This document shows, piece by piece, positions 1 through 64,000 of a stretch of 64,000 bases of DNA (within the stretch, counting starts at the first letter, position 1; every line of letters begins with the position of its first letter). Origin of the DNA: Chloroflexota bacterium (GTDB taxonomy: Bacteria > Chloroflexota > Anaerolineae > UBA7937 > B3-Chlor); assembly GCA_030603665.1 (NCBI GenBank), contig JAUVXJ010000006.1, forward strand, positions 124,001-188,000, in the 5' to 3' direction. Position numbers and translations under genes: made by a program. The notes beneath the pieces are model-generated. The model searched no databases, was not told the DNA's origin, and saw nothing but the letters and a program-made list of their open reading frames with translations.

Positions 1-2
1 AG

Positions 3-773
3 GGCCGGGTCTGGGCGGTGGTCTGGTCTCCAGGCCAGTTGGGGGCTGAGGACCCAGTGATAGCAGAGGAGTTTCATCAGCTCGCAGTCCTCAGGCTGCT
101 TGACCCATCCGGCGATGCGCTCCAGGATACCGTATCCATGCTCCAGGCCCTGCTCAGCGTCCTGCCCTCCGAAGCTGACTTCGACGTGCTTCTGGCTCTG
201 GCCGAACTCCATCAGCGGACCGGCAGCTGCGAGCACGCCAGCCTCGTCCTTCACCGGGCCAACCGGCTCAAACCGCAGGGCGCCAGAGCCTCGGAGGACC
301 TGCGGGAGGCACTCGCCGAATGGGAAGAGGTCTGCTCTGGACAAGGGAATCTGGAGCGTGCTCTGTGGCGAAACCTGGGCGATCGTATTGCCTTCCTGGG
401 TTATGAAGTCGATCCGCAGATTGCACAACCCGGGGGAACGCTCCGCGTTACCGTGCGCTGGCAGGCGTTGTCACGAATGGACAGGGACTACACCGCGTTC
501 ATTCACTTCACGGATGAGGAGGGCCGCCTGTGGACTCAAGATGACCGACTCCTACAAGACAACCACCGCCTCACCTCCACCTGGAGGCCAGCCACCGTGG
601 TGAAGCAGGAGTTTCAGCTTCAATTGCCGCCGGACCTTCCATCTGGTGAATACAACCTCGTGGTCGGCGTGTACCACTGGGAGACTGGAGAACGTCTCCC
701 GGTCTTGGACGAGCCTGAAAGAGAGGCCTTGAGCGATGCGATATCGCTTCAGAGGCTGCCCGTGAGCGACTGA
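3..773 (+). CDS. 3' part of a TPR / C-terminal beta-domain protein, probably a GT39 glycosyltransferase (5' end outside window)
   Basis: The frame is open to the left edge, so the gene is truncated; the GTG at 18 is not a convincing start. The visible 256 residues align end to end with the last third of the gene at 3795-6143. First comes a helical repeat region (LLALAELHQRTG, residues about 65-100), then a domain of about 125 residues with the motifs MDRDYTAFIH, WTQDDRLL and WETGERLPV. By analogy with the 3795 and 11219 genes, the missing N-terminus is probably a multi-spanning GT39/PMT-type glycosyltransferase, which is inferred. The C-terminal domain is the first of four copies in this window. 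It is followed by about 245 bases without a gene. Confidence 0.75.
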   Translation, partial: GRVWAVVWSPGQLGAEDPVIAEEFHQLAVLRLLDPSGDALQDTVSMLQALLSVLPSEADFDVLLALAELHQRTGSCEHASLVLHRANRLKPQGARASEDLREALAEWEEVCSGQGNLERALWRNLGDRIAFLGYEVDPQIAQPGGTLRVTVRWQALSRMDRDYTAFIHFTDEEGRLWTQDDRLLQDNHRLTSTWRPATVVKQEFQLQLPPDLPSGEYNLVVGVYHWETGERLPVLDEPEREALSDAISLQRLPVSD

Positions 774-858
774 CATCGTCAGCGCCGCGGCCAAACCGCC
801 ACACTTCGTGGAGTCGCCGGCCCATGCCGCAGAATGGGGCGCATTGCGCCCCATTCGC

Positions 859-888
859 TTGCGTGTTGAGAACGATGTATTCTATAAT
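859..888 (+). promoter_or_regulatory. possible sigma-70 promoter before the 1019 gene
   Basis: TTGCGT at 859-864 and a perfect TATAAT at 883-888 are separated by 18 bases. The -35 box is weak, so the call rests mainly on the -10 box and its place about 130 bases upstream of the methyltransferase-GT2 gene. Confidence 0.35.
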
Positions 889-1018
889 GTCCAGAGAACC
901 TGCGACTGACCGTCGTGGACCGCGCCACATGGCTTGCGCCCACGCCCGATTCCTGGCCGCCTTGCATCCGGGCGTAAGCTATGCGATTCACAGAGGGGCA
1001 CGAGCAACCTGAGGAACT

Positions 1019-2482
1019 ATGACTGGCGGTATCGAAGCAGATCAAGCCGGCGCAGCGGCGCACGCCTATCAACAGGAGCGCATTGCCCACTGGGATCGAG
1101 TTGCCCAGCGGCTGGATGGATGGAGTGGATTGGGAGGTTTCTACCAAAGGCTACTCGCGCACCACTACAGACTCCTGATCCCGCCGGGCCTGCGCGTACT
1201 CGAGATCGGTTGTGGACAAGGGGATTTGCTTGCGGCCTTGAAACCATCTGTGGGAATCGGAGTGGATTTCTCAGCAGAGATGCACGAGCGAGCGTCGAAA
1301 CGACACCCAGGGCTACACTTCGTGCAGGCCGACGTACACGAACTCACGCTAGACGACCACTTTGACATCATCATCCTCTCCGACTTGGTAAATGATCTGT
1401 GGGATGTTCAAGCTGTCCTGGAAAGACCGGCCATCTTGGCACACCCTCGGACCCGGCTGGTCCTCAATACCTATAGTCGTCTTTGGCAGATTCCCCTAGC
1501 GTTGGCTCAACGGCTGGGCCTGAGCAAGCCGAACCTGGAGCAGAACTGGTTCACGGTGGAAGACATCGTCAACCTTCTCAACCTGACGGGTTTCGAGACC
1601 ATCAAGCACACGAGAGACATACTTCTGCCTTTGTACGTGCCGTTGCTCTCTGCATTAGCCAACCGTGTCGTGGTCAAGATCTGGCCTTTCTCCCTTGCTG
1701 CCTTCGCCAACTTCGTCATTGCCCGTCCGGCTTGGTCTGCGGCGCCAGCCACGCGCGCTGAAGAACCACTGGTATCTGTGATCGTTCCTGCGCGAAACGA
1801 AGCCGGCAATATCGATGGCATCTTCGCGCGTGTGCCGGAGATGGGGCGGGGCACGGAGTTGATCTTTGTCGAGGGGCACTCTCAAGACGACACCTACGCG
1901 GCGATCGAACGAGCGATCATCCAGCACCCAGAGCGTAGAGCCAAATTGCTGAGACAGACCGGAAAGGGGAAAGGCAACGCGGTTAGGCTGGGCTTCGCCA
2001 ACTCCGGCGGCGAGATCCTGATGATTCTGGATGCCGACTTGACCGTTCCGCCAGAGGACCTGCCCCGCTTCTACGACGCCCTGATCTCCAGGAAGGGTGA
2101 GTTCGTGAACGGCGTTCGTCTCATCTACCCTATGGAGCACCAGGCGATGCGCTTTCTCAATCTGCTGGGAAATAAGTTCTTCACCGTTGTCTTCTCCTGG
2201 CTGCTCGGCCAGCCGATCAAGGACACTCTGTGTGGCACAAAGGCCCTTTGGAGGGGAGACTACGACCTTATCGCAGACAACCGAGCCTACTTTGGCGACT
2301 TTGATCCATTTGGCGATTTCGATCTGTTGTTTGGCGCCGCCAAGCTTAACCTGAAGATTGTCGACTTGCCCATCCGCTACCGAGAGCGCAGGTACGGCAC
2401 GACAAACATCCACCGCTGGCAGCACGGGTGGCTCCTACTCAGAATGATGGCATTTGCCGCCAGGCGCATCAAGTTCGTGTGA
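1019..2482 (+). CDS. fused SAM methyltransferase - GT2 glycosyltransferase
   Basis: This is a 487-residue two-domain protein. Residues about 25-235 form a class I SAM-dependent methyltransferase with motif I VLEIGCGQGD and an acidic motif (GVDFSAEM). Residues about 245-487 form a GT-A fold family 2 glycosyltransferase: VSVIVPARNEAGNID, an acidic donor-site motif DADLTV, and the late RYRERRYGTT region typical of dolichol-phosphate-mannose-synthase-like enzymes. ATG 1019 has GAGGA six bases upstream. No signal peptide or membrane span is evident, so it should work in the cytoplasm. It probably transfers a sugar to a lipid or glycan acceptor and methylates that product or a related one; the substrate cannot be read from sequence. 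Confidence 0.85.
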   Translation: MTGGIEADQAGAAAHAYQQERIAHWDRVAQRLDGWSGLGGFYQRLLAHHYRLLIPPGLRVLEIGCGQGDLLAALKPSVGIGVDFSAEMHERASKRHPGLHFVQADVHELTLDDHFDIIILSDLVNDLWDVQAVLERPAILAHPRTRLVLNTYSRLWQIPLALAQRLGLSKPNLEQNWFTVEDIVNLLNLTGFETIKHTRDILLPLYVPLLSALANRVVVKIWPFSLAAFANFVIARPAWSAAPATRAEEPLVSVIVPARNEAGNIDGIFARVPEMGRGTELIFVEGHSQDDTYAAIERAIIQHPERRAKLLRQTGKGKGNAVRLGFANSGGEILMILDADLTVPPEDLPRFYDALISRKGEFVNGVRLIYPMEHQAMRFLNLLGNKFFTVVFSWLLGQPIKDTLCGTKALWRGDYDLIADNRAYFGDFDPFGDFDLLFGAAKLNLKIVDLPIRYRERRYGTTNIHRWQHGWLLLRMMAFAARRIKFV

Positions 2483-2918
2483 TGAGGATTGGTGGTCCCC
2501 AGGAGATGGTTGGGCGATACCCCGATGAGCAGGCTGTACAGTGACCATCCGTCGACAAATCAGACACAACGACAGATGATCCGGCGAGAGGGCTTCCCGC
2601 CGCGTACACATCAGGGGCTAGCTGGAGAGATGCGTGACGACGCCGCAGCGATACTCCGTGACTGCCCCAGGAGACCCTGCTGGGGAACGAACGCGATGGG
2701 TTACCATTGGCCGGCAACGTGTGGTAAGCCTGGCGGTACCAACCTTGTCTGGCCCCTCGGAACGATTGAGTACCGGGTCGCCCTGTTGCCACTCCCTCAT
2801 GGCGCGTCCGGTAGCCGAGCAGGGGTGTGTGCACGAGTAGTCTCGTGCGGCTCCTATCGAGAACCGTTTCTCGAGCAAGCTACAGTACCGCACTAGTACG
2901 TATTGGCACAAGCAGAAG
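2483..2918. other. 436-base spacer without a supported gene
   Basis: Short open frames exist on both strands but none shows a recognisable domain, a good ribosome binding site or sensible composition. No clear promoter, terminator or repeat was found. Given the decayed genes elsewhere in this locus it may be eroded coding DNA, but I could not identify a parent. Confidence 0.4.
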
Positions 2919-3611
2919 ATGGCGGGGCAATCCATGGCTATTCGTCTTCCAGCTAGACAACTCATCTCGTCGACCAATGATGAAGACCCACTTGAGTACT
3001 ACTATTCGCCCCTTACCGCGTATATCTATACCAGACGCCTACAACTTGCCTGCGACCTGCTCGGGGATGGACCGTTCCAGGATCTGTTGGAGATAGGCTA
3101 CGGAAGCGGCATTTTACTGCCGGAGCTGTCCCAACGTTGCAGCCACCTGGTGGCAGTAGACATTCACCGGCAATTCGATCAGGTGTACGCCATGTTGGAG
3201 GCGGAGGGAGTGAAGGCCTCTCTACACTACGGCGACGTCCGAAGCCTGCCATTCCAGGATGGAGACTTTGACGCGGTGGTCTGCATCAGTGTGCTGGAAC
3301 ATCTGGTGGATCTCGATGCGGCTTTCAGCGAGATCTCTAGGGTCCTGCGGCCGCAGGGGGTGGCCATCACAGGATTCCCCGTACGGAACATTATCACGGG
3401 CGCTTTCTACCGGCTTGTCGGGCATGACCCTGCTAAGATCCATCCCTCCAGCCACCAGGATATTCTAGCCGCTATCCACGCCACGCTGGAGATGGATGAG
3501 ACGGTCATCTTCCCGCGCTTCCTGCCCGTGGACCTCTCCTTGTACGTTGCGTGCAGATCCTACACTCCACGGAGGCATCCTCAGCATGATACCACAGATT
3601 CGTCGCGCTGA
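2919..3611 (+). CDS. class I SAM-dependent methyltransferase
   Basis: This 230-residue protein is a Methyltransf_11-type enzyme. It has motif I LLEIGYGSGILLPEL at about residues 50-65, the acidic end of strand 2 (VAVDIH), a motif II/III region (YGDVRSLPFQDGDFDAVV) and the post-motif VLEHLVDLDAAF. The invariant second glycine of motif I is replaced by tyrosine (GYGSG for GCGSG), which is tolerated in this family. It is soluble. It probably methylates a sugar or lipid-linked intermediate of the surrounding polysaccharide pathway, which is inferred from context only. The ATG at 2919 has a weak ribosome site (AGAAG), and the ATG at 2934 is an alternative. Confidence 0.8.
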   Translation: MAGQSMAIRLPARQLISSTNDEDPLEYYYSPLTAYIYTRRLQLACDLLGDGPFQDLLEIGYGSGILLPELSQRCSHLVAVDIHRQFDQVYAMLEAEGVKASLHYGDVRSLPFQDGDFDAVVCISVLEHLVDLDAAFSEISRVLRPQGVAITGFPVRNIITGAFYRLVGHDPAKIHPSSHQDILAAIHATLEMDETVIFPRFLPVDLSLYVACRSYTPRRHPQHDTTDSSR

Positions 3612-3794
3612 GACTGTGCGGTCGCTCACACCGTTATAGGTTACGGAACCTGTCCCGCCGTGGACATGGAGGTCTGCGCAACAACTGCATCTGTGCTAAT
3701 GACGCCTTCCTGCGGGCAGCAACATCGCCCGCTCAACTGATACCCGTGGCTTCTGGCAGCAATCTCACCATCCGAACGCAGTTGAAGATTGAAC

Positions 3795-6143
3795 ATGTCT
3801 GATGATTCGCAGAAGGGAACGGGTGCGAACTTGGACCGGAAACAGAAGAGGCCGGCGGTAGTCGCCGGTTTGCTGCTGCTAATCCTCATGCTCGGCATGG
3901 GGTTGCGCCTATACGAACTCGATGCGGATAGTATGTGGCTTGACGAGATCATTACTGCCAACCAGGCACGGCAGGACCTCTCATCTATCCTAACCTACAA
4001 CAGGGGCAGCAACTACACCCATCCCCCGCTGATTCACTTAGTCACACGGTTCTTCATCGCCGCGGCCGGCAACAGCGACTTCGTGCTTCGCACTCAAGCC
4101 ATGCTCTTTGGGTCCCTCGCCATCCTGCTAACCTACAAGGTGGGGGAGACTCTCTGGAACAAAGAGGTGGGGTTAGTTGGCAGCGCGCTCCTGGCCGCAA
4201 ATGCCTATCATGTCCAATACTCGCAGGAAGCGAGGTCCTACGCCCTGATGGTGTTCCTCGCCCTACTCTCCCTCCTCTTCCTATTCAAAGCCTTGGAGGG
4301 GAATAGGACGAGGTTCTGGCTCGGCTTCATCCTTTGCACCAGCCTGAGCCTCTACAACCACTACTTCGCGGCCCTCTTCCTGCCCGCGGCAGTCGTTCTT
4401 GCTGCATGTGTGATCGGACAGAACTGGATGAGTCTCCGCCGGAGACACGGTCGCGATTCGGAGGGTCATACCTCCCACGGCCCTTCCCTCCCGGCCAGTC
4501 AGAGCCTATGGTTCCTGCTTAGTCTGATTGTGGTGGGCGTGTCCTATATCCCTTGGCTCCCAGTCCTGCGGACCCACATCGCCTTCTTCACAGGATACCA
4601 AGGACAGACCGTGGCAGCAGTAGCGAGTCTTGAGTCATCTCTGAGCTTGTTGCACACCATGGCTCAACAATGCAGTGGCCTGAGTGGCGTTCCCTTGGGC
4701 CTGTGGGTGGGTGTGTTTGCATTTGGGTTGGTGGCTTCCGATCTCAAACGGAGGGCGCTCGTGGCATCTTGGGTGGGTACGCCCTTTGTGTTTCTCGCTG
4801 TCGTGCGGAGCGGCTTCGCCAGCGAGCCAAGGTATGTGATATTTGTACTTCCGCTTGTACTGCTCGTGATTGCGCGGGGGATAACTTCCGCAGCCCGTGC
4901 GCTTGCTTCCCGCCTCCCCGCCGCGAGGGGTAACCGCGAATGGCTGGTGCCCGGCATAGTCACGTTGACTGTGCTCATCTTCATTTCGTTGAGCGTCCCC
5001 GCTCTGAGAGACTACTACTCCTCGGAGAAGGAGGATTGGCGCGGCGCCACGGCTTATCTGCTGCGCAATATGGAGGCAACTGACATCATCATCGCCGACG
5101 GTCAGGACTACGGGCCCGGAGGAGACGCCGGCAGGGCAGTGAAAGGCTTGACCCACTACTTCTCGCTCGCCTACCAGAACGCCACCGTGTTCAGGGCGCA
5201 GGTCGGCCTGGCGAACAGGCTCGATGACGTAACCGATCAGAGCGCCAGTGCTTGGGGTGTCCTGTGGTTCGACACCGATCTGACTGATGGGCAGCAGGTG
5301 GGGCCAGGGTTCGAAGTTATAGAGTTCTCCCAAGTCGCTGTGGTCAGACCTCTGGCTTCTGACTGTGATCTACTGGAGAAGACTCAAGCCCTGTTGGAGA
5401 CGCTGGTTCTTCTTCAGCCATTGCCCGATGGCCGAATCGATCTACACCTCGCCCTCGCCGAGATTCACCTCAGAGACGGCAATCAAGCTGACGCGCATCG
5501 TCAGGCTGAAATGGCTGCCGCCGCTATCCGCGCGCATCAGAGCGGAGTCGGGCCTAATCCTCGCTTGGCAGATGCCTACAGCGATCTGGGTAGCGTTTTC
5601 GAGAAAATGGGGAGGCCGCACGAGGCACTCGCGGCCTACCGGCAGGCTGTGGAGATAGAGCCAGACCACTTACGAGCTCGGCGTAGGCTGGACCTGCTCT
5701 CCGGTGCGCTCGATGAAGATGTTCCATCCCCGCTGTTTCGAACTCTGGGTTTCCAGATTGGCCTTCTGGGCTATGGCTTGGACTCCACGACCGTCAGGAC
5801 GGGCAGGACTGTCGACGTAACCCTCTGGTGGCTAGCGTTGGCAAGAATGGACAAGGACTATACCGCCTTCATCCACTTGACAGATGAGGAGGGCCGCCTG
5901 TGGGCTCAAGACGACCGCATACTAGAAGACAACGGGCATCTCACCTCCACCTGGGGTCCAGCTGCTGCAGTGAAGCAGGAGTTTCAGGTCCAATTGTCTC
6001 CTGACCTTCCATCTGGTGAATACACCCTCTTGATCGGTGTGTACTACTGGGAGACCGGCGAGCGCCTGGCGGTGCGGGATCTTGACGGTCAGAGTGTGAC
6101 CGACGATGCAATATCGCTAGGAGTGATAATCGTCGTCAAATGA
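3795..6143 (+). CDS. GT39-type membrane glycosyltransferase with TPR and C-terminal beta domain
   Basis: The protein has 782 residues. The N-terminal half is a multi-spanning PMT_2/ArnT-like glycosyltransferase with a first-loop acidic motif (SMWLDEIIT, near residue 55), an HPPL motif and YSQEARSYAL, and about ten further hydrophobic segments up to residue ~400. Such enzymes use polyprenyl-phosphate sugars and act on the outer face of the membrane. A soluble stretch follows, with a TPR pair (AYSDLGSVFEKMGRPHEALAAYRQA, given in part) near residues 590-640. The last ~125 residues are the domain shared with three other proteins here (MDKDYTAFIH, WAQDD, WETGERL). ATG 3795 is preferred to the in-frame TTG six bases earlier. 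Confidence 0.85.
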   Translation: MSDDSQKGTGANLDRKQKRPAVVAGLLLLILMLGMGLRLYELDADSMWLDEIITANQARQDLSSILTYNRGSNYTHPPLIHLVTRFFIAAAGNSDFVLRTQAMLFGSLAILLTYKVGETLWNKEVGLVGSALLAANAYHVQYSQEARSYALMVFLALLSLLFLFKALEGNRTRFWLGFILCTSLSLYNHYFAALFLPAAVVLAACVIGQNWMSLRRRHGRDSEGHTSHGPSLPASQSLWFLLSLIVVGVSYIPWLPVLRTHIAFFTGYQGQTVAAVASLESSLSLLHTMAQQCSGLSGVPLGLWVGVFAFGLVASDLKRRALVASWVGTPFVFLAVVRSGFASEPRYVIFVLPLVLLVIARGITSAARALASRLPAARGNREWLVPGIVTLTVLIFISLSVPALRDYYSSEKEDWRGATAYLLRNMEATDIIIADGQDYGPGGDAGRAVKGLTHYFSLAYQNATVFRAQVGLANRLDDVTDQSASAWGVLWFDTDLTDGQQVGPGFEVIEFSQVAVVRPLASDCDLLEKTQALLETLVLLQPLPDGRIDLHLALAEIHLRDGNQADAHRQAEMAAAAIRAHQSGVGPNPRLADAYSDLGSVFEKMGRPHEALAAYRQAVEIEPDHLRARRRLDLLSGALDEDVPSPLFRTLGFQIGLLGYGLDSTTVRTGRTVDVTLWWLALARMDKDYTAFIHLTDEEGRLWAQDDRILEDNGHLTSTWGPAAAVKQEFQVQLSPDLPSGEYTLLIGVYYWETGERLAVRDLDGQSVTDDAISLGVIIVVK

Positions 6144-6446
6144 GGTATACTCTGTCGTGGATCGTATCCACCCCTCGGGATGTTGGAGAGCCCAGCCTAT
6201 CTCGAGCAAACCGAACACGGGCCCACAACAATTCGTCGTGGAAACTACCAGAGCTTGAGACTGCCCGATGATCGTAGGGAAAGACTCAGTCCGCTCCTAT
6301 CATGCTGGCATTGGACCGCGAGCAGCATCCGTTCACATGCATGTTCTTGGCGATCTTTGTGGCGGCTTTGCGGCACGTGAATGGGTGAGTGACGTCCAGG
6401 GGATGGGTGCTGACCAAGAAGCCGACGGAGCAGATCGGGGGACAGA
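6144..6446. other. 303-base spacer with a small hairpin
   Basis: A perfect 6-bp stem (GTGGAT / ATCCAC, loop CGT) lies at 6157-6171, just after the GT39 stop codon. It lacks a T-tract, so it is at best a weak terminator. Nothing else in the spacer is recognisable; the ribosome site of the next gene lies at its right end. Confidence 0.35.
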
Positions 6447-7412
6447 ATGCACGTTTCGGTTGTGATCCCGGCCTACAACGAAGAGGGCAGTATTCCGCTT
6501 CTGATAGAGAGCATAGCCGAGCAAATGCAGTCTTGGCCATTCTCGTGTGAGGTCGTGTTGGTGGACGACGGAAGCACAGACGCTACTCTTGACGAAGCGA
6601 AAGCAGGTGCTCAAAGGCACTCTTTTCTGCGGGTGCTTTCTCATCCGTACAATCAGGGACTGACGGCGGCGCTCAGAACTGGCGTTGAAGCGGTCAAAGG
6701 TGAAGTCATCGTGTTTCTTCCCGCAGATCTTCAGTATTCGCCTGAGGAAGTCCCTGCGTTGGTCGAGGCGGTTGAGCGAGGCGCTGATGTGGTTTGCGGG
6801 TGGAAAGAGGGGGCATACGACAAGGCGGGCGTATCGTTTGTCTACAATCTGCTCTGTCGTCTTCTCTTCGGAGTACGTGTCCATGATTTGAACTCGATCA
6901 AGGCGTTCAGGCGGCACGTCGTGAGCAGCCTCTCCTGGCGGCGCGATTGGCACCGGTATCTTGTTGTCTTGGCTGCCGCGAGGGGGTTTCGCGTTGATGA
7001 GGTAAGGGTCCCGGTCTACCAAAGGCGATATGGAGAATCCAAGTTCGGTGGAGTAGGACGGGTGATCGTTGGGCTGGTGGATTTGATTAGTGTCAAGTTC
7101 TATCTAACCTTTGGTCAGAAACCCATGCTATTCTTCGGCTCGTCGGGCGGCATGCTACTTGGTGTGGGCTCTGTGCTGGGGTTGTGGTACGCTTACGTGC
7201 GCTTGACCGGTGCGGCCATGGTGCGGCCATCCATAAATCTGGTTGCATTGTTCATCTTGGCGGGTCTGTTGCTTGTAGCCATGGGATTCATCGGCGAACT
7301 GATTCTCGGAGTGTCTGACCAACTTGCAGCGTACGAGCGCCGAATCGCCCTCCTTTCAGTCTCGACAGTTGACAACTCCGAGCGAGAAGAGGATGACGCG
7401 AACCAAGGCTGA
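6447..7412 (+). CDS. GT2 glycosyltransferase, DPM1/GtrB-like, with two C-terminal membrane spans
   Basis: The 321 residues begin directly with the GT2 nucleotide-binding strand (VSVVIPAYNEEGSI), followed by VLVDDGSTD and PADLQYSPEE, which corresponds to the DXD region. At the end of the GT-A domain is YQRRYGESK, the acceptor/phosphate-binding signature of polyprenyl-phosphate glycosyltransferases. Two hydrophobic spans follow (about residues 225-250 and 265-290), as in GtrB and DPM-like enzymes. The expected reaction is transfer of a sugar from a nucleotide donor to polyprenyl phosphate, making the donor that GT39-type enzymes such as those at 3795 and 11219 would use. The start has GGGGGAC just upstream. 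Confidence 0.88.
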   Translation: MHVSVVIPAYNEEGSIPLLIESIAEQMQSWPFSCEVVLVDDGSTDATLDEAKAGAQRHSFLRVLSHPYNQGLTAALRTGVEAVKGEVIVFLPADLQYSPEEVPALVEAVERGADVVCGWKEGAYDKAGVSFVYNLLCRLLFGVRVHDLNSIKAFRRHVVSSLSWRRDWHRYLVVLAAARGFRVDEVRVPVYQRRYGESKFGGVGRVIVGLVDLISVKFYLTFGQKPMLFFGSSGGMLLGVGSVLGLWYAYVRLTGAAMVRPSINLVALFILAGLLLVAMGFIGELILGVSDQLAAYERRIALLSVSTVDNSEREEDDANQG

Positions 7413-7480
7413 CGTCACTTCAATAGAATGTCCGTAGACCAACTACCGGCCTGCAGCGAGCATCACTACTGGGATGAGTA

Positions 7481-9196
7481 GTGAGGTCCGAGGAGTCTGT
7501 TGCCGTGCGGAATGCTTTGCCAACCCATGAGCAAGTCCACCCGAGACCCGTTGTAGTCATCGGATTCGATGGCGCGACGTTCGAGATTCTGGACCGTCTA
7601 GTCGGTGCTGGGCGCCTGCCAACCTTCAAGCGCCTGCTTGACACGGGCGCACACGGCACACTCACGACCACCATACCCCCCATAACCGCGTCGGCCTGGA
7701 CATCCTTCGCCACAGGCAAGAACCCGGGCAAGCATGGTCTCATAGACTTCGTGGTGCCGCGAGACAGCGCCTACAACGTGCGGCCTATTAACTCCTCAGA
7801 CAGACGGGCCAAAGCGCTTTGGGAATTAGTCGGCGAGCAAGGATTGAAGGTTGGAATCATAGGTGTGCCCATCACCTACCCTCCAGAGGAAGTCAATGGA
7901 TTCATGGTCAGTGACTTCACCACGCCTTCCCAGAGTTCTGAGTACACGTATCCCCGGTCGCTGAAGGCGGAGCTCAACGATCTCGTCGGGCAGTTCCCGC
8001 TCATCGCCAGTGATCGGGCTGGTTCGAGGAGCGTCCGGGAATTCCTGCAAGACCTGAGGTCGGGCGAGGAGGCTCGACACAAAGCCGCGCTCCACCTACT
8101 AAGAACGAAGGAGTGGGATCTGTTTGTCTTCGTCTTCTACATCTCCGACATGGTCCAGCACACTCTAATGCACATTATAGATGAGTCTCACCTGGACCAT
8201 GATCCATCCCAGGCGGAGCAGTATCGTGACATGGTTTGGGATCTGTATACATTCCTGGACTCTAAGCTGGCCGAGTTCGTGGCCGCTCTCCCCGAGGATG
8301 CGATTCTTCTCATCATGTCAGATCACGGCCACGGTCCGGCCTACTTCCACCTGCACGTAAATACCTGGCTTCACCGTATGGGCCTACTGCACTTCAAGAC
8401 AGATGGTCCGACCAGGCTCAAGTATCTGATGTTTCGCGCGGGTTTCACGCCGCTGAACATGTTTCGGATAGCACAAAGGCTTGGGCTTGGGTTTCTGCGG
8501 GGCAAAGTGCGTCACGGCCGCGGACGCCCGTTTATGAAGAATCTCTTCCTGTCGCTGGCAGACGTTGACTGGTCGACCACGAAAGCCTTTTGCGTGGGGA
8601 GCTTTGGGCAGATCTACGTCAATCTCACAGAGCGATGGGAGCATGGTAGCGTTGACCACGATGAGTATGAAGAAGTCCTCCGAACCATAGAGCGTGCAGC
8701 TCAATCGCTCGAGGATCCAAGTCTCAAGAGGCCGGTGCTTGAGTCCGTTCATCGGAGAGATGAGCTCTTCTCCGGACCTTTCGTTGAGAGCATGCCAGAT
8801 CTGATACTATCGTCGACCAACCTGGAGTACCTCTGCTTTGGACATTCCGATTTTGGGGCCAACAACGTCCTAACCCCGATCGTTGGTATGACCGGCCATC
8901 ACCGTATGAACGGCATACTGATGGCCTGGGGTCCAGGGGTTCAGTCTGGAAGGACTCTGCAGGGCGCAAGGATCGTGGACGTCGCTCCAACAATCCTATA
9001 TGCGATGGGACTCAGCGTGCCCAAGGAGATGGACGGGAGGATCCTGACCGAGGTTTTCAACGAGGACTTCCTCGCGCATAATCCCGTCCGTTTCGATGAA
9101 TCTTCGTCTCTGCGGTTTGTAGAGGGGTCCAAGACCGCTGAAGAGGATGAAGAGTTGGTGAAACGCCGATTGAAGGGATTGGGGTACGTAACGTGA
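7481..9196 (+). CDS. AP-superfamily phosphodiesterase / nucleotide-pyrophosphatase-like protein
   Basis: This 571-residue protein belongs to the alkaline-phosphatase superfamily, type I phosphodiesterase branch. It shows the first metal-binding motif VVVIGFDGATFE (residues about 22-33), the nucleophile region SAWTSFATGKNPGKHG (threonine), and the late metal ligands SDHGHG and GMTGHHRMNG. No signal peptide or membrane span is evident. It is paralogous to the protein at 21885, and both sit inside the polysaccharide locus, so a role in cleaving or transferring phosphate-linked substituents or lipid-phosphate intermediates is plausible but inferred. The start is GTG 7481 or GTG 7502; no ATG precedes the conserved core. 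Confidence 0.8.
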   Translation: MRSEESVAVRNALPTHEQVHPRPVVVIGFDGATFEILDRLVGAGRLPTFKRLLDTGAHGTLTTTIPPITASAWTSFATGKNPGKHGLIDFVVPRDSAYNVRPINSSDRRAKALWELVGEQGLKVGIIGVPITYPPEEVNGFMVSDFTTPSQSSEYTYPRSLKAELNDLVGQFPLIASDRAGSRSVREFLQDLRSGEEARHKAALHLLRTKEWDLFVFVFYISDMVQHTLMHIIDESHLDHDPSQAEQYRDMVWDLYTFLDSKLAEFVAALPEDAILLIMSDHGHGPAYFHLHVNTWLHRMGLLHFKTDGPTRLKYLMFRAGFTPLNMFRIAQRLGLGFLRGKVRHGRGRPFMKNLFLSLADVDWSTTKAFCVGSFGQIYVNLTERWEHGSVDHDEYEEVLRTIERAAQSLEDPSLKRPVLESVHRRDELFSGPFVESMPDLILSSTNLEYLCFGHSDFGANNVLTPIVGMTGHHRMNGILMAWGPGVQSGRTLQGARIVDVAPTILYAMGLSVPKEMDGRILTEVFNEDFLAHNPVRFDESSSLRFVEGSKTAEEDEELVKRRLKGLGYVT

Positions 9197-9438
9197 TAGC
9201 GTGCCTTCAACCAGCCTTCTTGGCACAACAACCTCCCCAAGCTCCTACACCACGCCGCAGACTTTTCCGCGCGAAGTCCCGTTGGGGAGTTCGCCTGAGC
9301 ATGAAGGGAAACACAGCGTGGAGATCTTGCGGAGTCTCAGTTGCGTGTCGGGATTCAATGCCCTAGAATCGGGCCGGCACTCCGCGGCGGACTTGTACAC
9401 TGGCGAGTGTATCGAGGCCCAACTTCGGCTGAAGCACC

Positions 9439-10050
9439 GTGCATGAAAACTACAGCCTACCCATTCACGCGCTCGGCAAGTTCGCACTCACGGGGAGCAG
9501 GCCCTTGAACGTTGGTTGCGGATTTGGAGAACCCCTGAAGCTGGCACACTCTTACGGCTGGGAGGTTCACGGACCTGGCGTCTCACCCTGGTCAGCGCTG
9601 GTCGTTTCGCGATGATCCGGTGTAGCGGTCTTCTCTGGAGGATGGGTCCAACGGAGCCCTCCGCCAGAGACTGCCAATGTCGCCACAGGAGGGGACTTGA
9701 TCGACGACATCAGTGCGTGCTGAGTATTGGTGACTGAGCTGAGGCAAACGCTCCTTCCAAGAGCGATGCCGCTTGTGCATCTCCCGAATCAGCAGGGCTC
9801 GATTCACCGATTAGGCGGAGCACCAAGCAGAGTACCACGCATCCGTCTTCTGACAAGACCTCATAGCGCATGTCACTTCTTTCTGACCTCACGAAGTCCA
9901 CACCCGCGTCAATCCTGGGCCGAGAGGAGTGCCGGTGAGGAAGGTTAGGCACCAAGACTCTATCATCTGCGACGTGCACTTGCATAGGTGGAAGCGAGCC
10001 GTCACTGCCTCGGTTCAGATTCCAGCAAGAGTGCCTGAGAAGTTCCACAC
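9439..10050 (+). pseudogene. decayed SAM-dependent methyltransferase
   Basis: Within the 970-base gap after the 7481 gene, one frame (9439-9615, GTG start) reads LNVGCGFGEPLKLAHSYGW, a clear class I methyltransferase motif I and following helix, and then stops at 9613. About 170 bases on, in another frame (around 9770-9880), PNQQGSIHRLGGAP recalls the late VPN-x-GSLH region of the same family. A further frame near 9945-10050 resembles the C-terminal strand. The order and spacing fit a single methyltransferase gene of about 200 residues broken by frameshifts and stops. The motif I piece is seen directly; the later pieces are weaker. 9197-9438 holds nothing recognisable. Confidence 0.55.
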
Positions 10051-10166
10051 GACAGTTGTCTGCGCGGGACGCTTGCCGTGAAGGCTTCGTTTGCCCGTGC
10101 CTCAACATCTTCCATCGCACACCGCCAACAGAGGCGCCCCGAGATCCCTCAGGGGTCGGCTGGAGC

Positions 10167-11183
10167 ATGTCTGTGATGAGACGCTGGCCCCACTGGCGCA
10201 TCTGGGCAGGTATTGCCGTCAGCGGCGTTCTCTTGTGGTTAGCTCTACGGGGAGTCGATTGGTCGCACCTTGGCAAGGTGTTCATGACGGTGTCCTGGCC
10301 ATCTTGTGGCATCGCTGCTCTGTTCTTGCTGGCCAATCTGATCGTCCGTGCCGTCCGTTGGCGCGTGCTGTTGACCCCAGTCTGCAGGCTTCCGCTTTTC
10401 GACGTGTTCGCCTATTCCGAAATCGGGTATATGGCCAATAACTTGCTCCCCCTGAGGGCGGGCGAGTTTATCCGGGCTATCCTGATAGGCCACAGGCATA
10501 GCGTCAGCAAGAGTGCTGTCTTGGCAACTATTGCAGTGGAACGCGTCTTGGACATCCTAAGCCTGCTGGCTTTCGTCCTCTTGGTTGCTCTCTTCATGCC
10601 GATGCCACAGGTGGTCAGACGGAGCATTCTTGTGGCAGAGATCGTGGCCATCCTGGCAGTTGCGACCTTGTGGGTGGTGTCGCGGCTGGAAAAGCGAACG
10701 GAGCGACTACTGGACCGGATATCGGTCTTCATCCCTCGTCTACTGCGGGCAAGAGTGGTCAATATCGTGGTCGCCTTCGCGCGAGGGCTACAGTCGCTGC
10801 GGTCGGGGCAGCGGATGCTATCCTTGATAGCCATCTCTCTCCTGGCCTGGGTGCTGGTGCTGTTCGAGATCCTGTTCATCCTCGATGCGTTTGACCTGGC
10901 GCTCCCTTGGTATGCAGGTACCTTTACCATCGTCGTCTTGAACCTCGGCATTGCGATCCCTTCTTCCCCAGGTTTCGTGGGTGTGGCTCACTATCTGATT
11001 GTGCTGGCACTCTCGTTCTTTGCCGTTAGCCAGACTGAAGCCCTTGGTGTGGCCCTCGTGACGCATGGCTTGGGCTTTGTCCTCAACGTCGTGTTAGGCC
11101 TCGCCTTTCTCTGGCGCGAGAATATCGCCTTTCGGCAACTGGACAACTGGGCGAGGTTGGATAAGCTCCCTGAGGATGCTTGA
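10167..11183 (+). CDS. flippase-like / LPG-synthase TM-region integral membrane protein (UPF0104)
   Basis: The 338-residue protein has about eight hydrophobic spans and the family hallmarks NNLLPLRAGEFIRA (near residues 90-103) and IPSSPGFVGVAHY (near 270). This is the lysylphosphatidylglycerol synthase transmembrane region (AglD/UPF0104), found without the cytoplasmic aminoacyltransferase half. In other species such stand-alone proteins occur in glycan and glycolipid loci and are thought to handle polyprenyl-linked or lipid substrates. An in-frame TTG at 10056 would add a non-hydrophobic leader. ATG 10167, with GGAG just upstream, is preferred because it places the first membrane span immediately after the N-terminus. 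Confidence 0.82.
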   Translation: MSVMRRWPHWRIWAGIAVSGVLLWLALRGVDWSHLGKVFMTVSWPSCGIAALFLLANLIVRAVRWRVLLTPVCRLPLFDVFAYSEIGYMANNLLPLRAGEFIRAILIGHRHSVSKSAVLATIAVERVLDILSLLAFVLLVALFMPMPQVVRRSILVAEIVAILAVATLWVVSRLEKRTERLLDRISVFIPRLLRARVVNIVVAFARGLQSLRSGQRMLSLIAISLLAWVLVLFEILFILDAFDLALPWYAGTFTIVVLNLGIAIPSSPGFVGVAHYLIVLALSFFAVSQTEALGVALVTHGLGFVLNVVLGLAFLWRENIAFRQLDNWARLDKLPEDA

Positions 11184-11218
11184 ATGCATTCTCCATTCTC
11201 TTGTCCGCTGAGGTGTTC

Positions 11219-13597
11219 ATGAGGGCTATGTGGTCGGGGATCCGAGGGTGGAGCACAAAGCAGAAACTCCTAGGCATGCTCGCTTCTTCGAAGAGCGACT
11301 ACGTCCTTTTGGCGTTGTTGATCAGCCTCCTTGTAGTGAACAATGCGACATGGTTGAGAATAGACGATACCCCACCAGCATGGGATGCAGCAGGGTACTT
11401 GATCAATAGCCTCGACGCCCTGCAGGCGGTTGAGAGCCCCAGCCTGCGCACCCTAGCCTCGCTGTACTTCCAGAGGCTCGGCCCCCGTCCTACCTTTGTT
11501 TTTGTGGCTGTTGCCACCCCCTTCTATCTGCTCTTCGGCCCCACCGCAGACGTGGCCACTCTGGGCACAAACAGCATCTTCTACGCGCTCATCGTGTGCG
11601 GCACCTACGGCCTAGCCAAGGTTCTGTTTGACAGAAGGGTTGGACTACTGGCAGCATTTGTGGTGTCTGTCAATCCTGAGATAAACGAGCTGTCTACCCT
11701 GTACTGGCCCCACTTCAGCGTGGTCGCTATAGCCGCCGTTGGGACCTACTTGCTGCTGCGCAGTCGCAGATTTGAGAGCAAGAAGCACACCCTGGCATTC
11801 GGGGCGTTGCTTGGCGTTGGCTTGCTGATGCGACCGGCCTATCCGGCGTTGTTCTTGTTTGGCCCAACTCTGTTCGTCACGGTTGAGGCACTGTTCTCCA
11901 ATCTGGCCGTACACGATGCTCGGGCCGTTCACAATCCGTGGCGACAACTCCTCATCAACCTCCGTTCTCGAATCGCCCTGGGTCTTCTGCCCGCGCTGCT
12001 GATTGCGCTTTGTATCGCAGGCCCATTCTATTTGACACACTCCGCGGACATACTCGGCAAAGTCTCTGTCAAACAAGATGTCGCACAAAGATCGTGGCTG
12101 GCGGATCGTCAATCACCGTTCTGGTATTTGTTCAACATGCCCCATAACATCTCTTGGTTGTTCTTTGGGCTTTTCGTCATTGGTGCGGCGCTGGCCCTCC
12201 TCATGTTGGCGCGCGGCAGGCACAGACACAGCATTGGATTCCTGCTATTCTGGCTTGCGAGTTCATTCATCCTCGTATCCCTGCCCCTATCCAAAGACTT
12301 CTTCTACTTTGCTCCGCTCTACTGCCCCATTGCCATAGTCTCCGTCTTCTGGATCTTCCATGTCCACAACAGAACAGTCCAGAGTCTCCTGACTGGATTG
12401 ATCATTGTGATAGGCATCTTCACGCTCGCGGTTGCCTCTTGGAGCATGGCACCCTCGCGCCAGCCAGCCGGCCAGTCTCCGATCGAGCCGCTCGGGATAC
12501 CCACTCACCCACCCCACCCGGAGGACTGGAGAATAGAAGAGATTAATGCTCTCCTGCAGGGACAAGAATCGCTCTCCACCCCACGGACAGTCGGGGTTGT
12601 TTCTGATGACTACTCGTTTTCATTCGCTTCCTTCTCCTACTACACTAAGCTGCAAGCATTGGACCTGGAGCTAGAGTATGCCACCGGTTTCCGTCCCTGG
12701 CCTACCCTCCTGGACATGGACTATGTCATCGTGAAGACGGGTCGGTGGCCTAGCGGAGCCAGAACCGCCATGCAGAACGCCCGCCTGCTATTCCAGGTGC
12801 TCGACAACGAAGAAAGTGCCTTCTACGCGAGCCACGTGCTGATCGCAGACCTACCGCTTCCCGGTAGATCCCACGCCCGAATCTACCAGAGGGTGCGTCC
12901 TGCTTCTCTGAAGGAGACGCTCACCATTACATCGGAGTTGATCAAGACGGATCCAGATAGCGCCGGTAAGTATCTCAGCCAACTCGAAGAGGCCGTCGCC
13001 GAGTATCAGCGCGCCGCGAAGGATGAGCGTCTGAGCGCGGCCGAATACACCACTCTGGGCGACACATACCTGCATTCGGGCTGGTTCGAGGAGGCGATGA
13101 TCGCCTACCAGCAAGCGTTGAACATCGATCCCTCTTGCGCTCAGGCCCAGCTGAAGCTGCAGGAACTCTCCGCAATCCAGAGTATTGCAGGGCGAAGTCT
13201 GGGCGAAGTCGTCGCCTTTCTTGGATACAGCATTGATGGGAGGAGCGTGCGAGCGGGAGAGTCTGTCCTCCTGACGCTCTGGTGGCAAGCTCTGGGCGAG
13301 ATGGACAGGGACTATACCGTCTTTGTCCACGTCGTAGGTGAGGACGACCGCATCTGGGCGCAGGAGGACAGATTGCTGCAGCATGGCGACTATCCGACTT
13401 CAGGCTGGCTGGTGGGAGAGACGGTCAGGGCCGAGCACGAGCTGGAATTGCCCCCGGACACGCCCACTGGTGAGTACACCGTAAATATCGGTATATATTT
13501 CTGGGAGACCGGAGAGCGGCTACCAGTCCGGGATGAGAACGGGCAGAGTTTGGATGACGACATGATCCATCTGACCACTCTCTCCGTGAATAGGTGA
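11219..13597 (+). CDS. GT39-like membrane glycosyltransferase with TPR and C-terminal beta domain
   Basis: The 792-residue protein has the same layout as the 3795 gene. It has a multi-spanning N-terminal half with an acidic first-loop motif (PAWDAAGYL), about ten spans to residue ~420, a soluble stretch, a TPR unit (TLGDTYLHSGWFEEAMIAY), and the shared ~125-residue terminal domain (MDRDYTVFVH, IWAQEDRLL, WETGERLPV). The first loop carries a single aspartate instead of the usual DE pair, so the glycosyltransferase assignment is somewhat weaker than for 3795. ATG 11219 is chosen over TTG 11180 because TGAGGT lies five bases before it. It follows the 10167 gene by 35 bases and is probably co-transcribed with it. 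Confidence 0.8.
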   Translation: MRAMWSGIRGWSTKQKLLGMLASSKSDYVLLALLISLLVVNNATWLRIDDTPPAWDAAGYLINSLDALQAVESPSLRTLASLYFQRLGPRPTFVFVAVATPFYLLFGPTADVATLGTNSIFYALIVCGTYGLAKVLFDRRVGLLAAFVVSVNPEINELSTLYWPHFSVVAIAAVGTYLLLRSRRFESKKHTLAFGALLGVGLLMRPAYPALFLFGPTLFVTVEALFSNLAVHDARAVHNPWRQLLINLRSRIALGLLPALLIALCIAGPFYLTHSADILGKVSVKQDVAQRSWLADRQSPFWYLFNMPHNISWLFFGLFVIGAALALLMLARGRHRHSIGFLLFWLASSFILVSLPLSKDFFYFAPLYCPIAIVSVFWIFHVHNRTVQSLLTGLIIVIGIFTLAVASWSMAPSRQPAGQSPIEPLGIPTHPPHPEDWRIEEINALLQGQESLSTPRTVGVVSDDYSFSFASFSYYTKLQALDLELEYATGFRPWPTLLDMDYVIVKTGRWPSGARTAMQNARLLFQVLDNEESAFYASHVLIADLPLPGRSHARIYQRVRPASLKETLTITSELIKTDPDSAGKYLSQLEEAVAEYQRAAKDERLSAAEYTTLGDTYLHSGWFEEAMIAYQQALNIDPSCAQAQLKLQELSAIQSIAGRSLGEVVAFLGYSIDGRSVRAGESVLLTLWWQALGEMDRDYTVFVHVVGEDDRIWAQEDRLLQHGDYPTSGWLVGETVRAEHELELPPDTPTGEYTVNIGIYFWETGERLPVRDENGQSLDDDMIHLTTLSVNR

Positions 13598-14006
13598 CGC
13601 AGCTCCCAAAGTGAACGTATCCCCTCTTCACTCCTCAGCCAACGAGAGGCTTCCCGATAACCCTTGTTTGCGGCGCCGGGGCTCCGCCGAAATCGTCGGA
13701 CCAAGTCTGTGAACTAGTCAGCCCGTGACCGGTCGACTCGTAGGGAGAGATGTAGTATCATTGAAGAGAGTGTTCACAGCGGTCTTGAGCAGACACGGGG
13801 GTCACGCCAGGCCGCTTCAGGCATCATCAGACTGCTAGGCACCACAATCCTGGGAATCAAGAACTCCGAACACACCGAGAGCCGAGCTGCGCGTTCGCCC
13901 GTACGCCAGGGTTGACGAAGTGTGGGACTTGCGGGCTTGCAGCGAGTGGCGAAGAAGTTGGGACCATCGTCACCATCAACACGGCGGATATGCGCCGAGG
14001 TAGAGT
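13598..14006. other. 409-base spacer, no gene recognised
   Basis: No frame on either strand shows a recognisable domain. A ribosome binding site (GAGG) for the next gene lies at the right end. No strong promoter match was seen. Confidence 0.4.
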
Positions 14007-15623
14007 ATGAAGAAGGGGATACTCGCCAGCAATACATCGGGCAGGGAAGATCGCGCGCGGCAGAGCATCACGCGGCGCCGCTTCCTACAAACACTGGGCA
14101 CAGGAGCTGGATTGCTCTTGACCGCTCGTTGCGCGCCGACGGCCACGCCCACATCTGCGGGGAGCACATCTACGAAAGAGACTTCGTACAACGTCTACTT
14201 TGGGGATCTTCACGTTCATACGTCCCGCATACACCAGGCAGACACTTTCGCGGAGGAGTTCTCCCGCGAGCAAATCGAGGCCGCCAATAGCTACGCTCGA
14301 GACGTAATGTATCATGACTTCGTTTCCGTGACTAATCACGGTTACCTGCTAGAAGACTGGATGTGGGAAGTCACCAAGGAAGTGGCCGATGAGTTCACTC
14401 AAGATGGTGTTTTCACCAGTTTTCCTGCATTTGAATGGACCGCTAGCCACCCCTGCGGCCGGCATTGCGATCCCCCGCGCCAAGATTATCCGGCCTGGGG
14501 ACATCGATGTGTCCATTTCCGCGACACCAACGCTTCTCCGCTCCGTCGATGTAATGATCCGAACTATGACACCCCAATGAAGCTCTTCGGCGCCCTGCCC
14601 GGACCGGATTTCGCTACCACCATTCCTCACCACACCAGTCACCCAGTTCATCCCTTTGACTGGTCCACCATCAATCCAGCCTACGACCGTTTGGTGGAAA
14701 TCGTTCAATTCAGGGACAGTTATGAGACAGACATTATCCAAAATGGCTGGGCAAGTGAACAGATTTTGGGCGTGGTGGGAGGATCAGATAACCATAACGG
14801 CCGGCCTGGAAAGCCACGTGGCATCACCGCCATACTCGCTCCTGCGTTAACTCGTGATGCTCTGTTTGATGCCCTGAGAGATCGACGCACGTACGCCACA
14901 TCTCACGGCGATATCATTCTTCATTTCTTTGGTGACGGAGCGATACAGGGAAGCATTCTCACCAGCAGAAGTTCTGTCACCCTTGGCGGAGAGATCGACA
15001 GCAAGAGTGAAACCATTTCCTTAGTAGAGCTTCTGATCGACGGACAGGTGATCACGAGCTGGCAACCCAATCAAGCGACTTTTCGGTTCGAGGAACGGCA
15101 GTGGCTCGGCGAGGAGCAACACTACTTCTACGTGAGGGTTACTCTCAAGAACGGTCATCAGGCGTGGTCCAGTCCAATCTGGGTGAACAACCACTTCATC
15201 CCTACCGCACCATCATGGCCAAACCTGGGCCAGGTCCTGGCCTTCCTCGCGCACGACGTGCGCCCAAGAAGGCTGCCGGCCGGAGAGACGCTGCACGTGA
15301 CGCTTTTCTGGCAAGCGTTGGGCGACATGGACAGAGACTACTCCGCTTTCATTCACGTGGTGGGCGACGACGACCGCATCTGGGCCCAACAGGACGCAAT
15401 GCTGCAACATGGCGACTATCCCACTTCGAGCTGGAACATCGGGCAGACGGTGAAGGGTGAGTACGAATTGCAGTTGGCTCAGGGCACGCCCCCTGGTGAG
15501 TACACAGTGAAGGCCGGAGTATACTACTGGGAGACCGGAGAACGTCTGCCAGTATGGGATGAGAGTGGACAGAGGCTCCCTGGAGATACCATGGTCCTCG
15601 ACCACATCAGGATCACTGACTGA
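14007..15623 (+). CDS. Tat-exported DUF3604/PHP-type metallohydrolase with shared C-terminal beta domain
   Basis: The 538-residue protein starts with a twin-arginine signal (TRRRFLQTLGTGAGLLL) that ends in a cysteine (TARC), possibly a lipoprotein site although arginine at -1 is unusual. Residues about 55-390 are a PHP-superfamily DUF3604 domain with metal-ligand motifs YFGDLHVHTS, SVTNHG, IPHHTSH and GGSDNHNGRPG. The last ~125 residues are the domain also found on the GT39 proteins (MDRDYSAFIH, IWAQQD, WETGERLPV). It should fold in the cytoplasm, be exported by Tat, and act outside the membrane on a phosphorylated or otherwise metal-dependent substrate. The shared tail suggests it meets the same surface glycan as the GT39 enzymes, which is inference. 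GAGG precedes the ATG. Confidence 0.82.
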   Translation: MKKGILASNTSGREDRARQSITRRRFLQTLGTGAGLLLTARCAPTATPTSAGSTSTKETSYNVYFGDLHVHTSRIHQADTFAEEFSREQIEAANSYARDVMYHDFVSVTNHGYLLEDWMWEVTKEVADEFTQDGVFTSFPAFEWTASHPCGRHCDPPRQDYPAWGHRCVHFRDTNASPLRRCNDPNYDTPMKLFGALPGPDFATTIPHHTSHPVHPFDWSTINPAYDRLVEIVQFRDSYETDIIQNGWASEQILGVVGGSDNHNGRPGKPRGITAILAPALTRDALFDALRDRRTYATSHGDIILHFFGDGAIQGSILTSRSSVTLGGEIDSKSETISLVELLIDGQVITSWQPNQATFRFEERQWLGEEQHYFYVRVTLKNGHQAWSSPIWVNNHFIPTAPSWPNLGQVLAFLAHDVRPRRLPAGETLHVTLFWQALGDMDRDYSAFIHVVGDDDRIWAQQDAMLQHGDYPTSSWNIGQTVKGEYELQLAQGTPPGEYTVKAGVYYWETGERLPVWDESGQRLPGDTMVLDHIRITD

Positions 15624-15659
15624 CCGCAGGGCCCCCTCCGTGGCTGCTCCAAGTAAGAG

Positions 15660-15839
15660 CTAACAGCTCCATGGCCCATGGATCTGCGCCCCTCGCTCAC
15701 CAACTCCCTCGTCGCTCTTGCATTTGATGTTCGCGATTTGAGGTCCAAGGTCAGCTGTGCTGGCCGTCAGATGCCGCGTCTTGATCAGTCGCAGATACCT
15801 CTTACGTTCGCTTAAGGTCATCCTCTCTTCGTTGGGCAT
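15660..15839 (-). pseudogene. 59-codon remnant with a transposase-like N-terminus
   Basis: A small frame begins at ATG 15839, with GAGGAG at good spacing, and reads MPNEERMTLSERKRYLR. That opening resembles, from memory, the N-terminus of DDE transposases/integrases common in Chloroflexota. After about 20 residues the resemblance ends and the frame closes at 15660. It may be an internally deleted insertion-sequence remnant joining both ends of the gene. No terminal inverted repeats were found around it. The rest of the 15624-15979 spacer holds the promoter of the next gene. Confidence 0.4.
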
Positions 15840-15879
15840 CGTCTCCTCGGTAACATCATGAGTGAGTGAATACGGTCAT

Positions 15880-15908
15880 TTGACACGTCTAGCGGATGCT
15901 GGTATACT
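15880..15908 (+). promoter_or_regulatory. sigma-70 promoter of the SBBP propeller gene
   Basis: A perfect TTGACA (15880-15885) and TATACT (15903-15908) are separated by exactly 17 bases. Transcription would start near 15915, about 65 bases before the ATG at 15980. That rules out the in-frame ATG at 15896 as the start. Confidence 0.75.
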
Positions 15909-15979
15909 GTGTGCAGTTGCGCGGCATCGGGACTGGCCTCGTGCGCGCACCTGGCAGCAAGACACGTAGGAGGGTGGTC

Positions 15980-17353
15980 ATGAAGATGAATATGTTGCGA
16001 GCAAGCCTTGGCCGGGCAGCAAAAGTGCTCCTCTTCTCCCTTGTGCTACTGGCCCTGGTGATGCCCGCCGCCCACGCTGCGGCGACGCGGATCTGGGTCA
16101 AGAGATACAACGGGCCGGTCAACGGTACTGACTCGGCTGCGGCGGTGGCCGTTGACAAGGGCGGCCTTGTCTACGTCGCAGGCAGGAGCTCTGGTACGGG
16201 TACGGGAGAGGACTATGTGGTCATCAAGTATGGATTGGGCGGCGGCGTGAAGTGGAAAAAGCGCTACGATGCGGCAGGTCTGTGGGATGGAGCTAGAGGT
16301 GTTGCTGTAGATGACAGCGGCAACGTCTATGTCACGGGCCGCAGTTTCGGCTCGGGAAGCCACGGCGACTTCGCGACCATCAAGTACAACTCGAGCGGCG
16401 TTCAGCAGTGGGCCAAGCGGTACAGCAGTGCGGGCTACAAAGATGACGGGGCGATGGACATCGCGCTCGACTCCGCTGGCAACGTGATCGTGACGGGGTT
16501 CAGCACAGGTCCGGGATCGGCTTTCGACTTCCTCACCATCAAGTACGGCCCGGGCGGGACGAGGAAGTGGGTCAAACGGTACGACGGCCCGGGAAACGGT
16601 GGTGATCTAGCACAGGCTGTGGTCGTTGATCCGTCGGACAACATATACATCACGGGTCCCAGCAAGGGCGATGGCACCAACTCGGACTACTGCACCATCA
16701 AGTACAGCCCGTCCGGCGCGCAGCTTTGGGTCAGGAGGTGGAATAGCGGGTACAACATGGCCGACGGGGCGACCGACATTGCCGTTGACCCCAGAGGCGA
16801 CGTCTACGTCACTGGCTACAGCTACCGTAGCCAATTCAATTCCGACTACGTAACCATCAAGTACCTTGGAGATGGAACTCGAAAGTGGGCGCAGCGGTAT
16901 GACGGCGCGGCCAAAGGGCCGGACGTTGCCTGGGGCATCGCCTACTTCTGGAACCGCGTCTACGTGACGGGGTCGAGTTTCGGGCGCAAGACCGACACCG
17001 ACTATGCCACTGTCTGCTACAAGGTATTCAGCGGGTCGGAAAAGTGGGTCAAGCGGTACAACGGACCTGCGTCTGGCGCCGACGTGGCCAACGCCCTCGC
17101 CGTTCGGAACAAGAGAGTGTATGTGACTGGCTACAGCAATGGTAGTGGCACCAGCGGGGACTATTACACCGTAGCCTACGGCATGTTTACTGGGACTCAC
17201 AAATGGTCAGACCGCTACGACGGACCTTCCAGCGGCTTCGACCAGGGGAATTCCATCGCTTTTGCTAAGGCAACCGGCAACGTCTACGTGACGGGCGGTA
17301 GCCGTGGGGTCGGGACCAAGTCTGACTTCGCGACCATCAAGTACGCGAAGTAG
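15980..17353 (+). CDS. secreted SBBP-repeat beta-propeller protein
   Basis: The 457-residue protein has a Sec signal peptide (KVLLFSLVLLALVMPAAHA, cleavage after AHA). The rest is eight tandem repeats of about 50 residues, each of the form W-(V/A)KRY-(D/N)GP...DIAVD..GNVYVTG-S.G.G...D..TIKY. This is the SBBP (beta-propeller repeat) family, so an eight-bladed propeller is expected with almost nothing outside it. No catalytic or anchoring domain is visible. It is probably exported and binds a partner or the surface glycan, but its role is unknown. ATG 15980 has AGGAGGGTG upstream and lies downstream of a consensus promoter; a stem-loop follows the gene. It looks monocistronic. Confidence 0.85.
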   Translation: MKMNMLRASLGRAAKVLLFSLVLLALVMPAAHAAATRIWVKRYNGPVNGTDSAAAVAVDKGGLVYVAGRSSGTGTGEDYVVIKYGLGGGVKWKKRYDAAGLWDGARGVAVDDSGNVYVTGRSFGSGSHGDFATIKYNSSGVQQWAKRYSSAGYKDDGAMDIALDSAGNVIVTGFSTGPGSAFDFLTIKYGPGGTRKWVKRYDGPGNGGDLAQAVVVDPSDNIYITGPSKGDGTNSDYCTIKYSPSGAQLWVRRWNSGYNMADGATDIAVDPRGDVYVTGYSYRSQFNSDYVTIKYLGDGTRKWAQRYDGAAKGPDVAWGIAYFWNRVYVTGSSFGRKTDTDYATVCYKVFSGSEKWVKRYNGPASGADVANALAVRNKRVYVTGYSNGSGTSGDYYTVAYGMFTGTHKWSDRYDGPSSGFDQGNSIAFAKATGNVYVTGGSRGVGTKSDFATIKYAK

Positions 17354-17772
17354 GATCGGTCCATAGCTCAGCCCGGCAAGCCTTCTCGGCGACGGTGGGA
17401 CCTGTCCTCGCAACAGGTAACGGAAGAAAGCTCCCTCGCTAAGGGGGAGCTTTCTCGTTGGTTGAACCAAACATGGTCCCCACGACGCTCCCGACAACTG
17501 GTACAGGTTCGGTACTTCGGCGCCCACCACGAGCGTTTCGAAGGCTGTCCGGGCAGCTCCGCACCAGAGCTCTCAACGTTCTGCTCCCTTCGCGCGCTTC
17601 CACTCTGCGCGCTTCCCGGCAGCAGACCACGGACTCGCAGCTCCCTTGGCCGAGATTGCCCACCTGCTGTATGATGTAAGCCGGCAACATCGTTCCAGAG
17701 GGCATCTAGCAGCGGGTGTCGGACTCTTCCGGCTCCAAGACCCGCCTCTAGTGCACGACGCAAGAGGGATTC
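17354..17772. other. 419-base spacer: terminator-like hairpin and weak promoter
   Basis: Besides the hairpin at 17426-17454, a weak promoter candidate is present: TTGGCC 17646-17651 and TATGAT 17670-17675, 18 bases apart, about 95 bases before the aminotransferase gene. No coding frame in the spacer is convincing. Confidence 0.35.
17426..17454 (+). terminator. stem-loop after the SBBP gene
   Basis: A perfect 10-bp inverted repeat (GAAAGCTCCC ... GGGAGCTTTC) with a 9-base loop lies 73 bases after the stop codon. The following bases are only partly T-rich (TCGTTGG), so termination strength is uncertain. Confidence 0.5.
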
Positions 17773-18912
17773 ATGCCGTACATTCCTTTCAATCAGCCGT
17801 CCTTGACCGGAAACGAATTCGAGTATATGCAGGAAACCATCGCCAATCGGCACATCTCTGGCGATGGGCCGTTCACCAAGAGATGTAGTGCCCTTCTCGA
17901 AGAAACGCTCGGCGTTCCTAGTGTCCTGCTCACCACATCGTGCACCCACGCTCTGGAGATGGCAAGCTTGCTGCTGGACATCCAACCGGGGGATGAAGTC
18001 ATCGTTCCCTCCTTCACCTTTGTTACCACGGCTAACGCCTTCGCCCTGCGGGGAGCCACGCCGGTGTTCGCCGACATTCGCCGTGACACACTGAACATTG
18101 ATGAAGGGAAGCTGGAGCAACTGATCACCACTCGCACCAAGGCCATCCTCGTCGTGCACTACATGGGAGTGGGATGCGAGATGGATGCCGTCTGCGATAT
18201 CGCCCAGCGCCACGATGTGGCCGTAGTAGAAGACAACGCACACGGGCTGTTCGGCAGGTACAAGGGCCGCTACCTCGGCACCTTTGGGTCGCTGGCCTCT
18301 CTGAGCTTTCATGAGACGAAAAACTTCACCTGCGGTGAGGGAGGAGCGCTGCTGATCAACGATCCTCGATACATCGAGCGTGCCGAGATCATCCGCGAGA
18401 AGGGCACCAACCGCAGCCGCTTCTTCCGCGGAGAGGTGGACAAGTATACGTGGGTGGATTTGGGATCCAGCTATCTTCCCTCAGAAATCCTTGCCGCGTT
18501 TCTCTGTGCCCAACTGGAGGCTCGCGATCAGATTCAGTCCATCAGGCAGCGTGTCTGGGAGTACTATTGCGACAATCTGCAAGACTGGGCCCAGGAGAAC
18601 GGAGTACAGTTGCCCAGCGTGCCCGACTACTGCGAACACCCGTATCATCTCTTCTATCTACTGCTTCCCTCCCTTGAAGAGCGCCAGGCGTTTATGGCTC
18701 ATCTGAAGACCAACAACGTGGCCAGCGTCTTCCACTATCTTCCCCTCCACCTTTCCAGGATGGGCCGACACTTTGGCGGTGAGGCAGCTCACTGTCCCGT
18801 CACGGAGGATGTGAGTGAGCGGCTGGCGCGCCTACCGTTCCACAACAGCTTGGTGGAGGAGGATCTGGAACGAGTGGTGAGCCTGGTGAAGCAATTCCAG
18901 TGTGGGAGCTAG
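17773..18912 (+). CDS. wecE: dTDP-4-amino-4,6-dideoxygalactose transaminase, WecE/RffA type
   Basis: The 379-residue PLP enzyme of the DegT/DnrJ/EryC1 family closely follows the E. coli WecE pattern: IPFNQPSLTGNEFEYM at the start, GDGPFT, TSCTHALEMA, LDIQPGDEV, the PLP-lysine motif SFHETKN, REKGTNRS and FFRGEVDKYTW. The expected reaction is glutamate-dependent amination of dTDP-4-keto-6-deoxy-glucose to dTDP-Fuc4N-type sugar. The dTDP-glucose genes (rmlA, rmlB) and an RffC acetyltransferase are not next to it, so the substrate must come from elsewhere in the genome. AGAGGG lies five bases before the ATG. It stands alone between two spacers. Confidence 0.88.
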   Translation: MPYIPFNQPSLTGNEFEYMQETIANRHISGDGPFTKRCSALLEETLGVPSVLLTTSCTHALEMASLLLDIQPGDEVIVPSFTFVTTANAFALRGATPVFADIRRDTLNIDEGKLEQLITTRTKAILVVHYMGVGCEMDAVCDIAQRHDVAVVEDNAHGLFGRYKGRYLGTFGSLASLSFHETKNFTCGEGGALLINDPRYIERAEIIREKGTNRSRFFRGEVDKYTWVDLGSSYLPSEILAAFLCAQLEARDQIQSIRQRVWEYYCDNLQDWAQENGVQLPSVPDYCEHPYHLFYLLLPSLEERQAFMAHLKTNNVASVFHYLPLHLSRMGRHFGGEAAHCPVTEDVSERLARLPFHNSLVEEDLERVVSLVKQFQCGS

Positions 18913-19189
18913 GTCGTACACTCTCACAAGCCGCCCGACAAGAGACGGGGCTCCGACGCTTCTGGCGACTGTGCAGACTCACTCATCTCTACTCCTGCTG
19001 GCAGTCTGAGTGGCTCAGACCAGCCCTTCGACCTATTGGCGAACCCCCACAATGGTGATACTCGTTTGCAGGAATCGCCCACCGAGCAGGGCAACTAATC
19101 TCCTGTTCGTCCCAGGGCTGCCGCGGTGAGACCCACCCACAACACTTTCAACGGGAGTCGCCACGTGCGCTCTCACCTTACGTAAGTAT

Positions 19190-20506
19190 ATGAGACAGCG
19201 ATCGCTCTCTGACATCCTGCGCTGGGGCTTTGTCCTCATGCTGCCGGCCGCCGTGCTCGGCTCCGTGGCCGCGTGGCCAGGGTTGAGGGCGCTCTCCCTC
19301 TTTCGGATCCTCTACGTCGCTCTCGCTGTCGGGGGAACGATCTGGGCGCTTCGTGAGCGGAGGTTTCCACGGGGTGTGCGGGTGCGCGGCCTTCTCCTCT
19401 TCCTGGCCTTCTGGGTTACCTGGACACTTGTCTCGCTGATCTGGGCGGATGACAAGGGCGCGGGCGTCAGATACGCCATCTTTCTGGTGATGATGGTGTC
19501 TCTTAGCGCGGGCGCGGTGCTGGCAGTTGACAACACAAGGACGCTACGCATAGCGCTGATCGTCCTCTTCGCTGTCTTCGCAGCCTCTCTAGCCATAGGG
19601 CTGCTGGAGATCGCCACCGACTTCCGGCTTCCCACCTCAGGGCTCGTCGGCAGAGACCAGCGCTATCAGTGGGCCGTGACTTCCATCTTCCACAATCAGA
19701 ACGATTTCGCGACCTATATTGCCCTCTGGCTTCCCTTGCTGATGGTCACACCTTTCATCTCGCGTGGTGTGCCGGCAGTCTTGGCTGCAACCGTGGGGTC
19801 CCTGGTCTCCGTCATCTGCCTGCTTTACACCGGCTCCAGGACCAACCTTCTGGCCCTCGCGCTCGCCGTGCCAAGCCTTCTGCTGATCCTTGCCGTGCGC
19901 AAAGGAACCAGCAGCAGCCGGCGGCAGTGGGGATTGGGGATTGCGCTAGTCTGTGCCGTAGTGTGCACCACTTACCTGGGAATGCGTGGCGCGCTGCATT
20001 TGGTTCAGCTTCCCAAAGTAGGAGTCTTACACTGGCAGTTTGACACTCTCGGTGCAGAGATCGAAGCCGGCTCGGGGTCCGGCGGCACGCGGCTTAGGCT
20101 GATCGAGGGTGGTCTCGCGGTGGCGCGAAGCTCACGGCTGCTCGGCGTGGGCCCAGGCAACGCAGAGTACCATCTGCGTCAGGTGCCTAGTCTGGAGACC
20201 GTATACAATCTCCACAACTGGTGGCTGGAGGTCTTGGTCAATGGTGGTGTCCTCGTCTTCGTCGGCTACCTGTTCTTCTACGGGGCCCTCCTGTACGGTC
20301 TCTTCATGGTAGCCATCAGAACCGATGATGCACTGATGGCCCTCGTCGCCGTCGCGCTCTTCGCAGCTCTGCTGGGCTACACCTTGGGATCGCTGTCGCC
20401 CAGCAGCGCCATCCACTTCACCCCCATGTGGATCCACTTCGGCCTTAGCATGGCAGTGATCAATCTACACAGAAAGCACGAGGCCGATGCTCACCCGGCA
20501 GGATGA
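19190..20506 (+). CDS. O-antigen ligase / polymerase family membrane protein
   Basis: The 438-residue protein has about ten to twelve hydrophobic spans. It carries the Wzy_C (O-antigen ligase) signatures: IFHNQNDFATYIALWLPLL near residue 165, and, in a large extracytoplasmic loop, GVGPGNAEYHLRQ followed by HNWWLEVLVNGGV (the conserved histidine loop). Members either polymerise repeat units or ligate glycan to an acceptor. With a Wzx-type flippase and a PglC-type initiator downstream, a Wzy-like polymerase role is likely, but a ligase cannot be excluded. The ribosome site at ATG 19190 is poor. The stop overlaps the start region of the GT4 gene, so the two are coupled. Confidence 0.82.
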   Translation: MRQRSLSDILRWGFVLMLPAAVLGSVAAWPGLRALSLFRILYVALAVGGTIWALRERRFPRGVRVRGLLLFLAFWVTWTLVSLIWADDKGAGVRYAIFLVMMVSLSAGAVLAVDNTRTLRIALIVLFAVFAASLAIGLLEIATDFRLPTSGLVGRDQRYQWAVTSIFHNQNDFATYIALWLPLLMVTPFISRGVPAVLAATVGSLVSVICLLYTGSRTNLLALALAVPSLLLILAVRKGTSSSRRQWGLGIALVCAVVCTTYLGMRGALHLVQLPKVGVLHWQFDTLGAEIEAGSGSGGTRLRLIEGGLAVARSSRLLGVGPGNAEYHLRQVPSLETVYNLHNWWLEVLVNGGVLVFVGYLFFYGALLYGLFMVAIRTDDALMALVAVALFAALLGYTLGSLSPSSAIHFTPMWIHFGLSMAVINLHRKHEADAHPAG

Positions 20507-20507
20507 T

Positions 20508-21698
20508 ATGAACGTCCTTGTAGTCTCCCGCCTGTACCCGCAACCAGCGGATCCAGCCCTGGGCATCTTCGTCGAAGAGGAAGCCAGGGAGCTGGCTCGA
20601 CTCTGCAAGGTCAAGGTCGTATCGCCCGCGCCCTGGTCTCCGCCCCTGAAGATCCTGCCCAAGTGGTACGACTACTCCCAACTCCCGATCCGTGAGACGC
20701 GAAAGGGCATTGAGGTCCTCCGACCCCGAACGCTCCTGCTCCCGAGGAGCCTTCTCTTTCCGCTCTACGGTTTCTTCTCCTACCTCACCCTGCGCAGATG
20801 GGTGCCCAAGATCGAAGAGGACTTCCCCATCGACCTGATCCACGCCCACACCGCTTACCCCGACGGTTTCGCAGCCGTCATGCTGGGGAGGGACCTGAAC
20901 CTACCGACGGTCGTTACCCTGCACGGAGGCGACGTGACCCTCTACTTTCAGCGCTATTTCGGCCGGAAGCTGGGCCTCTGGGCATTGGCCAACGCGGACC
21001 GCGTGATCGCGGTGAGCAACAGTCTGCGTAGAACCGCAGTGGAGGAGTTCGGAGCAGGCGATGACAAGATCACCGTCATCCCCAACGGGGTAGACGTGAC
21101 CAGGTTCGCACCCATGCCACAATCGGAGGCTCGGAACAAGCTAAGACTCCGAACGGAAACACCAACGGTCCTCTACGTCGGCGCCATCACCACGCCCAAG
21201 GGGATAGACTACCTGCTGAGAGCGTTCAAGCTGCTGCTGTCAGGCAGCAGCGAGCCCGTCGAGCTCGTCCTCCTCGGCGATGGCGACTACGAACACCGGG
21301 CGAGACTCCTGGCCAGCGAGCTGGACATCACCGATTCCGTCACTTTCGCAGGAAAGCGACCAAACGAAGAGATCCCCCTGTGGATGAATGCCTGTGACCT
21401 CCTGGTGCTTCCCAGTTTGACGGAAGGCTTCGGGGTCGTGCTCGTGGAGGCCATGGCCTGCGGAAAGCCGCTGGTCGCCACCGCGTGCGGCGGACCGGAA
21501 GACATAGTCACCCCGCAGACAGGCATTCTCGTCCCGCCCGCGGACGAAGCCGCCCTCGCCCAGGCGCTGAAGGACACGCTCAGCGATGGTACCCGGTTCC
21601 TTCCCCCGGTCATCCGTCAGCGAGCTGTAGACAACTACGCGTACGATACGATCGCCCCACAGATTCTGAGTCTGTATGAGCAGGCCGTGCAAGGCTAG
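20508..21698 (+). CDS. GT4 glycosyltransferase
   Basis: The 396-residue GT-B enzyme has an N-terminal glyco_transf_4 domain (NVLVVSRLYPQPADPALGIF; HAHTAYPDGF; TLHGGDV) and a C-terminal glycos_transf_1 domain with VLYVGAITTPKGIDYLL and the donor-binding motif LPSLTEGFGVVLVEAMACGKP (E-x7-E, given in part). It is cytoplasmic or peripheral and adds a hexose-like sugar to a lipid-linked glycan; the specificity is unknown. ATG 20508 begins one base after the upstream stop (20504-20506), with AGG nearby, and is preferred over the overlapping ATG 20487. A strong stem-loop follows the gene. Confidence 0.87.
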   Translation: MNVLVVSRLYPQPADPALGIFVEEEARELARLCKVKVVSPAPWSPPLKILPKWYDYSQLPIRETRKGIEVLRPRTLLLPRSLLFPLYGFFSYLTLRRWVPKIEEDFPIDLIHAHTAYPDGFAAVMLGRDLNLPTVVTLHGGDVTLYFQRYFGRKLGLWALANADRVIAVSNSLRRTAVEEFGAGDDKITVIPNGVDVTRFAPMPQSEARNKLRLRTETPTVLYVGAITTPKGIDYLLRAFKLLLSGSSEPVELVLLGDGDYEHRARLLASELDITDSVTFAGKRPNEEIPLWMNACDLLVLPSLTEGFGVVLVEAMACGKPLVATACGGPEDIVTPQTGILVPPADEAALAQALKDTLSDGTRFLPPVIRQRAVDNYAYDTIAPQILSLYEQAVQG

Positions 21699-21736
21699 CG
21701 AGCCGAGCGTGTCACCGGTGTAGCGGAACGCATCGG

Positions 21737-21769
21737 CGAAAAGGCGGCCCTGATGAGAAGGCCTTTTCG
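21737..21769 (+). terminator. stem-loop after the GT4 gene
   Basis: A 9-bp perfect inverted repeat CGAAAAGGC ... GCCTTTTCG with a 15-base loop lies 38 bases past the stop codon. The descending arm carries TTTT. It separates the GT4 transcript from the promoter that follows. Confidence 0.55.
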
Positions 21770-21793
21770 TGGCCACTTCCAGCGATTTACTGT

Positions 21794-21822
21794 TTGACAA
21801 GCCAAATGGGCTAATCTACAAT
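21794..21822 (+). promoter_or_regulatory. sigma-70 promoter of the twelve-gene polysaccharide operon
   Basis: A perfect TTGACA (21794-21799) and TACAAT (21817-21822) are spaced by 17 bases, directly after a terminator-like stem-loop and about 60 bases before ATG 21885. Genes from 21885 to 34589 follow with overlaps or gaps of at most 23 bases. Confidence 0.75.
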
Positions 21823-21884
21823 TCATCGACGAGCCTCAACTCTACCCCTATCCCGTCACATGGGTCTCTCGTCAGGTGTCGCCA

Positions 21885-23534
21885 ATGAAGAGAAAGCTGA
21901 TCATCATCGGCCTGGATGGGGCCACATTCGACGTCATCGACCCCTTGCTGGATGAGGGCCAACTGCCCTCGGTGGCGCACCTAGTCAACAACGGCACCCG
22001 AGCCCGGCTGCTGAGCACCGTTCCCTATGCCACGCTTCCGGCATGGCCCTCGTTCATGACAGGGAAGAATCCGGGAAAGCACGGGGTTTTCGACTTCTTC
22101 AGCTTCTCGGGACCAAAACGTAGGCTTTCCAACAGCGGAGATGTACGAGCCCCAACCCTGTGGCAGGTCTTGAGCGATGCGGGCAGACGCAGCGTGGTGA
22201 TGAACGTACCAGCCACGTTTCCTCCGGCTCGAATCAACGGCATCGTGGTTAGCGGAATGCTCACCCCGACGGAGTCGCAGTTCGCTTCGCCGCCCAGAGT
22301 GATCGACTATCTACATCAAGCGGCAGATGGGTACCGCGTCAACTTCCGCAGCCACCTTTCGGGCCAGCACCTTATAGATGACGTCTGCGAAGTCACGGAG
22401 AAACAGAAGAAAGGATTCCTGGCCCTATTGAGGCATGAGGATTGGGACTTCGCGATGATCATGTTCAGAGCCACTGACGTGATCCAGCATCACTTCTGGG
22501 ATCAGCACCACCTGCTTGACGAGGGCTACCGACTGGTGGATCGCTGCATAGGTGAGATACTCACCGCCTTCCCCGATGTTACCACCTTCTTGATCTCAGA
22601 CCACGGGCTGCAAGCTCAGCGCAGAGACTTCCACATCAACAAATGGCTCATAGATATGGGCTACATGTCCATCAAGCGAGGCCGGAAGACGGACCTCATT
22701 CGTTGGCGACAGATCAGCGAGCTGGACGGCCGCAGGGAGCTGGCACAGAAACAGCTAACTACCTCAGATACCTCGCGGCTCCTCATTAGGCTGGGCGTCA
22801 CCGGCCACAACTTGCGAAGGCTCGTTCCAAGGGCCTGGCGACGGAGCGTGAAGAACTCACTCCCGCGGAGCATCAAAGATCGCATCCCCGCCAGCGAAGA
22901 CATCATATATGACGTAGACTGGGATAGGACACAAGCCTCGGCCTATCAACTGTATGCCACGGAGAGCAAAGCGATCAAGATCATCAGTCCCGATGGCCAA
23001 TCCAGAGAGGGACTTTGTAACGAACTCGTGGACAGGCTGGAAGCGCTCCGGGACCCGGAGACCGGCGCCCGCATCGTTCGGCGCGCCCATCGCCGTGAGA
23101 AGCTCTATTCGGGGCCCCACGTGGAACGCGCCCCCGACATCATCCTGGACTTGCACGACGGCTACAATATCACCAACGCCTTCTTCGCAGATGACTTCGT
23201 CACATCACGAGACGAGGTGCGAGGATGCCATCACCAGGAGGGCATTCTCATCGCCAGCGGACAGGACATCGAGCGGGGGAAGTCGCTCGCCTCGCTCCCG
23301 TCGTTGCTGGACGTCATGCCCACGGCCCTGCACTATTTGGAGGCCGCGGTGCCGGCTGACTGCGACGGGAGAGTACTGGCCGAGATCTTCGAACCTCACT
23401 CCGAGACCGCCACCAGGCCAATCCGACACGAGCGCATCTCGGAGGGCCAGACCCTAGATGTCGAGGTCGAGGTCCACGGAGACGAGGGCGAGGCTGAGAT
23501 AGAGGAACGCTTGAGGGCGCTCGGATACCTATGA
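21885..23534 (+). CDS. AP-superfamily phosphodiesterase-like protein, first gene of the polysaccharide operon
   Basis: The 549-residue paralogue of the 7481 protein has the metal-binding motif LIIIGLDGATFDVID at the N-terminus, the nucleophile region LPAWPSFMTGKNPGKHGVFDFF (proline replaces the threonine-bearing WTS; a serine follows), and late motifs SDHGLQAQ and GCHHQEGI. The change from WTS to WPS means the nucleophile is probably the serine, or activity is altered. No membrane span is seen. ATG 21885 has AGGTG six bases upstream; GTG 21876 is less likely. The stop overlaps the flippase start (ATGA), so translation is coupled. Role in the glycan pathway is unknown; trimming of phosphodiester-linked intermediates is one possibility. 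Confidence 0.8.
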   Translation: MKRKLIIIGLDGATFDVIDPLLDEGQLPSVAHLVNNGTRARLLSTVPYATLPAWPSFMTGKNPGKHGVFDFFSFSGPKRRLSNSGDVRAPTLWQVLSDAGRRSVVMNVPATFPPARINGIVVSGMLTPTESQFASPPRVIDYLHQAADGYRVNFRSHLSGQHLIDDVCEVTEKQKKGFLALLRHEDWDFAMIMFRATDVIQHHFWDQHHLLDEGYRLVDRCIGEILTAFPDVTTFLISDHGLQAQRRDFHINKWLIDMGYMSIKRGRKTDLIRWRQISELDGRRELAQKQLTTSDTSRLLIRLGVTGHNLRRLVPRAWRRSVKNSLPRSIKDRIPASEDIIYDVDWDRTQASAYQLYATESKAIKIISPDGQSREGLCNELVDRLEALRDPETGARIVRRAHRREKLYSGPHVERAPDIILDLHDGYNITNAFFADDFVTSRDEVRGCHHQEGILIASGQDIERGKSLASLPSLLDVMPTALHYLEAAVPADCDGRVLAEIFEPHSETATRPIRHERISEGQTLDVEVEVHGDEGEAEIEERLRALGYL

Positions 23535-24871
23535 AGGCGGCAACCTTCGCAAAGCAGACCGGCGTGACCCTGACCGCCCGAGTCCTGGGGCTAGTCTTGG
23601 CGCTGCTTGCGTCCGTGGTCATCGCGCGCACACTTGGTCCCGGCGGGACTGGGGTCTACACACTGGCCACGCTCTTTCCTCTGCTCATCATCACCTTCGC
23701 CAATCTCGGTATAGGGCCAGCAACAGTCTACTACGTCGCTCAAGACAGGTACCCCTTGCCGGAAGTTCTAGGCAACAACATCATCCTGAGCATCATCGTG
23801 GGAACCATCGCCAGCCTGATCGGGCTGGTTGTGGCCGTCACGCTTCACGACTATCTCTTTCCCACCGTAGCCCTCCCCTACCTCTTGCTCGCTCTGCTTC
23901 TGGTCCCCGTCAACCTGTTCGGGCAGCAGTACATCAGTCAAATCCTGCTGGGCGCGCGGCGCATCAAGGAGTTCGGTGCGGCAACGGTGCTCAACAGACT
24001 CTCTCTTCTCGTCCTGGTCGTCCTGCTCAGCGTGACCGTTGGGCTGAGCATCGGTGGAGCGATTGTGGCCACGTTCGTGAGTTCGCTCGTTATGTGCTTT
24101 GTGCTGTATCCCTGGGTCAGACGAATCGCCGCAGGAGTCCGGTTTCGGCTCAATGCCCGGTATGTCCGCGATGCGCTCACCTATGGCCTCAAGGCTCATC
24201 TCGGCAACATCGTGGGCTTCCTGAACTACCGGGTTGAGGTGTTCATGCTCGGCGCCTTTCTACCGGCGAGTGCGGTGGGCTTCTACTCCGTCGCGGTCCT
24301 GCTGGCAGAGAAGCTGTGGTTTCTCTCTGAGTCGGCGAGTACAGTCCTCTTTCCCACGGTGTCTGCTGAGAAAGACGAACACGCCAGAAAGACCCTCACG
24401 CCCCTGGTCAGCAGGAGCATCCTTCTGATCACAGCCATCGGTGCGGCCGCCCTGTTCCTGCTGAGTCAGTGGGTCGTGGTCCTCCTCTTCTCCTCTGAAT
24501 ATCTGCCCGCGGTGCACCTGTTTCGCATTCTCCTGCCGGGGATCGTATTCCTCAGCGCGGGGCGCATCCTGGCCAACGACATCGCCGGGCGGGGCAAACC
24601 TTTGCTCAACACCTATGTAGGAGCCATTGGCATAGCAGCGCAGGTGCTCCTGAACCTGGCCTGGATCCCTCGATTTGGAACCGCAGGGTCCGCGTGGGCC
24701 ACCACCATCTCCTACGGTGCGACTTCGATGGTTCGGCTCTGGCTGTACATGAGACTCTCCGGCAACTCATTCACCACCGTGGTGGTGCCGCAGACTTCCG
24801 ACTGGCTCCTCTATCGCCAGCTGGCCCTCCTCGCCTGGAGCAAGGTGCGGGGTCAGATGGGTCATTGTTAG
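23531..24871 (+). CDS. Wzx-type polysaccharide flippase (MVF/PST family)
   Basis: The 446-residue protein has about twelve to fourteen hydrophobic segments, beginning with QTGVTLTARVLGLVLALLASVVIARTLGP (given as seen, residues about 6-35), the classic start of the polysaccharide-transport/MATE-like flippase family. Other family features are FGAATVLNRLSLL and GLKAHLGNIVGFLNYRVEVFML in the middle. It should move the completed undecaprenyl-diphosphate repeat unit to the outer leaflet. It overlaps the upstream gene by four bases (ATGA). Together with the ligase/polymerase at 19190 and the PglC-like enzyme at 33984 it gives the core of a Wzx/Wzy-type assembly route. Confidence 0.88.
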   Translation: MKAATFAKQTGVTLTARVLGLVLALLASVVIARTLGPGGTGVYTLATLFPLLIITFANLGIGPATVYYVAQDRYPLPEVLGNNIILSIIVGTIASLIGLVVAVTLHDYLFPTVALPYLLLALLLVPVNLFGQQYISQILLGARRIKEFGAATVLNRLSLLVLVVLLSVTVGLSIGGAIVATFVSSLVMCFVLYPWVRRIAAGVRFRLNARYVRDALTYGLKAHLGNIVGFLNYRVEVFMLGAFLPASAVGFYSVAVLLAEKLWFLSESASTVLFPTVSAEKDEHARKTLTPLVSRSILLITAIGAAALFLLSQWVVVLLFSSEYLPAVHLFRILLPGIVFLSAGRILANDIAGRGKPLLNTYVGAIGIAAQVLLNLAWIPRFGTAGSAWATTISYGATSMVRLWLYMRLSGNSFTTVVVPQTSDWLLYRQLALLAWSKVRGQMGHC

Positions 24872-24894
24872 AATCGTAGTCATGGAGGCTGAAC

Positions 24895-25512
24895 ATGGCG
24901 CAGATTCACGAAACGGCAGAGGTCTCGGCGCAGGCGCAGATAGGTGACGACACCAAGGTCTGGCACCAAGCCCAGATAAGGGAGAATGCCAGAGTTGGCG
25001 ACAACTGCATCATTGGAAAGGGCGTCTACATCGACCACGATGTGGTTGTAGGTGACAACGTGAAGATCCAGAACGGAGCATTCGTATATCACGGAGTCAC
25101 TGTGGAGGACGGAGTGTTCATCGGCCCCGGCGCCTGTCTGACCAACGACAAATACCCGCGGGCCATCACTCCAGTTGGTGATCTCAAGGGAGACCAGGAT
25201 TGGCAGGTAGACCCCGTCACCGTCAGGCGTGGCGCCTCAGTGGGGGCGCGGGCAGTCGTCCTGCCCGGTGTTAGCATCGGCCGATTCGCCATGGTCGCGG
25301 CTGGCGCCGTGGTCACCAGAGACGTTCCCGACCATGGACTCGTGCAAGGAAATCCTGCAAGACTGGTGGGGCTCGTGTGCGCGTGTGGCAGAAAGCTGAC
25401 CGAGCAAGAAAGCGAGGGGGAACAGACGTACATGGCCTGTACCCTTTGCCAGGTCAGCTTCACCATTCCCCCGGCTACTCTCAACGAGGAAGAAGATGAT
25501 ACCAATATCTAA
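24895..25512 (+). CDS. wbpD: WbpD/WlbB-type N-acetyltransferase (hexapeptide repeat) with Cys-rich tail
   Basis: The 205-residue left-handed beta-helix protein has hexapeptide repeats from residue ~8 to 160 (IGDDTKVWHQAQI, VGDNCIIGKG, IDHDVVVGDNV, VLPGVSIG) and ends QGNPARLVG. It matches the WbpD/WlbB family that acetylates the 3-amino group of UDP-GlcNAc3NA to give UDP-GlcNAc3NAcA using acetyl-CoA. The last 40 residues add CACGRKL ... CTLCQ, which looks like a zinc ribbon and is not needed for the fold. The 3' end overlaps the aminotransferase start by 17 bases. The neighbours wbpE, wbpB, wbpA and wbpI support the specific assignment. Confidence 0.85.
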   Translation: MAQIHETAEVSAQAQIGDDTKVWHQAQIRENARVGDNCIIGKGVYIDHDVVVGDNVKIQNGAFVYHGVTVEDGVFIGPGACLTNDKYPRAITPVGDLKGDQDWQVDPVTVRRGASVGARAVVLPGVSIGRFAMVAAGAVVTRDVPDHGLVQGNPARLVGLVCACGRKLTEQESEGEQTYMACTLCQVSFTIPPATLNEEEDDTNI

Positions 25513-26560
25513 GCCCATCATAGGCCCAGAAGAGAAGGAAGCGGTCATCGCTGTCCTGGAGTCGGGTCAGCTGGCTCAAGGGCCAAGAGTACAGGAGTTC
25601 GAGAAAGAATTCGCCGCTTTCTGCGGTGTCGAACACGCTGTGGCCACCTCTTCGGGCACCGCCGCATTGCTCACAGCTCTGCTGGCCCACCAGATCGGAT
25701 TTGGCGCCGAGGTGATCACCACGCCATTCACCTTCATCGCCTCCGCCAATTCCATCCTCTTCACCGGGGCCCGGCCCGTCTTCGTGGACATAGACCAGGA
25801 GTCCTACAACATAGATCCCGAACACATCGCAGAGAAGATCAGCCCGCGCACCAAAGCCATCATGCCCGTCCATCTCTACGGCTATCCGTGCGACATGGAC
25901 GCCATGATGGACATCGCCGACGAACACGGCCTGGCGATCATTGAAGACGCGTGTCAAGCCCACGGCGCCACCATCGGCGGGAGGAAAGTGGGAAGCTATG
26001 GCACCGGTTGCTTCTCCTTCTACCCCAGCAAGAACATGACCACCGCCGAAGGCGGCATGATCACCACCGACGACGAGGAAATCGCCGAGCGGGCTCGGTT
26101 GATCCGGAATCACGGCCAGAGCCGGCTCTACCATCACGAAGCGCCCGGGTACAACTTCAGGATGACCGAGCTTCAGGCCGCGCTCGGACTTGTCCAGCTC
26201 CAGAAACTGCCGGAATGGACCCGGAAACGGAGGAAAAACGCCTCCTACCTCTCCCAGGGACTCACCAACGTCGTCACCCCGAAGGTGAGAGAGGGGTATG
26301 GCCACGTTTTCCACCAGTACACGGTCAGGGTTGCGAGCGATCGCGATGGCGCGCTGGAGGCACTGGAACGTGCAGGAATCGGCGCCAGGGCTTACTACCC
26401 CCTGCCGGTGCACCAGCAGCCGCTCTACCAGCAGTTGGGATTCAAGAATTCTCTCCCCATCGCCGAGAGGATGAGCCGGGAGGTGCTGTCCCTGCCGGTG
26501 CACCCTGCGCTGACCCAACAGGACCTGGACCAGATAGTGAGCGAGGTGTCAAAGCTATGA
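25496..26560 (+). CDS. wbpE: WbpE/WlbC-type UDP-GlcNAc3NA aminotransferase
   Basis: The 354-residue DegT/DnrJ/EryC1 PLP enzyme shows ISKPIIGPEEKEAV at the start, ATSSGTAALLTAL, TTPFTFIASANSI, the cofactor-facing IIEDACQAHGA and the Schiff-base lysine in FYPSKNMTTAEGG. In the WbpB/WbpE couple it converts the 3-keto intermediate of UDP-GlcNAcA to the 3-amino sugar using glutamate. It overlaps wbpD upstream by 17 bases and wbpB downstream by four (ATGA), a fixed operon order that supports the substrate assignment better than the sequence alone. Family length (about 360) is normal. Confidence 0.88.
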   Translation: MIPISKPIIGPEEKEAVIAVLESGQLAQGPRVQEFEKEFAAFCGVEHAVATSSGTAALLTALLAHQIGFGAEVITTPFTFIASANSILFTGARPVFVDIDQESYNIDPEHIAEKISPRTKAIMPVHLYGYPCDMDAMMDIADEHGLAIIEDACQAHGATIGGRKVGSYGTGCFSFYPSKNMTTAEGGMITTDDEEIAERARLIRNHGQSRLYHHEAPGYNFRMTELQAALGLVQLQKLPEWTRKRRKNASYLSQGLTNVVTPKVREGYGHVFHQYTVRVASDRDGALEALERAGIGARAYYPLPVHQQPLYQQLGFKNSLPIAERMSREVLSLPVHPALTQQDLDQIVSEVSKL

Positions 26561-27549
26561 TCAAGGCAGCCGTCATCGGCGTGGGCTCCATGGGCATGAA
26601 CCATGCCCGCATTTATGACGCACTGGAAGGGGTGGCCCTGGTGGCTGTCTCCGACACCGACACCAAGGCAGCCATGGCAGCGGCGTCTCGATACAGGGCC
26701 AGGTACTATGCCGACCACGCAACGATGCTGGACCAGGAGAAGCCCGATGTGGTTTCAGTGGCCGTGCCCACCGGGCGCCACCACCAGGTAGCGCTGGACG
26801 TCATCGAAAGAGGCCTGCACCTTCTGGTGGAGAAACCCATCGCCGATACGGTGTCCAACGCCAGGGAGATCATCGAGCGAGCCCAGGCCCAGGGCGTCCA
26901 GCTCATGGTGGGACACGTCGAGCGTTTCAACCCGGCCGTACGTGAATTGAAGCGCCGGCTGGAAGACGGCCAACTGGGCAAGATCTTCCAGATTCACGCC
27001 CGCCGTCTTGGCCCCTTCCCTCAGCGCGTCCGCGACGTGGGAGTGGTCATCGATCTGGCAACTCATGACCTGGACGTGATGTGCCATCTGACGGAAGCCG
27101 ATGTGGTGCGGGTGTACGCGGAGACCGAGCAAGAGATCCACACCCTCCACGAAGACTCCCTCTCGGGACTGATGCGGTTCCAGAACGGAGTGGTGGGAGT
27201 CCTAGATGTCAACTGGCTGACCCCCACCAAGGTCAGGGAACTGTACGTCACCGGGGAGAAGGGCATGTTCATGGTCAACTATCTCACCCAGGACCTGTAC
27301 CTGTACGAGAACGAATACGTGGGCAGCGACTGGGATACGCTGGGCATGCTCAAGGGCGTCGGCGAGGGCAACATGATCAAGCTGAGGATAGGCAAGAGAG
27401 AACCCTTGCACGTGGAACTGGAAGCCTTCGCACATTCGGTGGAAGAGGGCAGGCCGCCGCCGGTGACTGGAGAAGACGGTATCAGGGCCCTGACCTTGGC
27501 CCAGGCGATGGTCGAGTCTGGGCGCCAGCACACAGCTATCGAGATCTAG
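26557..27549 (+). CDS. wbpB: WbpB/WlbA-type UDP-GlcNAcA 3-dehydrogenase (Gfo/Idh/MocA family)
   Basis: The 330-residue oxidoreductase has an N-terminal Rossmann fold (KAAVIGVGSMGMNHARIY), the family motif VEKPIADT with the conserved lysine near residue 95, GHVERFNPAV and DLATHDLDVM carrying the conserved histidine. It is predicted to oxidise C3 of UDP-GlcNAcA with NAD, making the substrate for WbpE; glutamate/2-ketoglutarate cycling couples the two in known systems. The frame is open far upstream, but ATG 26557 overlaps the wbpE stop (ATGA) and starts exactly at the Rossmann strand. Three bases separate it from wbpA. Confidence 0.86.
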   Translation: MIKAAVIGVGSMGMNHARIYDALEGVALVAVSDTDTKAAMAAASRYRARYYADHATMLDQEKPDVVSVAVPTGRHHQVALDVIERGLHLLVEKPIADTVSNAREIIERAQAQGVQLMVGHVERFNPAVRELKRRLEDGQLGKIFQIHARRLGPFPQRVRDVGVVIDLATHDLDVMCHLTEADVVRVYAETEQEIHTLHEDSLSGLMRFQNGVVGVLDVNWLTPTKVRELYVTGEKGMFMVNYLTQDLYLYENEYVGSDWDTLGMLKGVGEGNMIKLRIGKREPLHVELEAFAHSVEEGRPPPVTGEDGIRALTLAQAMVESGRQHTAIEI

Positions 27550-27552
27550 GTC

Positions 27553-28869
27553 ATGGAGAACTTGGAGAAAGCCATCCCAGGCAAGACGGCAATCGTGGCT
27601 GTGATCGGGTTGGGATACGTGGGCCTGCCCGTGGCCTGCACACTAGCGCAGACCGGATTCAAGGTCCTGGGGATCGAGCGAGACCAGACCAAAGCCGCAC
27701 GGATCAGCAAGGGAATCTCCCCCATCAGTGACCAGGAACCTGGGCTGGCTGAGCTGCTCACCGAGGCCCTCAGCAGCGGCAGGCTCCAGGTGGGCACCGA
27801 CCATGAGCAGTGCGGCCAGGCCGACGTGATCCTCATCGCTGTGGAAACCCCGGTGGATCCTGATTCCAGGGCTCCCACCTACGAGGCTTTGCGAGGGGCT
27901 CTGACCTCCTTGGGACCCCATCTCAAACCTGGCGCTCTGGTAATTGTGGAATCCACCATCGCACCTGGGACCATGCAAGATGTGGTCAGGCCGGTGCTGG
28001 AAGAGTCGTCCTCATTGAAGGCTGGCCAAGACTTCCACCTCGCCTTCTGCCCCGAACGGGTCATGCCGGGCAAGCTGCTGGCCAACCTGAGAGAGTGCAA
28101 CAGGGTGATAGGCGGTGCAACACCTGAAGCTGCTGAGCTGGCCCGCGAACTGTATCGACATTTCGTGCGGGCAGACCTGGACATCACCGACACCTTGACC
28201 GCCGAGTTGGTGAAGGCGACCGAGAACACATATCGAGACGTGCAGATAGCCTTCGCCAACGAGATAGCGCTGCTCTGCGAGAACGTAGGCGCCGACGTGC
28301 ACCAGGTGCGTGACCTGGTTAATAAGTCCCCTTTGAGAGCGATGCACGTCCCGGGCGCTGGCGTCGGGGGCCACTGCATCCCCAAGGACCCCTGGCTCCT
28401 GCTGCATGGCACCCAGGGTCAGCTCCAGGCCAAGCTCATTCCCACGGCCCGCAGTATCAACGATGGTATGCCCCTTCACGTGGCCCAACTGGCTGAAGAA
28501 TCCCTGATGACCGAAGGTGTGGCGATGGAAGGTGCGAAGGTGACCGTCCTGGGCTACGCCTATCTGGAGAACACCTCTGATGCTCGGAACTCCCCCACGA
28601 TACCCCTGGTGGAGAGACTGCGCTCCATGGGAGCCACAGTCACCATCCACGACCCACACTTCCAGGAATACGACCTCGATCTCGAGGAAGCGGTTTCGGG
28701 GAGGGACTGTGTGATCCTGATGGTGGCCCACAACGAGTATCGCGCCCTTGACCTGGCAGATCTGAGAGCATGGGTGTCCACACCCGTCCTTATCGACGGA
28801 CGAAATGTGTGGGGGAAGACCAGGACAGAAGACCTGGGATTCATCTACGCCGGTGTGGGCAACCGCTGA
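27553..28869 (+). CDS. wbpA: UDP-N-acetyl-hexosamine 6-dehydrogenase, WbpA/WecC family
   Basis: The 438-residue nucleotide-sugar dehydrogenase shows the NAD-binding VIGLGYVGLPVACTLA, the substrate-loop lysine in VKATENTYRDVQIAFANE, and the catalytic cysteine in GVGGHCIPKDPW. Two four-electron-oxidation domains flank a long helix, at the usual family length. In this cluster it should oxidise UDP-GlcNAc to UDP-GlcNAcA, the entry step for UDP-ManNAc3NAcA; a WecC-type activity on UDP-ManNAc is the alternative. It is followed by the epimerase gene after nine bases. Confidence 0.9.
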   Translation: MENLEKAIPGKTAIVAVIGLGYVGLPVACTLAQTGFKVLGIERDQTKAARISKGISPISDQEPGLAELLTEALSSGRLQVGTDHEQCGQADVILIAVETPVDPDSRAPTYEALRGALTSLGPHLKPGALVIVESTIAPGTMQDVVRPVLEESSSLKAGQDFHLAFCPERVMPGKLLANLRECNRVIGGATPEAAELARELYRHFVRADLDITDTLTAELVKATENTYRDVQIAFANEIALLCENVGADVHQVRDLVNKSPLRAMHVPGAGVGGHCIPKDPWLLLHGTQGQLQAKLIPTARSINDGMPLHVAQLAEESLMTEGVAMEGAKVTVLGYAYLENTSDARNSPTIPLVERLRSMGATVTIHDPHFQEYDLDLEEAVSGRDCVILMVAHNEYRALDLADLRAWVSTPVLIDGRNVWGKTRTEDLGFIYAGVGNR

Positions 28870-28878
28870 GGGCCTACC

Positions 28879-29943
28879 ATGAAAGTAGCCTCCATCGTGG
28901 GCGCGCGGCCCCAATTCATCAAGGCAGCCCCTCTGGACCGAGAACTGCGCGAGCTGTGCCAGCACGTGCTGATCCACACCGGCCAGCACTATGATTATGC
29001 TATGTCGGCCGTCTTCTTCGAGGAGCTGAAGATCCCCGAACCGCACTACAACCTGGGCGTTGGCTCAGCCAGCCACGGCAAACAGACCGGGGAGATGCTG
29101 ATCAGGATCGAGAAGACCCTGATGGAAGAGCAGCCCGACTGCGTCGTGGTCTATGGCGACACCAACTCCACCCTGGCTGGCGCCCTGGCTGCCGTCAAGC
29201 AGCACTTCCCGGTGGCCCACGTGGAGGCCGGGTTGCGGAGCTTCAACCGCAGCATGCCCGAGGAGATCAACCGGGTGCTGGCCGATCACGTGGCCAGCCT
29301 GCTCTACTGCCCCACGGAGACGGCCAGCAGCAACCTAGCTCGAGAGGGGATAGCGGGAGGAGTGTTCAACTTCGGCGACGTGATGTACGACGCCGTCCTG
29401 CGGAGCACAGAGGTCGTGGACAGTACGTCTCGCATCCTGGCCTCCCTGGACCTTGCACCACGTTCCTACCTGCTAGCCACCATCCACCGGCCGGCCAACA
29501 CAGACAACGAACAGAACCTTTGCGGCATCCTTGGTGCGCTGGCTTCGACGAACGAGGTTGTGGTCTTCCCCGCGCATCCACGAGCCACCAAGGCCATGGA
29601 GCGTTTGGGTCTCGATTTGCCCCCCAACGTGCGCCTGCTTGAGCCGGTGAGCTATCTGGACATGCTTGCCCTGGAGAAGAACGCCCGCTTGATCCTCACC
29701 GACTCGGGAGGCGTGCAAAAGGAAGCCTACTTCTTCGGCGTGCCCTGCGTTACTCTCAGAGAGGAGACGGAATGGGTGGAGACCACCGAGTGTGGATGGA
29801 ACCTCCTGGTGGGCGCGAGCGAGCCGCGAATCGCAGAGGCCATCCGCCAGTTCCAGCCCCAGGGCGAGCGCCCACAGGTCTTCGGTGACGGCAAGGCCAG
29901 CCGGCGGATAGCCCTCCATCTGCAATCGGTTTTCGAATCATGA
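28879..29943 (+). CDS. wbpI: non-hydrolysing UDP-GlcNAc(3NAcA) 2-epimerase, WbpI/WecB family
   Basis: The 354-residue GT-B-like epimerase has SIVGARPQFIKAAPL at the start, IHTGQHYD, VYGDTNSTLAGA, HVEAGLRSFNR-x-MPEEINR, and the UDP-binding LTDSGGVQKEAYFFG with EETEWVET. In the WbpA-B-E-D set the expected reaction is the last step, UDP-GlcNAc3NAcA to UDP-ManNAc3NAcA; sequence alone does not separate this from WecB, which makes UDP-ManNAc. The stop overlaps the next gene by four bases (ATGA). Confidence 0.88.
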   Translation: MKVASIVGARPQFIKAAPLDRELRELCQHVLIHTGQHYDYAMSAVFFEELKIPEPHYNLGVGSASHGKQTGEMLIRIEKTLMEEQPDCVVVYGDTNSTLAGALAAVKQHFPVAHVEAGLRSFNRSMPEEINRVLADHVASLLYCPTETASSNLAREGIAGGVFNFGDVMYDAVLRSTEVVDSTSRILASLDLAPRSYLLATIHRPANTDNEQNLCGILGALASTNEVVVFPAHPRATKAMERLGLDLPPNVRLLEPVSYLDMLALEKNARLILTDSGGVQKEAYFFGVPCVTLREETEWVETTECGWNLLVGASEPRIAEAIRQFQPQGERPQVFGDGKASRRIALHLQSVFES

Positions 29944-31085
29944 AGGTGTGTCTGCTAAGCTCTGTGCACCCCTGCTTCGACGTGCGCATCTTCGAGAAAC
30001 AAGCCAGGAGCCTCTCACAGGCGGGCTACGGGGTGACTCTTGCCGCTATCGGGGACTTCGAAGAAGAGATCGTGGAAGGGATACGGGTACTTGGCCTGCC
30101 TCAGCCTCGATCCAGGCTGCTGCGGCCCGTCAACTGGTGGCGTTTGCTTCGCATAGCCTTGCAGGAGAGGGCTGACATCTACCACTTCCACGATCCCGAC
30201 CTGCTGCTTCCAGCTGGTCTGATCAAGCTGCTCACCCGACGGCCCATCGTCTACGACGTGCACGAGAACTACCCGGAGGACGTCCTCACCAAAGAGTGGA
30301 TACCCGGCCCCCTGCGCAGGTTTGTCTCTTCCATGGCCAGGATCTTCGAGAATCTTACGGTGAGGATGATGGACGGCGTGGTGGTGGTCAACCGGCACCT
30401 CGAGGAGCGGTTTGCAGACAAAACCCGCGTGGTCAGGGTGGCCAACTACGCCCGGCTGGAAGCCTTTCTAAACAACGAGGACAGGACCGAGCACAAAGAA
30501 GCCCGCGCCCTCCCGTATTTCGTGTATGCAGGGCGCGTGTCCGATGATCGGGGCATCCACCACTGCTTGAGAGCCCTGGAGAGCCTCGGCGAGGACACCG
30601 CCGACCTGCTGTGTGCCGGTCGCATCGGTCACGTCGCCGAAGAAGGGTTCAGGCAGCTGCTGGAGAGCAAGCGCTCGGACAGCCGTTTCAAGTATCTGGG
30701 ACTGCTCCCTTACGAAGCGATCCCCCCGCTGTTGCGGGACGCCCTGGCCGGGCTTCTCTGCTTGCAACCCACGCCCAACAACGTCCTCGGCACCCCCAAC
30801 AAGCTCTTCGAGTACATGAGCGCTGGCATCCCCGTCATCGCCAGCGACTTCCCCTTCATCCGCGAGGTCGTGGTGGATGCTGAATGTGGCCTCCTCGTAC
30901 AACCGGATGACGTGGACCAGATCGCCTCCGCGATGGCCCAACTGCTTCAATACCCGGAGGAAGCGGCGCGGATGGGAGAGAACGGACTCCGCGCAGTCCG
31001 CGAGAGGTACAACTGGCAGGTGGAGGAGAAGAAGCTCCTCTCCCTCTACGAGACGTTGCTGGGAACCGCCCCAGCAACACCCTGA
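29940..31085 (+). CDS. GT4 glycosyltransferase
   Basis: The 381-residue GT-B enzyme has an N-terminal domain starting KVCLLSSVHPCFDVRIFEKQ, with YHFHDPDLL and YDVHENYPED, and a C-terminal glycos_transf_1 domain with YAGRVSDDRGI and the donor motif NKLFEYMSAGIPVIASD. The N-terminal pattern is that of capsule and exopolysaccharide GT4 enzymes that use UDP-amino-sugars or GDP-mannose. Position directly after wbpI suggests that it could transfer ManNAc3NAcA, which is inference. It is translationally coupled to wbpI and 12 bases from the next GT gene. Confidence 0.86.
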   Translation: MKVCLLSSVHPCFDVRIFEKQARSLSQAGYGVTLAAIGDFEEEIVEGIRVLGLPQPRSRLLRPVNWWRLLRIALQERADIYHFHDPDLLLPAGLIKLLTRRPIVYDVHENYPEDVLTKEWIPGPLRRFVSSMARIFENLTVRMMDGVVVVNRHLEERFADKTRVVRVANYARLEAFLNNEDRTEHKEARALPYFVYAGRVSDDRGIHHCLRALESLGEDTADLLCAGRIGHVAEEGFRQLLESKRSDSRFKYLGLLPYEAIPPLLRDALAGLLCLQPTPNNVLGTPNKLFEYMSAGIPVIASDFPFIREVVVDAECGLLVQPDDVDQIASAMAQLLQYPEEAARMGENGLRAVRERYNWQVEEKKLLSLYETLLGTAPATP

Positions 31086-31097
31086 GACGGAACGGTG

Positions 31098-32129
31098 ATG
31101 GACGGACAGAGCGATCTTCCTCTCGTGTCGGCCATAGTGGCCATGCGCAATGAGGAAGCGTTCATCGAGAAGTGTCTAAACTCGCTGGCCGAGCAGGACT
31201 ACCCGGTTGAACTCCTGGAGATCCTGGTCGTTGACGGGCGCTCCACCGACCGCTCCCGCGAGATCGTCTCCGCCATGCAGGAGAACATGCCCAACCTGCG
31301 TCTCCTGGACAACGAGAAACGGATCAGTCCCGTGGCCTTCAACATCGGCATCAGAGAGGCTCGCGGCGAGGTCCTGACCATCATCAGCGCCCACTCCTAC
31401 CTGGCGTCGGACTACGTCTCCCGCTGCGTGGAGTACCTGGCCAAGACAGATGCCGACTGCGTGGGCGGGCCCATCGAGACCATCGGCGAGACCGACACCG
31501 CCAGAGCCATAGCTCTGGCCATGAGCAGCCCCTTCGGCGTGGGTGACGCCCTCTTCCGGTACTCTGGCCGGGAGCAATACGTGGATACCCTGGCCTTCGG
31601 GGCCTACCGTCGAGACGTCTTTCAGCGAGTGGGCCTCTTCGACGAGGAGCTTGTGGGCAGCGAAGACGACGAGTTCAACTACCGGCTGCGAAGCCAGGGT
31701 GGCAAACTGTTCCTCACGCCGGCCATCAGGTCCTTCTACTACGGGCGCTCCTCGTTGAGAGCTCTGTGCAGGCAGTACTTCTCCTACGGCCGGGGCAAAG
31801 TGAGGGTCATGCGTAGACATCCCGGCCAGGTCAGGCTGCGGCACTTCATCCCAGCTCTCTTCGTGCTGAGCCTGCTGGTGAGCGGGCCCCTCGCTCTGAT
31901 CAGTCCTTGGTTCGCCCTGCTCTTCGGGGCTATTGTGGGCTGCTACGTGCTGGTATCCCTCCTCGTGGCCTTCAACATCGCCAGAAAGGAGGGATGGCGG
32001 TGCCTGCCCCTTCTGCCCGCGGCCTTTGCCTGTTTGCATCTGTCCTACGGGACCGGGTTCCTCTGGGGGCTGGTGCGCTATCTGCTGCAGGGAATCGCCG
32101 GCACCGGAGAGAGTAATGTCCAGCCTTGA
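31098..32129 (+). CDS. GT2 glycosyltransferase, ExoA-like, with C-terminal membrane spans
   Basis: The 343-residue protein has a GT2 domain with VSAIVAMRNEEAFIEKCLNS, VVDGRSTDRS, a GPIETIGE region and the acceptor-side EDDEFNYRLR (ED-x-E/D motif near residue 190). After residue ~245 there are two or three hydrophobic segments, as in ExoA-type succinoglycan glucosyltransferases. ATG 31098 is taken; a GTG one codon earlier is in frame. The 3' end overlaps the acetyltransferase gene by 14 bases. Donor and acceptor sugars are unknown. Confidence 0.86.
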   Translation: MDGQSDLPLVSAIVAMRNEEAFIEKCLNSLAEQDYPVELLEILVVDGRSTDRSREIVSAMQENMPNLRLLDNEKRISPVAFNIGIREARGEVLTIISAHSYLASDYVSRCVEYLAKTDADCVGGPIETIGETDTARAIALAMSSPFGVGDALFRYSGREQYVDTLAFGAYRRDVFQRVGLFDEELVGSEDDEFNYRLRSQGGKLFLTPAIRSFYYGRSSLRALCRQYFSYGRGKVRVMRRHPGQVRLRHFIPALFVLSLLVSGPLALISPWFALLFGAIVGCYVLVSLLVAFNIARKEGWRCLPLLPAAFACLHLSYGTGFLWGLVRYLLQGIAGTGESNVQP

Positions 32130-32796
32130 TCCCTTCCGGTACGAGAGGATGGCCCAGCAACACGTGCCAGAGGTGGCCGCCCTGCATGAGGTCTGCTTTG
32201 AGGGGTACTACCTGACCCGGCTGGGGCCGAGGTTCCTGAGGGCCATGTACAGCTGGTACGTAGAGAACCCTGATGCCATCGCCCAGGTGGCTCTCGACGG
32301 CAGTGGACGCGTTGCCGGCTTCATGGCAGGGACCACCAGGGCGGAGACGTATCACGGCTCTCTCTTCCGTGAGAGGGGGGGCGCTCTGCTGGCCGCCCTT
32401 GGCTGGCGCGCTGTGAGCAGCCCGGTGGAGACCCTTCGCCTGGTGTGGCAGAGGAAGGACCTGGCCCGCCAAGCCGTTTCGTCAGTGACCCGTGGCGGCT
32501 CGCAGACGTCGACGCCACCCACTGGAGCGGCGGATGATGGGCCGGAGACGGCCAGCCTGGTCTCCATCGCAGTCGAGCCTTCCTTGAGGCGCTCGGGCAT
32601 AGGGCGCCGCCTGAGCGAGCTCTTCCTCCAGAAGGCAAAACAAAGAGGTTGCGAACTGGTCGCGCTATCGGTGAGAGAGGACAATCTGGCGGCCAGACGC
32701 TTCTACGAGAGCCTGGACTGGAAGGGGGCCGGCAGATCCTCCTTTGCGTATCACGGTTCCCACTCCATCACCTATGAGAAGAGCACGAGAGGCTGA
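32116..32796 (+). CDS. GNAT-family N-acetyltransferase
   Basis: The 226-residue GNAT protein shows an N-terminal strand-helix region (VPEVAALHEVCFEGYYL) and a clear acetyl-CoA-binding motif A, VSIAVEPSLRRSGIGRRL, near residues 150-167, followed by NLAARRFYESLDW, the motif B/late tyrosine region. The middle (about 75-140) is an unusual proline/threonine-rich insertion. Sitting between a GT2 and a sugar aminotransferase, it probably acetylates an amino group on a nucleotide sugar made by the next gene. ATG 32116 with GGAGAG is preferred; the frame extends upstream into the GT2 gene without signs of coding use. Confidence 0.8.
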   Translation: MSSLDPFRYERMAQQHVPEVAALHEVCFEGYYLTRLGPRFLRAMYSWYVENPDAIAQVALDGSGRVAGFMAGTTRAETYHGSLFRERGGALLAALGWRAVSSPVETLRLVWQRKDLARQAVSSVTRGGSQTSTPPTGAADDGPETASLVSIAVEPSLRRSGIGRRLSELFLQKAKQRGCELVALSVREDNLAARRFYESLDWKGAGRSSFAYHGSHSITYEKSTRG

Positions 32797-32797
32797 G

Positions 32798-33979
32798 ATG
32801 TCCAACGACGAGACTCCTGTGAGAAACCAGTTCCTGCCTCCTTTTCAGCCCTGCCTGGGCGAACAGGAGTACGAGGAGGTCCTGGACACCTTGCGCTCGG
32901 GCTGGATCACCATGGGGCCCAAGACCAGCCAGTTCGAAGATGCCTTCAGGGAGCACGTTGGTGCCTCCCACGCCATCGCCGTCAGTTCCTGTACTGCGGG
33001 CCTGCACCTGGCACTGGTGGCGGGAGGCATCGGCCCCGGGGATGAGGTGATCACCACGCCCCTCACTTTCTGCTCCACGGCCAATGTCATCGTCCACCAG
33101 GGGGCGGTGCCCGTCCTCGCCGACGTCAGGTCCGACACCTACAACATCGATCCGGAGGAGATGGAGAAGCAGATCACGCCCCGCACGAAGGCTGTGATCC
33201 CCGTGCATCTGGCCGGACACCCTTGCGAGATGGACGAGATTCTCAGCATCGCCCAGGACCATGGGCTTCTGGTGATCGAGGACGCCGCTCACGCCATGGG
33301 TGCAGAGTACAAAGGCCGCAAGATCGGCACCGTGAGCGACGTGGCAGTGTTCAGCTTCTACGCCACCAAGAACCTCACCACCGGCGAAGGGGGCATGATC
33401 TGCACGGAGGACGACGACCTGGCCGAGCAGCTGCGCATCCTCAGGCTGCACGGCATCAGCAGCGACGCCTGGAAGAGATACTCCGACCGGGGCTCATGGT
33501 ACTATGAGGTGCAACTCCCGGGGTACAAGTACAACATGACCGACATCCAGGCCTCCCTGGGCCTGCATCAGCTAGCCAAGCAGGAGAGCTTCCAGGAGCT
33601 GCGGGAGGAGTACGCCAGGATCTACACAGAAGCCTTCGCCGACCTACCCGAGATCGTGACTCCTCACGTCAAGGATCACGTCCGCCACGCCTGGCATCTC
33701 TACATCATCCGGCTGGATCTGGACCGCCTGACCATCGATCGGGGCCAGTTCATCCAGGCCCTGCGGGGAGAGAACATAGGAACGTCAGTCCATTTCATCC
33801 CTCTGCACCTCCACCCCTTCTACCAACGGCAGTACGGCTTCCAGAAGGGGGACTATCCCGTCAGCGAGAGGGTCTACGAAGGCATCGTCTCCCTGCCCCT
33901 CTACCCCAAAATGACCAGGGAGGACGTGGACGACGTGGTGGAGGCGGTGAGGCGGGTCGTCTCCCGCTCGCGCAGGTGA
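32798..33979 (+). CDS. DegT/DnrJ/EryC1 nucleotide-sugar aminotransferase
   Basis: The 393-residue PLP enzyme has FLPPFQPCLGEQEYEEV, SGWITMGPKTSQFE, SSCTAGLHLAL, TTPLTFCSTANVI, VIEDAAHAMGA and the Schiff-base lysine in FYATKNLTTGEGG. It belongs to the ArnB/PseC/PglE-like group that aminates 4-keto sugars. With the GNAT gene before it and the PglC-like gene after it, the trio resembles the PglE-PglD-PglC arrangement for a bacillosamine-type initiating sugar. However, a PglF/WbpM-type 4,6-dehydratase is not in the window and the acetyltransferase is GNAT, not a hexapeptide protein. ATG 32798 lies just past the GNAT stop. Confidence 0.85.
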   Translation: MSNDETPVRNQFLPPFQPCLGEQEYEEVLDTLRSGWITMGPKTSQFEDAFREHVGASHAIAVSSCTAGLHLALVAGGIGPGDEVITTPLTFCSTANVIVHQGAVPVLADVRSDTYNIDPEEMEKQITPRTKAVIPVHLAGHPCEMDEILSIAQDHGLLVIEDAAHAMGAEYKGRKIGTVSDVAVFSFYATKNLTTGEGGMICTEDDDLAEQLRILRLHGISSDAWKRYSDRGSWYYEVQLPGYKYNMTDIQASLGLHQLAKQESFQELREEYARIYTEAFADLPEIVTPHVKDHVRHAWHLYIIRLDLDRLTIDRGQFIQALRGENIGTSVHFIPLHLHPFYQRQYGFQKGDYPVSERVYEGIVSLPLYPKMTREDVDDVVEAVRRVVSRSRR

Positions 33980-33983
33980 TTTG

Positions 33984-34589
33984 ATGGTCAAGAGAGCTCT
34001 GGATCTCCTGATCTCCGGCCTGGGACTCATTCTGCTGAGCCCCTTGCTGCTTTTCCTGGCCCTATGGGTCAAGCTGGACTCCCCGGGTCCCGTCCTGCAC
34101 CAGGGCAAAAGGGTGGGCATCGATGGCCGGCCCTTCCTCATGTACAAGTTCCGCACCATGGTGCAGGGAGCGGAGCGCAGAGGCCCGGCCGTGACCTACA
34201 GAGACGACCCCCGCATCACCAAGGCCGGGAGGTTCCTGCGCAGGACCAAACTGGACGAACTCCCCCAACTGCTCAACGTGCTCAAGGGAGAGATGAGCCT
34301 GGTGGGGCCCCGCCCCGAGGATCCCTCCTACGTGGAACTGTACACCTCAGAGCAGCGCCAGGTGCTCAGCGTGAAGCCCGGCATCACTGGTCCGACGCAA
34401 TTGGAATACCGGGACGAGGCCTCCATGCTCCATGGGGAATCAGTGGACGAGGAATATGTGACTCGCATAATGCCAGAGAAACTGAAGTTGGACCTGGCGT
34501 ACGTGCGCAACCACTCGCTGACGCTGGATTTGAGGATCCTCTGGCGCACCGGGATCACCTTGCTCGTGAGGGATCACGGTCGGACTTGA
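33984..34589 (+). CDS. small monotopic phosphoglycosyl transferase, PglC/WcaJ C-domain type
   Basis: The 201-residue protein begins with a single re-entrant hydrophobic helix ([21 protein letters not shown]), followed by [22 protein letters not shown], the catalytic Asp-Glu pair in [18 protein letters not shown] and VGPRPE. This is the minimal (PglC-like) form, about 200 residues, of the polyprenol-phosphate phosphoglycosyl transferases that start repeat-unit assembly by moving sugar-1-phosphate from UDP-sugar to undecaprenyl phosphate at the cytoplasmic face. It is the last gene of the operon that starts at 21885. ATG 33984 is used; an in-frame TTG one codon earlier is less likely. Confidence 0.9.
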
Positions 34590-34666
34590 CCGGGCAACGG
34601 TAAGACCCGTCAGGTGACCTCACCATAGTGCGGGCTTGAGGTACTGTTAGACGAAAGGAGGAAGCG

Positions 34667-36433
34667 ATGCCATACCCAGTTGAGAACCTCATCGAAGGAC
34701 GAGGGACCCCCACAACTGCTCACTCAGGTGACTCGGCGCAAGAGGCACTGGCTCTCATGGTCGAACACGATTTCAGCCAGCTGCCTGTCATAGACGATGC
34801 AAGCCAGCAGCTTGGGATGATCACGTATGAATCGATTCTGCGGGCGATGAGCAACTTCGGTGCCAAACTCGATGACCTACAGGTCTCCAACGCCACCGTG
34901 GGAGCTTTCACATACGACCCAGAAGATGACCTGTTCGATTTGCTCAATCGCCTGAAGGAAACGAATGCCGTGCTGATTGTCGACGGCGACGGGAGGCTCA
35001 GCGGGATCGTGACCAGCTATGACTCCACCGAATACTTCAGGCGGCGCGCGGAGGACATGATGTTGGTGGAGGACATAGAGAGTATGGTGAAAGACCTGAT
35101 ACTGGTCCCTTTCACTAACGAGACGGGAGATGTCCATCAGGAAGGGCTAGCCGTCGCCATCGAAGAGGCTACAGACTCGACAGAAGCTCTGAGGGGCCGA
35201 TTCCAGAACGCGTTGCGAGACTACTTGAAGTGTCGAGGCGAGGAGGAGCCACGGATCGATTCGGAATGCGTGGAGAACAGTTGCTACCATCTTGCTCCGA
35301 AGCAGAAGGCCCGAGCCTTCGACGAACTGGGGCTGTGGGAATACACGGAATTGCTGCTGCACCCAGGCCGATGGCATCTCTATGGCTCCTTTTTCGACCT
35401 GGCACCCAACTTCTTGCGCACGATGTTGGAAGGTGTGCGCGACACGCGGAATATGCTCGCACACTTCCGAGGCGAAATCTCGACCGCTCAGCGTGACAAC
35501 CTCAGATTCTGTGCGGAGTTTCTCGCCCGTAATCCGGCCGAGCAACTAATGGAGCGCGTATTGGGGATTCCAGTGAGTTGGCCACTCGGTACGACATCGA
35601 CCGATCAAGCGCATACAAAGGTTGCAGAAGCGGTCGCTGCGTATGAAGCACCGGCCGACACTGACGTGCCCATAGTCCCAGCAGAGGAGGTGCTGGGTCC
35701 CGGCGACAGCCGCTATGCACCCCTAGCGATTTGGCTTCGGAGCCGATCTGCTGATCAGAACCGGGTACGACTCAGCTTCCAGCGCATTGAAGAGATCATC
35801 GAGGGCGACTTGCCGGCATCAGCCTGGAAACACAGATCGTGGTGGGCCAATGATGCCGTGGGTCATGTTCAGTCACGGGAGTGGTTAGACGTGGGCTGGC
35901 GGGTGGCGCAAATCAACATGACCGAAGAAAAGGTGACATTCGCCCGTATCAAGGAGCGCGAGAGGGACTACATTCGTTTCTTCAGCACTGTGCTCGCCGA
36001 TGTGCGCGAAGCAACGGAGTTTCCCTTGAGAGAACTCTCTCCAGACGGACAGAGCTGGCACATTGCAGCGAAGCTGCCGGAGGATGGCCCGAAAAGCCTG
36101 CAGTTCATATTTTCTTTCTCCCGCGGCAGACGTCTCAGAGTCGAGCTATACATTGACACAGGAGACAAGGAGAAGAATAAGCTCATCTTCGATCAACTCC
36201 ATGCAAGCCGGGATAGAATCGGCGAAAACATAGGTGATGAATTGAGCTGGGAGCGTTTGAACGAGGCCCGGGCATGTCGAATCGCCTGGTACCGGCCAGG
36301 CGCCATCACGGACGACGAAGAGACCTTGAGGCAAGTGCGGGCCTGGGCTGTAGAAGCAATGGTCAGCTTCTATGACGAGCTTGCGGGACCGTCCGTGCAA
36401 GCGCTGAGTAAAGCAGAGCAATCTGGAGACTAG
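34667..36433 (+). CDS. CBS pair - HEPN-like - DUF7662-like - DUF4268 multidomain protein
   Basis: This 588-residue soluble protein appears to have four modules. Residues ~5-130 are a CBS pair (DFSQLPVID, LIVDGDGRLSGIV), which commonly binds adenine nucleotides. Residues ~150-285 are a helical HEPN/Swt1-like domain with VRDTRNMLAHF, which contains an R-x4-H motif used by HEPN ribonucleases. Residues ~345-425 resemble DUF7662 (LPASAWKHRSWWAND, WLDVGWRV). Residues ~435-580 resemble DUF4268 (FFSTVLADVRE, VELYIDTGDKEKNKLIFD), a domain often attached to restriction enzymes. Domain names are from memory. It is a lone gene with a strong AAAGGAGG site; nearby accessory and defence genes make a nucleotide-sensing defence role possible. 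Confidence 0.7.
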   Translation: MPYPVENLIEGRGTPTTAHSGDSAQEALALMVEHDFSQLPVIDDASQQLGMITYESILRAMSNFGAKLDDLQVSNATVGAFTYDPEDDLFDLLNRLKETNAVLIVDGDGRLSGIVTSYDSTEYFRRRAEDMMLVEDIESMVKDLILVPFTNETGDVHQEGLAVAIEEATDSTEALRGRFQNALRDYLKCRGEEEPRIDSECVENSCYHLAPKQKARAFDELGLWEYTELLLHPGRWHLYGSFFDLAPNFLRTMLEGVRDTRNMLAHFRGEISTAQRDNLRFCAEFLARNPAEQLMERVLGIPVSWPLGTTSTDQAHTKVAEAVAAYEAPADTDVPIVPAEEVLGPGDSRYAPLAIWLRSRSADQNRVRLSFQRIEEIIEGDLPASAWKHRSWWANDAVGHVQSREWLDVGWRVAQINMTEEKVTFARIKERERDYIRFFSTVLADVREATEFPLRELSPDGQSWHIAAKLPEDGPKSLQFIFSFSRGRRLRVELYIDTGDKEKNKLIFDQLHASRDRIGENIGDELSWERLNEARACRIAWYRPGAITDDEETLRQVRAWAVEAMVSFYDELAGPSVQALSKAEQSGD

Positions 36434-36561
36434 ACCGGATGTACTGGCTCAAAATCTTGTGAGAGACAGCCAGATCGTCATCGCCCAAGACCGCCTCGAG
36501 TCATAGCACTGGCGGACGGCGATGACGTTGCTCCTCGGCGACCGGGCATAACCCCCCTAAG

Positions 36562-36640
36562 CAACTCCCGGTTCCAGTCGTGGGGCTCGCCGGTGATGTA
36601 CAAATCCACCTTATCCCTGATCAACCCTTCCATCTCGCCT
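36562..36640 (-). pseudogene. nif3 gene fragment
   Basis: On the minus strand, 36633-36562 encodes MEGLIRDKVDLYITGEPH followed by DWNREL, identical in 23 of 24 positions to the middle of the intact Nif3 protein encoded at 42373-43131. The match is also visible at DNA level, fades on both sides, and has no start codon, metal-ligand motifs or C-terminus. It is a broken copy, not a gene, in the 250-base gap between the CBS-HEPN gene and the arsR promoter. Confidence 0.85.
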
Positions 36641-36655
36641 GGTCCGAGCGCCAGC

Positions 36656-36684
36656 TTGACACTTGCGACACTCCACTGTAACAT
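36656..36684 (+). promoter_or_regulatory. sigma-70 promoter of the arsR-type gene
   Basis: TTGACA (36656-36661) and TAACAT (36679-36684) are separated by 17 bases. The -10 box touches the operator-like inverted repeat at 36683-36702, as expected for a repressor-controlled promoter. Confidence 0.7.
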
Positions 36685-36702
36685 ATGAGTGACCATTCAT
36701 AT
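36683..36702. promoter_or_regulatory. ArsR/SmtB operator 1
   Basis: The inverted repeat ATATGA - 8 bases - TCATAT contains TGAGTGACCATTCA and is typical of SmtB/ArsR-family operators. It overlaps the -10 box and predicted transcription start of the regulator gene, so binding would block transcription. It also covers the in-frame ATG at 36685, which is therefore unlikely to be the real start. Confidence 0.7.
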
Positions 36703-36729
36703 ATTCGCCAAAGGACCAGGGGAGAGCTG

Positions 36730-37098
36730 GTGAGGACGCAGGCGAAAGACGTAGACACTTGCGAGAACGGCGACGTGAATGAGAGTCGTGTCCGGGAAAC
36801 TCGGGAGCGCTTGATTGGTGGCAGGGCCGCCACCCAGCTGGCCCGGACCTTCAGCGCCCTCAGCGACCCCACCCGCCTGCGCATCATCTCTGCCCTGTCT
36901 CACAACGAGATGTGCGTACACGATCTGGCGGCAACGGTGGGCATCAGCCAGTCGGCCGTCTCTCATCAACTGCGCACCTTGCGTGAGATGCGGTTGGTCA
37001 GGTTTCGCAAGGAAGGCCGACACGTCCACTACACCCTGGATGACGAGCACGTTCACAGTTTGTTTGACCAGGCACTGAATCATATCGAGCACGCATGA
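36730..37098 (+). CDS. ArsR/SmtB-family metal-sensing repressor
   Basis: The 122-residue winged-helix repressor has the family core FSALSDPTRLRIISAL, recognition helix SQSAVSHQLRTLRE, a wing (FRKEGRHVHYTL), and a C-terminal alpha-5 metal site pattern D-x-H ... H-x2-H (DDEHVHS ... LNHIEHA) as in SmtB/CzrA zinc sensors. A cysteine in VDTCE recalls the N-terminal cysteine of CadC. GTG 36730 is chosen because GGGGAGAG precedes it and because the ATG at 36685 lies inside the operator. It should repress itself and probably the ATPase gene downstream, releasing DNA when Zn, Cd, Co or a similar ion binds. Confidence 0.85.
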   Translation: MRTQAKDVDTCENGDVNESRVRETRERLIGGRAATQLARTFSALSDPTRLRIISALSHNEMCVHDLAATVGISQSAVSHQLRTLREMRLVRFRKEGRHVHYTLDDEHVHSLFDQALNHIEHA

Positions 37099-37141
37099 TT
37101 CGGGGGCGCTCGTTGCATTCGCCCCATGTTCATGAGTCCAT

Positions 37142-37163
37142 ATATGAGTGTTCGTTCACATAT
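37142..37163. promoter_or_regulatory. ArsR/SmtB operator 2, before the P1B ATPase gene
   Basis: ATATGAGTGTTCGTTCACAT (continuing AT) shares the ATATGAGTGnnCnTTCA core of operator 1 and has ATATG/CATAT ends. It lies 118 bases before the ATPase start codon. I did not find a convincing -35/-10 pair here, so the ATPase may also be reached by readthrough from the regulator promoter. Confidence 0.6.
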
Positions 37164-37280
37164 CGGCAGCTGCGGGTTGGCCCCGGTTGAGGCCCTGTCG
37201 CCTTGCCACTACCTCGGCCGCCATCGCGTTCAGCTCTGATTCATCGAGAAACGATTCGATTATGAGGTGAAGAGAAGGGA

Positions 37281-39638
37281 ATGAGTGCGTCGACCGTCAA
37301 AGTAGAGATCCCGGTGCTGCTGCCGGGGGTGGAGGACGAATGTGACCAGTGCGTCTCGCGGCTCGTGGAGCAGCTGAGCCAACGCAAGGGGATGGGGAAA
37401 GTCCACGTGGTCAGGGAAGATGGACGGGGCCTCCTGTGTTTGCACTATGACACCAACGTGGTCTCTCTCTCGCAGGTTCAGCGCTGGGCGGAGCAGGCTG
37501 GCGCCCAGGTGAGAGAGCGGTACCGCCACGAGACGATGCGCATCACAGACATGGACTGCCCAGACTGTGCCCTGAGCGTCGAGCACATCGTGGGCCGGCA
37601 AGATGGCGTCCTGGATGTGTCCGTGAACTATGCCGCGGAGAAGATGTGGATCGAGTATGACACCACCGTCCTGGACCGTGAAGCCATCATCAAACGGGTG
37701 GAAAGCCTCGGCTACACCGTCGAGGAGGAAGAAGCGCCCAAGAGCTGGCTCCAGGCAAATTGGGGTCTGGTTGCGAGCGTCGCATCTGGCATCTTCCTTG
37801 CTGTAGGCTACGTGGGCGAAACCTTCCTCGGGCTACCCCGGCCAGCTGCCATCACGCTCTACCTGTTTGCGTACCTGGCTGGCGGCTACCATGTGACCCG
37901 TCACGGTCTCAGGTCGGCCCTGAACCTGCGGTTGGACGTCGACTTACTCATGGTCGTGGCCGCTGTGGCGGCGGCCATCCTGGGCCACTGGGCCGAAGGG
38001 GCATTGCTGCTCTTCCTCTTCAGCCTGGGGCATGCCCTGGAGCACTATGCCATGGACAGGGCGCGTCACGCTATCCGTGCGCTGGGGGAGATCACACCAA
38101 AGACCGCGCGGGTGGTGCGGGAAGGCAGGGATGTTGAGCTGCCTGTGGAGGCGTTACTGCGCGGCGACGTGGTCATCGTGCGGCCAGGGGAACGCATTCC
38201 CATCGACGGAGAGGTCCTTGAGGGCAGGTCGGCGGTCGATCAGAGCCCTATCACCGGAGAGAGCGTTCCGGTGGAGAAGGCGCGAGGCGACGAGGTGTTT
38301 GCTGGCAGTGTCAACGGCGAGAGCGCCCTGGAGATCAGGGTCACCAAGCTGTCGCGAGATAGCACCCTCTCCCGTGTCATACAGATGGTTGAGGAGGCCC
38401 AGGCACAGAAGTCCCCGACGCAGCAGCTTGCCCAGCGCTTCACACGAATCTTTGTGCCTGCCGTCCTGTCTAGCGTGCTGCTGGTGATCACTGTACCTCC
38501 GCTCGTTGGTTGGCTGCCGTGGCGGGAGGCCTTATTGCGCGGCATCACCATGCTGGTCGTGGCATCGCCTTGCGCCCTGGCGCTTGCCACGCCATCGGCG
38601 GTTCTCGCTGGTATCGCTCAGGCAGCCAGAAACGGTGTGCTGATCAAAGGTGGCGTGCACCTGGAAAACCTCGGTGCACTGGATGCCATCGCCTTGGACA
38701 AGACCGGCACCATCACTCTTGGGCAACCAGAAGTGACGAACGTCATTCCCCTCAACGGGATCGAAGAGAAGGAGTTGTTGCGCGTGGCCGCAGCGGTGGA
38801 GAGCCGATCCCAACACCCGCTGGCACAAGCGATCGTTCGGAGGGCGCAGGCAGCGGGACTCGGCGATCTTCCGCAGCCCGAAGGACTACAATCCCTGACA
38901 GGCCGTGGCGTGATGGCCAATCTCGACGGGAGCGTCGTTCGAATCGGCAATCTGAAGCTGTTTGAGAGCGGGGATGGTCACTCGGTGCCGAAAGAACTCG
39001 TGGCTCAGGTGGAGCAACTGGAGAAGCAGGGTAAGACCACCATGCTCGTGCAAGTAGATGATCGCTTTCTCGGTATCCTCGGGATGGCAGACGAGCCGCG
39101 GGACACCGCAGCACCTGCCTTGGACCGGCTGAGGTCGCTGGGGATGAAAACCATCATCATGCTCACAGGTGACAACGAGCGCGTGGCTGCGGCCATTTCT
39201 GAGTTGGTGGGGCTGACCGAATACCAAGCCAATCTGCTGCCAGAGGAAAAGGTAGGTGCGATCAAATCGCTCCTGGAGCGGCACGGACAGGTGGCGATGG
39301 TCGGGGATGGCGTGAACGATGCTCCCGCCCTGGCAACGTCCACGGTAGGCATAGCCATGGGCGCCAGCGGCACCGATGTGGCGCTAGAGACGGCTGACGT
39401 CGCCTTGATGGGCGACGATCTCTCCAAGCTGCCCTTTGCTGTGGGGCTCAGCAGGCAGGCTCACAGAATCATCCGGCAGAACCTGGTCATCGCGCTGGGG
39501 GTGGTCCTGCTGTTGATTCCAGCAGCCGTGTTGGGGTTCGCGGGGATCGGATCCGCGATCATCTTGCACGAGGGCAGCACGCTGGTGGTCGTGGCCAACG
39601 CGTTGCGACTACTCAGATTTGGCGAGAGGGGGGTATAG
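37281..39638 (+). CDS. P1B-4-type heavy-metal-transporting ATPase with N-terminal HMA domain
   Basis: The 785-residue pump has an atypical N-terminal metal-domain-like region, then an HMA domain with CPDC (near residue 94). Membrane helices follow, then the actuator motif ITGES, the transport motif SPCALALATPSA, phosphorylation site ALDKTGTITLG, hinge GDGVNDAPAL and a last-helix HEGST. SPC plus HEG(S/G)T marks the P1B-4 group (CoaT, CtpD, PfeT, CzcP), which exports Co, Fe(II) or Zn, unlike the CPC of ZntA/CopA. The SmtB-type repressor and operator upstream suggest metal-induced efflux. Many P1B-4 pumps lack an N-terminal HMA domain, so this one is somewhat unusual. Confidence 0.87.
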   Translation: MSASTVKVEIPVLLPGVEDECDQCVSRLVEQLSQRKGMGKVHVVREDGRGLLCLHYDTNVVSLSQVQRWAEQAGAQVRERYRHETMRITDMDCPDCALSVEHIVGRQDGVLDVSVNYAAEKMWIEYDTTVLDREAIIKRVESLGYTVEEEEAPKSWLQANWGLVASVASGIFLAVGYVGETFLGLPRPAAITLYLFAYLAGGYHVTRHGLRSALNLRLDVDLLMVVAAVAAAILGHWAEGALLLFLFSLGHALEHYAMDRARHAIRALGEITPKTARVVREGRDVELPVEALLRGDVVIVRPGERIPIDGEVLEGRSAVDQSPITGESVPVEKARGDEVFAGSVNGESALEIRVTKLSRDSTLSRVIQMVEEAQAQKSPTQQLAQRFTRIFVPAVLSSVLLVITVPPLVGWLPWREALLRGITMLVVASPCALALATPSAVLAGIAQAARNGVLIKGGVHLENLGALDAIALDKTGTITLGQPEVTNVIPLNGIEEKELLRVAAAVESRSQHPLAQAIVRRAQAAGLGDLPQPEGLQSLTGRGVMANLDGSVVRIGNLKLFESGDGHSVPKELVAQVEQLEKQGKTTMLVQVDDRFLGILGMADEPRDTAAPALDRLRSLGMKTIIMLTGDNERVAAAISELVGLTEYQANLLPEEKVGAIKSLLERHGQVAMVGDGVNDAPALATSTVGIAMGASGTDVALETADVALMGDDLSKLPFAVGLSRQAHRIIRQNLVIALGVVLLLIPAAVLGFAGIGSAIILHEGSTLVVVANALRLLRFGERGV

Positions 39639-39668
39639 CCGCTGGGCTCGCGGCTTGAGTCAATGCGC

Positions 39669-39685
39669 CGAGGGGCTTCCCCTCG
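39669..39685 (+). terminator. hairpin after the ATPase gene
   Basis: CGAGGGG-CTT-CCCCTCG is a perfect 7-bp stem with a 3-base loop, 31 bases after the stop codon. There is no T-tract, so it may only be a stabilising hairpin. Confidence 0.35.
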
Positions 39686-39741
39686 CAGACGCGCACCGCT
39701 ACTGCGAGATGTGGAGATTATGAGGCAACCAGGAGGCCGGA

Positions 39742-40836
39742 ATGGATGATGTGAAACACTCTGTCTATCCTGTCGTCAACGCCCACAACGAATGGGATCC
39801 ACTGGAGGAAGTGATCGTGGGCATTGTCGACGGCGCCATGATCCCACCCTGGGACGTGATCTTGGAGGCGACTCTACACGAGAGAGAATTGTGGGATTTC
39901 CACCGCAAGTTTGGCGGATCTCCCTGGCCCAAAGAGATCATCGATGCCGCCAAGAAGGACCTGGACGAATTCGTCCACATCCTGGAGGCGGAGGGAGTAA
40001 CGGTCCGCCGGCCCACGCCCTACGACTTCTCCAAACCCTACGCCACACCGGATTTCGAGACCAAGAGCGGCTGCTACGCCCTGATGCCGAGAGACGTGTT
40101 GCTGGCCATAGGAGATCAGATCATCGAAGCACCGATGGGCTGGCGCTCGAGATATCACGAGCACTCGGCGTACAAGGATCTATGCAAAGAGTACTTCAAG
40201 AAGGGTGCCAGGTGGGTATCCGCTCCTCGCCCTCAGCTCAGCGACCGATCCTATGTAGAGGGTTTTGTGGCGCCCCAGGAAGGCGAGCCCATGAGAACCA
40301 TTCTCACCGAGTTTGAGCCCCTCCTTGATGCAGCGGATGTGATCAAGTGCGGCAGGGATATCTTCGTGGCGCAGAGCAGCTGCTGCAACCGCTTCGGCAT
40401 CGAGTGGCTGCAGCGGCACCTGGGCAACGACTACAGCGTTCACGAGGTCGAGGTCCACGACACGCACCCCATGCATATCGATGCCACCTTCTACCCTCTG
40501 GCTCCCGGCAAGCTCTTGATCAATCCAGAACGGGTTCCCCATGTGCCAGAGATGTTCGCGAAGAGCGGCTGGGACGTCCTGGTGTGCCCCGAACCTGTTA
40601 TGCCTGAGAGCCACCCCATGTACAACTGCAGCAGATGGATCAGCATGAACGTCCTGATGCTGGATGAAGAACGGGTGATTGTCTCCAAAGGGGAAGACAC
40701 ATTGATCAGAGCCCTGGAGGACTGGGGCTTCAAGCCTATCCCCTGCAACTTCTACGACTTTGAGACCATAGGGGGCGGCTTCCATTGCGCCTCGCTGGAT
40801 GTCAGGCGGCGAGGCGAGCTGAGGTCCTATTTCTAG
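39742..40836 (+). CDS. glycine (arginine:X) amidinotransferase
   Basis: The 364-residue protein is a full-length homologue of arginine:glycine amidinotransferase (vertebrate GATM). It has NEWDPLEEVIVG at the start, VTVRRPTPYDFS, EAPMGWRSRYHE, DAADVIKCGRDIF, HPMHIDATF with the catalytic histidine, WISMNVLMLDEERV and the catalytic cysteine in GGGFHCASLDVRRRG. It should move an amidino group from arginine to an amine acceptor; glycine gives guanidinoacetate, but bacterial relatives use other amines. AGGAGG lies just before the ATG. It is followed 41 bases later by a saccharopine-dehydrogenase-like gene, probably in one transcript. Confidence 0.9.
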   Translation: MDDVKHSVYPVVNAHNEWDPLEEVIVGIVDGAMIPPWDVILEATLHERELWDFHRKFGGSPWPKEIIDAAKKDLDEFVHILEAEGVTVRRPTPYDFSKPYATPDFETKSGCYALMPRDVLLAIGDQIIEAPMGWRSRYHEHSAYKDLCKEYFKKGARWVSAPRPQLSDRSYVEGFVAPQEGEPMRTILTEFEPLLDAADVIKCGRDIFVAQSSCCNRFGIEWLQRHLGNDYSVHEVEVHDTHPMHIDATFYPLAPGKLLINPERVPHVPEMFAKSGWDVLVCPEPVMPESHPMYNCSRWISMNVLMLDEERVIVSKGEDTLIRALEDWGFKPIPCNFYDFETIGGGFHCASLDVRRRGELRSYF

Positions 40837-40877
40837 AATCTGTGCTTTGTCACATCGCTTACGAGGAGAGAGGAGCT

Positions 40878-42047
40878 ATGTCATATACCTATGCAGTTCT
40901 GGGGGCGGGCCGTCAGGGCACCGCTGCTGCCTACGACATGGCCCGCTGGGGCGACGCTGGGCGGGTAGTGTTGGCGGATTGTGATCTGGAGGTATCCCAG
41001 CGGGCCGCAAAGCGGGTGAATCAGCTGGTCGGTACGAAGGTCGCCGAGGCCGTTCAGCTTGACGTCACCGATTTGCAGGCCGTCGAGCGGGTGCTGACCG
41101 GAGTGGACGCCTTCCTCAGCGCCGTGCCATACTACTACAACCTGGATATCACCCAGGTCGCTATACGGGTCGAGGCCCACATGTGCGACCTGGGAGGGCA
41201 CACCGGCATCGCCCGCCAGCAACACGGCTTTGACGTAGAGGCTCAGACCGCCGGCATTAGCATCGTTCCTAACTGCGGCCAGGTGCCGGGCATGGGTACC
41301 ACGCTGATGGTCTACGCCATGGAGCTGCTGGACGAGGCGGTGGATGTCTACATGTGGGACGGGGGAATCCCCCAGGACCCACGGCCGCCCTTCAACTACC
41401 TGCTCTCATTCAATATCGCCGGACTGACCAACGAGTACGCCGAGCCCGCCATCTTCCTCCGCGATTGGAAGGTCAGCGAGGTGGAGACGATGACGGAGTT
41501 GGAGACCGTCGAGTTCCCGGAGCCTATCGGCACCCTGGAGGCGTTCGTCGCCGGTGGCGGCACTGATACCATGCCCTGGACCTTCGAGGGCAGGGTTCGC
41601 ACGCTCCAGAACAAGACCCTCCGGCATCCGGGGAACTTTGCCCAACTGCGTGCTTTCTACGATCTGGGGCTATGGGACCTGACGCCAGTCAAGATAGGAG
41701 ACGTGGAGTTCGTGCCCCGGGAAGTCTTTCACGAACTGTTCGAGCCCAAGGTCACCTTCGCCGAGGACAAGGACATGGTCATCGTACGTGTCAAGTCGGT
41801 GGGGAAGAAGGACGGCCGGGACGCCGAGGCCATCGTGGAGGTGATAGACTACTTCGACGAGGAGACGGGCTTCACGGCGATGGAGCGTTCCACCGGCTGG
41901 AGCGCAGCCATCGTAGCGGAGATGATGATTCGAGGGCAGATCCCGCCGGGAGCCGGGGGCGTGGAGACCCAGGTACCGGCCCGGCCCTTCCTGGAACAAC
42001 TCCGCCATCGCGGGATCGATGTCACAGAGCGGGTGACCGTGGAGTAG
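40878..42047 (+). CDS. saccharopine dehydrogenase-like NAD(P) oxidoreductase
   Basis: The 389-residue protein has an N-terminal Rossmann fold (YAVLGAGRQGTAAAYDMA), a VVLADCDLE strand-2 acid and the family pattern VDAFLSAVPYYYN and CDLGGHTG. It resembles lysine 6-dehydrogenase/saccharopine-reductase enzymes. It lacks any membrane span. As the partner of the amidinotransferase gene it may oxidise or form an amino-acid-derived product (for example a lysine- or ornithine-derived amine) before or after amidination; this is inference. ATG 40878 has AGAGGAG upstream; the frame extends further left but inside the amidinotransferase gene. The gene ends three bases from a nif3 3' remnant on the other strand. 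Confidence 0.8.
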   Translation: MSYTYAVLGAGRQGTAAAYDMARWGDAGRVVLADCDLEVSQRAAKRVNQLVGTKVAEAVQLDVTDLQAVERVLTGVDAFLSAVPYYYNLDITQVAIRVEAHMCDLGGHTGIARQQHGFDVEAQTAGISIVPNCGQVPGMGTTLMVYAMELLDEAVDVYMWDGGIPQDPRPPFNYLLSFNIAGLTNEYAEPAIFLRDWKVSEVETMTELETVEFPEPIGTLEAFVAGGGTDTMPWTFEGRVRTLQNKTLRHPGNFAQLRAFYDLGLWDLTPVKIGDVEFVPREVFHELFEPKVTFAEDKDMVIVRVKSVGKKDGRDAEAIVEVIDYFDEETGFTAMERSTGWSAAIVAEMMIRGQIPPGAGGVETQVPARPFLEQLRHRGIDVTERVTVE

Positions 42048-42050
42048 GCC

Positions 42051-42111
42051 TCAGACTTCGTTGAGCAGGTCAAGGAACTCTACCGCCACGTCAAGCGGGG
42101 CTCTGATCACA
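42051..42111 (-). pseudogene. nif3 3'-end copy
   Basis: The minus-strand frame from 42109 reads [19 protein letters not shown] and stops at 42051. The intact Nif3 protein ends VIRDRFEAEVEFIDLPNEV, identical at 11 of 19 positions, and the DNA match with 42370-42430 is obvious by eye. It is a degenerate copy of the 3' end, stop codon included, lying immediately beyond the DUF433 gene and overlapping its last codons. Confidence 0.75.
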
Positions 42112-42319
42112 TGGCCCAGGCGGCATAGCCCAGCGCCTGGTCGATGGCCTCCCTCTCCAGTTCAGGCCACTCTTTCAGCATCTCCTCCACAGTCATGCCT
42201 GAACTCAAGTAACCGAGGATGGAGGCCACCGGTATCCTCAGCCCGCGGATGCAAGGCTTCCCGAAACACTTGCCCGCATCCAGAGTGATGCGGTTGAACT
42301 TACAATGCCGGATCTCCAC
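42107..42319 (-). CDS. DUF433 (antitoxin-like) protein
   Basis: The 70-residue DUF433 protein contains [19 protein letters not shown], then [18 protein letters not shown] and YAAWAM. These proteins are winged-helix-like and often form toxin-antitoxin pairs with a DUF5615 PIN-like ribonuclease encoded directly downstream. Here the downstream side is only 60 bases long and holds a nif3 remnant, so the partner is absent: an orphan. GTG 42319 (VEIRHC) is preferred over TTG 42346 because AGGAGAT precedes it. It sits just past the stop codon of nif3 on the same strand. Confidence 0.75.
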
Positions 42320-42372
42320 GCTCGCTTCATCTCCTGCCGGTGACAAAATCGGTCAACGGAATGGACGGGGCC

Positions 42373-43131
42373 TCACACCTCGTTGGGGAGATCTATGAAC
42401 TCCACCTCCGCCTCGAAGCGGTCCCTGATCACGTCACCCAAGGCCAGCACGCCCAACTTCTCCGTGTTGTAGTGACCGCCAGCTATGAAGCTGATGTTTG
42501 CCTCGCGGAACAGCTCCCGGTTCCACTCGTGGGGCTCGCCGGTGATGTAGAGGTCCACCTTATCCCGGATCAACCCCTCCATGTCGGCCGGCAGGGGAGC
42601 GCCCTTGCCGCTCACGGCCACCACCCGCCGCACCTCCGCTGGCCCGAAGAGATAGCTGGCGCGGAGCTGGCCGAACATCCGCTGGCACTCAGCCTCCAGG
42701 TGATCCAACGCCACCGGGGTTTCGAACTCCCCGTACCATCCCCAACCGCCTTCGCCGTAGGGTACCGTGGGCGAAGCGCCCAGACCCTTGATGATCAGGG
42801 CGTTGTGTCCGACCTCGGGGTGGCTGTCCAGGAGGTAATGGTAGCCGATCAGGGAAAGCTCATGCTGGAAGAGGAAGCGCAGCCGCTGGGTAAAGATGGT
42901 ATCCAGGAGTTGTCCCGGGGGCATGTTCATGCCGTGGTGCACCAGGAGGGCATCAGCTTTGCGGGCCACGGCCTCCTCGAAGAGGCGCAGGCTGGCGCTG
43001 ACGCCGGTGGCGAGGAGCTTGACTTCCTCTCTGCCTCTCACCTGCAGGCCGTTGGGCATGTAGGAGTCCTTGTCCCCCACATCGCCCATGAAGTCATCAA
43101 GGAAGGCCATCAGATCGTCCAGAGTAACCAT
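42373..43131 (-). CDS. Nif3-like dinuclear metal centre protein (YbgI/DUF34 family)
   Basis: The 252-residue Nif3 family protein has NGLQVRG near the start, LLVHHGM (metal-binding HHG), LDSHPEVGHNAL, and ITGEPHEWNREL, GGHYNTEKLG toward the C-terminus, matching the conserved two-metal site of the hexameric YbgI/DUF34 family. Length is normal for the short form. Its biochemical role is not settled; it has been called GTP cyclohydrolase I type 2, but that is uncertain. GGAG precedes the ATG. Two partial copies of this gene lie at 36562-36640 and 42051-42111. Confidence 0.88.
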   Translation of the reverse strand: MVTLDDLMAFLDDFMGDVGDKDSYMPNGLQVRGREEVKLLATGVSASLRLFEEAVARKADALLVHHGMNMPPGQLLDTIFTQRLRFLFQHELSLIGYHYLLDSHPEVGHNALIIKGLGASPTVPYGEGGWGWYGEFETPVALDHLEAECQRMFGQLRASYLFGPAEVRRVVAVSGKGAPLPADMEGLIRDKVDLYITGEPHEWNRELFREANISFIAGGHYNTEKLGVLALGDVIRDRFEAEVEFIDLPNEV

Positions 43132-43319
43132 GGAGTCCTCCTGAGCTCTTGTGGCTCAACGCTCTATGTTCGCCATCTCGATGCGCGCTGCCGTCGTGCG
43201 ACGAGCGTCCTCCTCACGCACCGCTGCGTACCCCGACTGCTCAAACCTAGATCTAAGGGCACCGACCCTAGTCACCCGGCACCGATCAGCGCCACCGCAG
43301 CAGGCTAGCCTGCGAGCTT

Positions 43320-46300
43320 CTATCGCCCGGGAGGACTAAGATCAATCGTGGCGTTGTTCACGAACTCCCGAATCTCCTCTTCACTGAAGCGTGCCGCAAG
43401 GAACTCTAGAAGCTCCTGCTGTCGCGGCTGGCCGATCACAGAGCGGTAGGCTACGAGAGATCTCTTCAGCTGTTCGAGTCGCCCGACCTCGCGGCTCAAA
43501 GGGAACACAGGTATTCTTCGCTCGATGGTAAGTGCTTCCTGAGTGGGATCGTCTGGCCGATAGATCCAAAACGGCACCAAGTCATTGGCATCGGTCGGGC
43601 GGTCCTCAATTGCCCGGTCGAAGAGCTGCTGCCAAGGATCGACCTGAGTCCCGCCTGTCTCGACCACGGAGAGCCCATATCCCAGAGCCAGATTTCGACG
43701 GATGACGTGCCCCTTGTAACGGTGAATCCGTCCCTCACGCTGCTCGAGATCGACCGGGTTCGAGGGCAGATTCCAGTGAACAACCCGGTGGCAGTACTGG
43801 TGGAAGTCCAGTCCTTCCTGGCCGATCGAAGTGGTAGCTAGCACAAAAGGACGGAAGGGGGAATTGAAGGCGATTCGAACATCGACATCGCGAGTTCCTT
43901 CGTCATAGTCGAGTGCCTTCTCAGTCCCAAAGCGCAACGCGTACCGACAACGAAGCCCCCTCTTCTCCAGGGCTGGCGCGCTCTCATCTTGCAGGACAAT
44001 CTCGTCGAACCGCAAGGTAGGCGCCCTCAGAGAGAGCGCTTTGTGCACCGTTTCACTCAACTTGTCGGCGGTCTCAGCCGCATCGTGGCCCACCAATCCC
44101 AATGATTCATGGAGCACGTGATAGTATTCATCCATCACAGCCTGGAGATTGCCATCCAAACAGTAGCGAAGCACCTTCTGCCAATAGGCACCTTCTGGAT
44201 AGAGGCTCCGCAACAGCGAGATGACCTGGGGCTGATTGAACAGTGTTCGGAAGCCTAAGCTAACCTTTGCTGCAGATTGGAGGAAGGCCGTCCACTCTGG
44301 AGACACTATCCGCAGTAGAGCCCGCAAGGAAGCTACCGCAGGGCTACTTAGGGCGACATATGTCAGAATATCCACTAGGTTGGATGGGGGCCGACCAAGG
44401 GAGGTCGGCGCGCGGAAGAACTGAGCGAACCCGTCCGCGTGTTCGGCGAACCTAGTTTCTCCCCCTTCATCATCCCTGTGGTCCGAGTCCGCTTCCAGCA
44501 GCCTACTCCATGCTTGCTCTCCTTCCTGGTCGCAGAGCCACCTTCCCACAGTCTTCTTGTTATGATAGCTGTCCAGCACTGCCATCGACGCCCAGTACCA
44601 GAGCTCGTCCTCGGGGCCGCTGTCCACAACATCCATGGAAGCTGTCGCCTGGTTGAGCAGTTCTTCGATGCGGCCCCTACAGGCATCGAAGACCGCCTTG
44701 CTCGAGGGAGGGGTGGTGGTCGTTAGGCCCTTCGCAATGCTAAGTGGATCGACCTCTCGCGCCAGAGTCAAGCATGGGTATGTCAGACAGAACACCGGCA
44801 TACCGGTCAGGCGGCCCCGGCTGCGCGCAAAGTTCAGAAGGGGCCTGCGTTTCTCGGTGAGCTCAGAGTAGCTGAAGTCTCTCTCCTCGTCGCTCAGCAT
44901 GCGCCGCTCAACCTCATAGCTGAGGAGCATGGCAATGGTCTTGGGCACCAGCCTCCACGCAGAGAAGACCAACGTTTTGGTGCAGCCTGCTGCCTCGATA
45001 CCCCGAAACGGACCATCAGGCTGATAATAAGGCAGAGACGGTGGCATCCAGAGAAGCTGCCAGTTTCCGCTCTCTAGGGAGTCTCGCCAGAGCGAGCGTA
45101 GGCGGGCGTTGCCAGGATCGATGGCCTGATACGCGTCGACTGTCTCCCAACGGAGGAAGCTATGTTCGCCCATCTTCAATAGCGTCGCAAGCTCTGGCCC
45201 TTCAGGTGTTGACAGGGCAGCTTCAAGGCTCTTCTTGAGCTTGTATTCTTCCATCAGGTTGAGAGGGTAAGCCGAGGATTTCCAGTACTCAACCTGGTCC
45301 CCCGCGTCGAGGGCCCCCGCAATTCGGTCCAGATGGATGAACCCTGCCAGGTCGGTCGGATGAACCTGATCCTGGGCGACTATGCTCTCTGAGAGCATAC
45401 CTTTGCGATCCGTCGAGGCTGCCAGACGTTCCGTGCGCACCATGACCCGGCGCAGCACACTCTCGATCGTCTCCTTGGGCTCTCGCAGCTCCTCGCGCCC
45501 ACTGCTGTCCAGGTGCAACATGGCCCTGCCGTAGCGCCCAATGGCTGATACCAGGTCGCCCAAATCCTCTGGCTGATTCCTCAATAGGAACTCCACCGTG
45601 TCGTAGAAGTCTTCATAGTGATCTTCTCCTCGTTCCTCCTGGAGTGTGTACATCTTGTAGGGTGTGGCCGAAAGCAGGAGCACTTTCACATCCGGGAACG
45701 CGAATAACTCTCGCGCCAGGAGTGCTGTGTCTCCCTCCGTGCCTAGGAGGTACTTGAAGCGCTGGAACTCATCAAGGATGACCAAATCCGGTTCCAGAGC
45801 GGAGAGGCATGACCGGGCCAGCAGCCGCCTTAAGTCTCCGATCCAGCGGTTGCGCTCTGACCGCATCTCCCACGTCAGATGCTTCCGCCGAGGGCCAATG
45901 AGCTCGGCTACAGCATCGTAGCGGGCCCGAAGCTGAGGAACCTCGTCCAGCGCGCTGAAGAAGGCCTGCTTGAGCTCCTCATCCAGAGCAGGGGCCACTT
46001 CCCGCCCGAACCAGGTCAGATACGACCTCCATCTATCCGGCCTGACGTCTCCGCGAAGGATGTTCTTCAGACTCCCCAGACGAACATCCCAGTACTCTCG
46101 CAACAACGAGTAGAGCACTGCCCGCTCCCGTTGCCACCCACTGCGCGACCGAAGGTGGAATGAGGTAGCAGGCGTCAGGGAAACGAAGTTGAGTCTGTTG
46201 CCCCGGAGCTCCTGCAGCGTGATGGGAAGAAGTGTAGCGCGCGAGGCGAACTGGAAGTGCCGATCGGCGGTGATGTTAAGGCGGTCGATATTCTGCTGGG

Positions 46301-46559
46301 CGATGGCCAGATTGGAGCAGATATAGACAACGTCGATGCGAGGTACGCTATCCCACAGATGATCCACAGCCTTGGCAATCACACCGCGGGCTACCAAGGT
46401 CTTGCCAAGCCCAACCTCGTCAGCAATCAGGAAGCGCGAAACGGAATCGGCATCAGTGTAGAGCCTTTGGAAGATGTAATCCACCGTGTCCCGCTGGAAA
46501 TCCTTCAGACCGCGGAGAACCTCTTCCACGTTGGGTCGCCTGGAGCCCTCTAGCGTCAT
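43320..46559 (-). CDS. SNF2/DEAD-like helicase of a DUF6361-PLD-helicase operon
   Basis: The 1079-residue superfamily 2 helicase has Walker A IADEVGLGKTLVARG (residues about 45-59), a DE-box variant VILDEFQRFKY (near 290), motif III LLSATPYKMYT, and C-terminal helicase motifs TSIGQEGLDFHQYCH and DLEQREGRIHRYKG (motifs V-VI, near 895-945). Between the two RecA-like lobes lies a long insertion of ~500 residues with no recognised domain. Such nucleic-acid helicases with PLD partners are typical of phage-defence modules. The start overlaps the PLD stop (ATGA), and the gene is last in a three-gene coupled operon on the minus strand. Confidence 0.85.
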   Translation of the reverse strand: MTLEGSRRPNVEEVLRGLKDFQRDTVDYIFQRLYTDADSVSRFLIADEVGLGKTLVARGVIAKAVDHLWDSVPRIDVVYICSNLAIAQQNIDRLNITADRHFQFASRATLLPITLQELRGNRLNFVSLTPATSFHLRSRSGWQRERAVLYSLLREYWDVRLGSLKNILRGDVRPDRWRSYLTWFGREVAPALDEELKQAFFSALDEVPQLRARYDAVAELIGPRRKHLTWEMRSERNRWIGDLRRLLARSCLSALEPDLVILDEFQRFKYLLGTEGDTALLARELFAFPDVKVLLLSATPYKMYTLQEERGEDHYEDFYDTVEFLLRNQPEDLGDLVSAIGRYGRAMLHLDSSGREELREPKETIESVLRRVMVRTERLAASTDRKGMLSESIVAQDQVHPTDLAGFIHLDRIAGALDAGDQVEYWKSSAYPLNLMEEYKLKKSLEAALSTPEGPELATLLKMGEHSFLRWETVDAYQAIDPGNARLRSLWRDSLESGNWQLLWMPPSLPYYQPDGPFRGIEAAGCTKTLVFSAWRLVPKTIAMLLSYEVERRMLSDEERDFSYSELTEKRRPLLNFARSRGRLTGMPVFCLTYPCLTLAREVDPLSIAKGLTTTTPPSSKAVFDACRGRIEELLNQATASMDVVDSGPEDELWYWASMAVLDSYHNKKTVGRWLCDQEGEQAWSRLLEADSDHRDDEGGETRFAEHADGFAQFFRAPTSLGRPPSNLVDILTYVALSSPAVASLRALLRIVSPEWTAFLQSAAKVSLGFRTLFNQPQVISLLRSLYPEGAYWQKVLRYCLDGNLQAVMDEYYHVLHESLGLVGHDAAETADKLSETVHKALSLRAPTLRFDEIVLQDESAPALEKRGLRCRYALRFGTEKALDYDEGTRDVDVRIAFNSPFRPFVLATTSIGQEGLDFHQYCHRVVHWNLPSNPVDLEQREGRIHRYKGHVIRRNLALGYGLSVVETGGTQVDPWQQLFDRAIEDRPTDANDLVPFWIYRPDDPTQEALTIERRIPVFPLSREVGRLEQLKRSLVAYRSVIGQPRQQELLEFLAARFSEEEIREFVNNATIDLSPPGR

Positions 46560-48418
46560 GCTATATCACTCCTTGTTTGGGTGACCGCCTCCCAGAAGGG
46601 CTCGAATCCCTCCGGCAGGACTTCGCGCCCTTCTGGCGTGCGTCGCAGTCCCTCGACCAGATCAGCGATGCGGTCGATCTTCTCTGGTGAGCGACTGAGG
46701 GCGCGCATCAACATTTCGAGTAGTGGCATGCCGCTGCTGCCCCATGCCCGATCCCAGGAAGCCCCTGTGCCGTCCACAATCCAATGGATCAGGTTGGCAT
46801 CCTCAGGTGACAGGATCAACCACAGATACCGCAGGAACTGCTCACGCTCGGAGATGATTGCACTGAACAGACGATCACTCCGCCCCTGAGGGATGCCCGA
46901 AATGGGCAGGTTGAGCACAAAGCGGAGCGCATGTCTGTGGTCTTCCACTCGGGCGCTGACCTCAAACGCGATGAAGGAGGTGAGAGCCAGGATAGTGACC
47001 TTGGGGAAGGTCAGCGCCGTGGCCCGGGATGTGTGCTCGATGGGAATGCGTTGCTCGGGATGCAGTGTCACTGGCCAGCAAGCAATCGAGTAGTCGCCCT
47101 GAGGCGGATTGGGCCGGGTATGGTTGCTGTACAACACGAGGTCGAACCGCTCGGCGTCCTGTTCTGCGACGTCCAATCGTAGCTTCAGATCCACAAGCCA
47201 ATCGCGAACTCTATCCGCCACCGCCTCCACCTGTTTCTGCTTCTCATCAACCTCGACCTTTCCACTTGGCCTGTAGGCGCGAAGCAGCGAGAGGATTGCA
47301 CGATCGTCCCCCTCCTCACCAAGGACCTTGTCTATCCCGATCTTGCTCTTGCGCCCTTGCAGCTCGATCATGAACTCCACATTCTTGCGCCGGAAGGCGG
47401 CGTTAGTCGCATTGGCTGAACCTACCAGCCATGTCGCATTCCAACCCGCCTCCTTGACGAAGAGCTTGGCGTGCAATCCTGAAGGATCGGGGCTGGCTCC
47501 AGGGACTTCCTCTCCTAGGCCCACTGTCGTGTCCATGTCTGGCTCTACAGCTTCGGGGTCGTCGAGCACGTATAGCCGCTCAAAGCGGTCCAAGGTCTTG
47601 GGCTTCAGCGCGTCAATGCTCTCAGCACGTGACAGCATGACGTGTCTCTCGCCTTGCTCCGTCAACTGCCTCAGCAGTCGATCACTCAGAAACGGGGAGA
47701 CCACTAGCATGCGATCACATCTTCGGTCAAGGCGTAGCTTCGGGCAGCCTGGGATTCCCAGCGGGTAGAACGCCAGATCGTCTCGGAATGGCCATGGTAC
47801 TCGAAAAGCCACCCTCCGGACTTCGTCCTGCAGCAGTGCGATGTCCGCAGCGATCCGCGGCTCCACCGGATGGACGGCAAGCTCCGGCAGCTGCTGTACG
47901 AAATTGCCAAGAGGGTTGTTGCGGCCGTAAGCCCGCTGGCGGTGAGTCGCCAGATGGCCCTCAAGTCTCAGCATGAGATCCCAGGACTTGTCAAACGTAA
48001 GATTGCGGCTGAGACTCAGAAGACGATAGAGAGGTGGGTGTTCTTCCGCTTCGGCCACGTAGCGCAGCAGCCAAACCTTGGGATGGAAGACCCCGCCCCG
48101 TGGTGCCTGCACCTCGACGATGCTCTTCTCAAGAAAGCTGTACAGGTAGTTGTCTGGAGGTGGGATGGCGATGCGCCCAGCCTGGCAGAAGATGGAAAGC
48201 CGATCCGCGTGGCGGCGCACGCCCTCCAACAGCACGACGGGGTCGTTCAGCGCCGATTCGGAATCCGAGACTTCCAGCAGCGCCAGTGAGAGCGAGGCAA
48301 CAAGTAGGGTGAGCAGATCCAACGTGAAGGTGGTAGCAATCCCCCGGTCAAACTGGTAGCCTTCCGGGGGACGGAGGGCATCCAGGAACAACTCCCTCTG
48401 ATCTGGCGCCAGCATCAT
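46556..48418 (-). CDS. phospholipase D-like nuclease of the same operon
   Basis: The 620-residue protein has one clear HKD motif, SGLHAKLFVKE (H-x-K), followed by the serine-rich WLVGSANATNAAF, near residues 310-340. A second, N-terminal HPKVW region (VFHPKVWLL, near 105) with SLSRNLTFDKSWD downstream resembles the other half-site. Bacterial PLD-type proteins beside helicases are usually nucleases. ATG 48418 has GGGGGAG directly upstream and overlaps the DUF6361 stop; the frame extends upstream as TTG/ATG starts inside that gene, which are unlikely. Stop and helicase start overlap, so all three proteins should be made together. Confidence 0.82.
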   Translation of the reverse strand: MMLAPDQRELFLDALRPPEGYQFDRGIATTFTLDLLTLLVASLSLALLEVSDSESALNDPVVLLEGVRRHADRLSIFCQAGRIAIPPPDNYLYSFLEKSIVEVQAPRGGVFHPKVWLLRYVAEAEEHPPLYRLLSLSRNLTFDKSWDLMLRLEGHLATHRQRAYGRNNPLGNFVQQLPELAVHPVEPRIAADIALLQDEVRRVAFRVPWPFRDDLAFYPLGIPGCPKLRLDRRCDRMLVVSPFLSDRLLRQLTEQGERHVMLSRAESIDALKPKTLDRFERLYVLDDPEAVEPDMDTTVGLGEEVPGASPDPSGLHAKLFVKEAGWNATWLVGSANATNAAFRRKNVEFMIELQGRKSKIGIDKVLGEEGDDRAILSLLRAYRPSGKVEVDEKQKQVEAVADRVRDWLVDLKLRLDVAEQDAERFDLVLYSNHTRPNPPQGDYSIACWPVTLHPEQRIPIEHTSRATALTFPKVTILALTSFIAFEVSARVEDHRHALRFVLNLPISGIPQGRSDRLFSAIISEREQFLRYLWLILSPEDANLIHWIVDGTGASWDRAWGSSGMPLLEMLMRALSRSPEKIDRIADLVEGLRRTPEGREVLPEGFEPFWEAVTQTRSDIA

Positions 48419-49638
48419 CTCCCCCTCTGCGAAGTGGTGAGCCCGCCAAGTATGTCGTTGGTGATCCGGCGGGCAATGGACCAGCGATACCCCAGCTGCG
48501 CTATTCCGGCTGCCCCGCTCCACATCTCCAGGTGCCGCTCATTCTCCAGGCGGGAGCGACCCCGCTTGAGCCAGACTTCACGATTGCGTATCAGAGCCCT
48601 TGCTGCCGCGCTGCTGGCAAGATTCTGCGGTCCTCCATCCGCAAGCGATAGCTCCAGCCAATCGCTCACAAAGCGTTGTGTGGGAACTGCAATGTGCCCG
48701 TGGTCCATCACCAGCTGCCAGAATTTGTGGCGATTCCAGGCAGTGAGCTGTGCAGACCTGGCCGTCAACCCCTCTCTCCAGGCGTCCAGACTGGCCTCGT
48801 ACTCCTCGATGCGGTCCCGTCGCTCGCTGAGTTCGGCCAACATCAGGTTGTAGAGGACCACCACCCCGCGCATCGCTTCAGAGAAGTTGCGCGCATGGGT
48901 GATCCAACCTTGCTGGGTCGAGGGAAACAGTGCCAACTGCGGATGTTGCCATATGAACTCCACATCCTCCACCGGCTCGCAGCGGTCGAGCAGGGTTGCG
49001 AGCAGGCTGTCGTGACAGGACAGCATCACCCTCCTCCGCAGGTATGCCGCCTCTTCGTCTGCGATCTGAAAACCGGCCTGATCCGGGAAACCGTCCGGCA
49101 TCGTGGGCAGACCAGGGCCCCAGTTCGCACCCCCCCATCCCTCTACTGGCTCCCCGTCGTCAGTCAATTGCCGATCGCGATGCCGCTTGTAGAAGTGGTC
49201 AAGCCAGCGGTGGTACTGACCCTGGGAGCCCGAATACCGCAGGATGCCCCAACTGCGCAGGCCGTTCCAGTAGATACTGGCAGGGAAGCGCTGCAAGCTG
49301 GCCCCAGAAACGCTTCCGATGACACCGTCACTCTCCCCGGCTGCCTGCAGCGTCTTCATGAGCTTGACCTCGTCCGACCGCAGTCGCGCGGCGACCTTGT
49401 GAGATGGAACTCTGCGCTCCTCGTACTTGCGATAGAGCCAGGGCACGAAGAGGTAGTATCGCGCCCGTGTTTGAAGAGTGCTGGTGCCTGGGAAGAATAG
49501 GTCGGCGAAGGCATCGCGTATGGAACCCAGCCCCAGCTCATCGCGGGTGTCGCGCTGCTTGAAGAGCGCGACCACCTCCATCATCTTGCGCCGGTCTTCC
49601 TCAGAGAAGTCGATCCAGGCGATGGATGATTGCAGCAT
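48415..49638 (-). CDS. DUF6361 protein, first gene of the defence-like operon
   Basis: The 407-residue protein shows SIAWIDFSEEDRRKMM, DELGLGSIRDAF and LFFPGTSTLQTRARYY, the N-terminal signature that I recognise as DUF6361. No catalytic motif is obvious, and the C-terminal half is helical and uncharacterised. GGAGGT lies at good spacing before ATG 49638. The stop overlaps the PLD start. The combination with PLD and helicase genes suggests a fixed three-part defence system; the name that comes to mind is Azaca, from memory only and not verified. Confidence 0.78.
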   Translation of the reverse strand: MLQSSIAWIDFSEEDRRKMMEVVALFKQRDTRDELGLGSIRDAFADLFFPGTSTLQTRARYYLFVPWLYRKYEERRVPSHKVAARLRSDEVKLMKTLQAAGESDGVIGSVSGASLQRFPASIYWNGLRSWGILRYSGSQGQYHRWLDHFYKRHRDRQLTDDGEPVEGWGGANWGPGLPTMPDGFPDQAGFQIADEEAAYLRRRVMLSCHDSLLATLLDRCEPVEDVEFIWQHPQLALFPSTQQGWITHARNFSEAMRGVVVLYNLMLAELSERRDRIEEYEASLDAWREGLTARSAQLTAWNRHKFWQLVMDHGHIAVPTQRFVSDWLELSLADGGPQNLASSAAARALIRNREVWLKRGRSRLENERHLEMWSGAAGIAQLGYRWSIARRITNDILGGLTTSQRGR

Positions 49639-49740
49639 CGTCGTTACCTCCGCTCTTCTGGGGACTCACTCAACGGCTACGTACCCCAGCCTCCCCCGGG
49701 TCTGGTTGGGACCCTGCTCTCCATCGTATGGCCACCAAAG

Positions 49741-50030
49741 CCCTAGAAGGGGATCTCTTCCTCCTTGCTGGCTTCCTGGGAGGACTCCCTTGCGCCTGCG
49801 CGTACCTGCGTCCCAAACATGGTGGCGTATCCCGTCCAGCCATCTGCGGAGAGGGGTTCGCTCTCCACAGCGTCGAGAAAGCCATGGATATCCCCGTCCA
49901 TCCAGTCGGCGTGGTGGAGGGCAAGGCCTCCAACGTCTTGGGCGGTACGGGAGAGCCCCGTTCCAAGGCCCCTTCGTGGGCAATGAGCCTCCCCTCATCG
50001 CTGAGATCCAGAACCGAGCCCAGTCCCTGA
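49741..50030 (-). pseudogene. yhaM 3'-end copy with frameshift and internal deletion
   Basis: This DNA matches the 3' third of the yhaM-like gene (51243-51620), from its stop codon inward. ERGSPV-PKTLEAL is still readable on the minus strand before a frameshift. About 105 bases present in the intact gene are missing near 49980. There is no start or metal-site region. It lies between the DUF6361 and mrr genes; 49639-49740 contains only the DUF6361 ribosome site and no recognised feature. Confidence 0.85.
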
Positions 50031-50065
50031 TGCCATGGCGGGATCGCCCTGCCCTTGCCATTGCG

Positions 50066-50971
50066 TCACCACTCACCCTCGAAATAGTCCAGATCGATGG
50101 CTCTCACGACGTAGGTTTCCACTTCACTCACCCCCACACCGTGGTCAATCATCAACTCCGCCAGTTCTTCGCCGTCGATCAGCACGATCCTCCTGTCAAG
50201 CCTCTCCGCGAAGTCCCTTGCACCGGGAGAGAAGCGTGACGTGGTGATCAGAACGCCTTTCCTTGCTTTCTCGCCTTGAAGGCTCCCCGCGAAACCTTGC
50301 ACAACGGGTCTTCCAACAGGGTCTTTCCACCGTTTCGCCTGAACATAGACCGCATCCAGGCCGAGTTTGTCTTCCTTGATAATGCCATCGATTCCACCGT
50401 CGCTGCTGCCACCCACCGCCCGCCCGGCGTCTGACCTGGAGCCACCGTACCCCATTGCGACTAGGAGGTCTACGACGAGCTTCTCGAAAAACCCGGGGTC
50501 ACGAGCCAGCACCTGGTCGAGCAATTCATGCGCCAGTTGGCTTCTCAGCGTCTTGTAGCTCGACTCGAGAAGCTCTTGTGGTGTCAGTTCGCCCTCCCCC
50601 TCATCTTCCTCCTCATCGGGCCTCTTCCTGGGGGTACGGAACTCCACGAACTCCGGGAAGCGGTCCAGGAACTTGATGCTCATTTCCGAGGGCTCTTCCT
50701 CCAGCACCTCAACACCGCGCTGCGTGATCCGGAATTTCCCCCGGCCTGTGTACTCAAGCAGCCCCGCCTTCTTCAAATACGTACGTGCCCATCCGATCCT
50801 GTTGTTGAACTTCGGCTGGCTGCCACTGGCGAGCGGTTCCTTTCTCTCATCGTCCGACAGGTCGAATTGAGAGGCCAACGCTTCTGTGGTCTCACTCAGG
50901 CTGTGCTCTCGCTGGTCAGCGGCAAGGGTCAGAAGCGGAAGCATGAGAGTCTGAAAACCGGGAATGCTCAT
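50066..50971 (-). CDS. mrr: Mrr-type restriction endonuclease
   Basis: The 301-residue protein matches E. coli Mrr in both domains. The N-terminal winged helix spans SIPGFQTLMLPLL through WARTYLKKAGLLEYTGRGKF. The C-terminal Mrr_cat domain has LLVAMGYGGSRSDAGR, GGSSDGGIDGII and the nuclease core VYVQAKRWK (D ... Q-x-K, a PD-(D/E)xK variant). Mrr cleaves DNA carrying certain methylated bases. ATG 50971 has GGAGGT seven bases upstream; the frame continues left but the Mrr homology starts here. It has its own consensus promoter (51106-51134) and is flanked by the intact yhaM gene and a broken yhaM 3' copy. Confidence 0.92.
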   Translation of the reverse strand: MSIPGFQTLMLPLLTLAADQREHSLSETTEALASQFDLSDDERKEPLASGSQPKFNNRIGWARTYLKKAGLLEYTGRGKFRITQRGVEVLEEEPSEMSIKFLDRFPEFVEFRTPRKRPDEEEDEGEGELTPQELLESSYKTLRSQLAHELLDQVLARDPGFFEKLVVDLLVAMGYGGSRSDAGRAVGGSSDGGIDGIIKEDKLGLDAVYVQAKRWKDPVGRPVVQGFAGSLQGEKARKGVLITTSRFSPGARDFAERLDRRIVLIDGEELAELMIDHGVGVSEVETYVVRAIDLDYFEGEW

Positions 50972-51105
50972 GTACCGACCTCCCATCGGGATTGGCCCAA
51001 TGAATGTCGCAGGGCCTGTTCGCAAGACAAGAAGGACTCGCGTTGGGTACAAGGCTGTGCGAAGAGGAGGCGATGTTGTGGCGCCGCCGAGCACCCCAAT
51101 GCTCC

Positions 51106-51134
51106 ATTATAGACCAATTCATGATGCCTGTCAA
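51106..51134 (-). promoter_or_regulatory. sigma-70 promoter of mrr
   Basis: On the minus strand TTGACA (51134-51129) and TATAAT (51111-51106) are both perfect and 17 bases apart. Transcription would start about 130 bases before the mrr start codon. The surrounding 42 bases match the addB promoter region at 33 positions. Confidence 0.8.
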
Positions 51135-51145
51135 TACGACGTGCG

Positions 51146-51194
51146 TCCTTCGATACGGCCTGAAGCCTGCTCAGCATACAGCTCAGGATGCACT
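51146..51194. repeat. dispersed intergenic repeat, copy 1
   Basis: TCCTTCGATACGGCC ... CTCAGCATACAGCTCAGGATG recurs in the 59.19-59.56 kb spacer, for example CTCAGCATGCAGCTCAGGATG at 59531-59551, with one difference in 21 bases. It is a short non-coding repeat of unknown role. Confidence 0.6.
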
Positions 51195-51243
51195 CTGCCC
51201 GGTCTGGCCGCGAGCTTGCTCCGGAGCGCACAGTCAAGCAACC

Positions 51244-52236
51244 CTAGAAAGGGAGCTGTTCCACCTCACCGTCTTCTTCAGGCGACTCCACAGGCCCCGG
51301 GTAGAGCCGCGTGCCAAACATCTTCACATACCCGGTCCAGCCATCCTCAGAGAGGGGTTCGCTCTCCACGGCGTCGAGGAAGCCACGGATGTCTCCGTCC
51401 ATCCAGTCGGCGTGATGCAGGGCCAAGGCCTCCAACGTCTTGGGCACCACGGGAGAGCCTCGTTCCAGCGCCCCATGGTGGGCCAGAATGGCATGTAGTA
51501 GGCGGTTGCGAAGGTCTTGAGGAAAACCCTCAATGCCATCGATCGCCGTCTGGACCACCAACGCTCCCTGAGCAACGTGGTTGATCAGTCTCCCCTCGTC
51601 GGTGAAATCCAGAACCGGGCCCACGGAATAGGACGTGGCCTTTCCTACGTCGTGCAGTATCGCCGCTGTCAGGAGCAGATCGCGATGGATCTCCGGGTGC
51701 TCGTGGGCAACGAAGGAGCACAGCCTGACCACGGCCAGAGTATGCTCCAGCAGCCCGCCGATGCAAGCATGATGGTACTTCTTGGCCGCCGGCGCCCTGC
51801 CGAACGTGGTTTCGAACTCCTCGTCTGAGAATAGATGATCGAGAAGCTGAGAGAGGTACGGGTCCTCGATGTCTGCCAGCACCTGCTGCAACTCTCGTCG
51901 CATCTCCTCCAGGTCTCGCTTGGCCTGGGGCAGGAAAGGGGAGAAATCCTGGATCTCCACCAGCTGAAGGCGCTCGATGCGGACCTGGCGAGAGCCCGCG
52001 GGATACTCCTCCACGCTGCCATCGATGCGGACGCCAGAGCCCACCTCCAGTTGCTCCTCCATCTTGGGGGGGAGGTCCCAGTATCGGGCCTCGATGCGCC
52101 CCGTACTATCTGCGAGCGTCGCTCTGAGGTAGGGGTCCCCCTTCTTGGTCTTGTCGACATTCGACTGTGCCAGAAGATAGACTTCGCCGCTGACGGTCGA
52201 TCCTATCTCCAGGTCCTTGATGGGTACTCTGGCCAT
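51244..52236 (-). CDS. yhaM: YhaM-like 3'-5' exoribonuclease (OB-fold plus HD domain)
   Basis: The 330-residue protein has an N-terminal OB-fold (about 5-95: TVSGEVYLLAQSNVDKTKKG, given in part) and an HD phosphohydrolase domain with YHHACIGGLLEHTLAVV, AAILHDVGKA, HVAQGALV and AILAHHG, the metal-binding H ... HD ... H ... H set of the YhaM/CBF1 family. These enzymes degrade RNA or single-stranded DNA from the 3' end, or bind replication proteins. The C-terminus ends in an acidic tail. It lies 46 bases after the AddA gene, probably in the same transcript. A broken copy of its 3' third lies at 49741-50030. Confidence 0.87.
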   Translation of the reverse strand: MARVPIKDLEIGSTVSGEVYLLAQSNVDKTKKGDPYLRATLADSTGRIEARYWDLPPKMEEQLEVGSGVRIDGSVEEYPAGSRQVRIERLQLVEIQDFSPFLPQAKRDLEEMRRELQQVLADIEDPYLSQLLDHLFSDEEFETTFGRAPAAKKYHHACIGGLLEHTLAVVRLCSFVAHEHPEIHRDLLLTAAILHDVGKATSYSVGPVLDFTDEGRLINHVAQGALVVQTAIDGIEGFPQDLRNRLLHAILAHHGALERGSPVVPKTLEALALHHADWMDGDIRGFLDAVESEPLSEDGWTGYVKMFGTRLYPGPVESPEEDGEVEQLPF

Positions 52237-52282
52237 ATCCGTTCCTTTCCTCTGTAATGCGAAGGGAAACCCTCGGCCTCGC

Positions 52283-55200
52283 TCACGTCGTATCTGAGCC
52301 TTTGCCTTCGGCGCCTTCCAGCGGGTCCAGCAGGTGCACGCCTCCGGCGTAGTTCAGCAAACACAGGATCGACCGAGCCCGCTCCCCGAGCAGGTGTTCC
52401 ACCGCGGCCACATACCGTTGCGCCTGGGCAAGGTAATCCACCTCTTCCAGCAACCTCTTCAGCTCCGCCTGGTCTTTCACCTCGTCCGTCTTGAACTCCA
52501 CGATGGTCCACGACCCATCCTGCGAATAGAGGGCATCGATGATCCCGTTCTCCACTCGCCCGTCCACAGTGCGGCTGTAAGGCACCTCGTGTTGCCGTAG
52601 CTCTGCGCCGTTCATCTCCTCGTACAGCTCGTGTTCGCGGAAGCGCCGCAGTAACTTCTTGCTTTGACTGGCCGCGTCCTTCAGCTGGGCGGAATCTGCG
52701 ATGCCGTGCTGGCGCGCCCGGGCCAAGACCCAGGCCTCAAACCCATCCTCGGGAAAGCGCCACGCCGCCAGCGCCTCGTGAACCAGCAAGCCGACCACCC
52801 AGCGCGGCGCTTGGGGCTTCGGACCGGTTGGGACCACCCGCCACACCCGCTGGGGTGGTCGCCGGTCCCGATCCTTCGTCCGCTGGTCCACCTGCTCCTG
52901 CCCGGCCAATACCGGCTCCAGGAGGGGCGGCGGCAGACGCTCCGGGTGCTGCGCTTCTGATTTCGTTTCTCGCGGCGGGTAGTCGACTGCGTACTCCGGC
53001 TCGTAGATGGTGCAGGAGACCGGTGTCTCGTCCACCTGTAGATCCACACGATGTGCCCCCGAGCCTTCTTCGTCATAATCGATACGTGTGCTGTCCAGGG
53101 TCAGGCCCTCTGGAGCATTCAGCTTCCCCAACCATCCACCCAGCTTGGAGATAGAGCCGTCCTTCTTCAGCCCGATGATTCCGCTGAGGATCAGCTTCTC
53201 CCGCGCACGAGTCGCCGCTACGTACAGCAGCCGATCCGATTCGGCATCCTCCTGGTCGTCAGAACGGTCCTTCCCCAGGCGGTAGACGGCGGGCAGTTCG
53301 TCCTCCTCGTCCTTCACGGGCAGCAGCACCCCCAGGTCCCCATCGACGAGCACCGAGCTTCGGCCGCCCCCACCGTAGGTCGCATCTCCGATGACCACCA
53401 CCGGGAACTCCAGCCCCTTCGCCGCGTGGACGCTCATGATCTGTACTGCGCCCTCCGCGGTGGCGCGGGCTTCTCCCTCCCTGGTTCCCGTGTCCCGCAG
53501 GCCGTTCACGTATTCCACGAACTCGCCTACCCCTACGATGCCGCTGGTGTGGGCATCGCTCAGGAGCTTGGCCACGTTGCGGGCTCCTCGGGCCTGCCCG
53601 GATTGTATCAACGCCGCCCGATAGTCGGTGGCATCCACGAAAGCCTTGATCACGTCCGCCACAGAGGTTCTTCCCACCCGGTGGTGGAGATCGTCGATGA
53701 TAGCCGCCGCCCGCCGGGCACGGAGGTTTTCGTCGCCCAGAAGGCCCTTATCTGGCTCCTGCAATACCGCCCACAGGGAGCCAGTCGGCTCGGTGTTGCG
53801 ACACATCTGGCAGAGCTGATAGAGACCTGCGTCCGAGAGAGCCATGGCCGGCGACCGCAGCAGGCCGGCCAGAGCCAGATCGTCCGTGGGGTCGGCCAGA
53901 GCCTGAAGCGCGTTCAGCAGATCCCGCACCTCGGGACGGGTATAGAAACCCCGGCCCGCCACAGTGAGGAAAGGCACCCCAGCTCGCTCCAGTGCGTCCT
54001 CGTAGGCGCCGAAAGAGGTCGAAGCTCGGCACAGTATGGCGATGTGACCGTAGTCCAGAGGCACCAGTTGGTCATCAACCTCGATCTGAACTTCGTCACC
54101 CTCCACCAGTTCCAGGAGGCGTGCCGCCAGGGCATCGGCGGCCCGGTCCAGCGCCCCGCCGCCCTTGGTGCCGACGGTGAGATGCAGCTCCACATGGGCC
54201 GGCACGAAGCCAGGGCCAGGCGCCTCGCGGTGATGCCGCAGCGATGCGAAGGGCTCAGCCCAGGGACGATGTGCATCCGCTTCCTCTCCCAACACCGGCC
54301 GCAGCAGGTTGTTCAGTCCCTCCACCAGGTCCCGATGGGCACGGTAGCACACGTCGATGTCCAGGACCGCGCCCTCCTCCCCCTTGATTCGCTCCCGCTC
54401 AGCCCGGAAGACGGTCACGTCGGCCCCCCGGAAACGGTAGATGGACTGCTTGGCATCGCCCACCACAAAGAGCCTGCCCAAGCCGCCGTTCAAGAGGTTC
54501 ACCAGGTCTCTCTGGCGCCCGTTGGTGTCCTGGAACTCATCCACCAGGATGGCCAACACCTCTCCCTGCCAACGCTTCAGCACGCTCCCATTCTCTTCCA
54601 GCAGGTGCAGCGCGTCATACTCCAGGTCGTCGAAGTCCAAGACGTTGCGCTCTCTTTTGAATGCGTCATAACGCTGGCAGGCGAAGGAGAAGAACGCACT
54701 CAGCGCTGGCAAGGACTGGGCCAGCTCCTCGTCCAGCGGCGTGAGAGTGAGTTCCAATAATGAGGACTGGCTCTTCCACAGCTCACGCAGCGAGCGCAGA
54801 GCTGACTTCACCTCAGCAAGCTGACCCTTGCCTCCAAGCCAGGCCTTATAACTCCCTCCCGAGAGGTTGATCTCGTTCAGCCGTCCGAGGGAGGCCAGCC
54901 TGTCTGCCAGGGACCCCACGGCGCCCAACACGGCCTCCAGCACGGCTCGACGTTGTATCTCCATCCTGTCGTCGGGGTTGGTTGCGGCATTGTTCTGCAG
55001 GACGTCAACAGCGTCATCCCACGCCGCCATCCCGAGCAGTTGGTTCAGCACCCGTTCCTGTCCCTCGGCCAACGCTTGCTGCCAGTGCCCCAGCACGTCC
55101 TCAGGTAGCTGGTCCAGGGCCTGCTCCACGTCCAGCCTGCACTGCACGAGACGATCGATGCTACCTCTCAGCCGTCGCTCGCCCAGCAGATCAAACAGTT

Positions 55201-55687
55201 CGACCACATCCAAGTCGTCCGCAGCCCAGGCCAGCGCCTCGGCCACCGCCCTGCCACGCAGGATGTTGGTCTGCCCCTCTTCCAAGACTTCGAAGCGCGG
55301 GTCCACCTCTGCCTCTGCAGGATGGCTGAGCAGGATCTCGGTACACAGGCTGTGGATGGTTCCGATGCGGGCTGCGTCCAGCTCGCTGTACAGCCCCTGC
55401 CAGCGCTGCCGCTCTTCCTCCGATAGATCATCCCGCTCCAGGTACCTGCGCGCTTCGGCGCGGACCCTGTTACGCATCTCTCGGGCGGCCTTCCTGGTGA
55501 AGGTGATGGCCACCACGGAGCGCAGCGGCAGACCATCCGCCAGGAGAGCCAGGTAACGGGCCACCAGCGTGCGGGTCTTTCCTGTGCCCGCCCCGGCGGT
55601 GACCACGACGTCGCGGCCCCTCTCGTGGACTGCGGGTTCCTGTTCAGGGCTGAGGGACATCTGCGCGACGATAGGGTGTAACATCAT
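52283..55687 (-). CDS. addA: AddA-type helicase-nuclease (UvrD/RecB family)
   Basis: The 1134-residue UvrD-like superfamily 1 helicase has Walker A VTAGAGTGKTRTLVARY (residues about 30-46), motif Ia ITFTRKAAREM, motif II ILVDEFQDTNGRQRD, motif III GDAKQSIYRFRGAD and motif VI VAATRAREKLI. The C-terminal RecB-like nuclease domain carries GIIDALYS and IVEFKTDEV. With AddB it should form the double-strand-break-processing helicase-nuclease that prepares DNA for RecA and also destroys foreign linear DNA. ATG 55687 abuts the AddB stop codon, so translation is coupled. Confidence 0.88.
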   Translation of the reverse strand: MMLHPIVAQMSLSPEQEPAVHERGRDVVVTAGAGTGKTRTLVARYLALLADGLPLRSVVAITFTRKAAREMRNRVRAEARRYLERDDLSEEERQRWQGLYSELDAARIGTIHSLCTEILLSHPAEAEVDPRFEVLEEGQTNILRGRAVAEALAWAADDLDVVELFDLLGERRLRGSIDRLVQCRLDVEQALDQLPEDVLGHWQQALAEGQERVLNQLLGMAAWDDAVDVLQNNAATNPDDRMEIQRRAVLEAVLGAVGSLADRLASLGRLNEINLSGGSYKAWLGGKGQLAEVKSALRSLRELWKSQSSLLELTLTPLDEELAQSLPALSAFFSFACQRYDAFKRERNVLDFDDLEYDALHLLEENGSVLKRWQGEVLAILVDEFQDTNGRQRDLVNLLNGGLGRLFVVGDAKQSIYRFRGADVTVFRAERERIKGEEGAVLDIDVCYRAHRDLVEGLNNLLRPVLGEEADAHRPWAEPFASLRHHREAPGPGFVPAHVELHLTVGTKGGGALDRAADALAARLLELVEGDEVQIEVDDQLVPLDYGHIAILCRASTSFGAYEDALERAGVPFLTVAGRGFYTRPEVRDLLNALQALADPTDDLALAGLLRSPAMALSDAGLYQLCQMCRNTEPTGSLWAVLQEPDKGLLGDENLRARRAAAIIDDLHHRVGRTSVADVIKAFVDATDYRAALIQSGQARGARNVAKLLSDAHTSGIVGVGEFVEYVNGLRDTGTREGEARATAEGAVQIMSVHAAKGLEFPVVVIGDATYGGGGRSSVLVDGDLGVLLPVKDEEDELPAVYRLGKDRSDDQEDAESDRLLYVAATRAREKLILSGIIGLKKDGSISKLGGWLGKLNAPEGLTLDSTRIDYDEEGSGAHRVDLQVDETPVSCTIYEPEYAVDYPPRETKSEAQHPERLPPPLLEPVLAGQEQVDQRTKDRDRRPPQRVWRVVPTGPKPQAPRWVVGLLVHEALAAWRFPEDGFEAWVLARARQHGIADSAQLKDAASQSKKLLRRFREHELYEEMNGAELRQHEVPYSRTVDGRVENGIIDALYSQDGSWTIVEFKTDEVKDQAELKRLLEEVDYLAQAQRYVAAVEHLLGERARSILCLLNYAGGVHLLDPLEGAEGKGSDTT

Positions 55688-58600
55688 TCAGCCGCCAAAT
55701 CCAGGCATATAGCGCCAGCAGAAAGCCACCGCGGGACAATAGGACGGGCATCCGCCTTGCGGCGGCCGAGGGATGAAATGGCCGGTCCGCGCACCGCGCA
55801 CCGCCTCCCAGGCCTTGTCCAGCGCGACCCCCATCGCTCCTCTTGGCCCACCGTCGAATCTGCTCAACGTGAAGCCGCTGCGCTCCGCCTGCTGCACGTG
55901 CCAGTAGAACCCCTCTGAAGGCTCCCCAAGCCCCAGAGCGTCACGGGCAGCCAGGGCGTAGAGGGGCAACTGCAGCTTCTTACCGTCGGTCACAGCCTTC
56001 TTGGTGAACGCCGATTTCCCACCGGTCTTGTAGTCGATGACACGGACCATACCGTCGGAGGTCACGTCCACACGGTCGATGAAGCCCCGCAGACGCAGGC
56101 TGTCGTCCACTGCGTCCACGACCAGCGGCGGTTGGCCTCGCACGCCAAAGGGGGCCTCAAAGTGCGTGGGGACCCAGTTCCCGTTCTCTTCTTGCAGCGC
56201 CTCCAGCGACCGGCGGACCTTGTCCTCGATCTCCCGACCAGTCTGCACCCACCAGGCCGTCTCCCGGAACCCCTCCCGCCTGGGGGCCTCGTCCAGGACC
56301 TGTTCCGCGACTCTCGGAAGCACTTCCAGGAGTTGCTCCAGCGAGGTGGGATCTGTGACCATGGCGTCCCCATACACATCCTGCAAGATGCGGTGGTAGA
56401 TGTTGCCCAGCTGGCGAGCATCTAGCCCCTCCATCGGTTCCTCTCGGGCCTCCAATCCCAGAACGCTGCCCAAGAAGAAGAAGAACCCGCAGGTGACGTA
56501 GCTCTCCAGACGGCTCGGGCTCCACACGTGGGTAGGGGGGAACCGCCGGGCGAAGGTTTCGCCCAGGGTGGTCAGGTCGCCGTCGTAGGGACCGGGTAGA
56601 TCATCCTCTCCGAGCAGAGTCGAACGCACACGTAACACGCTGCTCGCCTCGTCCAAAGCAGCGAAACGCGTTAGCTCGGTTTCAGAAACCCATTGTCGAA
56701 CGTCCTCGTATCCTGAGTGGGCGGAGAGACTCTCCATCAACTCAGGCCAGGAGGCGACGGCAGAGGAGATGGGCAGACTCTCGCTGGTCAGCGTCTGGGG
56801 TTGCGCATCAACGAGCCTGCGCACCTCCTCCCAGAAAGGGGACGCCTGCCAGAGCGCACCATTGTCGGCGAGCCGCGGTCGCGTAAGGAGCAACCGCTCC
56901 GCAGGATGGCTCACCGTCTCGTAGAAGAACCCGGCCTCGGCGCTTTCAGTGGAAGGCTCCAGGGCCAGGTCGAATCTCTCACGCAGATTGCGACGGTCGG
57001 CGTCGCGCAGGAACGGATCCTCGCTCAGGGTGGCCGGGAACTCCCCCTCGGCCAGGCCCAGCACAGCCACTGCCCGGAAGGGTACGCCGCGGGCCTGGAG
57101 CACATCAGCGACCAGAACCTCCTCGCGGTCGGGGTGGAGCGGCAGGCGAAAGGTGGCCGCGTCCACTGCCCCCACCAGCTCGGCGAAGAAGGCAGCGAAG
57201 TCCAGAGTGAATACCCCCAGCGCGTCTTCGGCCCACACCAATCCGCGAAGGATATCCTTGAGGGCCCGGAGCGCTGCCACGTCGCGGTCGGCCACCGCCT
57301 CAGACGCCTCTCGAGCCCGCCGTACAATCCGCAGAGACGTTGGCTCCTCGGGCAGAGGGAAGCGGGCTGATGCCAACTCCGGATCCTCACCTATGAGCTC
57401 CTCCAGCCAGCCAACGAACTCCCGGTAGGAATGCTCGCCCTCCGGTGGTGTCAATCTGTCGACGAAGCGCTCGAACTTCTCCTGGAGCGCCCGAGCAGCG
57501 ACACCCACAGGCACCTCTGCCGGCCGGCCTCGCTCTTCATCGTCATCGGAGACTTCCTCCGACTGTCCCGCCAGATCCCTCAGGACCTCCTGCCATTGGG
57601 AGAGCCCGCCGATAACCCGTCCCCAGCGTGCCGTAGCATCGAGAGCATCGGCGTCCTGCGGGGAGATGCCGATGGGCTCCTTGCCCTCCTTTGGGTAGGC
57701 GGACCAGTCGAAGTATGGGGAACGCCAGGCTTCGAGCACCAAACGGCGGGGCAGAGCCGGCTCTGGATCCGTCTCGGAGCGGGGCAACATCAGTCGTAGC
57801 AGGTCCAAGAGGGCGGCGATGGTTGGGTTGGCGCGCAGTGGAAGTCCATCCACGAGCTGCGCGGGAATCCCGAACTCCTCCACGGTCTGTTGGATGAAGG
57901 GGCGATAGGGTGTGATGGAGCGGGCCAGCAGGCCCACGTCCCCGGGACGCATCCCATCGTCCACAAGGCGCGCCTTGAGCCAGCGCAGAGCTGCCCGCAC
58001 CTCGGCAGCGCGGTCCGGCGCTTCCATGAGTTCCAGGACGCTCTGGGCGTCGATCCGATGGGCATCGCTGCGATACAGCTTCGCTTCCAGGTGAGCAAGT
58101 GCCGGAGCTTGGCCTGACACAGGCTCAGGCAGCGGAGTTGCCTGCACAGCGAGCCTTTCCTCCACCAGCCTTCGCGTTCGCCCAAACCGGCGGTGCACCA
58201 GGGGGCGTTCGCTCCCGTCCACGGTGCCGGTGAGGGTGAGAATCATGTCGCTTACGCGGTCCGCAAGCACAGCGAGGAAGTCCAGTTGCACGGGGGTGAA
58301 GTTGTCGAAGCCGTCGATGACCAGCAGAGGCCAGTCTTGGGCCACCTGGGGAGCGCGTTGGTCGAGCGCCTCAACGGCGAGCCATCCAAGTCCCGCCCGA
58401 TCGGCCCACTGACGTTCTTGCAGGCGTTCCTGGTACGCAGAGTAGATGCGGGCCAGCTCGCCCAACCGGGGTTCATCGCCCAGCGAAACCACGGCCTCTG
58501 AGAGCTTCTCCGGCCACACTCTTGCGGCCTTGAACTCTCCGATCATCTCCATCAGGATGTGGAAAAAACCGGGTCTGTCGATGATCGGCGCGTAGTGGAC

Positions 58601-58900
58601 CAATTGGAGATCGTCCACGATGCTTCGGATCAGCCTGTGCTGGACGGGGTCGCTCAGTTCTGTGTAGACCTCGCCAGCAGCAGTCAGACACTCGGCGTAC
58701 AGCTGATCGAAGGTGAGCACCCGCACGCCAATGGCGCCTCCCGCCTCGGCCAAGCGCCTCCGCCAGGAACGCACCTGCAACTGCGAGGGCACCACAACGC
58801 GGGGGACGGACTCCAGATCCCGGGCAGCGTCGCGGGCCAGATTGAGGACGTACGAGGTCTTTCCGGCGGCGGCCGGAGCGAGGTAGACCGAAACGGGCAT
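55688..58900 (-). CDS. addB: AddB-type helicase-nuclease with Fe-S cluster motif
   Basis: The 1070-residue protein has Walker A YLAPAAAGKTSYVL at the N-terminus, degenerate superfamily 1 helicase regions, and a C-terminal PD-(D/E)xK nuclease (RVIDYKTGG). Cysteines in TCGFFFFL and in GGCPSYCPAVAFCW form the split C ... C-x3-C-x5-C set that binds a 4Fe-4S cluster in AddB nucleases. ATG 58900 (MPVSVYLAP) is chosen because AGAGGT precedes it; an in-frame start at 58963 is less likely. It has its own consensus promoter at 59042-59070 and leads the addB-addA-yhaM transcript. Confidence 0.87.
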   Translation of the reverse strand: MPVSVYLAPAAAGKTSYVLNLARDAARDLESVPRVVVPSQLQVRSWRRRLAEAGGAIGVRVLTFDQLYAECLTAAGEVYTELSDPVQHRLIRSIVDDLQLVHYAPIIDRPGFFHILMEMIGEFKAARVWPEKLSEAVVSLGDEPRLGELARIYSAYQERLQERQWADRAGLGWLAVEALDQRAPQVAQDWPLLVIDGFDNFTPVQLDFLAVLADRVSDMILTLTGTVDGSERPLVHRRFGRTRRLVEERLAVQATPLPEPVSGQAPALAHLEAKLYRSDAHRIDAQSVLELMEAPDRAAEVRAALRWLKARLVDDGMRPGDVGLLARSITPYRPFIQQTVEEFGIPAQLVDGLPLRANPTIAALLDLLRLMLPRSETDPEPALPRRLVLEAWRSPYFDWSAYPKEGKEPIGISPQDADALDATARWGRVIGGLSQWQEVLRDLAGQSEEVSDDDEERGRPAEVPVGVAARALQEKFERFVDRLTPPEGEHSYREFVGWLEELIGEDPELASARFPLPEEPTSLRIVRRAREASEAVADRDVAALRALKDILRGLVWAEDALGVFTLDFAAFFAELVGAVDAATFRLPLHPDREEVLVADVLQARGVPFRAVAVLGLAEGEFPATLSEDPFLRDADRRNLRERFDLALEPSTESAEAGFFYETVSHPAERLLLTRPRLADNGALWQASPFWEEVRRLVDAQPQTLTSESLPISSAVASWPELMESLSAHSGYEDVRQWVSETELTRFAALDEASSVLRVRSTLLGEDDLPGPYDGDLTTLGETFARRFPPTHVWSPSRLESYVTCGFFFFLGSVLGLEAREEPMEGLDARQLGNIYHRILQDVYGDAMVTDPTSLEQLLEVLPRVAEQVLDEAPRREGFRETAWWVQTGREIEDKVRRSLEALQEENGNWVPTHFEAPFGVRGQPPLVVDAVDDSLRLRGFIDRVDVTSDGMVRVIDYKTGGKSAFTKKAVTDGKKLQLPLYALAARDALGLGEPSEGFYWHVQQAERSGFTLSRFDGGPRGAMGVALDKAWEAVRGARTGHFIPRPPQGGCPSYCPAVAFCWRYMPGFGG

Positions 58901-59041
58901 GTGAACCTCTGTGCTCGGTGCCGATGGTTGCCAAATCGAACCCGGCAACAACCCGGGAGACACAAGGTAAATGCGCGGCTGAGCCGGCCCGGGATCGAAG
59001 AGAAGACGACGTAGTGAGGCCAGCCCTTAGGTCACTCGTCC

Positions 59042-59070
59042 ATTATAGCACAATCTCTGCCGTCTGTCAA
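59042..59070 (-). promoter_or_regulatory. sigma-70 promoter of addB-addA
   Basis: On the minus strand TTGACA (59070-59065) and TATAAT (59047-59042) are perfect and 17 bases apart. It is almost the same unit as the mrr promoter, including flanking bases on both sides. Confidence 0.8.
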
Positions 59071-59136
59071 TACAACGTGCTGATGCATCGAGATGCGCTC
59101 TCCAAGGTCAGAATGTCGACCCCATTCCGACCCTAA

Positions 59137-59165
59137 CCTCCCGGAGGTTCGGAACCTCCGGGAGG
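59137..59165. repeat. 29-base perfect palindromic element
   Basis: CCTCCCGGAGGTTC - G - GAACCTCCGGGAGG is a perfect 14-bp inverted repeat with a one-base centre in the addB-59609 intergenic region. It is REP-like; no T-tract follows, so a terminator is less likely than a mobile or structural repeat. Confidence 0.75.
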
Positions 59166-59189
59166 GTTGACACTGAGGTTAGAGCCGCA

Positions 59190-59555
59190 TCCTTCGATAC
59201 ACCCTTTGGGCACTCAGGATGCACTCGTTTCGCGAGGGTCTGGATGCGAAGTCACGCTGGGATCGGAGGCAGGATGGGTAGCCGGGGTCTCACCCTCCCC
59301 TTCGCCCCTCCCATCAAGGGAGGGGAACCACTATGCTAGCAGCGAGAGATCCCTCCACATCGAGGGAGGACGGAGGGGGGGTGGCTTCCGAAGACAGGCT
59401 TCGGCATCTCCTTCGCCAAGCTTAGCGCGCAGCCTTCGATACGCCCTTTGGGCACCCTTCGTCAGGCTCCGGGCGCATGCTTCGATACGGCCTTCGGCCT
59501 ATCCTTCGACGAACAGGCTCAGGACGTGGCTCAGCATGCAGCTCAGGATGCTCCC
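59190..59555. repeat. dispersed intergenic repeat cluster
   Basis: Three CTTCGATAC units (near 59190, 59433 and 59480) with CTCAGGATG and CTCAGCATGCAGCTCAGGATG tails repeat the motif seen at 51146-51194. Between them are GC-rich inverted repeats, for example CCCCTCCC ... GGGAGGGG (59305-59325) and TCCCTC ... GAGGGA near 59350. No coding frame in this 540-base stretch is credible. Confidence 0.6.
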
Positions 59556-59591
59556 GACGTAGACAGAGTGGCTTACTTCCGCGCCGTGAAG

Positions 59592-59597
59592 TATAAT
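59592..59597 (+). promoter_or_regulatory. possible -10 box just before the 59609 gene
   Basis: A perfect TATAAT ends 11 bases before ATG 59609, which has no ribosome site. The -35 region (TGGCTT) is poor. If used, the transcript would be nearly leaderless. Confidence 0.35.
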
Positions 59598-59608
59598 TCC
59601 CCACAACC

Positions 59609-61213
59609 ATGGCACAACAATCTTGGAGTTCCGAGGTGAGATCCGCGCTCCAATCCTGGGCCGCCAGGCGAGAGCTGCAGCGTTTCAACCGCCAGATGCT
59701 GAAGCGGATGGTGGTGGACGCCGTGCTGGTCAACCTGCCCCTGGCTCTGGCCCTCTTTGCCCGCTACCTGGTGGCCTCCTTCAGTCAGACGGGCGCCTTC
59801 TTCGTAGACCGGGACCTGATGGGCAGCTTCCTCTCCATCTACCTCAAGTCGGCGTGGATTCTGACCCTGCTCGCACTGATCATCTTCTACATCAGCGGCT
59901 TCTACACGCGGGGCCGGATGTACATCGGCCGGTACAAGGCCCTGGTCATCCTCCAGGCGGTGACCCTCACCTACCTGGCCTTTGGCTCTCTGGTATTCCT
60001 GGCAGGGGCCAACATCGGCCTGCCCAGAAGCGTGCTCCTGGTGGCCTGGCTGCTCACGCTGCTGGGCATCGGCGGGGTGAGGGTGATCTTCATCCTCATC
60101 GAGAGAGAGGTCTTGCGGGACCTGGGCGCGGTCAATGGAGTGGAGGTGGCGGATCCCCGCAGCGTCCTCGTCGTCGGTGGGGCAGGCTACATCGGCTCCG
60201 TGCTGGTGCGCAAGCTCCTGGCCCGAGGCTGGCGGGTGCGGGTGCTGGACCGCCTGCTCTACGGCGAGGAAGCCCTCTCTGAGCTGTACGGTCGGCAGAA
60301 CTTCGAGCTCATCCAGGGCGACTTCAGAAATGTGGAGGCGGTGGTCAGGGCGGTGCGGAGCATGGGCGCCATCGTCCATCTGGGCGCGGTGGTGGGCGAC
60401 CCGGCGTGCGCCCTGGACGAGGAGTTCACCTTCGACGTCAATCTGGCCGCCACCAGGATGATCGCCGAGGCGGGGAAGGGGTACGGCATCCGCAGGTTCA
60501 TTTTCGCCTCCTCTTGCAGCGTCTACGGCGCCAGCGACGAGATTCTGGACGAGCGCTCGCAACTGGCTCCCCAGTCCCTCTACGCCAGGACCAAGATCGA
60601 GTCCGAAAGGCTGCTGCTTTCCATTCAGTCGGAGAGCTTCTCCCCCGTGTTGCTGCGCTTCGCCACCGTGTGCGGGATGTCCCACCGGCCCAGGTTCGAC
60701 CTGGTGGTCAATCTCCTGGCCGCCCAGGCGGCGTTCGAGGGCAAGATCAGCATCTTCGGCGGCGACCAATGGCGCCCCTTCATCCACGTCGATGACGTGG
60801 CAGAGGCCATCATCAGATGTCTGGGAGCGCCCTGGGAACTGGTGGGGGGCGAGGTTTTCAACCTAGGCTCGGACATGGGAAATCTGCGGCTGGTGGAACT
60901 GGGCAACATCGTCAAAGAAACGGTGCCCAGCGTCCAGGTCTCCGTGGAGTGCAGCGCAGAGGACGAGCGCAACTACCGGGTCTCCTTCGAGAAGATAGTG
61001 CGCGTTCTTGGTTTCGAGGCCCAGAAGACTGTGCAGGATGCTGTGCTGGAGATCGTCCAGGCGGTGGAGCGGCAGCAGATCACCAACTATCGCAGGCCAG
61101 AGTACAGCAACGTCAAGTGGCTAAGCGAGAACGGCGAGACCGCCATCACCATGGTGCCCAACATCTACTCCGTGGTCATGAGGATGCCCGAGGGTTTGTC
61201 CGCCACAGGGTAG
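59609..61213 (+). CDS. membrane-anchored GalE-like NAD-dependent epimerase/dehydratase
   Basis: The 534-residue protein has four N-terminal hydrophobic spans (residues about 35-170) like those of the PglF/WbpM/CapD polysaccharide enzymes. Its catalytic half is an extended SDR of GalE type, not a CapD type: VLVVGGAGYIGSVLV, FASSCSVYGA, the YxxxK pair in SLYARTKIESER, and FIHVDDVAEAI. It should act on an NDP-sugar at the inner face of the membrane. The fusion of this membrane domain with this SDR type is unusual. It is preceded by a long repeat-rich spacer and followed by ftcD after 91 bases. Confidence 0.8.
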   Translation: MAQQSWSSEVRSALQSWAARRELQRFNRQMLKRMVVDAVLVNLPLALALFARYLVASFSQTGAFFVDRDLMGSFLSIYLKSAWILTLLALIIFYISGFYTRGRMYIGRYKALVILQAVTLTYLAFGSLVFLAGANIGLPRSVLLVAWLLTLLGIGGVRVIFILIEREVLRDLGAVNGVEVADPRSVLVVGGAGYIGSVLVRKLLARGWRVRVLDRLLYGEEALSELYGRQNFELIQGDFRNVEAVVRAVRSMGAIVHLGAVVGDPACALDEEFTFDVNLAATRMIAEAGKGYGIRRFIFASSCSVYGASDEILDERSQLAPQSLYARTKIESERLLLSIQSESFSPVLLRFATVCGMSHRPRFDLVVNLLAAQAAFEGKISIFGGDQWRPFIHVDDVAEAIIRCLGAPWELVGGEVFNLGSDMGNLRLVELGNIVKETVPSVQVSVECSAEDERNYRVSFEKIVRVLGFEAQKTVQDAVLEIVQAVERQQITNYRRPEYSNVKWLSENGETAITMVPNIYSVVMRMPEGLSATG

Positions 61214-61304
61214 CCCTCATGGTTCTGGCTATCCTTTCCCGTCTACAGATCACCCCCCAAGAAATGTGGACCCTGCCACCTCGGCTTTGTAAGGAGTAGG
61301 GAAG

Positions 61305-62816
61305 ATGAGAAGAATCGTGGAGTGCGTGCCCAACTTCAGCGAGGGCCGCCGCAGCGACGTAGTGGAGCAGATCAAAGGCGCCATCGCCTCCGTCTCGGGC
61401 GTCAAGCTCCTGGATGTGGAGATGGACGCCGACCACAACCGCTGTGTGATCACCTTTGCTGGCAAACCGGAGGCGATGGAGGAGGCTGCCTTCCGGGGCA
61501 TAGAGCGGGCCGCTCAGCTCATCGACATGGACCAGCATCAGGGAGAGCACCCCCGCCTGGGCGCCACGGACGTGGTCCCCTTCGTCCCCATCTCCGGCGT
61601 GACCATGGAGGATTGCGTGCTGATGGCCCGCCGGCTCGGCGAGAGGGTGGGCACTGAGCTGGGAATACCGGTCTACCTGTACGAGAAGGCCGCCACCAGG
61701 CCGGAGAGGGTCAACCTGGCCCACGTCCGCCGAGGGGAGTACGAGGGGCTGAAGGAGGAGATCGCCACAGAAGCCCACCGGGAGCCCGATTTCGGTCCAC
61801 GGCAAGTGGGCAAGGCAGGGGCCACAGTCATCGGGGCCCGGGAACCCCTCATCGCCTACAACGTCTACCTGAACACCCCCGACCTGAAGGTAGCCCAGGC
61901 CATCGCCCGCGCCGTACGCCACTCCACCGGCGGGCTGCGCTTCGTCAAGGCCCTGGGCCTGTACATCGAACAACGCGGCCTGGTGCAGGTCTCCATGAAC
62001 CTCACCGACTACCGCCGCACGCCGGTGCACCGTGTGGTGGAGATGATCAGGAGAGAAGCGGCGCGGTACGGAGTCAACGTGGTTAGCAGCGAACTGGTGG
62101 GTCTTATCCCCAGACAGGCCCTGCTGGACGCCGCGGAATACTACCTCCAGATAGAGGACTACAAGCCGGAGATGGTGCTGGAGAGCCACCTGGAGGAGCC
62201 CGAGACCATACCCCTACCCTTCCTGGACGCCGTGACCGCGGGGACACCCACCCCGGGAGGCGGCAGCGTCGCTGCTCTGGCGGGGGCGCTGGCAGCTTCC
62301 CTGGCGAGCATGGTTTGTAACCTCACTCTGGCCAAGAAGCCGGAAGTGCCTGCCTCTGAGACCGTGCAAAAGGTGCTGGAGCGCTCCGAGAGGTTGAGAG
62401 GGGAGCTCAGCACGCTCATCGAGCAGGATGCCAGCGCCTATCAAGGGGTCCTGGAGGCGTACCGTCTGCCCAAAGCCAGTTCCCAGGATAAGAAACAGCG
62501 CTCGGCGGCGATCCAGGAGGCTATGGAGCAGGCTGCCAGAGTGCCACTGCGAGCGGCGGAGGAGGCGGTCGAGGTCCTGGAGCTCCTGCCGTCGATCCTG
62601 GAGACCGGGCTCAGCAGCGCCGCCAGCGACGTGGGCGTGGCAGCGTACATGGCCCAGGCCGCCGTGAAAGGCGCAGCCCTCAACGTCCGTACGAACCTGG
62701 GATCCCTGCGGGATGAGACCCTCGCTGCCAGCCTGGAAGAGCAGCTTCGCTCCCTGGAGGATCGCTCTGGGCAGTCGATGGCCGCCCTGGAGCGGGACCT
62801 GGCCGCCAGGATCTGA
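61305..62816 (+). CDS. ftcD: bifunctional glutamate formimidoyltransferase / formimidoyl-THF cyclodeaminase
   Basis: The 503-residue fusion has an N-terminal formiminotransferase (IVECVPNFSEGRR at the start; LLDVEMDADHNRCV with the catalytic-region histidine; GEHPRLGATDVVPFVPI) to residue ~300. A cyclodeaminase follows from ~305 (TPGGGSVAALAGALAASLASMV). It passes the formimino group of formiminoglutamate to tetrahydrofolate and then releases ammonia, giving methenyl-THF. This two-domain form is like the animal enzyme and is common in some bacteria. AAGGAG lies eight bases before the ATG. Other histidine-degradation genes are not in the window. Confidence 0.92.
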   Translation: MRRIVECVPNFSEGRRSDVVEQIKGAIASVSGVKLLDVEMDADHNRCVITFAGKPEAMEEAAFRGIERAAQLIDMDQHQGEHPRLGATDVVPFVPISGVTMEDCVLMARRLGERVGTELGIPVYLYEKAATRPERVNLAHVRRGEYEGLKEEIATEAHREPDFGPRQVGKAGATVIGAREPLIAYNVYLNTPDLKVAQAIARAVRHSTGGLRFVKALGLYIEQRGLVQVSMNLTDYRRTPVHRVVEMIRREAARYGVNVVSSELVGLIPRQALLDAAEYYLQIEDYKPEMVLESHLEEPETIPLPFLDAVTAGTPTPGGGSVAALAGALAASLASMVCNLTLAKKPEVPASETVQKVLERSERLRGELSTLIEQDASAYQGVLEAYRLPKASSQDKKQRSAAIQEAMEQAARVPLRAAEEAVEVLELLPSILETGLSSAASDVGVAAYMAQAAVKGAALNVRTNLGSLRDETLAASLEEQLRSLEDRSGQSMAALERDLAARI

Positions 62817-62835
62817 CGACAGGCAGGGACGAGAA

Positions 62836-63447
62836 TTGGGACGGAAGTTGACATGCCTCGCCGTGGTCTTGCTCCTCGCCCTGGTCGTCGTGGCTGCCCT
62901 CTTCGCGGTCACCTACCGCACCATAGACCAGCGAAGCGGCCGAGATGAGAGCCGGCCAGCCGACGTGATTCTGGTCTTGGGCTCGGCTGTGTGGCCCAAC
63001 GAGCAGCCCAGCCCGTCGTTGCGCGCCCGCACCCAGCGAGCCATACAGCTGTACCACGAGGGCTACGCGCCGCATCTGCTCCTCTCAGGTGGTCTGGGGC
63101 GCTACCCACCCGAGGAGGCTGAGGTCATGCGCCGCCTGGCGGTGGAGGCGGGCATACCTCAGGAAGCCCTTTTCCTGGACAAGGAAGCCCACTCCACCTG
63201 GGAGAGCATGCAGAAAGCGCGGGAGATCATGGAACAGCAAGGATGGGAGACCGCCATCGTGGTCAGCGATCCCTTCCACATGCATCGCTCCCTGCTCATG
63301 GCTGGTGACGCTGGCATCCAGGCCTACGGCGCGCCCGCACTGGACAGCTCCACCTACACCGTTCCCGCGAGGAGAGGGTTCTACACCTCTCGAGAGGTCC
63401 TGGCGCTGTGGTGGTATCTCCTGCAGCGCACGTTCAATCCAGCCTGA
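62836..63447 (+). CDS. DUF218 / YdcF-SanA-like membrane-anchored protein
   Basis: The 203-residue protein has a single N-terminal membrane anchor (LTCLAVVLLLALVVVAALFAV). A DUF218 domain follows: DVILVLGSAVWPNEQPSPSL, LLLSGGLGRYPPEEAEVM, EAHSTWESMQ and VVSDPFHMHRS with the conserved histidines. YdcF/SanA-type proteins act in envelope biology, and some bind nucleotide-like ligands; the reaction is unknown. TTG 62836 is the best start (GGGACGAG upstream) because earlier in-frame codons lie inside ftcD. Confidence 0.8.
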   Translation: MGRKLTCLAVVLLLALVVVAALFAVTYRTIDQRSGRDESRPADVILVLGSAVWPNEQPSPSLRARTQRAIQLYHEGYAPHLLLSGGLGRYPPEEAEVMRRLAVEAGIPQEALFLDKEAHSTWESMQKAREIMEQQGWETAIVVSDPFHMHRSLLMAGDAGIQAYGAPALDSSTYTVPARRGFYTSREVLALWWYLLQRTFNPA

Positions 63448-63464
63448 GGAGGTGAAGGCAGATC

Positions 63465-64000
63465 ATGACGGCCAAGCAGTTCTTCATCAAGGAAGGGCGC
63501 CTGCGCCCTACCTGGCGGGCGATCTCTTACACCCTGGCTCTGCTGGTGGGGTCCTTCGTGATTCAGATACCCTTGGTCATCTTCCTCGTCGTGGCCGTCG
63601 CGGTGGGGGCCGTCGACGAGGCCAGCTTACTGGATTTGGCGGCCTCCCGACCGCTACTGGTGCTCAGCACTCTGATCAATCTGATCCTCATCCTGCCTCT
63701 GACCTACCTCTTCCGCCGCTTCCTCGACGGTGAGACCGTGCTCAGCCTGGGTCTGGCAAGGACCCGAGGATGGCTGAGGGACGTGGTCGCGGGACTGCTT
63801 CTGGGCGCGGTGCTCATTGCAGCGATCTTCGCGGTGGAATGGGCCATGGGCTGGCTCACCGTGGAGGGCTTCCGGTGGCAGGTCCAATCGCCCCTCTTGA
63901 TCATGGCCAACCTCCTCATCTATTTCCTGCTCATGGTCGCTGTGACTTTTTACGAGGAACTGGCCTATCGCGGCTACATCCTCCAGAACCTGAACGCCGA
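63465..64000 (+). CDS. CPBP-family intramembrane metalloprotease, N-terminal part (runs off window)
   Basis: The visible 178 residues contain five or more hydrophobic spans and the family signature FYEELAYRGYIL (EE-x3-R), the first catalytic motif of CAAX-protease-like CPBP/Abi proteins. The second (F-x3-H) and third motifs would lie beyond the right edge. Such proteins cut prenylated or membrane peptides, or protect against bacteriocins. ATG 63465 follows GAGGTGAAGG. The gene starts 17 bases after the DUF218 stop, probably in the same transcript. Confidence 0.85.
   Translation, partial: MTAKQFFIKEGRLRPTWRAISYTLALLVGSFVIQIPLVIFLVVAVAVGAVDEASLLDLAASRPLLVLSTLINLILILPLTYLFRRFLDGETVLSLGLARTRGWLRDVVAGLLLGAVLIAAIFAVEWAMGWLTVEGFRWQVQSPLLIMANLLIYFLLMVAVTFYEELAYRGYILQNLNA

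Follow-up and report, generated by a model that had tools for sequence, protein, structure and literature searches.

A promoter-leader family at defence operons and a dead yhaM 3' copy in a Chloroflexota defence island

The promoter of mrr in the window analyzed here (a stretch of 64,000 nucleotides from a Chloroflexota genome) belongs to an undescribed family of promoters joined to an RNA leader; in the bacterial family studied here, many defence operons start with such an element. This promoter-leader family was the unexpected result of the analysis and is more surprising than the degenerate copy of the yhaM 3' end that lies beyond mrr, which represents a dead duplicate of part of a gene, a common kind of feature. 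Both lie in a segment of a defence island that is read from a single strand.

The defence island

The window is contained in contig C8 (219 kb) of the genome G000 (4.19 Mb). Its minus strand carries, in this order, addB-addA-yhaM, a perfect promoter, mrr, the degenerate yhaM 3' copy and zacA-zacB-zacC. Coordinates, domains and a three-block alignment confirmed the part of this layout that had been described in the initial annotation, namely yhaM, the consensus promoter, mrr and the degenerate copy.

The genes of an addB-like nuclease (55688..58963, minus strand as for all genes below; probable start near 58900) and an addA-like UvrD helicase/PD-(D/E)XK nuclease (52283..55687) lie ahead of the intact yhaM-like gene (51244..52236). 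Its product of 330 aa possesses both the OB fold and the HD domain of YhaM (PF01966, 5e-13; PF01336, 2e-8). The best NCBIfam match of this protein was YhaM (2.8e-43), below the equivalog cut-off (148 vs 460 bits), and it matched YhaM chains in the PDB with an E value of about 1e-32. The mrr gene (50066..50971, ATG at 50971) encodes a type IV restriction endonuclease with Mrr_N plus Mrr_cat (PF04471, 6e-37; PF14338, 4e-31; PADLOC mREase_IV, 3e-90). All three genes of the Zac system of PADLOC are present together and begin 104 bp past the yhaM copy: zacA (DUF6361; 48415..49638; ZacA, 1e-137), zacB (46556..48523; ZacB, 8e-178) and the helicase gene zacC (43320..46559; ZacC, 1124 bits). These genes would form two units, the one consisting of a promoter-leader, addB, addA and yhaM and the other of a promoter-leader, mrr, the dead yhaM 3' piece and zacABC.

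DNA searches revealed that a region of ~25 kb (34590..59566) is absent at the matching site of two relatives of the same family, G001 (C25) and G002 (C160), in which only ~150 bp separate the flanks. The closest relative of yhaM occurs in G002, a Chloroflexota MAG of the sister genus. Thus, the island holds addAB, yhaM together with its copy, mrr and zacABC, and yhaM, lying within an island that is missing in the relatives, is therefore no conserved or fixed chromosomal dock here. Parts of the left third of the island were found on other contigs of G002. We looked by eye for a clear direct repeat at the island ends and saw none. Dispersed intergenic repeats (CTTCGATACGGCC... / ...GCTCAGGATGC) are located at 59137-59551, at the right end of the island, and at 51169-51191, behind yhaM; part of these repeats also matches loci of G002 and G003.

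The promoter-leader family

The mrr promoter (TTGACA-N17-TATAAT, 51134-51106 on the minus strand) agrees with the consensus at 12/12 positions and runs on into a leader (51026..51098) with a stem around a conserved loop; promoter and leader together span ~120 nt in the family. The mrr promoter-leader matched the region upstream of addB, which holds a promoter and a divergent leader (58996..59080, minus strand), over 85 bp (68% ungapped; score 62, compared with 31 for the best of 500 shuffles). We built a sequence model (R1) of the mrr and addB promoter-leaders, that is, from two loci of this island and regardless of what follows other matches, and searched four genomes. R1 detected seven more leader-type instances, on contigs C173, C7 and C64 of G002 and on C27, C4 and C5 (two instances) of G000. 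The weakest had E values of 0.1-0.15 and were accepted because the promoter and the leader motif were also present. A structured model (R2) trained on eight leaders added two instances on C7 of G002 (64.6 and 35.6 bits) and one on C5 of G000 (23.3 bits, E 0.003-0.02). R2 matched the mrr leader, which is a training member, with 63.5 bits, and R1 also matched it, together with the promoter; only a 49-nt part of the addB leader was matched by R2, with 10 bits. The family thus comprised 12 instances in two genera, including the divergent addB leader: 51026-51144 and 58996-59080 of the window, L186:7302-7427, L187:11224-11346, L188:413-490, 2410-2533 and 4562-4640, L189:1477-1600, L190:11182-11306, L192:6311-6389 and 10220-10342, and L194:1401-1524.

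Across 400 kb sampled elsewhere in G000, R2 detected no true leader; the one candidate in this background was taken as false, as it is located within a long coding frame and lacks a promoter. Further, R2 gave no match at E < 0.8 on the examined loci from other families. R1 matches on C15 and C16 of G000, C128 of G002 and C56 of G001 were promoter-only or leaderless and were not counted. Nine leaders searched with 4227 Rfam models yielded no match at E <= 0.5-1, and we found no report in the open-licence literature of such a leader ahead of defence operons.

Within the island, the leaders head mrr (followed by zacABC) and addB-addA-yhaM. The leader on C173 of G002 heads brxB-brxC-pglX-TIR-pglZ-brxL-yhaM, and those on C7 of G002 head an SNF2 helicase-methyltransferase operon, a ClpP/AbiEi-type unit and an MNT-like gene (by eye). 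Another leader heads a type III RM system with HEC-01, and that on C27 of G000 precedes a PDC-M05A gene, which is followed by IIG/DrmMI-like and SspC/BrxC-like genes. The remaining leaders head an operon of SUKH and a DEAD/KH protein, RmuC, a PIN-like gene (by eye) and one gene without an assigned identity. By raw count, roughly 7 of the 12 leaders were located at defence or toxin-antitoxin loci, as judged by PADLOC, Pfam or reading.

Three of these loci have features of their own. In the BREX operon on C173 of G002 (L033:3526-15193), a TIR-domain gene lies between pglX and pglZ. The leader-headed operon on C4 of G000 (L190:1197-9042) encodes SUKH, an unknown protein of 414 aa and a DEAD helicase of 1648 aa that carries S1 and KH domains; PADLOC gave no match for this operon, which is a candidate for a new defence system. 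On C5 of G000 (L192:3243-10176), two leaders occur in one cluster that holds RmuC and a set of membrane protein, PIN-like and ASCH-like genes (the latter by eye), and this is a candidate defence cluster.

In the first nine leaders examined, the sequences on the two sides of the conserved CATCGTCTCYTCTTCG loop can pair with each other. When 11 members were aligned (A8), 84% of the cells were paired, whereas slid partners gave 36-53%, and 2 of 500 shuffles reached the covariation score. Three caveats apply: the training-set register was in part set by hand, A8 was fitted to the model, and the sequences come from two related genera and are non-independent. A conserved stem with compensatory changes, as in a structured cis-regulatory leader, was present. 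Among three untrained members, two paired clearly better than shuffles (0/500 and 13/500) and one did so weakly (37/500). When the 5' and 3' parts were swapped among leaders, the observed total duplex energy was reached in 1980 of 50000 permutations. Folding of growing transcripts indicated that a competing second hairpin forms in the BREX, C7 and C5a leaders, and in the BREX leader it is followed by UUCUUUUU. Covariation did not support this second (terminator) hairpin, and attenuation is therefore a guess: that the leader acts as an RNA attenuator is possible but unproven.

Expression of mrr, and perhaps also of zacABC, would start from the mrr promoter and proceed via the folded leader, which is of the type found ahead of other defence operons here. 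A bolder reading, rather less likely than not, is that the defence operons of the family (BREX, type III RM, Mrr, HEPN/MNT, SNF2-methyltransferase and addAB-yhaM) share the promoter and the folded leader with its conserved loop, that the leader serves them all as one RNA switch, which may be an attenuator, and that they thereby constitute an RNA-controlled defence regulon. If this is true, a leader RNA shared by unrelated defence operons would be a directly testable switch. It would also be a sequence tag for finding new defence genes, and several leader-headed operons match no known system.

The yhaM copy and its origin

The copy spans ~50022 to a TAG at 49741 on the minus strand (codons ~204-330) and is collinear with the final ~380 bp of yhaM over three blocks (48 nt, 81%; 63 nt, 86%; 182 nt, 76%), which bear out the direct repeat on both sides of mrr that had been noted initially. 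In total, 221 of 284 aligned bases were identical, with a longest exact run of 21, and the similarity was far above chance (E = 2.5e-51 in a whole-genome search). The block offsets of 1601, 1502 and 1501 indicate a deletion of 99 nt, which had been estimated at about 105 bases, and a deletion of 1 nt (1502 vs 1501), which is the one frameshift reported earlier. A shared end at the stop codon had also been claimed. Both sequences do reach the stop but it is not a clear end, as weak collinear similarity (21/29) continues past both stops (~22-52 nt), with a score that was matched by 25 of 500 shuffles before collinearity was considered. Such in-register similarity ~50 nt beyond the stop would follow from a copied stretch that extended past the coding end.

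With G002 as the outgroup, the copy-specific changes at codon positions 1/2/3 numbered 14/9/15, compared with 3/3/10 in the intact gene (38 changes in the copy, one outgroup genus). By this substitution pattern, the copy is shown to have evolved without coding constraint since its split from the intact gene, and the even spread indicates that it was dead nearly from the start. The piece likely has no protein function and forms a spacer between mrr and zacA, and it is probably transcribed. The gap between mrr and the piece (43 bp) resembles those between addA and yhaM (46 bp) and between brxL and yhaM of G002 (76 bp). The third-position identity of the intact yhaM genes of G000 and G002 was 0.554 on the 5' side and 0.556 on the 3' side of codon 204. 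Nothing thus pointed to a foreign origin of the 3' end of the intact yhaM, and this possibility was dropped. Whole-genome searches detected no further yhaM copies in G000 or G002.

G002 also carries a 3'-only yhaM copy on a separate contig (C172, L034:12120-12500), where it follows a ferredoxin-type gene and has no adjacent mrr. The start of this copy is within 0-27 bp of that of the G000 copy, the spread being due to a poorly conserved stretch. Its changes over codon positions were 11/9/8, and thus it was likewise apparently without coding function nearly from the start. Among quartet sites, 18 paired each copy with its own intact gene, 7 joined the copies and 2 crossed; the copies therefore seem to be of separate origin, and that of G000 seems younger than the split from the sister genus, a result that gene conversion could mimic. 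A comparison of the region downstream of yhaM among relatives had been proposed as a check on insertion. G001 and G002 lack the whole island, and the broken G002 copy without mrr comes near to a case against insertion, yet it is apparently independent.

A Sak4-like phage gene is located ~400 bp downstream of the G002 copy. Carriage of the yhaM 3' end by phage was considered and rejected, as no viral contig carries the fragment and the Sak4-like gene is a lone remnant. The empty site of the G002 copy was uninformative, since G000 similarity stops ~100 bp ahead of the copy and the gene order is shuffled. The intact yhaM of G002 lies directly behind brxL of the BREX operon, and a HEPN/MNT-type (PDC-M05) pair comes next; there too, yhaM closes a leader-headed defence operon. 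In other Chloroflexota, the neighbours of yhaM were varied and mostly non-defence, as judged by eye, and yhaM adjoined neither addA nor Zac at any of the loci examined. A 3'-only copy was present in both yhaM-bearing genomes of the family, and, contig-edge matches aside, none was seen in the other genomes of the class with yhaM.

Local duplication and decay fits the yhaM piece best, and we consider it about evenly balanced between right and wrong. Such a duplication would create a junction between the mrr end and an internal point of a second yhaM, for example by tandem duplication of the yhaM 3' half, its flank, the leader and mrr, with later loss of the second leader-mrr or its replacement by zac; alternatively, a second yhaM closing the mrr unit would have been truncated at once. 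No site-specific recombinase would be needed. The codon pattern, the quartet sites, the flank similarity and the lack of an ancestry break at codon 204 favour local duplication over integration. However, no second leader or mrr lies behind the piece, where the fragment is followed by zacABC, and the tandem-duplication intermediate was not seen. Further, two unrelated duplications that begin at nearly the same codon of yhaM are expected in only ~0.5-5% of cases (a post hoc estimate from gene length). In a rough alignment, the mrr leader seemed less similar to the addB leader than to others, and thus the leaders give no date for the duplication. Another scenario, in which the entire addB-addA-yhaM operon was duplicated in tandem and mrr replaced its middle, was suggested by the 85-bp match between the promoter-leaders of addB and mrr; it was rejected because the leaders form a family and the mrr leader looks closer to those on C27 and C5 of G000.

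If DNA of a close relative that carried the yhaM 3' end, the leader and mrr recombined into yhaM, with homology at one junction and illegitimate joining at the other, the observed order would also arise without an integrase. The displaced resident 3' end would decay neutrally, given a very close donor, and would keep the resident flank that leads to zacA. We regard this displacement as unlikely: the present yhaM 3' end shows no difference in ancestry from the 5' part, no genome of the genus with an empty site was found, and the weak flank similarity demands that the flank be shared as well. Site-specific integration, with a crossover ~380 bp before the yhaM stop that brought in a replacement 3' end and mrr and pushed the old 3' end outward, and with an integrase since lost or acting in trans, is distinctly improbable. 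It predicts the gene 3' end on both sides of the cargo, and a fixed crossover site agrees with copies that start 0-27 bp apart in two genera. In contrast, the repeats are only 1.6 kb apart, the G002 copy is on a different contig from its yhaM, and the fragment occurs on no viral contig. Searches for tyrosine (PF00589) and large serine (PF07508) recombinases detected none on the whole 219-kb contig, in agreement with the initial annotation, and none on the two G002 contigs with yhaM sequences. The earlier proposal, by which a housekeeping 3' end or docking site had received an insertion, found no support, as yhaM is inside the island, the copy is unconstrained, the stop is no clean boundary and the G002 copy lies elsewhere; insertion at a gene 3' end may nonetheless have occurred, as the collections searched yielded no second genome of the genus. 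Least probable of all, and hardly to be expected, is that the last ~380 bp of yhaM are a recurrently copied or mobile piece in the family, by whatever mechanism. The 3'-only copies with nearly the same start in both yhaM-bearing genomes would agree with this, but only two copies are known, neither genome holds more, and the shared start may be a coincidence.

Comparison with known systems

In E. coli, the e14 prophage at icd leaves a displaced icdC fragment, with the gene 3' end on both sides of foreign cargo and a dead outer copy. The yhaM 3' end likewise flanks cargo and its outer copy is dead. Unlike e14, there is no integrase here, the repeats are only ~1.6 kb apart and the target gene is itself inside the island. 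The same orientation, the 99-nt deletion, the frameshift and the changes spread evenly over codon positions resemble ordinary partial duplication and pseudogene decay, whereas a defence gene lies between the copies and the copy of the sister genus starts at nearly the same place. The yhaM copy thus cautions that a gene 3' end repeated around cargo need not signal integration.

The rplJL leader of B. subtilis is a bacterial transcription-attenuator leader (PMC4538822). As in such leaders, a promoter is followed here by a leader of ~75 nt with a conserved stem, and a competing second hairpin occurs in some members. In contrast to them, the present family heads many unrelated defence operons, matches no Rfam model, has a terminator hairpin without covariation support and is known from sequence alone. 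The joint switching of many defence systems is poorly known, and the regulators that we found described are proteins, such as BrxR (PMC9122589) and RptR (PMC12255303), which control defence islands. The promoter-leader resembles these in being one regulatory element common to, or controlling, defence operons; unlike BrxR and RptR, the shared element here is a promoter plus a leader RNA.
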